Shown: piece by piece, positions 1 through 64,000 of the stretch
How positions within the stretch are numbered: the stretch's first letter is position 1
Layout of the letters: each line of letters begins with the position of its first letter
Source of the DNA: Colius striatus
Lineage: Eukaryota; Chordata; Aves; Coliiformes; Coliidae
Direction of reading: 5' to 3'
DNA length: 64,000 nucleotides
NCBI RefSeq assembly: GCF_028858725.1
Contig: NC_084773.1
Location: 5,384,350 to 5,448,349, forward strand
The notes under the pieces: generated by a model
Databases searched by the model: none
Told to the model about the DNA's origin: nothing
Seen by the model: only the letters and a program-made list of their open reading frames with translations
Made by a program: the position numbers and the translations under genes

Positions 1-2497
1 TCACAGTGTGTTCCCTGTGTATCCTTTTTTCATGCTCTGGGGAAAGCAGGGAAGACAAGGTTCCAGGATGGTGGGTCAGGTTGGCAAAAAGCTCTAACTT
101 CCCAGGCTAGCACAGAGGACAAGGGAAGAGAAGGACACAAAGGAACCTAGGTAACCTCTCTGCTCTCACACATTTCCTGGGAAAGTTTTACATATTTCTG
201 TGCTTTCCAGAAACTTCTGTTCTTAGAATCCAGGTCTTTTCATACAGCCTGATCTGATATTAACCAAATCATCCCTCCCCTCCTGCTTGTCCGCTTGGCT
301 GCCAATCTGCACATGACAAAACACCAGGAAGCCAAGCTGGAAGCCCAGCTCCATACCAATGGCCATGGAAGATGTTTGCCACATGCCCTATTTCCAACAC
401 CAGGCCACCAAGCCCACCCAGTACTTAGTGGGCAAGCAGACTGCACTGTTTTTGTCCTGGGCTCTTCTGCCTGGCACCACAGTAGGAAAGAGAAAATGTT
501 GCACAAAGCCCACGAAACTCCCCCTATACACCTATTGAAAACAAAACACCAGAATAACTCCAGATCCTGAAAGAAAAGGTGGCTTTAGGCAGAAGCAGTG
601 ACAGACAAACAGGTAAAGGCTCACCTAATACTGAGGAGGGAGTTTGGCTTCTCTGACATACAAAAGAAGCAGCTACTGATGTGTCAGGGACCTTGCTGAG
701 CAGTTTTGTCTGTTGGAGGAGAGGCTGTGACAGCAACCAGAAATGACTTCACCAAAAGGCAGCAGCCTTTGCAATCCCTATGTGCCCAATGTCCAAGACA
801 AGTTACCACAGCTGTCACATCTAAGCTTAGCCAATGCCCAAGAGAGGCACATCACTAAAGCCAACTGTAAAACAGCCATATCCCAGGACTCCAGCACAAA
901 CCTCTAGCTAGGCACATCTCTCCAGAAGCAAGACATTTTCTTTCTCAGCAGATACTGGTATTAACCATCGTCAGATACAGCATCTGAACAGATGCCCTGG
1001 TCCAGCTCACTAATCCCTAGCTCTGAAATCCCTGTTACTTGGATGTCTGAAAGAAGCTGGGGGGCAGCAAATGGACATTTTTTATCCTGTTCATGCAGGA
1101 ATCCCTTTTGAGTCCAACACTCCTGTTACAAGCATTCTATAGTTTTTTTTTCTCCAGTTCTAGTCTTAAATCCTGCTCTAAATAAAGCTAAAGCTCTGCA
1201 GCTGAAACTCAAAGAAACGGAGACCCTCTTTCAATTGGAAAAGGGAGATGAAAAAGCTAAACAATTTATAAGGTTCTTTCAGGGCCAAAAAATTTAAAAG
1301 CCTTAACAACACGAAGATCTGTGAGAACATACTTGGAAAGTCTACATAAGTTAACCTGAGGAACAGGTTTATGCATGACTTTAAAGAACAGCTGTGGCTT
1401 TCTCTGCCTTCAGCACAGATTTTAGCTTTAAATTTACATTGTTGAGTGTCCTGGAAATCACCAACTTTGAAGTAATCCTCTGCATTAGCACAGCCTTCTT
1501 TTCTTGCATATGAGGCCAGAATAAACTACTGCCATCATTCATCTTGGCCAGTTAGCCAAGAACAACCCTGTTTCTTCCTTCATTTCCCTTTGAACAAGAA
1601 GAAATCTGCTCTGGGAAAACATCCTGTCCCAATTTTAAAGTGGCCAGCAAGAGACTCCTGCTAAACTGTTTCACCAATTAGTTATGCTCTCTGTTACAGA
1701 TGTGTGCCTTTCCTTCTGGCCTGCATTTATAGTGTTTATTATACACTTGTCTATGAAACCAAAGAGACTTTATACATTTCTGCTTCCCGTGCCAAGTAAT
1801 TAATCCCTAATCTTGTCTTTGATGAGCTAAACAGTCTTTTATAACAAGGCAGATCTTTCCAGCTGTTAATCCACCTCCTGGTTCTTTCCCAAACCTAGTT
1901 TTCTATTTCTTTCTCATCCAGTCAGTAACATAACTGGACACGGTAGTTTTGCAACTATTTAACTACTGCAGTACACAGATTATTTAATCCTGCTACCTGT
2001 ACTTGGCAACCCCCTGTTAACACATGCAAGGGTCACATTAGCCTGCTGGGCAGCCCACTGAAAATGGGTGCTCATGGTCAGAATAAGAGCCCCAAATGCT
2101 TCTCCAAGATCTTCTGGCAGCAGAGGCCCCTCAGCCACAAGGCACAGGATGCATTATTTGCTTCTGCATATATGATCCTGGTAAACACTTGAGTCTAGCT
2201 CAAAGGGCAATTCCAAATGGTCTGCAGCAACAAGAGCCCACTTTCAGAAAACATTGTTTTCCTCCAACACACTGATAAAATATCGCCTATCATATGGACA
2301 AAACCTGATCTGTGTGAGGCCACAGCAGCAATGCTCCACTTCAGCATGTTAGTTTGCAGCTACATTTTGACCAAGAGCAGTTGATTTGTGATCTATTGCA
2401 TTTATGTTCAATTGTCTTATACGAGTCTGTACAGATTTCAACGAAGGGCACAAGATAGGGCTTTTCCTTTTAGTTTCCCAAACTGGAAAGCCAGTGA

Positions 2498-2527
2498 CAC
2501 AGAAAAGAGAAGCACAGAAAAGAGAAG
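2498..2527 (+). repeat. Perfect 15-bp tandem duplication
   Basis: The unit cacagaaaagagaag is present twice without mismatch (2498-2512 and 2513-2527), in the presumed HEMK1 intron 4. It looks like a recent local duplication. Confidence 0.9.
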
Positions 2528-3989
2528 CCTTCTCTTGAAGAGACTACTGGTCAGAGGCAAAACCACAGAGGTGATCTGATCAAAGGCTGTACTCACCAGA
2601 CAGTGTGACCTTTCGACCTTTGTGAAATGGAACTGCCTGTGGCAGTGAAATCAGGGAAACGGAAGGCCATCTGCGTCAAAAACTTCCTTTTAGCACGGAT
2701 TAGAACAGAAAAGGGAACACTGCTTTGACATAAAGCACCGGAGAAAGACCCCACCCTGCAATCTGTGCATTTGTATTTACATATCAGGAAGCAAAAATCC
2801 TCCTTTCTCTGTGTGCCTAATGTTCCTGAGAGGTTAATAATTATGTTTAGCTAGAAGTAAGGTTATACTTCATGAAAGGTTTTCTCTGAGAAAATCTTTG
2901 CCTCAAGTGCTTTCACAGGACACTGCAGCACTGTGACTGCCATTCAGCTGACAGGTGCCAGGAAACAGCAATGGTTTGGGCTTATGAGCATGTCATCATG
3001 GGAAAGAAACAATCTATCTTGGGACAAAAGTTAAAAGCTTGAAAATCACGGGTGGAAAAAGAATTGGTTAGACAGCAACAGGACTGAAAATTACAATTAC
3101 TATAGAGGGCATGAATGGTTTGTGTGTTATGCAGTTAAGAAGGGCTTTCCCATGAAATGAGCAGGCAGCATCAGAAGCAAAGACAACACTTTGCCCACTT
3201 ACAATATGAAATTAGAAAGATGATGTCATGGAGGCTCAAGACAGACTCAAAAGAGGATTAAACAAGTTGATGGAGGACAGATCCATTAGTGATTAAGAAG
3301 CAGGATGGCCCCAAATCCAGCTTTGGCTGAGAACAGGCCTTAACTGCTGACTGTCAAAAGAAGGGCGGATCCTTGCTATCTTTTCCACTATCTGCTACGA
3401 GCCCCAGTCAAGCACAGCACATTGAACTAGACAGACCAATATAATCTGACCCACTAAGTCTTTTTTCTTTCTCTCACAGGAGACTGCCACCACTATCTTT
3501 TTTGCATGACTACTAGAAAAGGCAGAGACTGGTAACGTCTTACCCCAAGATGTCTTTCAGGCTAAACACACATCTTCGTCCTACAGTATCCCTCCCTTAC
3601 AGGGCAATGGACTGTTCTCATGACACAACCACCACAACACAGCCAAGACACAAAAAGATTATGTAGGGTGTGAGCTTGTGCTGAGGTCACTACAGGCCAA
3701 GGAGGTGTCACGGGAGGAACTCCTGCGTGGCCTGAGGGTCAGAGTGGATGGTAGGACGTGGCAATCCTGCAAAGCAGGACTGGAGCTCTCCAAACAGCAG
3801 CTTTCCTCCAGCAAAAACAAAACCTGACTCTATCCAACAAAGTAGCTGGAAGGGATACAAATGACCATTTTTCTTCCCACTGAACAAATAAGCCTTCATT
3901 TGCTTTAAAACACGGCACCGGAGAGAGGAGGGGCTGGGAAACAAGAAATGCTCAAGAATTAACGGGCAACAGAGCCCTCGAGAGCCGGG

Positions 3990-4004
3990 AGTGCCCTCTA
4001 GAGG
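3990..4004 (-). promoter_or_regulatory. Candidate CTCF motif
   Basis: On the minus strand CCTCTAGAGGGCACT fits the CTCF core consensus (CC-A-SYAGRKGGCRSY) with one change (T for A at position 3). It sits in a small CpG-enriched pocket within the presumed HEMK1 intron 4. Motif match only; occupancy is unknown. Confidence 0.35.
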
Positions 4005-4169
4005 TAACGGGCCTTGGCAAGTCCCGCACCAAATGCAGCCCTTCAGTAACGAGCTCACGGTGAGGCTGAGTTCTCTTTCTCTTTGTCCTGTTTGTCCTCT
4101 GAACCACAAGGCTGCTGCTCGAGTTTTGGAAGGCCTTGCTTTGGGAAAAGAACTGTTTTGCTAACACAA

Positions 4170-4328
4170 AGAAAGGCTGAGGGAGCCCTGGCCCAGGCTG
4201 CCCAGGGAGGGTGTGGAGGCTCCTTCTCTGGAGGTTTCCCTTGATGGAGGGAGAAGCTGCTTTAGCAGGGGGTTGGGCTGGATGAGCTCTGGAGGTCCCT
4301 TCCAATCCCCATCATTGTGATTCTCCAT
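4170..4328 (+). repeat. CR1 LINE 3' end, plus orientation
   Basis: Matches the avian CR1 tail: ggctgagggagccctggccc, a 'cccaggctgcccagggag' segment, then 'ttgggctggatgagctctgg', 'aggtcccttccaatcccc' and the terminal 'attgtgattct'. This is a typical 5'-truncated CR1 insertion. Confidence 0.88.
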
Positions 4329-7300
4329 TAACACAGTGACTGAGCAATGTTGAGAGAGGGAATCCTTGACATGACAGTAATAATCACATACAGATAATGC
4401 ACAAGATTGAGTACACCTCTAAACTTTGGTCCAAGCCCTTTAGCACAGTAGAAGCCTGACTCTGATGGTCTCAGGAAAGAAGCAGGCAGGACTCCATGTC
4501 CCACAGACCCTTGCAAACCCCCTCAAGTGCTTGCAGCAGCGAGTGCAAAGCTCTGCTCTTCTCCAGGTAACTGAAGAGGGTGAAACAGGACTGCCTAACA
4601 AAACTCTCCTCCAATGCAATACATCTGTGCTCACAGAAGTATCTATCGCCTCTGCACATCAAGGAGTTCTGACTGAATGCAATCAGCTTTGTTATCCTCT
4701 GAACTTAAACAGGACCTGCTAGTTTCCTAATTTTTTCTGGCAGTCACCTCCCCACAGAACAGAACAACAAAGCCACATATGCTGAAAAACATTCCCAGAG
4801 GGAGCAAACAGAAGGGGGCTCAGCTACCAGAGAGAACTAAATAGACTACAAAGGGGCAAATTTCACACAGGGCAAAATTAAGGCGACAATTGAGCTGCTT
4901 TTGCGTGTGTCTCTCTGTCCCCAGGACTGAAACAATGCTGGTGGCTTATGTCCTACTGTGTCTGCCTTCATGCCATTACCAACGCGCTGGGAGCAAGTCA
5001 TAACCCTCCTGCTGTAACCAGAGAAGAAAATGTGTCTGATAAAGATGGCTCCTCTTCCTTTTACTCTTTGAATCAACAAGTAGGAGCACCTACATAAATA
5101 TAACTAGAAATCAAATATTGCATTGGGTATCTGCATTAACAGGTCAATTTAGCCACAGACAAGTCATTGCCACATGGCTTCTGTGTGCAGTCCCAGATAA
5201 GGGACATCAATGTTGAAGATGAATTGCTTCCTAAAGAATGAGGCTTATTTATGGGTATTAGTAGGTGAAAAGTTTCAGCACTACTGGTTTTAAGAACGCT
5301 GCAGACAAATTCTAAAGAGAAGCTGAGCAATAGATGCAACTAACTTCAATATCTTTCAAAGGACATATTTCCACTGCAGTTGTGAAGTCCAGTAAAGTAT
5401 GATTAAAGAAACCACAGGCAAACCCCAAACACACTGCACAGAGCTCTGGGTCAGCGAGGACCAACTCTTCCCTCCTCGCAGAAGGAAAGGATCTGGACAC
5501 CAGCTCACTTTGTTCAACAGGTTACACGTAGCACATGGATCCTGGAAGTAGCATGTGCCTAAAACAATGTCCTGACAGGTGCTGCTAAAGACCTGGATTT
5601 TGGCCCTGTTCTCTTCTGTTCAAGTAACCTCCCCAGCATCACATCACAAGAAAACTCTCAGTTGCTCCATTCCTGAGTTACCACCATGAACCTTCTATAA
5701 TAAATGTGATGAAAATGTGCCTTTGTAACAGGTACCATGACACATCAAATAAAGTCTTCCCAGAGAGACAAAGTTTGGGTTAAGCTGTTTATACTATATT
5801 TGTACACCAGGGTACATTACATGGTTTCAAACACAGCATGTTCCACAGCACTGCATTTCAGTTTGGGACAGCAGAGATGCTTTTACCAAAATCTCCCATG
5901 TGGGCACAATTAATACCCTCAGGCATCAGCCACCCTGGCTTCCAGTCCACACAATAGGCCTTTGTTTGAAGCCTGGCACGGCACAGAGACAATTAGAGCA
6001 CAGCACCAGAGGAGGCCTTGCCAGCAGATGTTTTGACTTGCAGAACATGTGAGTTCTCCCTGGTTTTAATGTTCATGTTGCATCCACAAATTAATGGGCA
6101 GTCAGAGGTTGGAAATACTCTCTTGAATCAACTGTAGCAGAAATACTGTTGACAAAAACAAAGCCAGCCACCACTGGGCTCCAACTGGCAAAACTATTCC
6201 TTAAAGCCCTATCTCCAAACCTAATCACAAAGTGAGAGAATCCAGACACAACAGAGACCTCACACCTTCTCTGAACACAAGTGTCAGTACTGTGATTCAG
6301 GGCCCACTAGGCTCTCAGTGAAATGCTACTGATGCCCCACACCAAGTCCACACTCTGGTTCTCAATATTCTTCTACAGGCTGGGATGAGAGGATGTCTAA
6401 ATGGTAGCTGTGCTGATTCCCTCTAAATCATCTGGAACTCTCTTATGCATTTCAGCAGCACTCTCTTCTTCAAAGAAGCACAGGCTGCCTTTGCTTTTTA
6501 TCCTCTGTGTAATAAAAGGTGTCAAAGGACTCTGCACATTGCATCCTCTCCATAGTGAGGTGCCGCTTTCTTCATACATCCCCAATACTATCCCTCCCCT
6601 AGAAAAAACAAAGGTGGTCTTCCCATCTCCAAAGCCCACTCAGCCCCCAGTGTCTCTTCTGACACTGTCAGTAGGGGATATCCTGTTTGAAAGAGCCTTC
6701 CTATTCTTTCTACAGCATTGGCCTCTGCTTGGGAGACCTGTTTTGCTTTGTAACCACTCAGGAAATGATTCTTCAGTTTCCAGTGTTTGTCCAGAAACCA
6801 CTGTGGAGCCATCGGACAGGTGGTAAATGTCATTTCCTACCAGCCTGCACTGGTTTAGTCTCCACATGGACAAACAAGCTCCTAGAGTCCATTTTCCAGT
6901 TGAAGTTTTCTACCACAGCATTTTGCTCACAGTCTTTGGATAACTTTGAGATCCTTGTTGTTGTATCAAAGCACTAAGCCACCAGGATATAAAAATACAG
7001 AGTTTGAACTTCTAGAAGTCATTATCATAGAAGAAATAAGGAAAGAAAGCCAAGTCCTTTCCTCAGTGGAGATGGATCTCTGAGTAATTGATAAACTAGT
7101 TTGCCATATCTCTTGCTCTGAGACAGGAGGCAAAGGGTTCCAGATCTTAAGTTTAGAATCCCCCTCTATTCTAAAAGAAGTGACCTTCATCTGACCTGAC
7201 TTGAATATATCTTGAGTCAATTGACCTGAATCTGACCTCCTCATGATACACTGGATGCCTTCACACAATGCTATGGTTGTGTTGCACGATGTAATTCAGA

Positions 7301-7337
7301 TTCAAGCCCACCCCTGCCACGTGTCTCGCAATCATAC

Positions 7338-7431
7338 CTCTGTTTCTGGCCGAGGAATAAATACTGGGGGTCTCATCTTCAGAGTCAGGTCCTGAAAGTC
7401 CCACTCACCAAGCACATACTGCACTGGCATT
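7338..7431 (-). CDS. HEMK1: HEMK1 third coding exon, PRPETE motif
   Basis: A 94-nt exon between a gccacag acceptor and a gtatga donor. Its first base completes Arg118, followed by 31 codons from [12 protein letters not shown] to [11 protein letters not shown]. The (I/V)PRPETE signature is a hallmark of HemK/PrmC proteins. The exon ends in phase 0 and the next exon is not visible in the remaining 7.3 kb. Confidence 0.92.
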
Positions 7432-10370
7432 CTGTGGCAGGCAAAAGCAAGTGTGAACACTTTAGGACTACACTCTGTAACACAGCAAAGCTCTCAATAC
7501 CATGCCTGCTTTGTGATTAACCACACAACCCTCCAAGGGCGAGCACCTAAATACCCCTAAGGCTTTCAACTGCACAAGCAACATGCATGTGCACTCCAAG
7601 GGAGCTGTGAGAGCTTCAGTTCCCCAAGAGTTTATCAGGCACTGGACCTGGGGAACTATAGGTCAGTCAGCCTCACCTTGATACTGGGGAAAGTGACGGA
7701 ACAAATATCCTGGAGATCATTCCTGACCTGACAGCCACCAGTGACACAATGACTAGCTCAATGCATGAGAGGGTTATCAATGCTGTTTATCTTGACTTTC
7801 CTAAGGGTGTTGATTCTATTTCCTGTAACATCCTCATATACAGGCTGATGAAGTATGGACTACATAAAAAAGGCCTAGGGGATCAGGTGAACAAACTGAT
7901 CACGTGCCCTTGCAGCAAAGGTGGTCAATGGCTTCCCAAGCTATGTTAGGCAAAGTGTTGCCAAAAGGTTGAGGGAGGGGATCCTTCCCCTCTTTTCAGC
8001 ACTGGGAGCACTAGCCTCCCAGTACAAGAGAGACACGGACTGGAGTAGGTCCAACAAATGGCCATTAAGATGATTAAGGGATTGGAGCATCTGATGTACA
8101 AGTAGAGACTGAGAGATGGGCAGTTTAGCCTTGAGAAGGGAAGCTCAGGCTAGCAGGGCAGGGGAGGAAAATCCCATCAACAACCATATGTATCAGGTGG
8201 GATGATGCCAGTGAAAAGATAGGCAAAGGGCACTGATGAAATACAGAAAAATCCATTTAAACCTAAGAACCAAATCTTCTAACCTTTTTTTTTCCCCCTC
8301 TCTCATTTTAACCACTGTGAGGGTGGTCAAACACTGGAACAGGCTACCCAGAGAGGCTGAATAGTATCTTCGGATATGTTAAAAACTGAATCTGTGAAGG
8401 CATGGCTCTCAGAATCCCAGAATGGTGAGGATTGGAAGGGATCTCCAGAGATCACTCAATCCTGCTAAAGCAGTTTCACCTTGATCAGATTGCACAGGAG
8501 AGCACTCTGAGCAACTTGCTCTAGTTATCCTGCTTTGAGCAAGGTGGTGAACCAGATTCACAGAGGTCCCTGTCAACCTCCAGGATTCTATGACCCTCTG
8601 AACTCTGGGGCCATGTTTTCAGCTGCTGAGAGGCACCATCCTTCACTTCTTTATGTAAAGCAGCAGATATTTACTGCAACTGTAACACCACTTCAGACAG
8701 AGACACTTGCAAGACAGATAGCTCTGGGAATTTTGCATTTCTGATCCTAACACTCAGGAGACTCTGAAGGAACATTTCAGGACACTGGGATCCTACAAAA
8801 AATAACCACTGCTAACATGCTGACTCCCCAAAAACCCTCACATCAGTTGTGATGTGAGAGTTCTTCACACACACACACAAGTTCTGTCAAGATTAATCTG
8901 CACAGCAGAATGAGGATGCACATCATAAACACATTCATGTGAGCAAGCAGGAGGATGCTGCCTCCAAATAGAGTCCCAAGCATCTCCCACTCTTCTAAAG
9001 GATCCAAGTCCCCAAATATTTCCTCTCTCCACACACTAGTCCCCAGGCTCAGCCTGATTCCAGCTAGCTCCTTCACACCAAACCCATTTAATTTTTGTGC
9101 TAAAACTCCTCACACAGAGTAAGCAAATAGAGGCTAGATGGAGACCAAAGCTACAGCAGCCCTGGACACCTATAAATACCAGTGACATCCTTCTCCAGGC
9201 AAAGCCTAGAAAGCAAAGCATATCAATGCCACAGACCAGTACAGGTCTGGCAGCTGAAGAGGGTGCCAAATCAGACAGAAGAGGCCAAAGGCTACATTTT
9301 GTAAGCACAAATGGGCTTAATGAAAAGGTAGCCCACTCAGAGTCAGGACTGCCAGTTTTCTGCTCCTCTGCATCATCTCTTAAAACTTTTTTGCTCCCAG
9401 ACAGGATAGACAAGTAATTTTCTACCTGACAACAGCAAATGCTCATCACTAACGGTCTTCTGCCTTCTCTCTTCTACCATTCTTCTGGGTGCACTAAAAC
9501 TGAAGGAAAACTCTCCAAAGGAAAGGCTGTAAGAGGATGCTCCTACCTTTCTAGTCGCTTGTTGCTCAGCTGCTGGATCTGCTCCTGCTGCACTGCTGTA
9601 AGTGGAGTGTGAAGGCTTTTGGAACTCAAGCTCTGAAACTGAAGACAAGGTCACTTTAAAACCTGTCCACTTGTGCCACTTGGGTATCCCCTGCAACCAC
9701 TCCAAGAGACCCAGCATGCTGGCAAACACATATGCCTGGGACTGTTGGAAACCAGAAAGCATTAGGAGAATCTATCTGCAAGACTAAACCCAAACTTGTA
9801 CAACTGTTCTTCTGTGACTTACCAGGGCTTAGAAGAATAGGTAAAATTAAGAATCATTCCACCAAGTAAGTCACGGTACAGTGTGGGTGTATATGTCATG
9901 AGTTAAATACAGTCTTTTGCAGAGATGGAAATGTAAGAGACCCCAAGTGTTCTACTGGCATTACTAAACTATGCCTCACCCTCTCTGCCACCTAAGGAAG
10001 CACAAGTTGTTCTACTTCCCCTAAGTGAGAAAAAAGAAAGGTAAGGAATTCAACCAAAATTACAAAGTGAGAAGCACACATAGACCTTATTATTTTCCTC
10101 TTACTTAACTGTTTTTGCTCCCAGGACAAATGACACAATATATTCACTGGATTCTCGTGCTTCAGGGATCCCATTTGTCTCAAACACCTTCTGCCAGTAG
10201 CTGACCGCTTCGGTGGCAGTCACAAGCCCAGGTCTGGCACTGCAGCTCTGCCTCACAGATGACTGCTTTGGGTTGAGGACAGGACCTATTCTTTCACTCA
10301 GTCGCCTTGGCATGCACTGAAGTGAGAGACCCAAGAACCTCCTGAGTAGTGTGGGGGTGAGGTGTCTCAT
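7338..10370 (-). CDS. HEMK1: HEMK1, mitochondrial release-factor glutamine methyltransferase (5' coding half)
   Basis: HemK/PrmC-family enzymes use S-adenosylmethionine to methylate the glutamine of the GGQ motif in peptide-chain release factors; HEMK1 is the mitochondrial form. Three coding exons are visible (10370-10110, 9638-9547, 7431-7338), giving 149 residues. Residues 1-50 are Arg-rich and poor in acidic residues, as expected of a mitochondrial presequence. Residues 67-79 carry [13 protein letters not shown], identical to human HEMK1 as I recall it. Exon 4 carries [12 protein letters not shown] and ends in FIPRPETE, the linker before the methyltransferase domain. The SAM loop (GCGSG type) and the catalytic NPPY were searched for on the minus strand down to position 1 and not found, so the 3' half probably lies outside the window. 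The start is the ATG at 10370; the reading upstream of it opens only with GTG. HEMK1 is divergent from C3orf18 across a shared CpG island, as in human. Family assignment is firm; completeness is not. Confidence 0.9.
7640..8610 (+). repeat. CR1 LINE with reverse-transcriptase remnant, interrupted by a second CR1
   Basis: Begins with the conserved 'gaactataggtcagtcagcc' region. It includes a decayed RT segment ([20 protein letters not shown], related to the CR1 YLDFSKAFDTVSHNIL block) and reaches the 3' end near 8600 (gaggtccctgtcaacctcc, gattctatgac). Stops and indels make it inactive. It is split by an opposite-strand CR1 fragment at about 8408-8503. It lies in HEMK1 intron 3. Confidence 0.85.
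8408..8503 (-). repeat. CR1 3' fragment nested inside the CR1 at 7640-8610
   Basis: Reads on the plus strand as the reverse of a CR1 tail: cagaatcccagaatggtgag, attggaagggatctccagag, 'cctgctaaagcag'. The host CR1 resumes straight after (gagcaacttgctctagtt). A short ctct/ctct repeat flanks it. Boundaries are approximate. Confidence 0.7.
8866..8879 (+). repeat. (CA)7 microsatellite
   Basis: Seven perfect CA dinucleotides in HEMK1 intron 3. Short; may be length-polymorphic. Confidence 0.95.
9547..9638 (-). CDS. HEMK1: HEMK1 second coding exon
   Basis: A 92-nt exon between a cttcag acceptor and a gtagga donor, ending in phase 2. It encodes residues 88-117 ([14 protein letters not shown], then [14 protein letters not shown]) plus two bases of Arg118. 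It aligns with human HEMK1 around PLTSQQLQCIRELSSRRLQR. Confidence 0.87.
10110..10370 (-). CDS. HEMK1: HEMK1 first coding exon (coding part)
   Basis: Encodes residues 1-87, from [12 protein letters not shown] to VLGAKT. The exon probably starts near 10435, after a gtgagtctcag acceptor, giving about 65 nt of 5' UTR. The donor that keeps the human-like junction (AKT then FQSL) is gttaag, in phase 0. A stronger-looking gtaaga lies 5 nt further on but would break the frame with the next exon. Confidence 0.88.
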
Positions 10371-10435
10371 TGTAGTGAAATCAGCTCCTGGCTTCCACAG
10401 GTGTTTCTCGTTGCCATCAGCTGATCTGCTCGGCA

Positions 10436-12647
10436 CTGAGACTCACAGGACACTCAGTGCTGCCTCAAGCCACCTTGGCTAAGCACCAGCTGACCACAGT
10501 CAGTGGATTCTTCTCAAAGCAGCACAAAAACAGGGCTGGTTTGCAGCTCTTCTGATCTAGAAAAAGAGGCAAGAATACAGCTGAATCTCTCAGGCTATCA
10601 AGCCACAGATTCCCCTCTGACAGAACATAGACTGCTTGCCCTAATCCCAGCCTACAGGCACAAAACCAATTACTTAGACTTTAAGATTAACAAAGGATTA
10701 CCCCAAGAAGAGACTCAAATGACAGCTAACCATCTTTTCCACTGCAATCCATTTCTTCCCAGAGCTGCCCATCTCTACAGGCCAGAGTTACCAGGAGGCC
10801 AGCCCATGCCTGTGGCAGGGTAGAAGCGAGAGTGCCTACACACAGACACAGCACTCCTGCCTGTCCTCAGGCCCAGAAAGCCATAGAGACACCAACCTTT
10901 GGCTCTGTCCCTGGCTCTTCACCCCGTGGGTCGGTCACCTTGGCTCCCTGTAGGAAGATCTTCAGTATCTCCTAGATTTTTTTATTCCTCTCTCTGCTAA
11001 TAAACCTCAAGTCCTAGGCTAATGGTTGTGCTCATAGAAGACCTTGATTCCATGGGCCAAGGGTCTTCCACACTGTCACTGTCCTCAGAGAGCAGAGAAG
11101 GGAACACACGGTAGCTGAGCTACTATGAGTAGAGAAGGGAGAAAAAGCTCACAAGGTACAACTAGAAGGAAGAGAAACACTTGAAAGATGCAAAAGCCAG
11201 AAAAGGCAAACCCTGCCAGAGAGAAATCAGTCTCTTAAAGGAGAGAGCAAGCACAGCCAGATAGAGATGGAAGAAAAACTGCAGGAGACAAAGGAGATGA
11301 AACTTTACAAAACAGCTGCTGCATATCACACTTGGAACTGTGTGAGACAAACAGAACAACCACCCCACTTTCCTGCTGTGATCCATCAGAAATGAGGGAC
11401 ACCCTTCCTCTGACTCACAGTCCCTGGAGACACTGTGGTTTTCCCTCAGCACCCATTCCCATTCCTCTGTTGACGGCTGCTTTTCATCACTGTCTCAGAG
11501 AGGCAACAACCACCCCTCCTCCAATTCGTCTGGAAAACCACCACACAAGGAACTAACTACCTCTCCTGAGCAGGCAGCAGCAGACAGGGTGGATGGCTCT
11601 GCTCTGTAGGAGTGCTGCTGAAGGGAGATCCGGGGAAGTTGGGCCAGTTCCCACCTGGGCAGATGCTGGCACTGAACCACTGCAGCAGCCCTGGACCCTC
11701 CGCACAGGGCACCTGTGTAAGCAGCAGCATGGGGCCTGCCCTGCTCCTGCTGCACAGTGAAACTGTGGGAAGAGTCAGTCCTCCACTGCCCTCCTTCACA
11801 AAACCAAATCAAACAGATCTCAGGGAAGCAGCAGAGGGGATACCCTGCAGCAAAGATCTCATGAGCGGATTACCTGCTACCTCAAAGGGGTGAGTACTCT
11901 AAGAGCCCAAGGATCCCCTTCTTACCACTTTCATTAACCCCAGAGGAAAAATAAGCAGCTCCTATGCTTGCTTTTATGTAAGCAGTTTGACAGCTACAGT
12001 CTTTACCTGAGCAGCTCCAACTCATAAGCCCTGCTATGGGGACACTGCCCAAGAGGAACACTAAAACATTAACCATTAGTATTGCTAGGGAGGCAGATAA
12101 GACTTTAATTGACCACTACTGTCATTATTAATAATGACGAGTTTAGCTACCGATGGGACGTCCCTGCACGCTACTTCTTGGTGCCAACAGCTGTTTGCAC
12201 ACAGATAGGGAGCAGATTTGTTTTTCCCTTTCAGTTCTGCGGCTGGGCCCGTTGGGCTGGGCTCCCCGCGGACCGCAGCGCAGCGCGCATCCCGCGGGCG
12301 GGCGGCGGCGCGGCCTGTCCCGCTCCCGGCCCCTGCCTCACGCTGCGTGCCGCGCCCACGGCCCCGGCGGGCGCTGGGGCTCGCGCCGTACGAGCCGAAC
12401 CTTTCTGCTGCTGGGTGAGGCGGACGGGCCGTCCCTGCCTGTACCTGGGGAGGGGACACAGGGCCCCACGCGCAGCCGGGCAGCTGCCCACCCACGCCTC
12501 GCTTCAGGGGCCGGGCGGCTCTGCCGCGGTAACCGAGCCCCACAGAACAGCTCCAGGCCCGGAGACTTTCCGTCTGTCCCGGCCTTCGCTGCCCATGCTG
12601 GCAGCGTCCCCGCTCGGCTGGCGGGCCGGGTCCCTCAGAAGCCTCAC
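10436..12647 (-). other. HEMK1: HEMK1 intron 1
   Basis: Spans from the CpG-island donor to the acceptor before the first coding exon. No repeat or coding element was recognised. GC content rises towards the island. Confidence 0.6.
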
Positions 12648-12740
12648 CTCAAGGCGGCCGCTGCTGCCGGGGCTGGAGGCGCGGCCGCGGGGCCCGGGCC
12701 CGTGTGCAGGCGCCACCCGCGCAGCCCAGCGCTGAGGGGC
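12648..12740 (-). other. HEMK1: Probable noncoding first exon of HEMK1
   Basis: Inferred from a good minus-strand donor (CTTGAG|GTGAGG) at 12648 inside the CpG island, pointing towards the HEMK1 coding exons. The 5' end is not defined; transcription probably starts somewhere in 12.70-12.82 kb, below the CCAAT pair. No HEMK1 coding sequence was recognised here. Confidence 0.45.
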
Positions 12741-12817
12741 CGCGGGACGGCCGCAGGGAAAGCGGCCGGGGCGCGCGTGCCGCCTCACGGCCGCGGCGTG
12801 AGTGACGGGCGCGGGGG

Positions 12818-12853
12818 CCAATCGCGGGCCGAGCGCCGCGGGCGTCGGCCAAT
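12818..12853. promoter_or_regulatory. Paired CCAAT boxes (candidate NF-Y sites)
   Basis: Two copies of GGCCAATCG, with CCAAT at 12818-12822 and 12849-12853. The 31-bp start-to-start spacing is close to three helical turns. Paired CCAAT boxes with near-integral-turn spacing are common in TATA-less CpG-island promoters bound by NF-Y. Binding here is inferred from the motif only. Confidence 0.6.
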
Positions 12854-12899
12854 CGCCCGGGGCTCCCGGCGGCGGGGCGGGGCCGCCGGCCGTGCGGCG

Positions 12900-13012
12900 G
12901 CACGCGCGGAGCCGAGCGGGCCGGCCCGCCCCCCGCGGGCAGCGCGGCCCCGCGGCCGCCCCAGCGCCAGCGCCGCTCCGGGGGCAGCGGCCGCCTCAGC
13001 GGGGAGCGCTCC
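12900..13012 (+). other. C3orf18: Noncoding first exon of C3orf18 (5' end approximate)
   Basis: The exon ends at a consensus donor, GCTCC|GTAAGTG, with the intron starting at 13013. No C3orf18 coding sequence is found before exon 2, so this is 5' UTR. The start is a guess placed just downstream of the CCAAT pair. Confidence 0.6.
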
Positions 13013-16000
13013 GTAAGTGCCGGCCCCGGCGGGCGGCGGCCGCCCCGGCGCGGGGGGGCGCGGCGCCGGGACGCGGCTGCCTCCGGGGAGGGGCGCGGCG
13101 GCGGCGGCGCGCTGGGCCGCGGGAGCGTCCGGCCGCGCAGCCCCGTTTCGTCTCGTCCCGTCCCGTCCCCCTGGGCTGAGGGCGCAGGCGGGGGCAGCCA
13201 CGGCCTCTGGGCGGCGGCGACGGGCGGGCCGCGGCGACTTGGGCTGTGCCCGACCCCGTGCCCGTCCCAGCCGCCGCGGGGAGGCCCAGCCAGCGGGCGG
13301 CCCCGGCCGGGCCAGGCGCAGCGCTGCGGGTGGCCCGAGCGGCGGGCGCGGGGGCACTGCGGCGGCGAGCGAGCTGCGGCTCGGGACTCGTCCTCGCCGC
13401 CTGGGAGGCGTTTCGGAGCGGGAAGGGCCGTATAACCCGTGATCCGTCTGGAAACTTCTCCCCGGGACGGGGAAGGAGCGAGTCCTCCAGGGAGAGTCCC
13501 CGGGCAGCGGTGGGGTGGCAGTGCCCGGGCGGGCTCAGGGGACGGCGGTTGCTTATGTCTCGGTGTTCTCCCAGCGCGGAGTCGGAGGAGGGGTGAGATG
13601 GCTGAGGGGTGCCGGGGTGGGACGGGACAGCGGGAGGGGGCAGCCCGAGGTGCTCCAGGACGGTGGGCACGCGCGGCTGGGGCTGCCTTGAGCCTGCTCA
13701 GTCCCATGGCAGGTGGAGAGGAAGCACAGTTCACTGCACTGGGAAGTCACATCCCGTAGCCAACACAACCCGGTGCTGCTCGCATTGCTGAATTTACTAG
13801 AGATCCTTTGTCTTGGTGAAGTAATGCAGAAAAAAATACTAGTTATTACTTGTCTTCTGCATCCAGAGACCCCACGTCCCATCTTCATCCCTGTAACACA
13901 AACCTCTGTTCCTGTCATACCCGAGGGGAAAGTGCTGCCCAGACTGATTAAAAGCAGGGCTCAGAAAAGCCACCACTCTCAAGGCAGTGCCTGATAATGA
14001 TGTTCCACATCTCAGAGGTGTTGGCTGCCATGGTGCCTATCAGAGACCAGTTTGGAAGTGCTGGCCTGGGAGAGAAACAAGCATGTTGTTATTCCCAGAC
14101 CCAGCAGAGCCCAGCACAGAGTGGCCCTGTCTGTGTGAGAAGCTCTGTTGGTGCAGGCGATGGAAGACTGCCAGCTTGCAGCAGCTGAGGATCTGGTTCC
14201 TCTTCTGTGCTGTTCTATTTGTGTATGGACTGTGCTGAAAGGTAGTAGGTGTCCCTGACCCTACAGCAGTCATCTGAGACTTGGAGTATGCCCAGCCTGC
14301 GGATCTAACTTCCAGCACCAGGATGACAAGCGGGAAATGTCATCCACTCCCAGCTCTGCCCTCTGCAACCTGGAGCAGAAAGTGCTTGGGAACAGAAATA
14401 CCCTCATCTGGGCCTGGACCAGGTTGTCTGAGTCATATCAGAAACCTTGCCTACAGGATGCTTTCAGAGCTACATCTCTGTGCTTGGAAATCCTTCAGCA
14501 TGGACAAGACCCTGAGAGCATGAGCAAGAGCCCCTATTCCCACTGGCTAATTTTAACCTAACTCTTAACTTTATTCAGCACCACAGTGCCTGGTCCATTC
14601 AAAAGGGGTCTTACCCAAAGGTGTGGCATTGGCTTTGACAGCCAAGTTCTAGTGGTTTTCCAAAACTTAACACCACACTGAGGTGAAAGCCTGACCCATT
14701 TTGTTTCTAAAATTCAGGGGCTGTTTGAGATCTAGAGCCCCTCTTTGCAAAGCCCTTGGGCTTGCCTCACTCCTTTCACTTAGGCTTTTTCTTCTACTTT
14801 TTGTTTCCTTGGTAGTGGCTTTTTGAAAAATGTGAATTATCATCATAGTGAGTTTCCCTGAATAGCACAAATCAATGATTCTGTCTGAGCAGCTGCTTGG
14901 TCTGCGCAGAACCTGCTCAACAGTTCCTTCCCATTCTCTGCTGGGCTGTAGCTGCTGCTGCTGGGACACTCAGATTCCAAATTTGCCATCTTTATGCCCA
15001 AATGTGCACTCACCTGAGCTCTGCCATGGTCTGCAATGGCTGGGGAAGGGCAGCTGCCACATGGTTTGATGGTCAGGGAAGGACACAGTCCCCTTCAGCT
15101 GCAATGAACTCGTGTCTCAGCGTGATAGGTGGGACCCGACCTGAACTGCTATACTCATGTTCTTAACGGATCTTTCTTTTATGAGGAAAGGCTGTGGGGC
15201 CTGGGGCTGCTTAGTCTGGAAAAGGCTGAGTCAGGAGGACAGGGAGACACTTTTTTCTGTAGTGTCCAGTTACAGGACCAGGGGTAATGGACAAAAGCTG
15301 GAACACAAAAAAGTTCCTCTCAAGCACAAGAAAAAACTCTTTCAGTGTTGAGGTGAGGGAGCCCTGGCCCAGGCTGCTCAGGGGGCTTGTGGAGGCTCCA
15401 TCTCTGGAAGTTTTCAAACCCAGCTGGACACATTCCTGTGTGATCTGATTGAGAGGAAGTTGCTTTAGCAGGGTGAGCTCTGGAGATCCTTTCCAGCCCC
15501 CACCATTCTGTGATTCTCCTAGAACCTGATGGGAGTGTGACAGCTCCTGGAGTCTCCCAGGCATTTGAAAGTCCCCCAGCAACTGCTGCTTCACAAAGTT
15601 GTTCACAGGGAGCTGAGAGACAGACTCTGTGGTGTGGTGAGAGGTTTACCTGCTCAGATGCAGCAAGTGCTGTGCAAGTCAAGGTGGCTGTTCAGGCTGC
15701 TGACTGACTGAGCACAGAGTAGCCTGCTGCCCTCTGCCTGGTGTGACTTCTGTGCTTCAGTCAGTGACAGATGTTAATCACACTCCATAATGCAGGTGGG
15801 GACAGCAGACAGGCGTCACAGGAATAGGAACTGCAAGAACCTTGCCTAGAATAGAACAGAGTGGGGCAGAACAATGGCTCATTTCTCTTTGCAGGCACAT
15901 CTTTTTCTCTTCAGAGCTCATTAACCCCTGTGTCCCAGCTGCATTCCAGTCCAGAGATGTAATGTCTGCTAAACTATAGAGAAATTATCAGAGGACTGCT

Positions 16001-16905
16001 ACAGTAGTTCCTGGGCTCAGCACTGCTTGGTCCAGCTGCATTTTGTGGAAGCAATTGCTGAACTAGTGTTATATGCAGTGGTTTTATAAACCAAGTTGTG
16101 CAAATACTTCCCGCAGGATCATCCCGTGGTATTCTGCAACTCCTGATCATTTGCACAATAGAAGCATGAAGCAATTAAAGCCTTTCATGTTTTCAGCATG
16201 AACAGATCTATCAAATTTCACAACTCCAGTCCAAAATTGGACTAATTTTAAAATTAATACTGATGATTAGCAGTGCATGACTAAGCTTGAGTGGGTGCGT
16301 TCATGGGGGACTTGAGAAATACTCCCTGTCTTTAATAGCAGATGGGGGAATTGGTGCAACCCACTGCTTTAAGGAAGCTGCCTTTCCAGGATGAGAGACA
16401 GGGGGAGAATGGATAGTGCAGTGGCTACCACAACAGGGGAGTCCTGCTTTGGGTTCAATAAAAAGCATCCTGAGATGTGGATGCCTCACAGCCAAGTGCC
16501 ATTTTATTGCATGTGATAAACTTCAAGGGATCCACGTAACTTTCCAAATATGAAAGGCAAGGAACAGAAGTTAGAAAATGCTCTGTCTCCCAGGGTGGAT
16601 AGAGGCTACTTATCTTGGTCTGAGGCAGAGTAAAGACAGGGGTTCTGAGGTTGTTCCCATGTAGGTCTGCCAAGTGCCTGCAAGGAGACAAAGCTGAAGC
16701 AGTGAGGGGAGAGCGTGACCCTGACTTCAGGTGACTTCCCATGACTTTAGGGGATCTCAGTACCCCTTAAAATTCTTTTCCTTATTTTGAGTGAGCATCT
16801 GTGAGCTGCTCTCAAAAATTTTACTAGCAAATTGGGAAACCCTGGGGAAGGTTGTGCCTGTCTCCAATTGCTCTGCACTGTTCATTTGTTCTCATTCTTT
16901 CCTAG
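13013..16905 (+). other. C3orf18: C3orf18 intron 1
   Basis: The first 700 bp belong to the CpG island; the rest is ordinary sequence with the CR1 at 15.17-15.52 kb. No coding exon was recognised. Confidence 0.65.
15165..15523 (+). repeat. CR1 LINE 3' end, plus orientation
   Basis: About 360 bp of CR1 in C3orf18 intron 1: the 'ctggaaaaggctgagtcagg' block, 'gtgagggagccctggcccag', 'cccagctggacacattcc', and the terminal 'ccaccattctgtgattct'. Confidence 0.87.
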
Positions 16906-16938
16906 GCAGAAACCAGGGTGGAAATACCATCAGCAACG

Positions 16939-17054
16939 ATGCTCCAGGGTAGGTCTTACATGAGGGGCCTTGATAAGAAGGGCAGCTCTCTGCTTCTGTA
17001 GCTGATGGATAAGGACAATAGCTTGGCCAAAAGAAGCTACCAAGAGCTGGCAGG

Positions 17055-17058
<4 letters not shown>
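16939..17058 (+). promoter_or_regulatory. C3orf18: Two consecutive uORFs in the C3orf18 leader, the second overlapping the start codon
   Basis: uORF1 (16939-17001) encodes 20 residues and ends in TAG. uORF2 (17005-17058) begins 3 nt later and encodes 17 residues (MDKDNSLAKRSYQELAG). Its TGA overlaps the main ATG as ATGA at 17055-17058. This suggests translation by reinitiation or leaky scanning, provided the exon starts at 16906. With the alternative acceptor at 17001 only uORF2 remains. Read directly; the regulatory meaning is inferred. Confidence 0.6.
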
Positions 17059-22314
<5,256 letters not shown>

Positions 22315-23925
22315 CACTCCCTGCCCCTGCTCTGGGCTCGTGCTGACACTGGGGAGGATGGAGCCACCAAAGCAGTGATGTCCCACGAGCATGGCTGATG
22401 TGCTGAGCCCAGCTGGGCACCGCCTTGGTTTGTGTTACAAATGGGTCACAAGCACTGGGAACTTTCATCACTTTGGGGAAGCAAACCCTTGGTGATGGCA
22501 GTGGTGATTTTTTGGTGCATCTGTTACCCCTAAAAGGTCCTGAGCTCCAGTTTCTGGGCTGGTGCTGACTGATAGCATGTACCAAGCTGCATGCTGAGGA
22601 GCAGTGCCTGCTTTGTTGTAGATGAACTCCTCAGAGCACATGTACACTTTAGGTCATGGAAGGAGAAGAGGTACCTGATTCCAAGAGCTCCCCCTTTGGT
22701 TTTGTGCCACCAGACCCCAAGGAAAGTGGTGAATGAGCCTCTCTGTCCAGCGCCCGCAGCCTTGGCAGATCCTGGAGGGGTGACTGGTGGCAAAGCCCCT
22801 TGGAGCAGGGAGAGCTGCCTCCCTCAGCTCAGTGGCAATCTGGGGCATGCCAGGGAAAACACACACCACGGGCTCACACTCCTTGTGGCAGGTGGGCTGC
22901 TGAGAAACATGCTCCTGGGGCGGTGGGGAAGCCTGGGGAGTTCATTGGCTTTGAAAAGTGAAATGGCTGATTACATCATAACTGAGGAAGTAGCTGAATA
23001 TCCCAAGTTAGTGCTGCCATACAGACAGAGGGGAAGCCACACAGCTGGAGACAAGAGGTGTTGATGTCAGTGTCTGGCTATGGGACTCCCTGGCACTGAG
23101 CTGGAAGAATGGTGCTTGGGCCACAGAGAAGAATGGAGTAGAACTGGGGTTCTCATGCCATTTACCCCCTCCTGCCTTGGCTCAGGGAAGTTTTTACAGT
23201 GCAGGGTGTTATCTGGAAGAAAAATTAAACCTCAAAATATTTTCTTTTAAAGAAGGAAACCCACGTACTGGCTCAACACTACAGCAGCCCCATGTCTGCC
23301 CCAGACATGACTCAGCAGCTGGTTCCTACTTCCTTACCTGCCAGGACCTGCAGCAGAGCCTTCTCTTCTTCCTGCTGGAGGAAAGAGAGCTTTATGTTAG
23401 CCTCTGCTCATGTTACCTGCTCATGTAGAAGGTGAGATTAGAGAGGTAAGGCAGGAGTTTGCCTGTAACCCTGAAGCATCTCTCTGCCTATGCCCGCTTC
23501 AGGGCTGCAGGAGAGAGAATGCAAAGGGGCCTTTGGCCACCATGGCACGCTGCAGTGCAGCACCGGGCTGTCCTCTGCAGAGCCTTTTGGTGGCCACCAG
23601 CCCTGAGTGCTGCAGGCCAGCACAGCAGCCAGTGGCCAGCAGTATAAGCTGCTCACAAGCATCAGTGCTCAGCCATGTGTTGATCCCCTCCCTACGTGCA
23701 TTTGTCAGATTGTGTTCCATCCACAGCACTGGTCAAAGGGGAATCAGGGCAAGCCCAAATTTGCATGTAGGTCTAAGAGTAGACTTTATGCAAGGAGACA
23801 TTTCACTGAGTGGCAGTTTAGGTATCATATGCTTTGTTGCAAGTTTGGACCTGCCAATTAGTTTTTGTTTTCCCTAGTATTTCTTACTTTTTTCCTTCCC
23901 CACTGTGAGTTTTTTCCCCATATTC

Positions 23926-23931
23926 ATTAAA
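23926..23931 (+). terminator. Candidate C3orf18 poly(A) signal (ATTAAA)
   Basis: ATTAAA in the 3' flank, 1.6 kb after the stop, followed by a T/G-containing segment. Another ATTAAA lies at 23224-23229, and a canonical AATAAA followed by a GT-rich stretch at 26202-26207. Which is used cannot be told from sequence alone. Confidence 0.25.
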
Positions 23932-26201
23932 TACAGACTTTCCTGGGCATGTGCCACTGGCCCCTGCAGTGCAGTTCCTTACCAGCCTCCCTCCTTCACT
24001 GACACAGCTTTCTTCATGGCACAAAAGCAAGGCCAAGTTGCTTTAATTTTTCAGTATCCCTCTTTCTTTTTATGACCATTGTCTTCTGGGGGTGTATTAG
24101 GGCAAGCAGTGTCAACACCAGTGGAAAAACAGCCCAGCCCCAGCCCCAGGAGAGCTGGCAGGAGGCACTCCCAGGCTGCTGGTTGCTGGTGGTGTTTGCA
24201 CTCCAGGGATACCGTGTTGTTGGAAGGAAGGTGTGTGGGTGCAAATCATCAGTGTGATCTCCCTCAGGTCCTTGGAATTTGGACACTATCTGTGGGTCTT
24301 CCTAGAGGTTATGGGGCTTGACCAGCTGAGAAGCAAATACATCAACCCCCACCCACACACACTTACCATCTCCTGCAGGTGCTCCCTGAGGGAGGCAGAC
24401 ACAGAGAGCTCAGCTTTGTCCCTCCAGCAGCCAGCAGGTCCCTCTCTGCCCAGCTCTCCTGTGCTCTGTGGCTGGGTGGGTGCAGGTGGCAGCAGGTCAC
24501 AGTGGTGTCCTGCAGCCCAGCCTTTCCTCTAGAACTCTGGGATTGGAACTTCAGAGGTTGTTTTAAACTTGATAAAAGGCAGGTAGGTGTAAGCTGAGCT
24601 GTTTCCTCAAACCAACAGGCTACTTTGTGCTCTTTACCCGACTCCATGTGCTGACCAGGCAGCTGCCAAGCAGCATGTCTGCCAGCTCAGGTGCAAAAAC
24701 ACGCACCTTGGTCCACAACGCTGCTGAGATATGACTTCTCTAACAAAGGCACCCGCAGAGGACTTCTCTTTAACCATTCTTCTGGTAATGGTAGGCTTTG
24801 TCCTGTGATGACTACCCTTAGATTAAAGAAGTAGAGGTAATAAGACTAAAAGGATATTATGGGTATTTGCTGGGCTTGTACTGGAGTATTCTTTTAGCTC
24901 AATAGCACCTCCTCACAGTTCCTGGAAGTGTATGTACAATATAGCAGAAGCATTATGATGTAATTTATTTCAAGTGTTTCTGTGTTTCAAGCATTGAAAT
25001 ATAATTATTTACATGAAATCCAGTGTGGTTGTCTTTTTTCTCCCCCCATCCTTTCAATTTTGCACAGAAGCTGCTGGGCCTGTCCTCACTACCTGTAGGT
25101 AATTGGTATGCAGTGAATTCCACCGCTCTTCAAATGAGCAAATGTGAAAAACTTGGAAGGACAAGCTCTCTCTGCAGGGGAGAAGGCTTAGTGCTCCACA
25201 CCATGGAAACTCAGACATCTTCAGGGAGATGGAGAAGGAAGGTGGAGAAACCAAGAAGGCAGGAGCTTCCAGCCTAGCAGCTCCTGGCCATGCAGAGTGC
25301 TCAAAGACACATCCCAACTTGTCTGTTTGCCATATTACCCTTTATCAGCTGAATTCCCGGACAAACTAGGGGTTCATCGCCTCACCTGTGGCTCTGTCCA
25401 CACTGCTGTGAACATGGGGCAGCAGCTCCTCCATAGTGATAGTGAGGGTGTACTTCAGATCCTTCTGCCTCACCTTCTGCCCACAGACCCAAAATTTAGG
25501 ACTAGTTGGGGAAGCTGTCAGATTAGCTGATGAGGCTGTGCACAGGAACAAACTGGTATGAAAAGCTACATAGTTGTATGGCACACAGAACAATGTGTGG
25601 CATGAACAGACTCAGCTGCAAGAGACTTCTGGATGTACACATGATGCAGAATTGGTTTGTGTTCCAGTCAAGCCCGTTGTGGAGTACTGTAAGATACACA
25701 GAGGATGGAATGAGGCACCAATATTTGGGTTTAAGGGCGTGTCAGTTTTCCTCCAGGTGTGATCCCTCACTCATTATCTCTTGTTTTCACATAGATCAGT
25801 GGGTGCTCCCGAGTGACCAAATCTTGGTTTATAATCCCCAAAACCTCAGATAAAGAAAAACTCACCCTGCCTGTTGCCATGCTTGTGTGCTGAGGTCATT
25901 GCATACAGAGGAGGCAAAGCAGAAGCCTGAGGTGCTACATTTCATACCTTTATTAAAAGCAAACTCCAAGGGTAATTTGCAAACTGCCAACACTTTTTGT
26001 GTTTTCAGCAAAACCATTTATGAGAGTCTCAGAAATTTTGACAGACAACAAGCCTCCTCCATCTCCCACGTTTTGGTCCCACTGTAATGACCTCTTATTT
26101 TTAAGTGAGTCAGACCAAAACCATCTGAGCTTAAAACCATTTGCAGTGCATTTGCTTCGGGGTAGGATTTGGCTACACAGAAAAGGCAACTAACTATGGG
26201 A

Positions 26202-26207
26202 AATAAA
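26202..26207 (+). terminator. Candidate distal poly(A) signal (AATAAA)
   Basis: AATAAA is followed directly by tgtggttgtc, a GU-rich element of the kind found downstream of cleavage sites. If it belongs to C3orf18, the 3' UTR would be about 3.9 kb. No other plus-strand gene is recognised nearby. Confidence 0.25.
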
Positions 26208-28198
26208 ATGTGGTTGTCATTTCAAAAAAGAAAATCCAAATAATCCAGCATGAGCTCTCAGGAGCTGTCTGGAATGCTGCCTACCTTTAACAGGCATTGA
26301 CTCTCACTCCAAGTCTCTGCATAAGTATGGAAGCTGAAGCTATGGATTGGGATTTCAACTGCACAGAGTAGCTCCTCATAGTGGGGAATTCTGCTTGTTC
26401 TCTGCAAGCACATTTTTAGGGAGACATTTTTAGGGTATTAAGAGGCTGCAAAGACTAGATGTGTTTTTTTGAGAGAGGAATTATTTTGCATGCATGTCCC
26501 GGAGGAATACTGCTGACCTAAAGCAAATGGATTTATTATCTAGCTGAGGCAGTTTCCATGCCTGTTCTATGCCAACAGGTGAGAAAGGTCTGACTAATGT
26601 CATAAGAAAAGCTTGAGTCTCTTGCAGATGCAATCCCTAATCCATTTCAGAGAAGCTGAAGTTCCAGCCTCACATTTTAGCAGCTATTACTCTCAGGTGA
26701 CAGGGGTTAATTAAATAGGCAGTACAGCCTTGCAAGCAGATACTAAACCTGCCAATTCACCTGAAAATCAGGTAAAATATCTTGGTCTGCCACTGGAGTG
26801 GCCTTTGAATGGAGACATGAACTGCAGCTGACCTTGTGTGTTCACTGAAAAAGAGCAGGTCCCTCACCTGAATTCAGAGGAACACCAGTTGAATCTTCTC
26901 ATGTCACCAGCCATTAGAGATGTGTGTGCAAGATGTCCCACCTGGGTTTACGCACACAGCAAGAGAAGGGGGTCAAACTCTTCCCATACCTGGCAGCACG
27001 CCTCATCCTACGGCATAAGATTTAGGTCAGGCTCTGTGATCTAATCCATTTAATCCTTGATTTCCCTGCTCTGGGGTAGAGGAGGCACAAAGGTTATCTG
27101 TGATGCAGATTTCTGCTGAGACTACCAAACTCCATATACAAGAAACTCCTGCTAGGGCAAACCAGGCAACACACAGAATAAACAGGATCAGGACTCTGAA
27201 CACTACTGAACTCTATAAACTGGATAAAACGACCTATCTGTCTCCAATCAGCCCTACTGCTTAATTCTGCATACATTTTCTTGTGTTAAATAAATACCTG
27301 CTACGGGAACAGACCTCTGATGAAAGGATAATAAATGAGCTCAATATATACTGCTACTGCCTTCCTTTCTGCTATGCACTGCCATAAATTTAAAGCCAAT
27401 TATGTTCTGTTTAAATATTTAACACTGTAAAGCTGGCCAATTTTACATCTTGTCAAAGAGAATCGAAATACCCACTTTGTCCCTTCAGCAGGCAGGCAGA
27501 GCATTCATGAGATAAAAACACCAACAGGACTTCACTGTGTGCAACTGGATATTGGAAACAGCCTCAATTCCTCAGACTTCAGCAACATCATCTCTGACAC
27601 TGAAAGCACAAATCTGCATGCAACATGAAACTGAGAGCAGCCAGGAGCAATCTCAGACCAACTGTCTGCTGCTGTCTCTCCAATCTAAACTCTATCAGCA
27701 AGCTGTTATTTTCATAGCTGCAACACTAGAGGACCCCACATACGCACATTGTGAAGATGCAACTGATTAAAACGGAATCCTGAGGCTCCATGAGGAAGCA
27801 ACTGTTGTGTAACTAGTTCTTTACAGACACTGCTTTGAAGTGATGAAATCCAGTGACTGTGACTAAACTTGTAAACATTATGCACTCAGAGTTGCTATCA
27901 AATTCAAGAGGTGTGCCACCACGCCAAACGCTAGTTATATGAGATGGCCCTGAGCTGATAAACCAGGACAAAAATCCCAGAACCAATCACCAAGACATCA
28001 GGGTGTGAACTTTCCTCTAAGGTAGTCAAAGTTACTGACCACTGCAGCAACAGCACTAGGTGAGCTGGGAATGCCATGAAGGTTATTCTTTCTGAATCAC
28101 TAAAGAAAAGACTCACAGACTCTCTTTTGGATGCGATCTCTATGGGCAACTGAGCAAAACTTCACTCTTGGGACCGCTCCACCAACTTACCAGGGTGG

Positions 28199-28217
28199 TA
28201 TGATATGATATGATATG
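28199..28217 (+). repeat. (TATGA)3.8 pentanucleotide repeat
   Basis: A perfect run of tatga units (19 bp) in the 3' flank of C3orf18. Confidence 0.93.
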
Positions 28218-30329
28218 TTCAGCAGTTAGCTGTGTAAATAGGTTTCCTTGACTGTATCTGCATTACTGAGTCAACACTGTCTGTTGAACTATTGCTGTCC
28301 GTGGCAGGGCAAGGCACCGTGTTATCCAGGTATTTGTAAGACAGATTAATATCCTCACAAAAGATACACCACAAACTGTGAAAGGCATCTCTCCAACAAA
28401 GCATTTGCCATTTCTTTCCCAGAGTCTCTGTTTGGATGTTTGGGGTAAGCCAGCAGACAACAGGAGAGAAAGCTTGGCCAAAATTGTCACAAAGGAAGAA
28501 TTTGAAATCTGACATGAAAAATGCTGTTTGCTTTCCAGTCCTTTGGCTTCAGCAAGACAGGAACAGGTGGCATACTACTGAGCTGTGGCAGGGATGTTAC
28601 TCAGAGATCTCCTAAGACCAGTAGTTTTTCCAGGCTTGGAACCATCTTTTCCAGTGATGCCTAAAGGGAAAGATCAATGGGAGAGAGAGAGAGTTAGAGC
28701 TCTGGGTCCAGGAGCCAAGCTGCCCAATACAGAGTCAGTGCAAGGTTAAAAACTGGCAACGAACCATTCCCAGACAACCAAAAGTCTTCACAACAACATT
28801 CCCATTGCTCTTGTACCAGCTCCAGGCTAAAGCCTGACACAAATGGCTTCCCTGGCAGCAGGCCTCAGCATGAGACTATTGAGAGCCCAGAAGTTACAGT
28901 CTGTATGAAATGTTGTGTTTCCTGCTATGTAAACACACACAGTCAAACTCTGCTGTGAGCAGTTACACGTATTTCCAGTTGACACTCTGAATCACTGTGA
29001 CACTCAAAGTACCAGAAGTGCCTTACCCAATGTCACAGACATCAGGAAAGTAGATGCACAGAGGGTATGAATATTGTCTCAGAGTGTCTTCTGGCTACAC
29101 AGGCTTTGTGGTTAACCCCCTGGTTTCAGGAGAGCTTGGGTGACCATAAGGGCAGCAGAGAGAACAAAGAAAGACAAAGAAGATCACAGTGGACTGAGAA
29201 GAACATGGGGAAGGAAAGACAGACAAAAAGCAGCAAGATCTCAAATCTGTTTCTGGCTTTGGACTGGGCCTTAGAAATATTGCCATAAAATAAACTCATT
29301 CCTATACTCAACACCTATACTCTATTAGCCAAGCAAGGTTATTGAAATAAACCAAGGCTGGTTTTATGGCTTAGGAGGCTTTGAAATCAGCTTCATCAAT
29401 CATTGGGTAGTGATACTCATGGAAGAGAAGACAAATGCTTCTTGGCCCAGACAAAGAGAAAAATTAAACAATTGAGTTGTGATTGGCAGCAGCTGCAAGC
29501 AAACACAATAAGGTCTGAACTGTGAACAAACTCCTGCCTGCTCCTGGATTTCTTGGAGTCCTCCCTAAACACTGCCTTAGGAAAAGGGAGAGCTGGACCT
29601 CCAGCCACAAAGACCAAGGAAAAATATTTAAGCACCTCTCTGTGCCATGGCAGGTTTGCAAATCTTGCACATTTCTACTTTGTTTTTTCTGTCTTGATTC
29701 TCCCTCTATCTTGATCTCAATCTTTCAGACAGACTGACTGAAAAGCAGGGAATCAGTCATTGTTTATTTCAGCAGTTCTTCCTTAATGTTGCAGACATGA
29801 AGCCCAGAACATGAAGGGCAGATCTCCTTCCTGCTCAGAGCTGTACACCACACAACCTGCAGGATAAGCAAGCACATGTATCTCCCCATGCTCACCCTCT
29901 AGCACAGCAGCTCAAAAATCCTCACCTGAAAGGAAAAAGCAAAGCAACGAACCCAATGACTTAAATATCTGTCTGTGCCTATAGCAGAAGATTCTGTGAC
30001 TGTAGACCCTTGCTAACGAATCTCAGAGCAGTAGCCTCCTGCACCACTAGCACAAAAGCTTGCAGGAGTGTAACATCTAAGTTAAACTCACACCTATAAA
30101 ATGGATTCATCTAGAAACTACCCATCTGAAAGCTGCTATGGCTGCAACTTGCTTGCCATCAAGCCACAGGATCTACAATTTCCAGTAAGAATAGTGAGTC
30201 TTCTCTTTCCCTTTTGAGTCAGAAGTTTCTAGGGCAGGATTACCACTGCACCACAAGCTCCAAATACCGTTATGAAACCTCCCAGAGCTTTGCCAGGTTT
30301 CATACCATGTGTGCTTATCCCTGCTGATT

Positions 30330-30640
30330 TTCAACGGGCTGCTTTTGGCTTCCAGAAGCGCACACCTTTGCTGCCAGCAAACCTCCTGTCTCCGTCCCCA
30401 CGCACGGAGCGCTTTGTGCTGCAGCAGCATGTGCCGCGCTGCCGTCTCCCACCGACCGCAGCATCCGCTGCTCCCCTCACATCTGGTTCTGCCTCATTGC
30501 GACACGGAGGGAAACATTCCTCATGTCACTGCCCTCGGTCCCACTCAAACTGAAAGGAAGAGGAAAGTGCCCGCAGCGGCTGCGGTTTTGGGCGCTGCTC
30601 GAGAGCGGTACAGGCGGCAGCGCCGGGGCCGGAGGTGAGC
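30330..30640 (+). promoter_or_regulatory. Orphan GC-rich patch with exon-like donor, possible promoter and first exon
   Basis: A small CpG-enriched segment in otherwise CpG-poor DNA. It ends in a strong plus-strand donor, GGCCGGAG|GTGAGC, with the intron starting at 30635. Just upstream, around 30545-30570, is a GAAA/GGAA-rich run (AACTGAAAGGAAGAGGAAAG) resembling IRF/ETS sites. No protein is recognised in the open frames. It could start a lncRNA or an upstream exon of a plus-strand gene. A minus-strand donor-like site near 30478 leaves the direction open. Confidence 0.4.
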
Positions 30641-32157
30641 TCAGCAGCCGGGGCCTGTGGCTCTGCTGAGCTCATCACACAGCTCAGCGGCAGGAAGCGA
30701 TACGGGAGCAGGACTCTGAGAGGAAACTGAATTGAGCAGCTGAGGTTAACTGCTCTGCTGTTTTATCATGTGGCATTTCCAGGGACTAAGAACCCCAGGT
30801 TGGGTTTGGCTGCCCGGCGTCAGTTGACTCGCTTCGCACGCCACGCTCAACAGCACTAACGGCAGCGGGACGAGGGAGCAGCTGTGCTGACCACATGGCA
30901 AAACAAAGCAACATCTGCCTCTGCTGGGTTGCTGGCCCCTTCTCCATCCCACTCAGGGGAAAACACTTAATGAATGGTTTCCTACAATGCCTGCAGGAGG
31001 GAGGACTCAGCTGCACACAAGCTTTCCTGGCATCTACCTCAAACAGCCCTGAATGGTGCAGGCTGGACTTGGACTTCCACTTTCCCCGGGTTATGGTGAG
31101 GCTGAGGCTCTGGGTGGTGCACCTGTAGGTTCCTATTACAGTGGTAACAGTTATCTGGCCTCTCATCTCAGAGAAGCTCAGACAACTTCGCAGCCCTACA
31201 CAGAAACTTGCCAGTGTCGTCAACCTCTGTGCTGCTGATGCTCCACCATCTCTGCCAGCTGCTAGCAGAGAGCACAACCTTAGAGTACCAGCCCAGGACA
31301 GAGCAAGACTGTCATGGAGGCATGCTGGAGTTAATCCAGAATGTTAGCATGTCCCAACTATCAATGGGATCTTCATTTCTTGTCTTTATGTTAAGTAAGC
31401 CATTCATGACTGTTTTCACTCTCAGTGTAACACAGCCAGAGAATGTCACTGAGTCATACCTACAGCAACAAGAGCTTCAGATACATTTTTTTCTTGGAAA
31501 GAAAAATAAATAATAGATTCTCTTCCCATCCCTCTTTGCTGCCTCCACTGCTGCTGAAGGAGTCACAGCTGAGTTAGATGGAAGAAATGTGTTACCCCTC
31601 CTGTCGCCTTCCAAATTCCCCTCTGTTTGTAGGATTTACCAGAATGACTGCAGGCAGTGCTAGAGCTTTAGGGGTACATGCATGGTTTGCCAGGAGCATG
31701 GGCTGTACAGTTTAGTCTCATGTAATTACAATTATCTAATTTCAAACCTTGTGTGGCTGGTGCCAAGTTCAAATTCAAGTCGCTGCTTCCCTCAGGTTTT
31801 CCTTCCTGAGACGCTCCTTCTTGGACCATTAGCTGAGGCTGTGGAGAGAAACACCAAAAACAAACAACCCCCCCCACATGAAATTTGAGTATCAAGAGAT
31901 AAAAATGCAAATATGCAAAGTGGAAAGGGGAAAAAAAAGCCTTTGGTTAATTTCATTTAAAGCAGACTGTGCAGCTCCAAGCAGGTCTCTCTGGCATCAC
32001 TGCCTATACCCAGCCACGCACCAGCACCAGCACATACAGCGTCCTCACACATTCGCAAGTGTCTCTGAATGGTTTTACAAGAAGCCACTGTATTAGCAAT
32101 CTTAGGGGACTGGTCCCATAACATTTTGTCTATCAAAAATGAAAATGACTATTCTTT

Positions 32158-32199
32158 TTCTTCTGCTTCCCCTCCCCCACTCCCCCCCCCCAAAAAAAA
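32158..32199 (+). repeat. Pyrimidine-rich low complexity with poly(C) then poly(A)
   Basis: A T/C-rich stretch passes into a run of C and then a run of A. No gene signal. Confidence 0.85.
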
Positions 32200-32599
32200 T
32201 CCTCCACAGGTGTTAATTTTTGAACTGAAAGACCAGAATGCTTCAGGACCCGGTTTGAGTGGTGAAACACTAAAAGGAATAGAAGAAAAAGGAGACAGGG
32301 TGTGAAAAGTTGAAACTTCAATAAATGGGCATGCAGCAAAGATGTGTTTATTTATTGTTTACAAATGACTATGCAGCTCATTGTTTATCATAACAAACAC
32401 CCCATCTTACACCTCTGGCATACAATTAATTTAACCACAACCCCCAAGCCCAAACCTAGAACTGCAGCTACGACAATCTGTTACAGGAGAGAATGGCTGG
32501 AAGAGTCTTTTCCAACCCGAGTTGCAGCCTGTTATAGATGAGAGATGGCTATAAATTATTTCTAGCATGCTATAGGTGTTTATAGACTGAGCAAATCCC

Positions 32600-32700
32600 T
32601 GGGTACTCTTGAGCCAATTAGACCTGCTTTAAGCAGCAGTTTGAAGTAAAGGATCTCCAGTGGGCCTTTCCAACATGAATTACTCTATAATTCTAAGAAA
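32600..32700 (+). repeat. Diverged CR1 3' terminus
   Basis: 'agacctgctttaagcagcag', then 'aaggatctccagtgggcc', 'tttccaacatgaattact' and 'ctataattcta' follow the order of the CR1 tail with many substitutions. Confidence 0.6.
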
Positions 32701-35700
32701 ATGAAGAGGAGTGTCTGCACACACCCAGTGAGTGATAGCAGGCATTCAATACCACTCTGGGTAGATCCTGGGAGCTATCAGGATCCTCCAAACTGTTGTC
32801 TTGCTGCTTCTATGTGGCCTAAAGGTCTGAAGGAAGAATGAAGTGCCAATTGAACTGATAAGGAAGTGGTTTAATGTGATTATCATTACAGAAAAGAATT
32901 TCCATGGAATATTGCTGGGTTTTAAATTGCCCTTCTACCCACAAAAAGAGAGAGCACAGAACAGGAAAACTATTTCAGTTAGCTGTATTTGGGATGTTAG
33001 CTTTTGACAGCACACACATGGGTGTCTGTACCCCACAAGATGTTGTGGAGCATGTTCTCAGCACTGCCTGCCTGCCCCCTTTGCCTTTTCCACTGCAGGA
33101 GCCTGTCCCCAGAAGGGATGGAAGGGGCTCCTCTCTCTGCAGCCACGTCAGGCACACAGAGTAGCTACAAAGCAGGGCTGAAGCCATCTCCTCTATCACT
33201 ACTACTGTCAAATTAGCCACAAGACAGCCCAACCAGCCGGTGTTCTATAAACTGTCCCTTGCTCTGAAACTCTCTCTCCCACTTGTCCTGCATAAGGTCC
33301 TCAGCTTTATCTATATGTACTTCACTTTTTTTGGGGCTTTCCTGAACTCCACAGTAACAGAATTGTTTTGCAGCCAAGGCTTCACTGTGCCAGCAGCAGC
33401 TGGGACACAATCTATTCCTCTCACAAAATTCCATTGCCTGCTCTTTCCTTTACCAGGCAGGAAGGGAAAGGCACTGTAGTACTCCTGAGGGTTAAACTTG
33501 CCTATTTCTGATGAGATGAAGAATGCATAACCCAGTGCCTGACACCGCCTGCCAGCTCCTCTGGAGTCCTTTGGCCTCTGCATTTGCATTTACCCACTGT
33601 AGTTCACAGCTACACATGCAGGACACATCTGTTTGTACCATTGTCCAAGACAAGGTAGTAGGTGAGGCCTCCTTCCCTCTCTCTTCTCAACCTCTGCCTC
33701 CCCTCACACCCACAGCTGAGTCAAATGGCATCTGCTGATGAATATCTCTCTTATTCCATCTTATATTCAGCAATATCCAGACTGCTTCAAAGCTACTTGC
33801 AAAGCACTGCTGCCCTTCACGGCTCCCAGGAAAGGCCTGTCACCCCATTCAGAATGTCTGCTACTCCTCATGCAACCAGTGGATGCCAGTCCCTGACCTG
33901 GGGACTGATGTTGATCTGTTCTCATCAGTGCTTTTTCCAGCACAAACACTCCTCTTAGCTATTGCTTTATAGCTGAGTTGCAACTTCAGAGTAACTTCTA
34001 ATGGTCAGCCTCTGAGCTCCCCAAAACGTCCATCTGTTTGCCTCCAGGGTGTGTCTGAAACTCTGGTGCAAAGCAATTTGTCACTTGTCAAACAGCAGCC
34101 AGCCCTTTCATGAAAGGGTGAGGAACCCTCTCATCCAGGACGACCTGTCAGAGAAGGGAGAACCCTGCAATCACCATCCTTCTGGAACACTTATACTACC
34201 TTGCACTTTATTTTTATAAAGTTATCTTTGATCCATATTACCTGGGGAGTCAGAGGTGTGTTTTCTGGCTGTACAGGTCCGTCCCCATCCCTAGCTCTAG
34301 TTCAGGTTGCTGTCTCTCACACTTAGCTGTATTACCCTGGCACCTTCAGTCCAGCTCAGCAACATTCAGCTCTGTTCTCTATGAGTAGATAATGATGCCT
34401 CCCTTCTAGCAGTCCCTTTTCTCCTGGACACTCTGCCTAAACAGGACTGTACTCCTGCTTACAGAGCCTTTAGGAAGGAATACAAGATCTTTCCCACAGA
34501 ATCTGATCTCTTTCTGATCTGCTCCATCCTTCAAAGGGAATCAAGACTTAGGACTGGCTGTGCCTCTTTACCCCTTTCTGGTATCTCTCCAATGCACATG
34601 GCTCCAGCATACACCCCTGAGCTATAAATGTTCAAGTCATTTTGCTTCCTAGCTTGTATCTAATTCATATAAAGGCATCTAGAAGGCATCCTATGATTCT
34701 ATGATCTTCTCTCCTTATTTGGTCTTGCTTCATATTTTTCCCTCATCTCGTTTCCTCTCTCTCTAAAAAACACAGACACCCCAATTATTTACTATTTTGC
34801 AGCCCTGAGATGTTTCTTTTTCCTCCAAATGCTTTTCACAACCACTTGTCCATGGCACCTTACCGCTACTGAAAGGGAGAATGTGTCCATTATTCATGCC
34901 CTTCTAGGTTCTCCTGCTTGTCTGAGACTTGTCAGCCCATGAATGGCACCAGCAGAACTCACTGGGTAAGATGTTTTGGTCTAAGACACAGGTCATTTCT
35001 GCCTCCAGTCATTTTCCATAGAGCTTGAGGGTCCCAGTTTGCAGACCTGGTTGCTTTAGGCACTGGTAACATACCAGATTTCCTTACCCAGTGTATTTAA
35101 ACAACAGCAACATAATAAATGGGTTTAGAAAAAGCTTTTAGCAAATGCTATGTGCTGGGCTAGATTGTGACCTTCTCACCTGGATTTCTAAGAAGAAACA
35201 GTAGCTGGACCCATTTATGGAGCAGATGTCTTGTCTGGGAGATTCAGTCCTGCACTGGATTTGCAGACACTTTCCCTCCACCCGTATCCAAGATATATTT
35301 GTATGCCAAGGTCACTGGCATTCCATAAAAGTCTTCTAACGTCCCTCACATCCTGGCAGTTCCTCCCTGGTGAAGATTTCCTTCCAAGCCTCCTGTGTAG
35401 CCCTCAGAGACTGCTCTATTTCTGTTTCTGCTGAACCAGACACTGTCTCTTTCCATCCCAAGCACTTCCTGTGGCACCACAGCTGTAGAACAAACCTATG
35501 AATTCCTGCACAGCTTGGGCTTGGACTAGAACGTTTTGTGGTATGAGACATATATAATGGTTGGTTGTTGCTGTGGGCTTTTTAAACCATTCCTAATGAT
35601 AGATAGAATGTCATTAATTGTTCACAGGATTGAATATCCTTATTGATTAAGAATTTTGAGGGTTTTTTTCATGCCTGAAGCATTCTGTCTTTGTCTACTG

Positions 35701-36171
35701 ATTGTTACTAATCTTTTGTTTGCTGCATAAAAGAGCCTCCTGCTGGCAGGATTCAAAGTTTTGCCATTCACCAAATTCCTCTTTTTGCTTAATTTTAAGC
35801 TGCTTCTTTTGAGACCAACTGACACACTAAGCAATCACTGCAGTTTTCAAGACCCCTGAGAAGACAATCTCTCTGCTTGAGAAAGGATGTCGCCTCTGGC
35901 CTGACATTTCAAGCCTGGGAAGGTACTATGGAAGACTATTATGTCTTGAATTAAAACCAGCAGCTCTCCTGGGCTCACAGAATTCTGCAGGAGATGAATC
36001 TTAGGGGTGACTGGAAAGGCACTCAGAGCTTCCTTAACTTGTTAGATTTCCAGCCCACATAGGCTGAAAGAATGTCATTGCAGAGGACAAGCCTGAGAAG
36101 AGCCAACACAACTGAAAATTCCCCAGGATCTGGGACTAGAGAAGAGGAAAAGAACCCAACACCATACTCAC

Positions 36172-36219
36172 CCACTTGCGGGGCCTTCCTCTTGGCCTTT
36201 TCCCAGCAGAAGGTTCTAC
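36172..36219 (-). CDS. HMGA-like exon with AT-hook 3 (48 nt)
   Basis: Between caatatag and TGG|GTGAGT, encoding VEPSAGKRPRGRPRKW. Human HMGA2 exon 3 is 51 nt and ends EKRPRGRPRKW at the same codon. Reading through the donor gives 11 unrelated residues and a stop, so a downstream exon is expected. Confidence 0.85.
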
Positions 36220-37404
36220 CTATATTGTAAACAAGGGGAAAAAAACCCATTCTTAGCTCTCCTGTTTGCTGGGCACTGTGACTAATACACTGGCCACAGT
36301 AACCTCTGCATAAACTTCTGGTGAGACAAGTAGCAGAAGAGGCAAAAGTTGGGGATGGATGACAGTTGAGGAGGAAATGCCTGGCAGACTTTGCTGGTTG
36401 TGATTATTTTTTAACAGTGATGGAGAAACACTAGAAGGAACCTGCTGAACAGGCTGGGGCAACACAGGAAGGCTGGGAGGTGAGTTAGGACTCAAACCAC
36501 AGGAACGAGTTTGTCCCACAGTGACAATTAAAGCTGCACTGAAATAGAGGCAGCTTTCACTGTCTGTATTTCAGCTAAGAGAAACCTCCCTGCTTGTCCA
36601 CCAGCAGTGCTTAAAGAAGGGACAATCAGCTTCTCCCTCTGTCAGAAAAGAATATAAGCCTTTTCTCTTACCACCTGCCCAGATACTGCAGTCACTTTCT
36701 TGCTCCCCTTTGGCCTTCCTCGTGGTTTCTTCATTGGTAATGGTTCCACAGCCTCCTCCTGAGATGAAAATCATTTAAGCAGGATGATCTCTGGAACAAT
36801 TTACAGCTTCTCATTCTAATGTGTCTTAGACTGTCTTACACCAATAGCCCTCATACCACTAAATACCAGGTTGTCTCTGCTTTTCCAATAGCCCAAAAGA
36901 CAAAGGGGTAGGGGTGAGGAAATTAATACATTCCCAGAACTCTGACCATAGTGCACAGTGCCTGGAATGCAGAGAGAGAAGGCCTTGGCTTTCTCCACTC
37001 CAACTACTGGTGCAGAAACAGGGTGATGACACCTGAAAGTCTCCAGCTTGGAAGGGAGACTTGGTTAGCTCCTCTCATGCCATTTCCTGGCCTGAACAGC
37101 CATGTCCTGCCACATGACAAGAACCTCTGAAGCCAATGGCTGAGGTGTGCCAGGCTGCACATCACTATTGCTTTCCTGAATAGCAGTACAATTTACCACA
37201 GAACATCTCAGCTTCCTTTACTCTTTGTTAGCTGCTTCCCACCACTGCCTGCAAATCCTATCAGCTAATGCCACAGCATCCCTCAGGCAGCTGCTCATGA
37301 TGAGGTGCCCTCACCTGTGGCTGCTTCTTTGGTCTTCCCCTCTTTCTCTTCAGGCCCTCTGTCAGTGTTGATGAGCCAGGGCTCATTGGCCTCTCATTGC
37401 TCAT
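36172..37404 (-). CDS. HMGA-family AT-hook chromatin protein, apparent extra HMGA paralog (3' end not found)
   Basis: Three spliced exons (37404-37315, 36758-36672, 36219-36172) encode 75 residues with three AT-hooks: KRGRPKK (21-27), PRGRPKG (42-48) and RPRGRPRKW (67-75). HMGA proteins are architectural chromatin factors whose GRP cores bind the minor groove of AT-rich DNA. The layout is that of HMGA2: hook 1 ends exon 1 in a Gln-rich RPKKQPQ; exon 2 is 87 nt with RGRPKGSK; exon 3 ends exactly at RPRKW; all junctions are phase 0. Sequence outside the hooks differs from both HMGA1 and HMGA2, and the locus (beside C3orf18) is not that of either human gene. The start ATG has a good context (GCCAACATGA). 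All splice sites are consensus and no stop or frameshift is seen, so this is not a processed copy. The acidic tail typical of HMGA was not located. Identity as an HMGA-family gene is strong; a functional product is inferred. Confidence 0.82.
36672..36758 (-). CDS. HMGA-like exon with AT-hook 2 (87 nt)
   Basis: Between tttcatctcag and GTG|GTAAGA, encoding 29 codons: EEAVEPLPMKKPRGRPKGSK then KVTAVSGQV. Human HMGA2 exon 2 is also 29 codons with KRPRGRPKGSK in the same position. An in-frame alternative donor 3 nt earlier (CAG|GTGGTA) would drop the last Val. Confidence 0.85.
37315..37404 (-). CDS. HMGA-like exon with AT-hook 1
   Basis: Thirty codons from MSNERPMSPGSSTLTEG to KRKRGRPKKQPQ, then donor CCACAG|GTGAGG. 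The Ser/Pro/Thr-rich lead-in and the Gln-containing end after the hook recall HMGA1/HMGA2 exon 1. The exon may continue upstream as 5' UTR; a plausible acceptor (ttttctttcacag) lies about 55 nt upstream of the ATG. Confidence 0.82.
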
Positions 37405-40400
37405 GTTGGCACTTTCTCAAGTTTCCAGATGACAATCCAACAGGTTATTTTTCCATGGACTGTGAAAGAAAACGTGTCTCCTCTTTCTTTCCCTATCTTG
37501 TTTTGGACTCTTCTCTACCTGCAAAGCCGAAACGGTGAGAGAGAGTCAGGCATGACAACTTGCTTTTTCCTTTTCAGCTGGAAAAGTGTGTGACACAGCA
37601 GACTTTAGGAGCATAACTGTGCTTTGCAAATATTGTTGAATCATTCTCTTACATGGCCCATTCCTGAGATTTGAGGATTTTGGCTAAAGGAGCCAATGGC
37701 TCCAGGTGCCAGGGGATGTTGATACTTGCATCTACCTTCCCACCTTGTTGGCCAGTTTCATCCAAACTGACAAAGACATTGTCTCTGAACTCCCCTCTTT
37801 GTAGGCTTCCTTTGCCTGAGGAGGAAGGAGGTGGGAGACAAAGTGTGGTGAACTATAAATGCCCCACTCAAGGGTAAATCTTCATTTGGAGCTCCTGTGT
37901 TTTGAGATACCAAAGCTAACCCTCAGACCTAAATCCACAGCAAAGAGAATCTTACACTAGGATGCCTGAGAGAACAAGTATCAGGGTAGAAACTCTTCGA
38001 GAGGTGAATTGAGCTCTGGAGCTGACCCTGAAGAGTTTGTTCCTAATCACTGACTGAACAGGAGACTGTCTGGAGACATGGCCTCACTCCATTTCAGAGC
38101 ACTCAGCCTCTGGTTTCCTACAGGACAAGTCACCCAGACCTGGGTTTTGCTTGGATCCTGAGCATTGGTTTGTCTACTGCAAGTTTTGTATCAGTAGGCT
38201 TGCCAGTTAGTCTCTTCCCTGTCCCCAAGCTCTATTTTGTGCCTGCTGTAGTTGGAGTGAGCCCTGATCCGACTTGTTTGCTCAAAGAAACAGCCAAGAT
38301 CATGAGCTGTTGAGGATACAAAGGAAACAAATGACCTTCCTTGCTTCTTGAGGTTTCTCCTTTGGCATTTTCTGTCAGAGAAGGTGGTAGTCTGACTGTG
38401 AGTCTTTACATCCTCACATTCTGAAGCAGGAGAAGGAGGGAAGAGATCTCAACCAGAAGTTCAGCTGGTACCAGAATCCCAGGCACATTAAGAGATGGAG
38501 GTCATGGGTTTTTCTTGTGTGGGAAGTAAGCCCTAGCCAAGGATCTGAGTTGAGCTCCCAGTTTGCTGATCTGCTTGAAAAAGGCACTTACAGCCTTCTC
38601 AGACCTTGGCCCTCCTTCCACAGGAGAGAGGACTCAAAAAGATATGAAGGACTGAAGAGACGGAGCCTGCCTGGCCAGAAGCCAGCAGTGCTGGATGAAT
38701 CCTCTTCTGTCAATAATTCTTACAACAAAATAAATAGCTGAGTATAGTGTGGTTGGGAAAGCAACATCATTGCTTGCTCAGGATAGCAGGAGTAAATGGA
38801 TTGACAATGCATTTTTACCTTCCCTGCAAAGCCATTGCCACCTTCTCATTGAGCCAGAGTGTCATCTGCCTTGCCTATAAAAGCTGTTCTACCTCCACCT
38901 GAGAAATGTTTTTGCAGCTCTTTGCTTTACCTGTTTTGTTTGTCCTTTCTCATTTGTTAAATGAAAGGTAACAGCTTCAGTGTGCTTAAAAGGCCCTTTT
39001 TCCAATGGCCTTGAGTGCTGCTGGGTCCCCAAGTCCCTCTGGCAGGCTCTACCTGAGGCAATAAAGGATGTATTGCAAGTAAGAGCAGAGCTGCACCACA
39101 CAGAAGACCGTGACTGTATGCTTCAAAATAATGCTGGAGGGCATGAGCTGGGTTCAGTCCCAGTTCATGTATAAGCAACCCTACCCAGTGAACTCCCTGG
39201 ATGTGCCTCCGTGCACACTGCTGGGACCCAGCTCACAGGTGTTGCTGCACACTCAGCTTTTCTATCAAAACTTCTGATCAGAGGGTAATGGAAAGACCAG
39301 AGCTCAGGTCTCTGAGTTCAGGCAGCATCTGGAGGGGAGACAGTTAGGAAAATAAGGTTTCTTTGTACTTGAAAGCCACACACAGTTGCCACCAGGTCCC
39401 TGAGTGATAAGCATGAAACACTTCCGCAGTCTTTCAGAGAAGAGCTGTGCTTTTAGAAGCTGTTACAGAGCTTTGTAGTTCGATCAGATGTTCAAGTTCC
39501 AAAGACCAGAGGGCCTTAACTGAAGATGACAACAAATATGCTGCACTCTTGCCCAGTTACTGTTTCCTGTGACCACATTTACCAGTCAGAATTAGAGCTC
39601 AAATGGCCTTGTGCTGGTCCTGGCATTTGAAGCCGGCTGATAGAGGAGGGTACACTGAGGCATATGGACCCTGGACTGCTCTAGTAACAGAGAAGCCTTA
39701 GAGCCTCTTCCTAAAGGCCAGCCTGGGTTTGTGCTGTACACATCTGCTGCTGGATCAGCCTAGAATGCTGCAAAGGTGACTTGAAGCCTCCTGACCCCGA
39801 GCCTCCCCTCAGCCATCTGTGCAAAGGGAACAGGCCTTGCCATAGGATGTGAAAGTGCTGTCCAAGCCAGCTCCCCAGGAAGAGATTAAGGCTGTTTTGA
39901 TAACACAGCTTCTACTAATATGAAAACACTGTTTCAATGCCTCCTGGAGTTCAGGTCCTCATGCAGGTGTGTGGGCAAGAGTTATGAAGGAAATATGAAC
40001 ATGTCCTCAGAAAAAGCATCATATGTGCATGTTTTCCATGGTAATGCCAAAGCTTAAGAGCCAGGATGAATGATGGGGTACAGCAGGTACTGTCAAAGAT
40101 CAACAGATGTGGTTCTATCTGGGGGAGGCTGTGCTGATACGAGGGCTAAGTATGTGTATTTTACTGACTGTTTTATTTAACAGTCCCAGATTACACTGTC
40201 TGCTCAGGCACCTCAGGCTGGACATGCACAATCAGAAAATACCACTGGCAGATGCAGCAAGAAACTTTCAGCCTTCACTCCATGTTCTACCAAAACATGT
40301 GACAGACACTGAAGCCATTGCTCTTATTGGCACAATCTCTGTCATGAGTTCACTGCAACCAGAACCTGCATCAAGTCTAAATGCTGGATGTCATTATTCA

Positions 40401-42399
40401 AGTGGGAGCAACCATAGTGTACAGAATTCATTTTTCCTCTGATAAAAGATTCTTGCACAACATGTTCTAAATCTTGCAGGAGTGATACACTCTGCAATGT
40501 CTTTCACATCTCTGGCAAGTGTTCTACAGACAGGACTGCAGACAAACGTAGAGACAGCCAAGGCAAGGCCTTTGTACAGCTGTCCTCCACCTTCCCATCA
40601 CTCACCAAAGACATATGCCTCCTGAAGCCTGGTATGAAAAGAAAATTAACAGAAACAAAGCTATACAAGCATCAGTCCTTATGGCTTTTGCAAGCTTTAT
40701 GTCACTTTAATTTAAAGATGCATACAAAACAAAGGCAATTCTACTTCAAATTTCTCAACAATAGCTTTCCATTGATGGAAAGGATGGATTGGAACACCCA
40801 CATCACTATTGACTCCCATTGTACACCAAAAAACAAGTCTGCTTTCCAAGGTCCCTGCCATCCCTGCTGGGAGTGGAGCCAGCAGTGCTGAGTTCCAGTC
40901 CTATACACTGTCCACAGAGGCACAAGATCTAAAAACCTGTCCAAATATTTGTGGGTTTTAGATCACCTTTCTGTCAGCCATGTACACAGCTTTGCAAGTG
41001 ATGCAGAGATGTGAATACATGTGTTTGGCAGTGCTCAGACCATTATGTTGCAGAGACATCACCTAAACCAAAATACTTCATGTCCCAAGAGCATTCCCAA
41101 GCACCTGGCAGAGGACAGGGGATTCTCAAAGTCTAACCTGATGTAGGTGCTAAGTTGTACAAAGCCAGTTTTTCTACCATACCAAGTCCTCATGAAAGAA
41201 AGGCTCCTCCTGCAGATAATGTCACTTTAGTCTAATAGAGAATTCTGAATGGTGTTCTTGAGGGACTTTCCCTTTCCACAGACTATGGAGGACACCTTGG
41301 GGATGAGCCTGATGATTTTACCTGCAGGCAAATTAAAGGCACAACCCCTTCCTGTTTGTTTCCTCAGGGAAGTTACATTTTAGGCCATGTTCTTGGGAGA
41401 GATACAATGTGACACAGGGATGCTCAAGACATGGTACTAAAACCCCCAAACTGTGTGCATGAATCACAGAAAATGCTGCCAGAAGATGATTGTCTAGCTG
41501 CAGTGCCCACATATAAAATACAAAGCTCACAAAGCCTTTTTGAAAGCATAATAGGAGTGTGATTATAAGAGACCCTTCATTATAGCCTTAACTCTGCTGC
41601 TGTCTCTATAATAACAGGAAAAAATATCCACAAAGCACAACTCTCACTTAGTAGCACAGCACCATTGTTCTGCTGTCACGTGTGACAAAGTAAACCCAGG
41701 GTAACTGCACTGATGTGAATGTGGTCACTCTTCAGTCCTTTTAGTAAAAAAAGGGAGGGAAGAATTTGGCCCAAGCCCTGCATCAAGAAGAGGAGAAAAG
41801 ACTTTTAGTCACAGCATGTAAAGAAGGGCACTAGGAAGGCCAGGCAGAGAGAGACGTTTCATGGCAATCACTGCTGCAGTAACGATCTGCACTCGCGTGA
41901 TGAGAAGTTACTTTCACCTTCTGAGAAATCAAACGTCTGTGTCTTTTCAGATCTTGCAGCAGATCAAGAAATCCCACAGCTTGTCGTGGTTCCTTGTGGA
42001 CTGTTCTACCAGAAAAGCAGGACAGCCAAGCACTGGAACATCTCCCTTGAAAAGAGCAGAGGCAGCAACACTCTGGCAAATGCACGTTTTCTGCCAGATT
42101 CTTCTGCGAAATGAGGAACTTATGGGCTACTAAATCAAGCTGGTGGCAGCAGCAGGTAACTGCCACAGTCTCACAAATCACATCTCAAACATAAATAACC
42201 TCTCTAGGTGATTTCCCTAACTACTTCGAGTAGTCTAAGCTTTCTTTGGTCTCATGCTTAAATGTCTTAGTTCGTTGCCTGTTGGGTTTTTTAGTGAGCA
42301 ATTCATTGTCATTGGTTCTTGCATCACACGAGCCCTTCAGCAGCAACATTCCTCTATTTTTAAACCCACTCTAGCAGATATACACATTAATCTGATCTC

Positions 42400-42560
42400 C
42401 CCTATTTTGCCTGGCTGAACAAGCCAGTGTGTTCCAGTGTCTTGGGATGTGCTCATATCTCTTGATCATTTTGTTTGTCTGCACCCTTTCCAATCTGAGC
42501 TCCACACTTCTGAACATAAGGATTCTTACTGTCACAACTGCTTTCAGTGAGGACAGCTTG
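42400..42560 (-). repeat. Ancient CR1-type LINE fragment, minus orientation
   Basis: 'ctcttgatcattttgtttgt' followed by 'ctgcaccctttccaatctga' matches the reverse of the old amniote CR1 block (gatcattcttgt...ctgcaccctttccaattt). Strongly diverged. Confidence 0.55.
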
Positions 42561-42867
42561 ACTAACTGAACTTCCCACTTCTCTGAGAAGCATAGACTGA
42601 GCAACAGTTCAGTGGGAAAAATTCTGCTGCTGTGTAACATCAATAACATGAGCTTCCAAACCAATTCAACCAGCAAGCTATTCCACCTCCTCCAGCATAT
42701 CCTGACTGATATTCAGTTCAGAAGACAGAAACTAGTTAAGCTCACAGACAACAAAAAAACAGGAACAATATGGGCTTCCATGTGCCCTGTCAGTGCCAGG
42801 GATCAGCTCAAGGCCAGAATGGGAACTTTTGTAGCTCTGCCTAGAGTTACATTTCCAACTTTGCGTT

Positions 42868-42942
42868 ACACTTCTCTGTGTGACCTTAATAAAAAGTGCC
42901 TTCATGTGTTTCAGTTCCTCATCCACAAAACAGTGCATAGTT
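42868..42942 (+). repeat. MIR-like SINE fragment
   Basis: 'ctctgtgtgaccttaataaa' then 'gtttcagttcctcatccaca' and 'aaacagtg' match the MIR core (ctgtgtgaccttggg...tcagtttcctcatctgtaaaatg). Confidence 0.6.
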
Positions 42943-43719
42943 CCCTGAGTGCTGAGCTATGCTGGTGATGGGGCTGAGGGGAAAGAACCCGAGTGAGGCA
43001 AGAAGAGGTCATCCTGTCTGGGCCTGTTCTTCTGAGACAGCCAGCAAGGTAGGCAAGTGCTACCGGCTGGGATAGGAGCTTATGGACTCAAGACCTGTCT
43101 ATTAGGAAACAGGAACAGATTTATTTTTATGAGACACATGTCAGCTCCATGGGAAAAAGGCTGTTGATTACTGTTAGTGACTTTCAAGCAAGGATGTGGG
43201 CACAAACAGTCCCTGTTTCTGACCTCTCAGACACTGAGCACTCATTTCAGCCCAACATCAATACACTGCAAGAGCACGCTCCTGAATGAACCTAAGCTTG
43301 ATGCAGTGCCAGCCAACTTATTTCTCCTTCTGTCCCAATACTTGAGCCAGTTACTACTCTTGAGAGGCACCTTGCTCATCCTAGCCCATACCACAACTAA
43401 CAGAAGCATTATCATGGCTCTGCTACAGTCAGCCTAAAGTGTTCCCATTCCATCCTCAGAAGAGCGAGGCTTTGCACTTGCCTATGGGGTGAGTTAGGCC
43501 ACATGTAGAGCCCAGGTAACGCTGCACTTCCCCTGAAGGTTACCACATATTTTTGCAGTGAAGGACTCAATCTCAATCCAACCTCTGTTTCATTAGCTTC
43601 CAAGTTCTGGCAAGGCCCCAGGCTTATTATGATCAGAGCAGGCAGAGCAAGGAGGCAGTTAACCATTCCAGGGAAGGTGTGGAAAACCATGACTGAATAC
43701 AAAGACTACAGAGAGGAGA

Positions 43720-43830
43720 GATCCAAAATCTGTTCCTGACTCTGATCTTGGGCAAGTCCTGTAATCTTTCTGTGCTTCACATTTTCTGTCTATAAGATTA
43801 CAGAACAACACTGGAAGTATTAACACTTGC
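43720..43830 (+). repeat. MIR-like SINE fragment
   Basis: 'ctgttcctgactctgatctt', 'gggcaagtcctgtaatcttt' and 'ctgtgcttcacattttctgt' match the MIR central region. Confidence 0.65.
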
Positions 43831-46149
43831 CCTCAATCTGGGGTGGAGGGACTGAGGATTGAGTCATTTCTATTGTAGAGTAACATCAAGAACCCCAAGA
43901 AATGGAAAAGAACAGAGCAAGACAATAGTATTAGACTGCACAATCAGTCTCCTCCATGTCATTGTGTTTGGGAACACAAGGAGAGGCCATTACAACTGAA
44001 GAAATACAACCCAGGATTAGCCACATCCTGCTGAGCAGCGAAACGCACACTCGCCCTTTTCCTCCAAGAAGCTGAAGGCTCATGGGACCAGTTTGGCCCA
44101 AAGCTGTAAGGTGGAACTCCCTGCCCTGGGAACCTGGCACAGAACAGCACTAGAGTGTGAGTTAGGGCTCCTCAGAGCTGCAGTGCATTGCTGAATTGCA
44201 CAGTGCTTCTCACCCACTCCGAAACCAGAGCAGGTAGGGGATACAGGCCCCAGCCCACTGTCTCTATCCGAAGAAACTCATGCACCAAATACCAAGTCTT
44301 GAAGCCCCTGTCTGAGGTCTTGGACACTCTTCCAGCACTTCTCCTGAAAGTATCAAGCCAGATTAGTGCCACTTAAAGCCTTCTGTGGACTGTAGACTCC
44401 CTAGCATTACACAACAAGAGCTTGTTAAACTTCTCCCTTAGGGACTTTGCCCAAAGACTCAAAGGCTTGCTACAGGACTTTTTCTTCTCAAAGTCTCTGT
44501 CCAAACCTTTCCCCAAAAAACAAGCTCCCCAAGCACTGCAGAGTTAAATCAGTGGAGAAAAACAACAGCATTTGCAGAGAAATGAAAGGGTAAGGAGAAA
44601 CCTGTGGTTACTAAAACAACATTAAAAATCACAGTCACCTCATTTCAGGTAGCACCAAGCCACGCCACTCCTCTATGTATGGAATTACTATCTTGTTCTG
44701 CTCAACTACTGACATCTGCAAAACACTGTCCACTTGAGCAAAACCAGGAAACAGCCCTCTGCATTTCCTAACGAGAACAAGCGCCTTGGCCCCTGGCACG
44801 GGGACACACGGGGCAGCGAGTTCTGTGCCTTAACCTACTTCCAAACAGTCTCTCTCAATTAGTGAGATGCAGTTTATGAATCCCTGTGCCTTAATAAACC
44901 TCAGTGTCTTGCAGAGGAGCTCTCTGCACACGTATTTCAAACGTGGGTTTGCTAACACGGTAAGAAAGAAACAAGATTACCTGTTGAGAAGTTGGGCAGC
45001 ACCACTTGACCCGATGCCAGAAGACCTAGCAATGAAGGCAGGAGAGAAAGACAGAGGTATCCAGCAGCTGCCACCCTTTCTGCACTGGAGAGCAGCAACT
45101 AACCGAGGTCTCTGCTCACATTCATTTCAGGAGCCTTACAATGAGCTGAATGCTATTTACTGCGCTCCCAGTTAGTGATATGGAAAGCCGCATGAGCACT
45201 GCCAACGGTCTCCTTCTGATGGCAGTCCTGAGTAGCAACAGCAACTGAAACTGAGTTCACTTCAACCTGCCTGGAATCTCACACCAAACTGCCACAATCA
45301 AAAATAAGAAAAACCCCCAGATGACGTACAGCAGGCAGCTTGCACCACTGCCCTGTGTGTTAAAAGTAAGGCCAGTTTCCAAATGTGAAATGAATGATCT
45401 GAACAAAAGGGACAGATCATTTCACTGACTTCTCTCTTTACAAATGCTAGAAAGAATCCTGCAGACCCTGTTCTAAGAAAAAAAAACCATCTCAAACCCC
45501 AAATGGGTATCCCCAGGAAGGCTTGTGATGACAAAGTGGTTATTAATCTGAGTGTAAAACACGCTTGAGGCATTTAATAAAAGACACAAATAAAAATGGG
45601 AAGCTGCTGTCAGTTGAGTAAGAACACACTTAGAAAAGAGATGTTGCATAGCTCTAAGTCAGGTATTCTCTGTCAGTTATGTGAGCACCCATTAGAGCTG
45701 GCAAAAGTCCCCAGAAGTAATTTGCAAAGAAGAACACAGACTTTTCTTATGACGGACTTGGTATTTTTCTGACACACATACTGAGGGGTTTTTTTGGCAC
45801 ATCACTATTAGCAAAAACAGAGAATTAAAACATCTCAATCTGTACCTGTATAAAACCCCTTGCAGCATCTTAGAGACAAAATCTGAGACTCTTCTTTATG
45901 TCAAGTACTAAATAGCTTACAGTGACAGTGCAATTAAATAAACTGAAGACTATTTTTTTTCCTCAGAGCTGTCCACGTAAAAGATTTGCAATCACTTGAA
46001 TTCCTCAGTAACTTCTGGAAATGTCAGTGAGGCACTTATTTCACTTACTGCAGTCTGAAAAATATCAGTCTTCACCTGACTACCACAGGAATGATGATTT
46101 CACAGTTAAAGATGTTCACAGGGGCTCTGGAAACGTGTCCAGTTCTTGG

Positions 46150-46236
46150 GGTTGCCCTGTGTTTCCTATGTGACCTCAGGAAAGTCACCTTTGTACTCAG
46201 TTTTCTACATGTAAAGTGCAGATAACACATAAAAGA
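46150..46236 (+). repeat. MIR-like SINE fragment
   Basis: 'tatgtgacctcaggaaagtc', 'ctcagttttctacatgtaaa' and 'gtgcagataa' match the MIR central region with modest divergence. Confidence 0.62.
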
Positions 46237-47049
46237 GGGAAAACCTTGTTTATTTAGACTATAGTTTTTTTAGGAAGAGATACATTTCCCATCATATAAT
46301 CACACAGGTGTTCAGCAAAGTGACTCCAGACTTTGTCTGGAACTCCTAGACACTAATAAAACAAAATCAACATGAAACATTAAGAAAAGCCTTTGATAAC
46401 TCCTGCAATAATCTCTAAAAAAACCCCAAGAAAGAGTATGAATTCAAGTCCCTGAAAATTACTATCTATTAATCTAAGTGCTTAAATATATCTCACTGAC
46501 CTACCAAAGACCCTCCAGCCTACACACTGCTGTATTGGACGGAAATGCACAAACTTTCTTCATTTCAATAAAAACCATTTTAATATTCTAGTAAATCTCC
46601 CTAGAGCTAAAGTTGTGTGCATGCTATACAAACATCATGTAAACATAATGACTAGGTCAAAACTTGAATTGGCACATGCAAGAAATTAATACAAATAGTT
46701 CCTGCCAAGGAAGTATTAGACTTGATTCTACAGCACTAAGCCAGAGGTGGCTGAGGGTCCACAAGTGCTAAAGAACTTTATTAACATTGTAGAAATTAAA
46801 CTTCTAGTTAGGAAAAGTCAGATATAAAATTGGCACATGAAGTCCTATTTAATCTTTATTGGGCATATATTGGAAGATAGTGTCTTTAATTTAATATCCA
46901 CACTTCATAATTTCATTAGCATTCAAGGCCAAGAGAAATGATTTGACTATTCTGTATATACATGGACTATCATTTCATCATTATCCTTGGACTGAGCCCA
47001 AAACTTTCACATTTGACTGAAGCATCAGTCCCAGAAAATCATGTGTTCT

Positions 47050-47520
47050 CAATTTAAAGACATCAAGGGATGAAGAACGTACCACTACCCTTGAACACGT
47101 GTTCCAGTGGTTAATCCCCTTTAAAAAGGGGTGCCTAATTTACAATTTGATTTATGTGCTTTCAGATTGCAGGTGCTGGTTCTTATCGTACTTTTCTCAG
47201 ATAAGCACCTATTCCCTACCTCCCCTGGCCAGCAATACTTCCACACTGTTATCAAGTCCACTCACACTATTCTTCTAAAAAATTAAACAGACTGAGCTCC
47301 TTAAGTCTCACACTGTAAAGCTTCAAAAAAAAGAAATCATTTTCGTGCCCCTCTCCTCATCTTCAAATATGAATACCCTTTAAGAAGAGGGGCACCAAAG
47401 CAGCATGCCCTACTCCAGCAGCTGCCTTGACCCCCATTAAACCAGAGGTAAAACGAATTCCTCTTTCCCACTCAGGTTTAACAGCCAAGGATCACAGTAG
47501 CCCTTTCAGAACACAGAAGT
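47050..47520 (-). repeat. Ancient CR1-type LINE fragment, minus orientation
   Basis: Several ordered blocks match reversed old amniote CR1: 'tgttatcaagtcc', 'taaacagactgagctcctta', 'gtctcacactgtaa', 'tttcgtgcccctctcc', 'ccagaggtaaaacgaattcc' and 'caaggatcacagtagccctt'. Confidence 0.72.
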
Positions 47521-48954
47521 GATTTTTTTCTACAGCCTTCCCATTCATTTCACAAGCTGCCCCTTCCATCTAGTAAATAGTGCTCTTTCTTTTCACTCTT
47601 TTGGTAAGTTCTTTACTGCTCTATGTAACCCTTTTTCAGGAGGTAAAATTATCCCTTCCTCCCTGGACTTGTCCTTAGCACATCATTTAACTGCTTTACA
47701 AACATGAATTAACCAATATGTCTGTTGCCACTGTGATAGTAGTTGTGTGTTTTGTGAGGAAGGGGAATTAAGATAAGTATCTTGGATATTAATAGCTCAG
47801 TAATATGTTGCCAGCAAAACTGTTCTACCACGTGCTGATTCCATCCAGCTAGGTATGTGAGGATACCACCAAACTTCCCCTGGGCAGACTGGGAGATCTG
47901 GTCCCTGTTCCCTCCCCTGCATTCAAATCCCAGGATTTCTTCCTCTGTGCAGGCTGAATGCCAAGAGGCAAGCTCTGAAAGACAAGTATTTGAGCTGCCA
48001 AATCACAAGGGTGCTGTGCTAAACAAAGTCCCAGATCCTGGTTGTCAAGTGCCTCAACAGTGTCTATCCTTCTATCCCCAGAACTCCACAGAGAAGTTGC
48101 TATAGGAGAAGTTTCTGGCCTGTTCATAGTTGTACCTTCTGAAGAACTTTCTCTTTTGGAGGTCTCATGAAGAACAAGCATTAGCTGGACCAATCAGCAA
48201 AAAAACCCAGCAGCAGACAAGTCTAGAGGACAGGAGTCCTTCAAATTTCTTCTCCTTAGATGGGAGGGTGAGGTGAAGCATGTCAAATTAGCAAGATTTC
48301 CACTCTTGGGTGACTTGCTAAGATATTTATGTCCTGAGAGGGTTTTATGTGTTTGCAGCAAGACTTGCCCTGCACAAAGGCTAGCTTGTGCCTGCAAGAT
48401 AGTTACTAGCTTTCTTCAGGAAACATTTGGATTTTACCACAATGCAGTGCAAGCCTCTGCCTGCATTCCTATTCCTTATCTTCACTCTTCCAGAAACCAG
48501 ACTGGTCACTGTGGTACAGTGTGATATACACAGGCTAACACCAACTGTAGATTCATTTGTGTATAATCCCTTTCTGTTAGACAGGTGTACATAAAGAGCC
48601 TCATTCACTGCTATCCTGATGTTGTCAGAACCTCTCATGCGCACAAACCTGTATCTCCTAAGTGTAATGAAAGCCAGTTTTGCAGTAATTGTTCTATACA
48701 TGCTTATTATTCAGGCTGTATTAATGCATATTTTAACTGCAGATTAGGCTGAGGTGTGATTTCCACAAGATAAGAAACACATTCACCATGTTCTATGTTA
48801 TTGTTGTAATGGAAGTGTGCCCCATAGTATTACAGGTCCTAATTGTTTCATACAATGCTCAACAGCAATTCAAACTCTCTGGGTGATGCAGGGTTACAAA
48901 ATCTCACTTGGAGAAAGTTGTGGATTTGCTTGAAAGTCACACACACAAAAAAAA

Positions 48955-49215
48955 CAGAGTCAGAAAACATGCCTGTGAGGAAAGACTGAATAACTGGGTT
49001 ATTAAACCTGGAGACAGGAGAACAGAAATACGATAATGGCTTTCAAATATACAGAATACTGTGGCATCTAGGAAAGCAAGAACATATGAATAGGTGAAAA
49101 AGTCTAAATATAGAAGGGAAAGTTATGTTGAACAATAAGAAAGTGTCTAATGACTTGAGTTGGGATGGAAAAGCTTTGGAATAAACTATGAGTTTGTGGA
49201 GCCTCTGACCATGAA
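48955..49215 (+). repeat. Ancient CR1-type LINE fragment, plus orientation
   Basis: 'gcctgtgaggaaagactgaa', 'aacctggagacaggagaaca', 'cgataatggctttcaaatat', then 'atgagtttgtggagcctctg' follow the order of the old CR1 3' region (gaggaaagact...tggagaagagaa...gatagctgtcttcaaatat). Confidence 0.65.
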
Positions 49216-52200
49216 GAAGCTAAAGATGGGTCGCACAGACCTACAGGGATTGGCATGGATGGTAGTGAGGCAAGCCTAGGAATGAAGTGTGCTTGGCAAC
49301 TTCTTCAGCTGCCTCTCAGCTCTCTTTTCTATGACATGAAGTTTCTAACTAGGCCATGGTTGAATATGTTAATGCAGAACAAAAGGCCAGAACAGCTGAT
49401 TCACAGGGACTAGAATTAACTTCTACTTGTTTTCCATGTCTGCAAAAATCTCCTGGCCTGGCTGGCTTTTGGAATTGAGATGGTGCTACAGCTACAAAGC
49501 CTGTGATTCACATCGGGGAAGTTAAAGGATATTTCACTATTTCAGGCCACAAATGCTGTCAATTAATTAACAGAAGTAGGAGAATTTTGCACTTGCAATG
49601 GGAAGGATGAATCCTGGCAAAGCAATACCATAAACACTATCAGCTGGTAAGGGCTGACCCTTTTCTACCTTTATAGCAGGAGACAGTTACTGTTCCTGAC
49701 AACATGCAGAGGAGGAAGGTGGGACAACTGAGAAGGAGAAGTGAAGAGGGAACAACTTTGCTGCAGGCAAGAGAGGTGCAGCTAGAACTGGAAAGAGCTC
49801 ACACATTGCCTGATAAAGCCACATGGAGACATTGTGAACAATGGCTTTGAGATGGCCTTGAAGGACCTTTGTAACACAAAATAAACCTTCCCCCAGCAGA
49901 CAGCTGAGTATGAATGAGGATTAGATCCTAACAGGAAAGCTAAGGCTGGATAATTCTCATCTGTGACAGATAACCAAGAGCATCAGCAGAGGGACTCGTG
50001 GCAAGCAATCCGTATCAGAAGGCTGCCCCCTAAAACACAGGGCAGGAACACTATGGCTGGGGAGCAGAGATTGGCAGTTGCAGAAAGCAGCATCCCAAAT
50101 ACTGGGGGGAAGGACGTTTCTGTGGCCCACAATTATCCCTTAGGTTGCCACCCAAAGCAGCAGCACCACATAAAAGTGTTTAAAGGAAACGCAGAAGGTC
50201 CTTATGAAGTGATTCTTAAACCTACCCAAAGATGCTTTGCTGACAGTAGGATTTTACTGGCATCCTAGCTGCAAGGTCTGAATGCCTGTAAGACAAACAA
50301 ATCTGTCTCTCTTCCACATCTGAATAGGGCCATTCTGAAGACTGCAATGTCTCAGGATGGCTCCTGTGAGCGTGTCTTTCTTTCTATGTTCCTGTAAGAA
50401 GTTATCAGGTAGACCAAACGCTGGTGTGCTCCAGACAGTATGTCAAGGAGATTCATGCTAAAAGGGCAACAATGGCAGTGTATATAATACTGTCTTTCCT
50501 GATTTTGCAGTGTGTATCCCATGTACAGCTTTAGGACACCATTATTTGAATCCTTCTAGGTCTTAAAAGAATGGAAAGAAGAGTGAAAGGGGGAAGTTGC
50601 TTCTAAAAACTACCACACTTGTTATGACCAGGCTGAAGAGCTTATGGAGTCAGGCTATTTTTGAAAAATATCTGAAAGAACCAATAAACACACTGATGGA
50701 TTAGCTGCAGAGCCAGAGCCAGGCTCCCAGTACAGACTACAGGCTATGCCCCTGGCAAGGTGGCTGCTGCTTACTGTTGTTCCCTTATAACAAACAACTG
50801 AGCTTCAGAAGGAAGCATTCCCTGCCCCAGAGCTGAACCAAGGCAAATTAACCTCAGACTTAATGTTTCAGGACCTAGAGAAAAAGAGGCATTGAAAAGT
50901 AAGAATCAGGTGTGAGTCTTACTTAGTAAAGCCAAATGGACAGAACAGGGGACTGAGACAACGTCAGTCTCAGTAATAGCACTGTAGGGAGCAGAATATG
51001 TGCTGTAACAGAGGACTGATCACAGTATGGCCCCAGCATCCCTGGCACAGGTAGAGGAAAGCACAGCCCTCAATCCCTGAACTGTGTTATTCATGCCTGA
51101 AACAATTTGCAATGGATTTTTTTGGAGAGAATTGCAGGGCACAGGATATCATCTATGTGTGTGCTGCTCCTGTCCCTTTATTTCACCGTCCCTTGAGGAA
51201 AGGCATGACGTTAACACATGACTGGAAAAGAACATATTTTGCCTTGCCTTTGTCAAAAGGCTACCAGGAGAGAGAAGGGAAGGAAAAAAAGAGACTATAT
51301 TAGTAAAATATAAGTGCCTGAAGTGTTACTCCTGCTCCTTAGCCAGGCACTATCCAAATCCTGAGGAGAAATCAGAAACGTCTCTATTAACTTCACAGAG
51401 ATGCTCTTTGAAACCTTCTGTGAAAAGGTTGGCATTTTGTGTGTCACCACACAGTGGCACTCTCTCCACACATTTCCCAGAGGTAAACCTGCACGGGTTT
51501 TTCCCCATTCCCAAGGTATAAATGCCACTGAGCAGACAGAGTTTTCAGAAACCATCAGTTACTGAAATTCATGCAACTTGAAAACAGCAGAGATGCTCAA
51601 ATATGTGCTTTGATAGCACAAATGTTGGCTGATTACAAGTTGTTAGAAACCAAACACTGGTAAATTCTGATTTAAATATTGCTGGTAAAGCTATTCTTAG
51701 GATCCTTTTTTATTTGTTTCCTCTCACCCCCCTCTCTACACACTTCACTTGCACTTCACTTCCTTGCATTTTAACATTCTGGCTTCACCATTTTGAGGTC
51801 TCAGGTTCTTCATGCCACTTTTGACTTCCATAACTCTGGTAGCACCACTATAAACTCTGACAAATCATTTATTCTCCTTGTCTTCCTCAGAGGAAAAGCC
51901 CCAAGACTCCCAAGCAAATACACATTCACCAAAACACCTCTCTGCTAGACACACTTCACATGTAGATTTGTTCAAGGTGAGAATGATGGTGTGTTTATAG
52001 GACTGTGGCAGAAAAACAGAAGTAGGTAAGAAGTGATGGAAAGGTAAGGATGAGTTGGAAAAGAGACATTTACACAGGCTTTCCTGATAAACTGAGTGCT
52101 AAATGTCCAGGGACTAACAGAAGCCCTAATCTTTACAACCAAACTAAACATTACACACACCTTGCACAGAGATATCAGAGCTGATGTTTATAATTATGCA

Positions 52201-52989
52201 CATTAAAAAAAAGCCTACATGATGGGAAAAGTCCTGCTCAGGCCTCCTGATTGACCTTTGGATGGGGCCATGTGCTAGCACAGGTGGGAGCTGGCCTGCT
52301 CTCAATAAAATATCTTTCTTTACATCTCAACACTTTCCCCGAGTTCTTTAAGCCACAGATTGATTGATTGAGATTTGCAGACAGCAACTTGGGTGTATTT
52401 TAGCCTCCACTAAGACAGACTATGGCTGAATATGCAAGTGCTCTGAAGTATACCTTGAGCCCTGCCTCTTCCAACTTCGACTTTCCCACTTACCCAGTTC
52501 TTATGGAAGGTCTTGTGCTGTGATGACAGAGGTGAGACAGTGAAAACTTGGCAGTAAAACATGTAATATCTTCCAAGTGCAACGGGAAGAGGGGTCTCCA
52601 GAAAGTGTCCTATCAGTTTCCAGCTACTTCTGATCAGTCTCCACCTTTGCAGCTGCCAGTTCAGATGAGCTAGGCCAGCTGCCAGTTACCCAAGTAGAAG
52701 AATCCCAGATGCCTACAGAGATCAAAAGGATTATCATGCCTGCATGGTATAAATGCCAGTGACAGTGATTCACCTGGGAGAGGAAACTCCCTCCACAGCC
52801 AAACCTCCATTTGGATGCTTCGCCAGAAAGTGAATCCATCAATTACCACACAGGATTTTACCTAGGACAACTCTGTCTTCTCTTTTCAGGAAAGAAATTC
52901 AGATAGGAGAACAGTATTCCTTAGGAGAGGTCATTCTGTTGTACGTGAGAAAAGGCACCCTAGAATGTAAGAAGATCCATCCTTCCACT

Positions 52990-53510
52990 GGGATAACTTT
53001 TCTCCTACCTTGTTTCCTTTCTCTGTGGCAATCAGTTCTCCCCTAGGCAATGCCTGCTCAGGTTCTCAATGAGATATGCCATAAAATAACTTTGCCAAAG
53101 GTCTTACAGAAATTTAGATAAGAGTGAAACAGCTGATACTACTTACTTTTCAAAAAACTCCAGGAGGTGTGTGAGACAAACCTCTTGCCTTTAGAGAATC
53201 CACACTGACTTTTCCAAACCTGATTGTGTCTCATTGTCCAGTACATTTCTTTTCCTATTACAGCTTTTACTAGTTTATGTACTATAGATGCCAGGCTTCC
53301 AAGCCTTTAGTTTCCTGGATCATCCCAGCCCCCTTTTTAAAAGATTGATGTAATATTTACCCACCCTCCATGCTTCACATGCCAAGAAATTTTTAAGAGA
53401 AATGTTACACACTGCCTTTGGCAACATAGCTATTTCATCCTTGAGTTCCTCAGACCTCAGGTGAAGCCTTCCAGTCCTGGCAATTTGTTAGCATTCAAGA
53501 CTGCTCAAGT
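52990..53510 (-). repeat. Ancient CR1/L3-type LINE fragment with RT-domain remnant, minus orientation
   Basis: Reverse of the CR1/L3 ORF2 region: 'gccaaaggtcttacagaaat', 'gagaatccacactgactttt', 'ctggatcatcccagccccct', 'ttttaaaagattgatgtaat', and 'gtgaagccttccagtcctgg'. Too decayed to code. Confidence 0.72.
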
Positions 53511-56500
53511 GTTGGATTCTGGATCCAAATCAAATCTGTTTTGCCAGCATTTTATGCTCTGTGGCAGAGGAGGAGAGCATGAATGTGCTATCAACATCCT
53601 CAACCAAGCAGTCAGGTGAAAGAGCTCAGAATGAAAGGAGGTCTAGTGAGTGCTGGGCTACACACTTTTCTACACAAGCCTCTCTCACATACCCTATGTA
53701 GGAGGGTGGAACTCATTACAAATATGTCCATGATCACTGTACTTGAGAACTAACAGTGAAAAGAAATGACGTTTCCCCAGTACCAATTCATACCAATGTC
53801 CCCTGCTCCCATCATCGCAGAGCAGTAGCAGTCACAAGAGGGATATGTTTGAGTAGTTTGTCTATCCACTTGATCAAATGGAGCATTTTACTAAGTGGGT
53901 GGTTGTCGTGCAACAGATGCATACCACTAAGGTTAACCCTTCTAAGCATGATCAAAACCATGTCAGACAGTAGAGCTCTGGTGTGGTCTTTGCCAACCAC
54001 CACCCTGAGGTGCTAAGAGAAATAGACAAAGAGCATATATCTTAAAAAATGAAGACAGAGGCTGTGCTTGGGAAGTTTTCACGTTACAAAGGGCTGAAAG
54101 AGGAGGTGTCACTTCACTACAGAAATGCAGAGAGAAAGACTACTTGCATACCAAGATGGCTGGGGCAGAAGTTCTGATGACAGAGCTCTACCTGCCTTTC
54201 TCACTCCTCCATCATCCCCAGATATAGCCATCAGCAGCACAGCTAGCACTATAACCAAATGGTAAAAAGACAGCTAGTTACCTTCAAGCAGACATTTCAT
54301 AATTAGGATGTGAAAGAAAGTTAAAAAATAAATAGTCTGACTACTGAACTCTACTCCTGTGAGTGTGATTTCCTACTGTTAGGCCAACAGCAAAACAGTT
54401 GTCACCCCCAGCTCTACCAATCCCCCAGGAGCATCCAGCTGCTAGAGGTCCAAATCCTTGTCCTGAGCTCCAGGATGAGTCTCCTGGGCTACAGAGAACA
54501 AGAAGCAAAGGAAAGGCCATGCACCAGCCACAGGGCATCTGCAAAGGGATGCACAACAGCTACTAACTCACACTTCAGAACAGGTGCTGCTTTTTGGTGG
54601 TACTCAGGAGTGTTGTAAATTTGGGTGCCAAAGATGGCCACAATAAGAGTATTTCCAACTCAACTGAAAACCCAGTAAAACTCCAGATTGCACGAGCGCT
54701 TTTTTCATCTCAGATTGTGGGCTAGAAAAAAGCAGCAACACAGCTGGGGGCTTGAAAAGGAACAGACTTGAGAAGCTGCTATGTCAGGTAAGATAGCCCA
54801 GAGACCTGGACCCAATAGTTTGCTCTGCCACCTGTATACAGTGTTCATGCAGGCTGATGGCTTTGTCCAGTTGCAGGTCTCCAATGTTTGTTGCGTGCCA
54901 TCCCTGAGAGAAGGGGCTCTTGCATGCTGCAGAATGTCTCTGCATCCAGCTGCTCCTCTGTAAGATTTCTCCATTGCTCATCCCTATCCTCATTGCTGGC
55001 ACATTTTAGGAATCCTCTGCAAGTTTTCCTTTTTCCCAACAGGGGCTCTGGGAATTCTCCCTTCTTCCAAAGGTGTCTATTTGCCCCATTTCTCTTCTGC
55101 CACAGGCTCTTCACCTATATTCCCTTATTCCTTTGTCTAGCTGCAATTTGTTCTCTCTGTGTTGCCTTACCAGGACTTTCATTTTTGCTTTTATCAAGGA
55201 CTTTGTGTGCCCTGGCATTTCATTTTATTTTCCATCTGCTTCCTACACAGAGAAGGCTAGACATCTTTCCCCTCTTCAGATCTTAAACAAAATCAGTGGC
55301 TTTCTATCCAGAACTCAGTCCTGAATATTACAGCTGATCAGATGCAGCATCCACTGGTAGCTTGTCACAGACAGATAACGTAGAGACAGACATCTTCTTA
55401 CTCTTTCACCTTGCTTCTTTAATGGCCACATCAAAAACAGTGTTACAGAAATAAAAATAAAGTATCTGGCCTCCTTGAGACGTATTCATTAACCAGGTGC
55501 TAGGTTTGTCAGGGATTTCAATGCCTGGGGGTTTGAGATACAGGCTTTGAATTTTGATAGCAGACCACTGCCGTTTCAATCAAAGTAGGATTCAGATTCC
55601 ACAGATATCAAAAATGGTCATTAAGAAGAAAAGAGAAGGGAACTAAAAGAACCATTCTGCAGAAAAATCAACCTTCTTTGAAACACATCTCTAGTTTGAA
55701 ACATGGTCTCAGTCAAAGCAGGAAATGGAGTTTTTGGTTTGTTATCCAGCTTTGGACTCTCCTGTCCAAGGAAGAACGGAGAGGCCGAGGCATGGAGCAC
55801 AAGAACACATGTCAGCCTGAAGTGCCTGGAGGTGAGTTGCAATGCAGTGTGAAAATTAAATAGTTCTGGTTTTGGAAAGTCTTGTGCTAGCATCAAGACT
55901 GAATAAAAGAAACTAGTTTTGCAGACTGCTTGGAAGTTGAGGAAAGCACACAAACATGTCTCCTCTTAGCAATCTGGTTTTCTTACAGTTATATGTCCTA
56001 TTCCTAGAGCTTCCTCTGGGTGTATTGGAAGGCTAGTAGCATCTGGCTCCTTGGAATCTAGTTCATCCTTACTTCTGCAGTATTGGCTAATCACCACAGC
56101 TTGGAAAGCCTGATGACTAGTATTCTGTAGGCCACCAGAAGACAGGAACAGCTTGCTTAAAGTAATCTAACCAGAGAGGTGACCAAAACTGGAAGGGGTA
56201 GAGTAGACCTGACAGGCAGCAGGCGAGCATGTGGGAGCCCATCTAGCATTTTAAACTCTCTTCTGAAGGAAATGAGATGAAGATCAGGCTGGGGATTCAT
56301 TTGCAGGGCAACAATTGGCTTTTCTTATCTGGCCCTCTGTTCCTACAGCACACCTGTGCCGTGATATCCTCCTCCTCATCTGTGTCTCATTCCAGATCCA
56401 AGACCTCCTCCCTCCCACACAACGATCCCACCTTGTCTCACTGCTCCTACCTGAGCCCATCAGAGAGCCACAGTGCAGGCACTTGCTGAGACTCCTCATT

Positions 56501-58439
56501 ATAGCTCTGAATTTTCCATTGCCCTCTGCAGCCCTCATGGTTATTATACTTTCCTCGCCTGGGCAAGTGAACTCAATCTTCGCTTTTCTGATTTTCTATT
56601 GTCTGTTTATTAGACGGGCCCTTTGTGAACTCAGCAGTTCACACTCTCCTGTGGTGCCAAGTGTAAAATTAATATTGACTAAAAAATCTGGGCACTTCTT
56701 TCTGGCCAGAGAGGAGACATTTCGAATTAATGGGAATGTTACAGTGTTTCACACCCACTGTCATCTTTCTGAAGCCTCCAAATCTTGCGGCTCATTCCTA
56801 ATTGCAGGCATTAACTCTTAATGGGCCTTGTCTGTTCTGGGTGGGTGGTTGCCTTTCTCAGCCAGCCCAGTGCCCACATGTGCAGGGCTTACTGAGTCTC
56901 CTTGCAGGCAGTCAGCATTACTGGTGGCATGTTGAACAGCTGCCTGGTTCTTCTAACTCCTTCACACAGCTGTTAGGCAGGCAAAGCCACAGGCTCTTCC
57001 TCTTTAAAGATGTCCTGACAACTTAAGGCAGGTGAAGGGTGTTTGGCTCAGAGCCCTGCTGGCACCAGAAGGCACCAGGCACTACTTTCTATCATCCTAC
57101 CAGTGAGCTCCCAGGCTGGCAGAAACATCTCAGAGCAAGGACATCATTCTGTCTTCATGGCCTCAATTCAGCTTTCTGTCTGAGAGGTGACTAGCAGCAA
57201 CTCAGCTGACAATTACTGTTAACTGTGCTAAGCTACTACTGTGAGGAGGTAAATGGGCTATTTGGTTTACAGGTGAGACCAAACTTTTTTGCTAAATACC
57301 ACTAAGTAACTCCTAAAGAGACAGTATTAACTGTTGCTAGCTCAGAAATCAGCTGAGCACAGGCAGTTACTCTTTGTGGGGATGTCCATGCCACAAAGTC
57401 CTGTTCCTGGTTCTCTCTCCAGACACTGCTATTTTTCCACAGAAAAGTGCCAGTATTTTCTGTTTGGCATCACTGACCCAGCACTGCTGCAGAGCTCAGG
57501 TGACAAGATTGCTTAAATTAGGCAGCTCTTGTTCAGTTTGAGTGATGTAACTTGAGTGGCTTGTAACACTGTCACTGCTGTAAAATGCCACCTCCAGCAC
57601 GGTGACGGTATCCATACGCAGGGCTGAGTCTTTCAGTGGTCCTTCCTACAGCATGTGCACATGCAAATGATAGGTTTCACTTAGAGCAACTCCCAGTCCA
57701 TCTGGCCTTGCACAGGAATGGAACAACTGCTCAAACAGCCTATGCTACTTGAGAAATAAACAGTGTGTCTTATACCTGCAAACAGCTGAGCACTGCAAAC
57801 CATGAGAGACTGCAGCCTGGTCAGAGGAGTAGTGGGGAAACTGAGGCAATGCATTAACCCACCAGAGATAAAGACTCTTCTCTCACTCAGCCTGACTTAA
57901 GATTTCAGATGTGATGGCAACGAAGATTTTTGTTCAATGTATTTCCACAAGCAGTTTTGGCTGAGTAATAGATTGGGGTTTTCTTCTGGTGGATCAAAAT
58001 CCCACAAGGAGGTCAAGAAACACAGTCCAGGGAGGAAAAGAGGATTAGAGAGATGCTGAACATGCAGCTATGATCTCAGGCAAAACAAATCTTGCTCTCG
58101 CATTCCCTGCACACCCTAACCCTTTATAGTCAAGAGCTCATTCCCAGCCTCTTAAAATGAACGTATAAAACAAATATGCTGGCATAACACTGCTACCAGT
58201 AGTACCTCTGTGCACTTGCACAGCAAGTGTGAGAGGGGAGAGTTTACACTTTATTTTTATCACCACTTCAAATAGCATTGCCAACACAAAACACTGAGAA
58301 ACATACTTAAAAGGGGAAGATAAATACTGCATAAACTTTTGTTCACTAATGAAACTGGACTGAACTAGTGAAAGAGGCCACATGGACAAGTCTCTCCTGG
58401 TCACGTTAAGGACATTGTAGACTTCCAACCATGATACTA

Positions 58440-58545
58440 ATGGAGGAGTGGTGCAGTATTACAGCACATATGAGAGAACTGAGGCACAGAGAAGTGCTTG
58501 CCACATCACATGCCAGGGATGACTAGGAACTGAGCTCCCACCTCC
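58440..58545 (-). repeat. MIR-like SINE fragment, minus orientation
   Basis: 'gagagaactgaggcacagag' followed by 'gcttgccacatcacatg' is the reversed MIR block (gaggaaactgaggcacagag...acttgcccaaggtcacac). Confidence 0.6.
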
Positions 58546-59727
58546 AACCACGACAGATGATATAAACCATTTCCTTTTTTAAAAGGGAAGAACACGTGTT
58601 TTCTAATGCTTCACCTGTGGATACTTAAAATAATTGGATCTGGACAGATTAAAGGCAAATGGCAGTTGCTCAGATGGATATAGTGTACTACACAGACCTC
58701 TGAAACTGCCAGAAGTACTTGATTTTCAGATCATACCAGCTGTAAAAAAATATGGCTCACAGAATGCTGTCAGGAGAGGACAGCCAATGCTTTCCAAATG
58801 GAGTGTCAGATTATGGCAGCTCAGGCACTAACAAAACAGTGCACCTGATAAGCTGGGTGACACATGATGAACCCTCTTGCCCAGCACAGCTGAGCTGCAG
58901 GTGTACAACTGGATCTCAAGCCCAGCCAGCAGAAGGGTTTTCAGCAGCACAGATCCACGTTGGATTCTGTCCCTCCTACAAAGGTGGAAAATTTCGAAGT
59001 ATGTGATTGGCTCCAGTTTCCTCACATCACAGACAACAGTCAAGACCAACAGTGACAGGTTTTGAAATCCTCAGCCTCACAGGAAGACACATAATAGCAG
59101 AGAAACAAAGAGATAAAAGCTTTCAAGCAGCATGAAGAATTTCACTTAGCTGAAAATTAAAAGCCTTATCCTTTGAGAGAGATAGCAGGCTTTCTTTGTC
59201 TTGCAATATCTTTAAAAAACAGAAGAACTTACACTCCAAGGTCTCTATCTTGTTAAAATAAATCAATTAAGGGGCAGATTCTTCTCTTGTGTGAGCCCAT
59301 GCCCTGTTAGCAGAAGGGTGGATCAGGCTGGTAGCAGTTACTCAGGGTGCAGTCCCATGTGGTCTGACCAAATCAGCCCCGTTGCACACCTGACACTGAC
59401 TTTTCTTTTGCCCTTCATCCCGGTACTTCAAAACATAAGGAAATCGAAGCTTGGAAAAGACAGATCCAACCCTGATGCTAGGAAAACAGGTCAGTCTTCA
59501 TATTAAATGTGAGAGTACTGCCCAGGAACATCAAGCTAAGCCCAAGAGTGGATGACTGCAGGACCAAACTGAAACATGCAGTTTGTATTGAGACATAGCT
59601 TATGATATACTGATTTTCCTTCTTCAGATGAAGCCAAAGTAGGTAAGGAGCACTGTACCTGAATTTAGCATGACTATCAGTATTTAACAGTGCCAGCTGA
59701 GACTTGACATAGTTTCATTTACTAACT

Positions 59728-59790
59728 GATACTTGCCTCCATCATTTACAAAATGGCCACAATAACCATGATTATTTTGTATTTGTTTAA
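59728..59790 (+). repeat. Possible MIR-like fragment
   Basis: 'cctccatcatttacaaaatg' followed by 'gccacaataaccatgatt' resembles the MIR end (ctcatctgtaaaatgggaataat). Weak, because the following AT-rich sequence is not repeat-like. Confidence 0.35.
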
Positions 59791-62700
59791 TAAAAGGTGC
59801 ATTTTATTCAGCAGCTGTTTATGATTGTAACTATGAAGAAGGTAAACTTCTTCAATAACCATTCAGTAATGATTAAGGCATGTTAGAGTTTCAAGCTCTA
59901 GATTACAATAACCTTTAAAACCAAATTGTTTTCCTTTGCATTGCTGCAGGGCAGAGTACAGGCAGTTAAGGTACCTTAATTGCATTTCCACTCCTCGCAT
60001 GTTTTTAAATCACGCTTGGACTACAATGCTGAAGTTTCTAAGGCTTCAGTTGGAGTGGCTGTAGTCTGAACTGCAAAAAAGGGGAAAAATCTCCAAAACC
60101 CAGGAAGGAAAATACAGGCAGTTCCTGAAATTCAATTTCGGACAACTGGTCTGACACTCAGCAATGATGCAGCGCAAAGAGAAAGGGGTGAACGTGCACA
60201 CAGCACAGCAAAGGACAGAATATCTTGGTTTGATCCTGAAAGCTATGCCAGAGCATCCTACATCTGAGTGGTCCAGGCACAAATATATTTTACCTTGTAA
60301 ATCCTGTTTCCAGCTCTAAATAGTTCTCTGCTAGCTCAAGCACTTCTGCATTGCAACGTGCAGCGTTGACACTCCTCACTATGCATCCTCTCTCACTTTT
60401 TCCCCTCAGAATCAACTACCAGCCAAAATTAAAACCCAAACCTCGCAGGCAATGAGGGCAGGGAGAAGGAGAAACAAAGCAAAGTGCTCTTCTGATTCAC
60501 TGTAGAGTTCTTGACACAGCAGGCTTGTGTTGGATCTGTTGAGTGCAGCCCCAAGTGACTCATTACAAAGTTTTGGTGTTTTAATTCAGAGGGCAGAAGT
60601 TAATCTGGATTCTACTGGCTGGAGGTAGATGACAGCATGTTTTTGTTCCTTAAATGGGAGTGGTTGCTTCAGGCAGGAGGGCACCGCATTACAAAGCCTG
60701 TTTCTCACCAGAGCTTTAATAAGATGTATGAGTGCACTGCGCTCACTCTCAATTTGTGGGAAGCGGTTTGAAAGCTCTTCTCTACCTCCCGGGCTCACGT
60801 GTGATGTGGCTGGGATTTACAACCTCGGTTAACTTACGTAGGTTTTCCAATTTGCATCTATTTCCTGAAAGATTCAAGCCTAAGGAAAGTGGATGCTAAT
60901 GTAGGAGCCTGTATTTGGATTGGTGAAGCAGATAATCCAAGATTAATTTCATCTGACAAAAGAAATCTATTATTACAGTGTCAGACTCCAGTGTGGAGCT
61001 AGTCGCTCTCAGCAAGGCTGGAGATGCAACTCAGCACCTGCGTTCTTGCACACAGGTGCTATTTGAAAATGCCTAGGGAGATTGGAGTGATTCTGACAGG
61101 GGCAAACATCTTTGCAAGCAAGGCTGAGAGCATCCCATCTCATCGCCTGGCTTTTGGCTGGATGCAACACTGAGCCTATGTGTGACACTGCAGCAACTGT
61201 CAAACACGAGACTATGCTGGCCACTGATAGAAGGTTTATTATAACCACAAAGGAGGAATAATCCTTCTCTAGGCTGGATGCAAAGTCCTTCACTGAACCA
61301 CAGACAAGGATCTGACAGTGAGACTCAATGCTCTGCATCTCATACACTCCGTTTCCATGGGGGAAAACGTGGGTTAGAAATAAGTCATTGATTCTCATAC
61401 ACACTATGCACCAGGCAGGACACCACCAGATGGGTACAGCTGTCCTTTAGAAAACTGTGGAGCAGATCTAATTCCTCACCAAAAACAAACAGAGGTCCAT
61501 TCAACAAGTCAGCCACCTCAGACCATTCAGATCTATTGCCCCTGCTGCCCAACACTCATCTCCCGTTACATCTTTGGCTTGAGAAGAGATGTTACTGTAG
61601 CTTTTGCATTTACGACAATATTAACTGCTTCTCTTGCATTCAGAAGTAGTTGCTAGTGTGATCTCTGTTATATTGAAGGTGTTTTCTTTCATTCAGGCAT
61701 ATCCACATGCTCATGCAAAGCCTTGAGCAACACTGCCACGGCCCTCAGTCCCACCCCTACATAAGAGAGCAATGCTGAATCCTAAGCTTCTGCATATGTG
61801 AGAAACATGTCTCTATCTGTGCTATCTCAGCTGGAGACAGAGAGAAGCAGATAAGGGTGTACCTGTACTTCCTATACCCTAACACATGGTTGTGGTAAAT
61901 GTTTTATAGGAAAATATGACTGCAGAGTAAGTGGTACAAAATGATAAATAATAGACCGACTCCAACTGAATGAAGTACACACACAGAAGTTGCTTTGAGC
62001 AGGAGGCTGGCTCTTCCACTAACAGTTAGACTCATTGTTCTGAGGGCTATTTGCCACTCTTCCCTACTTTAGTCCTTCAGTTGAGACAGTGATATCATCT
62101 GAGGCTCCCGAGAGGAGTACTGGGTAGCATTCAGACTATGCTCTCACTGCAGCACACTATATCTCATTTGCTGTAAATTGCTAGGACTCTGAGCCAGAGC
62201 TCAGCCTCTGGCTGCGTTTCTTTCTACCAGTTAAGCCCCATCCCAACATAACTGCCACAGCCCTTAAATCCTCTGCAGCCATCCTGCACTCACCTTACTC
62301 CCCAAGGCTTCAGCTTCTCCCAATGAGTTTACCCCTCAGAGGGGTCTGCACTGACCCCTTGACTGCTGCATGCACTCTGCTGTTCATTTCTGTCTCTTGT
62401 TCAACATGAGCACATGGACACACAAGTGTAAAAGTCAAACAGCTAGTTGTTATAAGAACACTTTATAAAATGTATTAATCATTTCACCTGCACACTAAAA
62501 GATTCTTCCTTCCTTACCTACCTGCCAGGACCAGGTTCACAGTTACTGACAGCTGTTGACATTGCCATGGGCAAGGCAGCAAGACAAGTGCTGCATTTCC
62601 CAGCTCTGCCCTGTACAGATGAGGCAAGTGGGAGCTCTGCAGCCACTTTTAGAAAAGCAGAAAAAGGCTCAGCATTATGAGGGTCAAAGAATGTTATAAA

Positions 62701-64000
62701 TTCTTCTAATAAACACTAACATTAATCCCAGTTTACAATCTCAGAGTGCTTTACCAACATTTATCACTTTGCTCAGTATTTTGTATGGGGACCAGTAGTT
62801 TGAGAAGAGAGACAACAGATGAAGGCACTTCTCTAGCTCACCTCACTGCAATATGGTCAGAACAGCCTCACAGGGAACAAGGCCTCTGTAGCTCATGCAG
62901 GCCTGGAGAAGGGTTCCCAGTTACTGAGCTAACAGCCATTTGTGACCTTGCCATTTGGAACTGTACTGTCATCCAAACCTCATGGTGTCGGGGAACAGAG
63001 GTTTTTAGTTATTGCATGTTGGTGACTGGTGGACAGTGAACAACAAGCACTGGGGGACAGAGAATTCTTGTACTTCACTTCTATGAGTGAGTAGTTTTTC
63101 AAGTCACCTTTATCTACTAGACAACACTGGAGTGGTTCTTTATTGTTAAGATCAGCTCCCGTGTTCCACTGTGGTTTCTCTGCTGCAGTAAGGCCATTGC
63201 CTAGAGGAGAGAACCCAGCAGAAAATATCCATAGACAAAGCAATTTTAAAAGGTTGTTGTCACCAACAAACTCACTAGATCTAAACTGTGGAGTAGGCAA
63301 GCTCTGCAACTGGCCCTGCAACGCTAGCTACTGGGTGCAGACCATGTCTGCCTCCTGGCATCATGCTGGAAAAATGCCTAGACTTAACACATCCTTCCTT
63401 TAGCAAGAGAACTTGGGCAGGCCCAGAGGGAACCCCAGTATATACCTATAGGATTCCCCAGTATGGAAAAGTATTAATGCTATTTGTCACAGACTCCTGG
63501 GATTCACTAACCTTCAGCATCTCAATTCTTATAACCTTGAACCTCATGCAACATTGTCAGAGGTGGAGAACAGGACCTTTCCAACCTCTGCTGTACAAAC
63601 AGCTTACACACTAGAGCACAGGATTTATTCATACCCATTTCAATAGGAATAAATGCCAGACCTAAAGCAATCCATCTTTCAGACTGTGGCAGAATGAGCT
63701 GGTTCAATGACCTGTTGGGGTAGCAGTTGTCCCTTGATGATTACAGTAAAAGAAAGTCCTGTCTGATCCATGCCATGAAGATGATTTGAATTGCCCATGT
63801 TTGCCTGAGAGAAGATACAGAGTGATTACAGGCTAAGCCATCTCTGTTGGGCTCCTAACTCCTCATATATGCCCCATGGTACAGAAGAAACGTGTCATGA
63901 GACATGAGATTGTCTTCATCCTGTCAAACTGCATCATTCTCCTTGGAAGCAACAACTCAGGGTGACATACCACAACCACTTAAGGATGCAATGTTACCAA

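Follow-up and report, generated by a model that had tools for sequence, protein, structure and literature searches.

The window, a stretch of 64 kb of contig C17 of the mousebird (Colius striatus) genome, carries on its minus strand a gene of five coding exons, whose product of 133 amino acids contains three AT-hooks of the type found in HMGA proteins. The features recognised in the window, with positions counted from its first nucleotide, are the following:

28575..37404, minus strand: whole coding span of the HMGA-type gene, 5 exons, 133 aa, translation identical to the protein P0121
37315..37404 (37404–37315), minus strand: coding exon 1, 90 nt from the ATG, first AT-hook KRKRGRPKK, phase 0 donor gtgagg
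36672..36758, minus strand: coding exon 2, 87 nt, second AT-hook KKPRGRPKGSK, donor GTG/gtaaga
36172..36219, minus strand: coding exon 3, 48 nt, third AT-hook KRPRGRPRKW, end RPRKW/gtgagt
31748..31838, minus strand: coding exon 4, 91 nt, PQLMVQEGASQEGKPEGSSDLNLNLAPATQ, phase 1 at its end, located by tblastn with bird relatives and by splice sites
28575..28660, minus strand: coding exon 5, ITGKDGSKPGKTTGLRRSLSNIPATAQ followed by a TAG stop, non-acidic tail kept in birds, located by tblastn with bird relatives
17055..22310, plus strand: C3orf18, in pieces 17055–17291, 20218–20367 and 22239–22310 (tblastn E 2e-18, 2e-22 and 7e-9)
12001..13750, no strand: CpG island, GC 0.59–0.82 and CpG o/e 0.82–1.01 over 12001–13500; 0.54 in 13501–14000

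Exons 1, 2 and 3 translate to MSNERPMSPGSSTLTEGLKRKRGRPKKQPQ, EEAVEPLPMKKPRGRPKGSKKVTAVSGQV and VEPSAGKRPRGRPRKW, respectively, with GT-AG borders and phase-0 junctions, and this agrees with the first-pass annotation, which had recognised three minus-strand exons, three AT-hooks and junctions in phase 0. A weaker alternative donor in exon 2, 3 nt upstream, would leave 84 nt. The third exon had been taken to end the gene at RPRKW, giving a product of 75 residues; the exon does end there, and 75 amino acids are indeed encoded up to that point, but two more coding exons were found by tblastn, and the three-exon protein was consequently rejected in favour of the full-length one. Exons 4 and 5 have AG acceptors, and the donor of exon 4 (CAAG/gtttga) is not strong. 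Joined together, the five exons form a 402-nt CDS of 133 codons followed by TAG, with no stops, frameshifts or disabling changes, and its translation is, letter for letter, that of P0121, the NCBI C. striatus ‘HMGI-C-like’ protein, with the product of exon 1 corresponding to residues 1–30.

A six-frame search of the window yielded three RGRP-type matches and no others, all of them in exons 1–3. Second-order Markov resampling of the window yielded a mean of 0.02 and a maximum of 1 such match, and none of 100 resampled windows reached three, so that a chance origin of the hooks was rejected. The Pfam AT_hook model scored 23 bits on the product (cut-off 17.4), two stretches passing singly. As in HMGA genes, three hooks with the RGRP core follow one another in order, and introns with phase-0 junctions lie between them; with the introns kept, a retrocopy is rejected, in line with the original reading. 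The product retrieved no family in an NCBIfam search and, as a 74-aa query, no match in a PDB sequence search, and Rfam and tRNA scans found nothing in the 64-kb window. A GC- and CpG-richer patch (CpG o/e 0.54) was seen at 30001–31000, in the intron between exons 4 and 5.

C3orf18, named in the first-pass annotation as the neighbour of the gene, was located with a human query sequence, and is arranged tail to tail with the HMGA gene; its joined pieces matched no Pfam family. To the left of the CpG island, in window positions 1–13750, the minus strand carries a HEMK1-type fragment (TIGR03534, E 2.9e-9; the short piece scores 36.7 bits, vs a whole-protein cut-off of 199), with weak support from Pfam and PDB (E 0.043 and 0.0025). 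The island is probably a shared two-way promoter of C3orf18 on the plus strand and the HEMK1-type gene on the minus strand. To the right of the HMGA gene there is a CACNA2D gene, the matched VGCC_alpha2 domain of which lies about 0.37 Mb off, on the plus strand at C17:5.793–5.797 Mb; we take this gene to be CACNA2D2.

Distinction from HMGA1 and HMGA2

The HMGA family is usually credited with only two vertebrate genes. Both are present elsewhere in the Colius genome, HMGA2 (exons 1 and 2) on contig C1 at about 171.30 Mb and HMGA1 (four exons) on contig C27 at about 3.18 Mb. Used as a query against the genome, the 74-aa product matched this locus only, with two exon matches; a bird HMGA1 query gave seven matches in all at E up to 10, namely three at C27:3.18 Mb, a weak one at C1:171.30 Mb (E 0.0025) and three poor ones. 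In local tblastn over the C1 stretch, HMGA2 exons 1 and 2 matched their chicken counterparts at 92% and 100%, respectively, and the four HMGA1 exons were recovered from the C27 stretch. In all three genes of this genome the junction of exons 1 and 2 falls at the homologous point. Exon 2 comprises 87 nt in HMGA2 and 81 nt in HMGA1, as delimited by the match. The equal size of the middle exon and HMGA2 exon 2, pointed out earlier, is real in C. striatus, but it is partly a coincidence, since in the protein alignment turtles have 28 residues over the corresponding stretch, and kiwi has 27.

Since HMGA2 resides on C1 and HMGA1 on C27, the gene on C17 is a third gene and not a misplaced copy of either of them, as the first-pass annotation had proposed. 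That HMGA1 or HMGA2 itself maps here, through translocation or an error of assembly, was one of its own caveats; nothing counts for such an explanation, both genes being accounted for in Colius, and Phaenicophaeus likewise carrying the three on contigs of different length, 23.9, 8.4 and 207 Mb (P0005, P0068 and P0220), and we reject it as having practically no probability left.

The gene is already present in databases under automatic names. The sauropsid loci called ‘high mobility group protein HMGI-C-like’ at NCBI are the same gene, and other names given are ‘HMG-I/HMG-Y-like’, ‘uncharacterized’ and ‘AAC-rich mRNA clone AAC11 protein-like’; none of these names marks it as a distinct third paralog. 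No paper on a third HMGA gene at this locus was found in the literature searched, which takes in few subscription papers and not the principal one on the evolution of HMGA genes in chordates. A passage in one article gives HMGA three members, HMGA1–3, and leaves HMGA3 undescribed (PMC9295051). In two others, ‘hmga2b’ was matched by the title of a reference on Xenopus hmga2beta (PMC3723657, PMC7013770).

Conservation and expression

Searches were made with the 75-aa product (best 120 of 126 matching proteins listed) and with the full-length protein (best 120 of 304 matches listed), where each row stands for a 90% cluster and a single species may contribute several isoforms. With the full-length query, the first 94 of the best 120 of 304 matches are the third gene, 88 with a species name and six without, and all 88 named rows among these listed matches belong to birds, Alligator (A. 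sinensis), turtles or squamates; HMGA2 was matched at E of about 1e-11 to 1e-8, mostly through the hooks. The third gene is thus common to birds, crocodilians, turtles, lizards and snakes. An alignment of 21 rows (20 sauropsid and one caecilian) has 23 invariant columns of 142, nearly all in the hooks. The reading frame is open and the hooks are kept in the sauropsid relatives aligned, which speaks against the concern, raised at the outset, that all relatives might carry disabling changes.

Exon 5 accounts for 28 residues, of which Colius shares 25–27 with owl, kiwi and duck, 24 with sparrow, 20 with quail, 17 with Alligator and one turtle, 15 with a softshell turtle and 7–12 with squamates. 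The hook region is 87% identical (58/67) between Colius and kiwi, compared with 83/83 for HMGA2 of parrot and kiwi and 74/79 for HMGA1 of finch and emu; in the pairs compared, the third gene evolves faster than HMGA1 and HMGA2. Some predicted isoforms in passerines and a snake have no hook 3 (P0036, P0039, P0041 and P0042), and some have unrelated ends. Songbird versions carry a DGGNTAIIPQ-like insertion at the opening of exon 2 (P0137, P0025, P0036, P0041 and P0148, and also P0142 and P0145).

Continuous five-exon reading frames of 133–137 aa are present in P0124, P0131, P0142 and P0145, where the longest contig of the cluster measures 1,971–3,430 nt, and contigs of 1.2–1.6 kb carry P0012 and P0024, of which one ends differently and the other has a shorter exon 2. 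As the coding span is 8.8 kb in mousebird, exons joined on contigs this short point to spliced RNA, in bird species other than Colius. Three further short contigs (P0047, P0057 and P0062) and a longer one (P0050) read from exon 1 into the intron. The galliform-like P0024 and P0012 appear to be alternative splice forms, showing the shortened exon 2 and a different final exon, CYRLPESVK...; in the window, the latter is matched most closely at 21484–21431 on the minus strand (12/18 residues), past exon 5 and within the span of C3orf18.

The kilobase bin with exon 1 of the third gene has a CpG o/e of 0.07 and no CpG island, and the 1.8 kb around exon 1 has 0.79 in HMGA2 and 0.19 in HMGA1; such a CpG-poor first coding exon suggests that the gene may be expressed more narrowly than HMGA2. 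The 3′ UTR of HMGA2 carries let-7 sites. The let-7 7-mer CTACCTC does not occur within 6.5 kb downstream of the stop of the third gene, where 0.37 occurrences are expected by chance, so its absence says little.

The faster protein evolution, the isoforms lacking hook 3 and the first coding exon without a CpG island could all be accommodated by a decaying gene or an annotation artefact without function. Against this stand the intact five-exon frame with hooks kept in the sauropsid relatives aligned, the near-identity of exon 5 in owl, kiwi and duck (lower in quail) and the joined-exon frames on short contigs, and we regard decay as very improbable.

Phylogeny and origin

Outside sauropsids, Latimeria has both HMGA2 (P0105) and a distinct HMGI-C-like protein (P0210), HMGI-C-like proteins were detected in Heterodontus, Rhincodon and Polyodon, and teleosts possess hmga2b; a caecilian protein was also used as a query (best 120 of 347 matches listed). 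The proteins of echidna, caecilian, coelacanth, sharks and paddlefish and the teleost ‘hmga2b’ probably belong to the third gene, which many fishes would probably share, and the fish genes are likely to be orthologous to that of sauropsids. Among the matches listed no therian third-gene protein was found, the therian ones there being named HMGA1 or HMGA2. The suggestion that mammals lost the gene needs narrowing, as the echidna protein groups with the sauropsid gene. Shark HMGA1a-type proteins (P0058, P0059 and P0077) apparently have four AT-hooks, with an extra KPRGRPRK ahead of the acidic tail.

A tree was inferred from 58 hand-picked cores cut at the third hook (82 columns). It contains an HMGA1 clade (100/99), an HMGA2 clade (94/81), a clade of the sauropsid gene with the echidna protein (99/99), where the latter sits on a long branch, and a group of shark, coelacanth, paddlefish and teleost-2b proteins with the caecilian one (88/89). 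HMGA2 being on C1, the gene is not the HMGA2 locus, nor do the free trees place the sauropsid gene inside the HMGA2 clade: with 58 cores it joins lamprey and falls outside a grouping of HMGA2 with the fish proteins (87/12 and 92/79). A single clade of all third genes was not rejected (p 0.53) and had a log-likelihood 0.47 above that of the free tree. In a reduced set omitting five long-branch rows (echidna, caecilian and three teleosts), the best tree joined the sauropsid and fish third genes with a support of 50/77, the sauropsid gene (100/100) being next to one teleost row (61/81) and not beside all fish; HMGA2 had 77/41 in this set, and the AU test did not reject the fish third genes with HMGA2 (p 0.47). 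With the sauropsid rows removed, the fish third genes formed a clade (71/85) beside HMGA2 (82/82). Forcing teleost hmga2b together with teleost HMGA2 cost 19 and 17 log units in two sets and was not rejected by the AU test (p 0.08 and 0.10). With a short core of about 82 columns and a long branch to the amniote gene, the tree does not prove where the third gene attaches at depth; that the gene is ancient is the favoured and likely reading, short of proof.

The chromosomal surroundings were compared through families predicted before searching, on the basis of the human map, as neighbours of HMGA2 with their other copies on C17; the comparison covers these chosen families, with best candidates scored, and is not a genome-wide scan. 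Six exon pieces of CAND (PF08623) were found only at C1:170.66 Mb and C17:22.11 Mb, and Ubiquitin_3 of USP4/15 (PF14836) only at C1:172.71 Mb and C17:7.65 Mb, in both cases among the best candidates of the tool. CACNA2D occurs at C1:196.6 Mb and C17:5.79 Mb, the C1 copy being 25 Mb from HMGA2. LEMD2/3 (PF09402) had no match anywhere in the genome, controls included. Of these four families, three had been expected near HMGA2: two behaved as predicted and LEMD had no match. Judging by CAND and USP4/15, the block around the gene is paralogous to that around HMGA2, and their second copies on C17 are as expected of an early genome-duplication copy of HMGA2. An origin in the vertebrate whole-genome duplications, proposed by the first-pass annotation, gains support from these neighbours, but the deep position in the tree leaves it without proof.

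Alternatively, the gene could have arisen later, within amniotes or sauropsids, by duplication of HMGA2 (or, less likely, HMGA1), followed by transfer to this locus and rapid evolution; the fish hmga2b genes would then be a separate matter. The AU test leaves the amniote gene standing with HMGA2 (p 0.44 with 58 rows and 0.38 in the reduced set) and with HMGA1 (p 0.24), none of these being rejected, and the higher rate in the pairs compared would also fit. It is countered by the similar non-HMGA2 genes in echidna and probably in caecilian, coelacanth, shark and paddlefish, by the paralogs of two HMGA2 neighbours on the chromosome of the gene, and by the union of sauropsid and fish third genes once the five long-branch rows are left out; we consider a late duplication unlikely. 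With good confidence, we interpret the gene as a real, transcribed third member of the HMGA family, most likely a copy from an early vertebrate genome duplication that is still present in sauropsids, and propose the name HMGA3 for it.

The C-terminal tail and comparison with known HMGA proteins

After hook 3, the Colius protein continues for 58 residues with a net charge of +1, and an acidic C-terminal tail is lacking. In three other birds, one turtle and Alligator, this part has a net charge of 0 or +1; the values are −5 to +4 for four squamates, −1 in the caecilian, −4 in the echidna and −6 to −11 in six fish third-gene rows, with −5 to −12 in six HMGA2 rows and −7 to −9 in four HMGA1 rows. 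In the birds, Alligator and turtle checked, a neutral tail thus replaces the acidic tail of HMGA proteins, and because of the absence of the latter we file the gene as a diverged paralog rather than as an ordinary HMGA protein.

Through its three AT-hooks, the product would be predicted to bind the minor groove of AT-rich DNA and, by analogy with HMGA2, may act as an architectural chromatin protein. According to one study, the dimerisation of HMGA2 owes much to contacts between the hooks and the acidic C-terminus (PMC4482583). The birds, Alligator and turtle checked do not have the acidic tail, so that this electrostatic tail-to-hook contact should be missing, and a mostly monomeric protein, binding DNA more freely, would be expected.

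For the family as a whole, we lean, with reservations, towards a scenario in which early jawed vertebrates had at least three HMGA genes, the third being kept in sharks, coelacanth, paddlefish, teleosts, caecilians, echidna and sauropsids and lost in therians; the name hmga2b, which treats the teleost copy as a duplicate arisen in teleosts, would be a misnomer, and the line of birds, crocodiles and turtles would have exchanged the acidic tail for a new, conserved neutral one, so that the usual contact of an HMGA protein with itself would be absent. Body size, development and tumours are all influenced by HMGA1 and HMGA2. HMGA2 is the candidate gene for beak size in Darwin’s finches, as stated in PMC7013770. 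An unnoticed third paralog in birds and reptiles would render two-gene knock-downs, haplotype studies and evolutionary accounts incomplete, and a natural HMGA protein without an acidic tail would allow a direct test of the role of the tail.

Of the known proteins, HMGA2 shares with the third gene the three AT-hooks in order, the tryptophan after hook 3, the exon junction after K-Q-P-Q, the 87-nt exon 2 (in Colius) and, in many third-gene relatives, a PQxVVQ-like start of exon 4. The third gene differs from it in having its own locus on C17, other linkers, no acidic tail, no CpG island at exon 1 and a faster evolution; its exons 4 and 5 are presumably also longer than those of HMGA2. HMGA1 has three AT-hooks and the exon 1/2 junction in common with the third gene; in contrast to the latter, it has no tryptophan after hook 3, ends in a short acidic tail, resides on C27 and forms its own strongly supported clade. 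The fish ‘hmga2b’ and the ‘HMGI-C-like’ proteins of shark, coelacanth and paddlefish have the three hooks, the tryptophan, a shortened linker before hook 3 and often an MSN start in common with the sauropsid protein, from which they differ by the acidic tail that they have kept.
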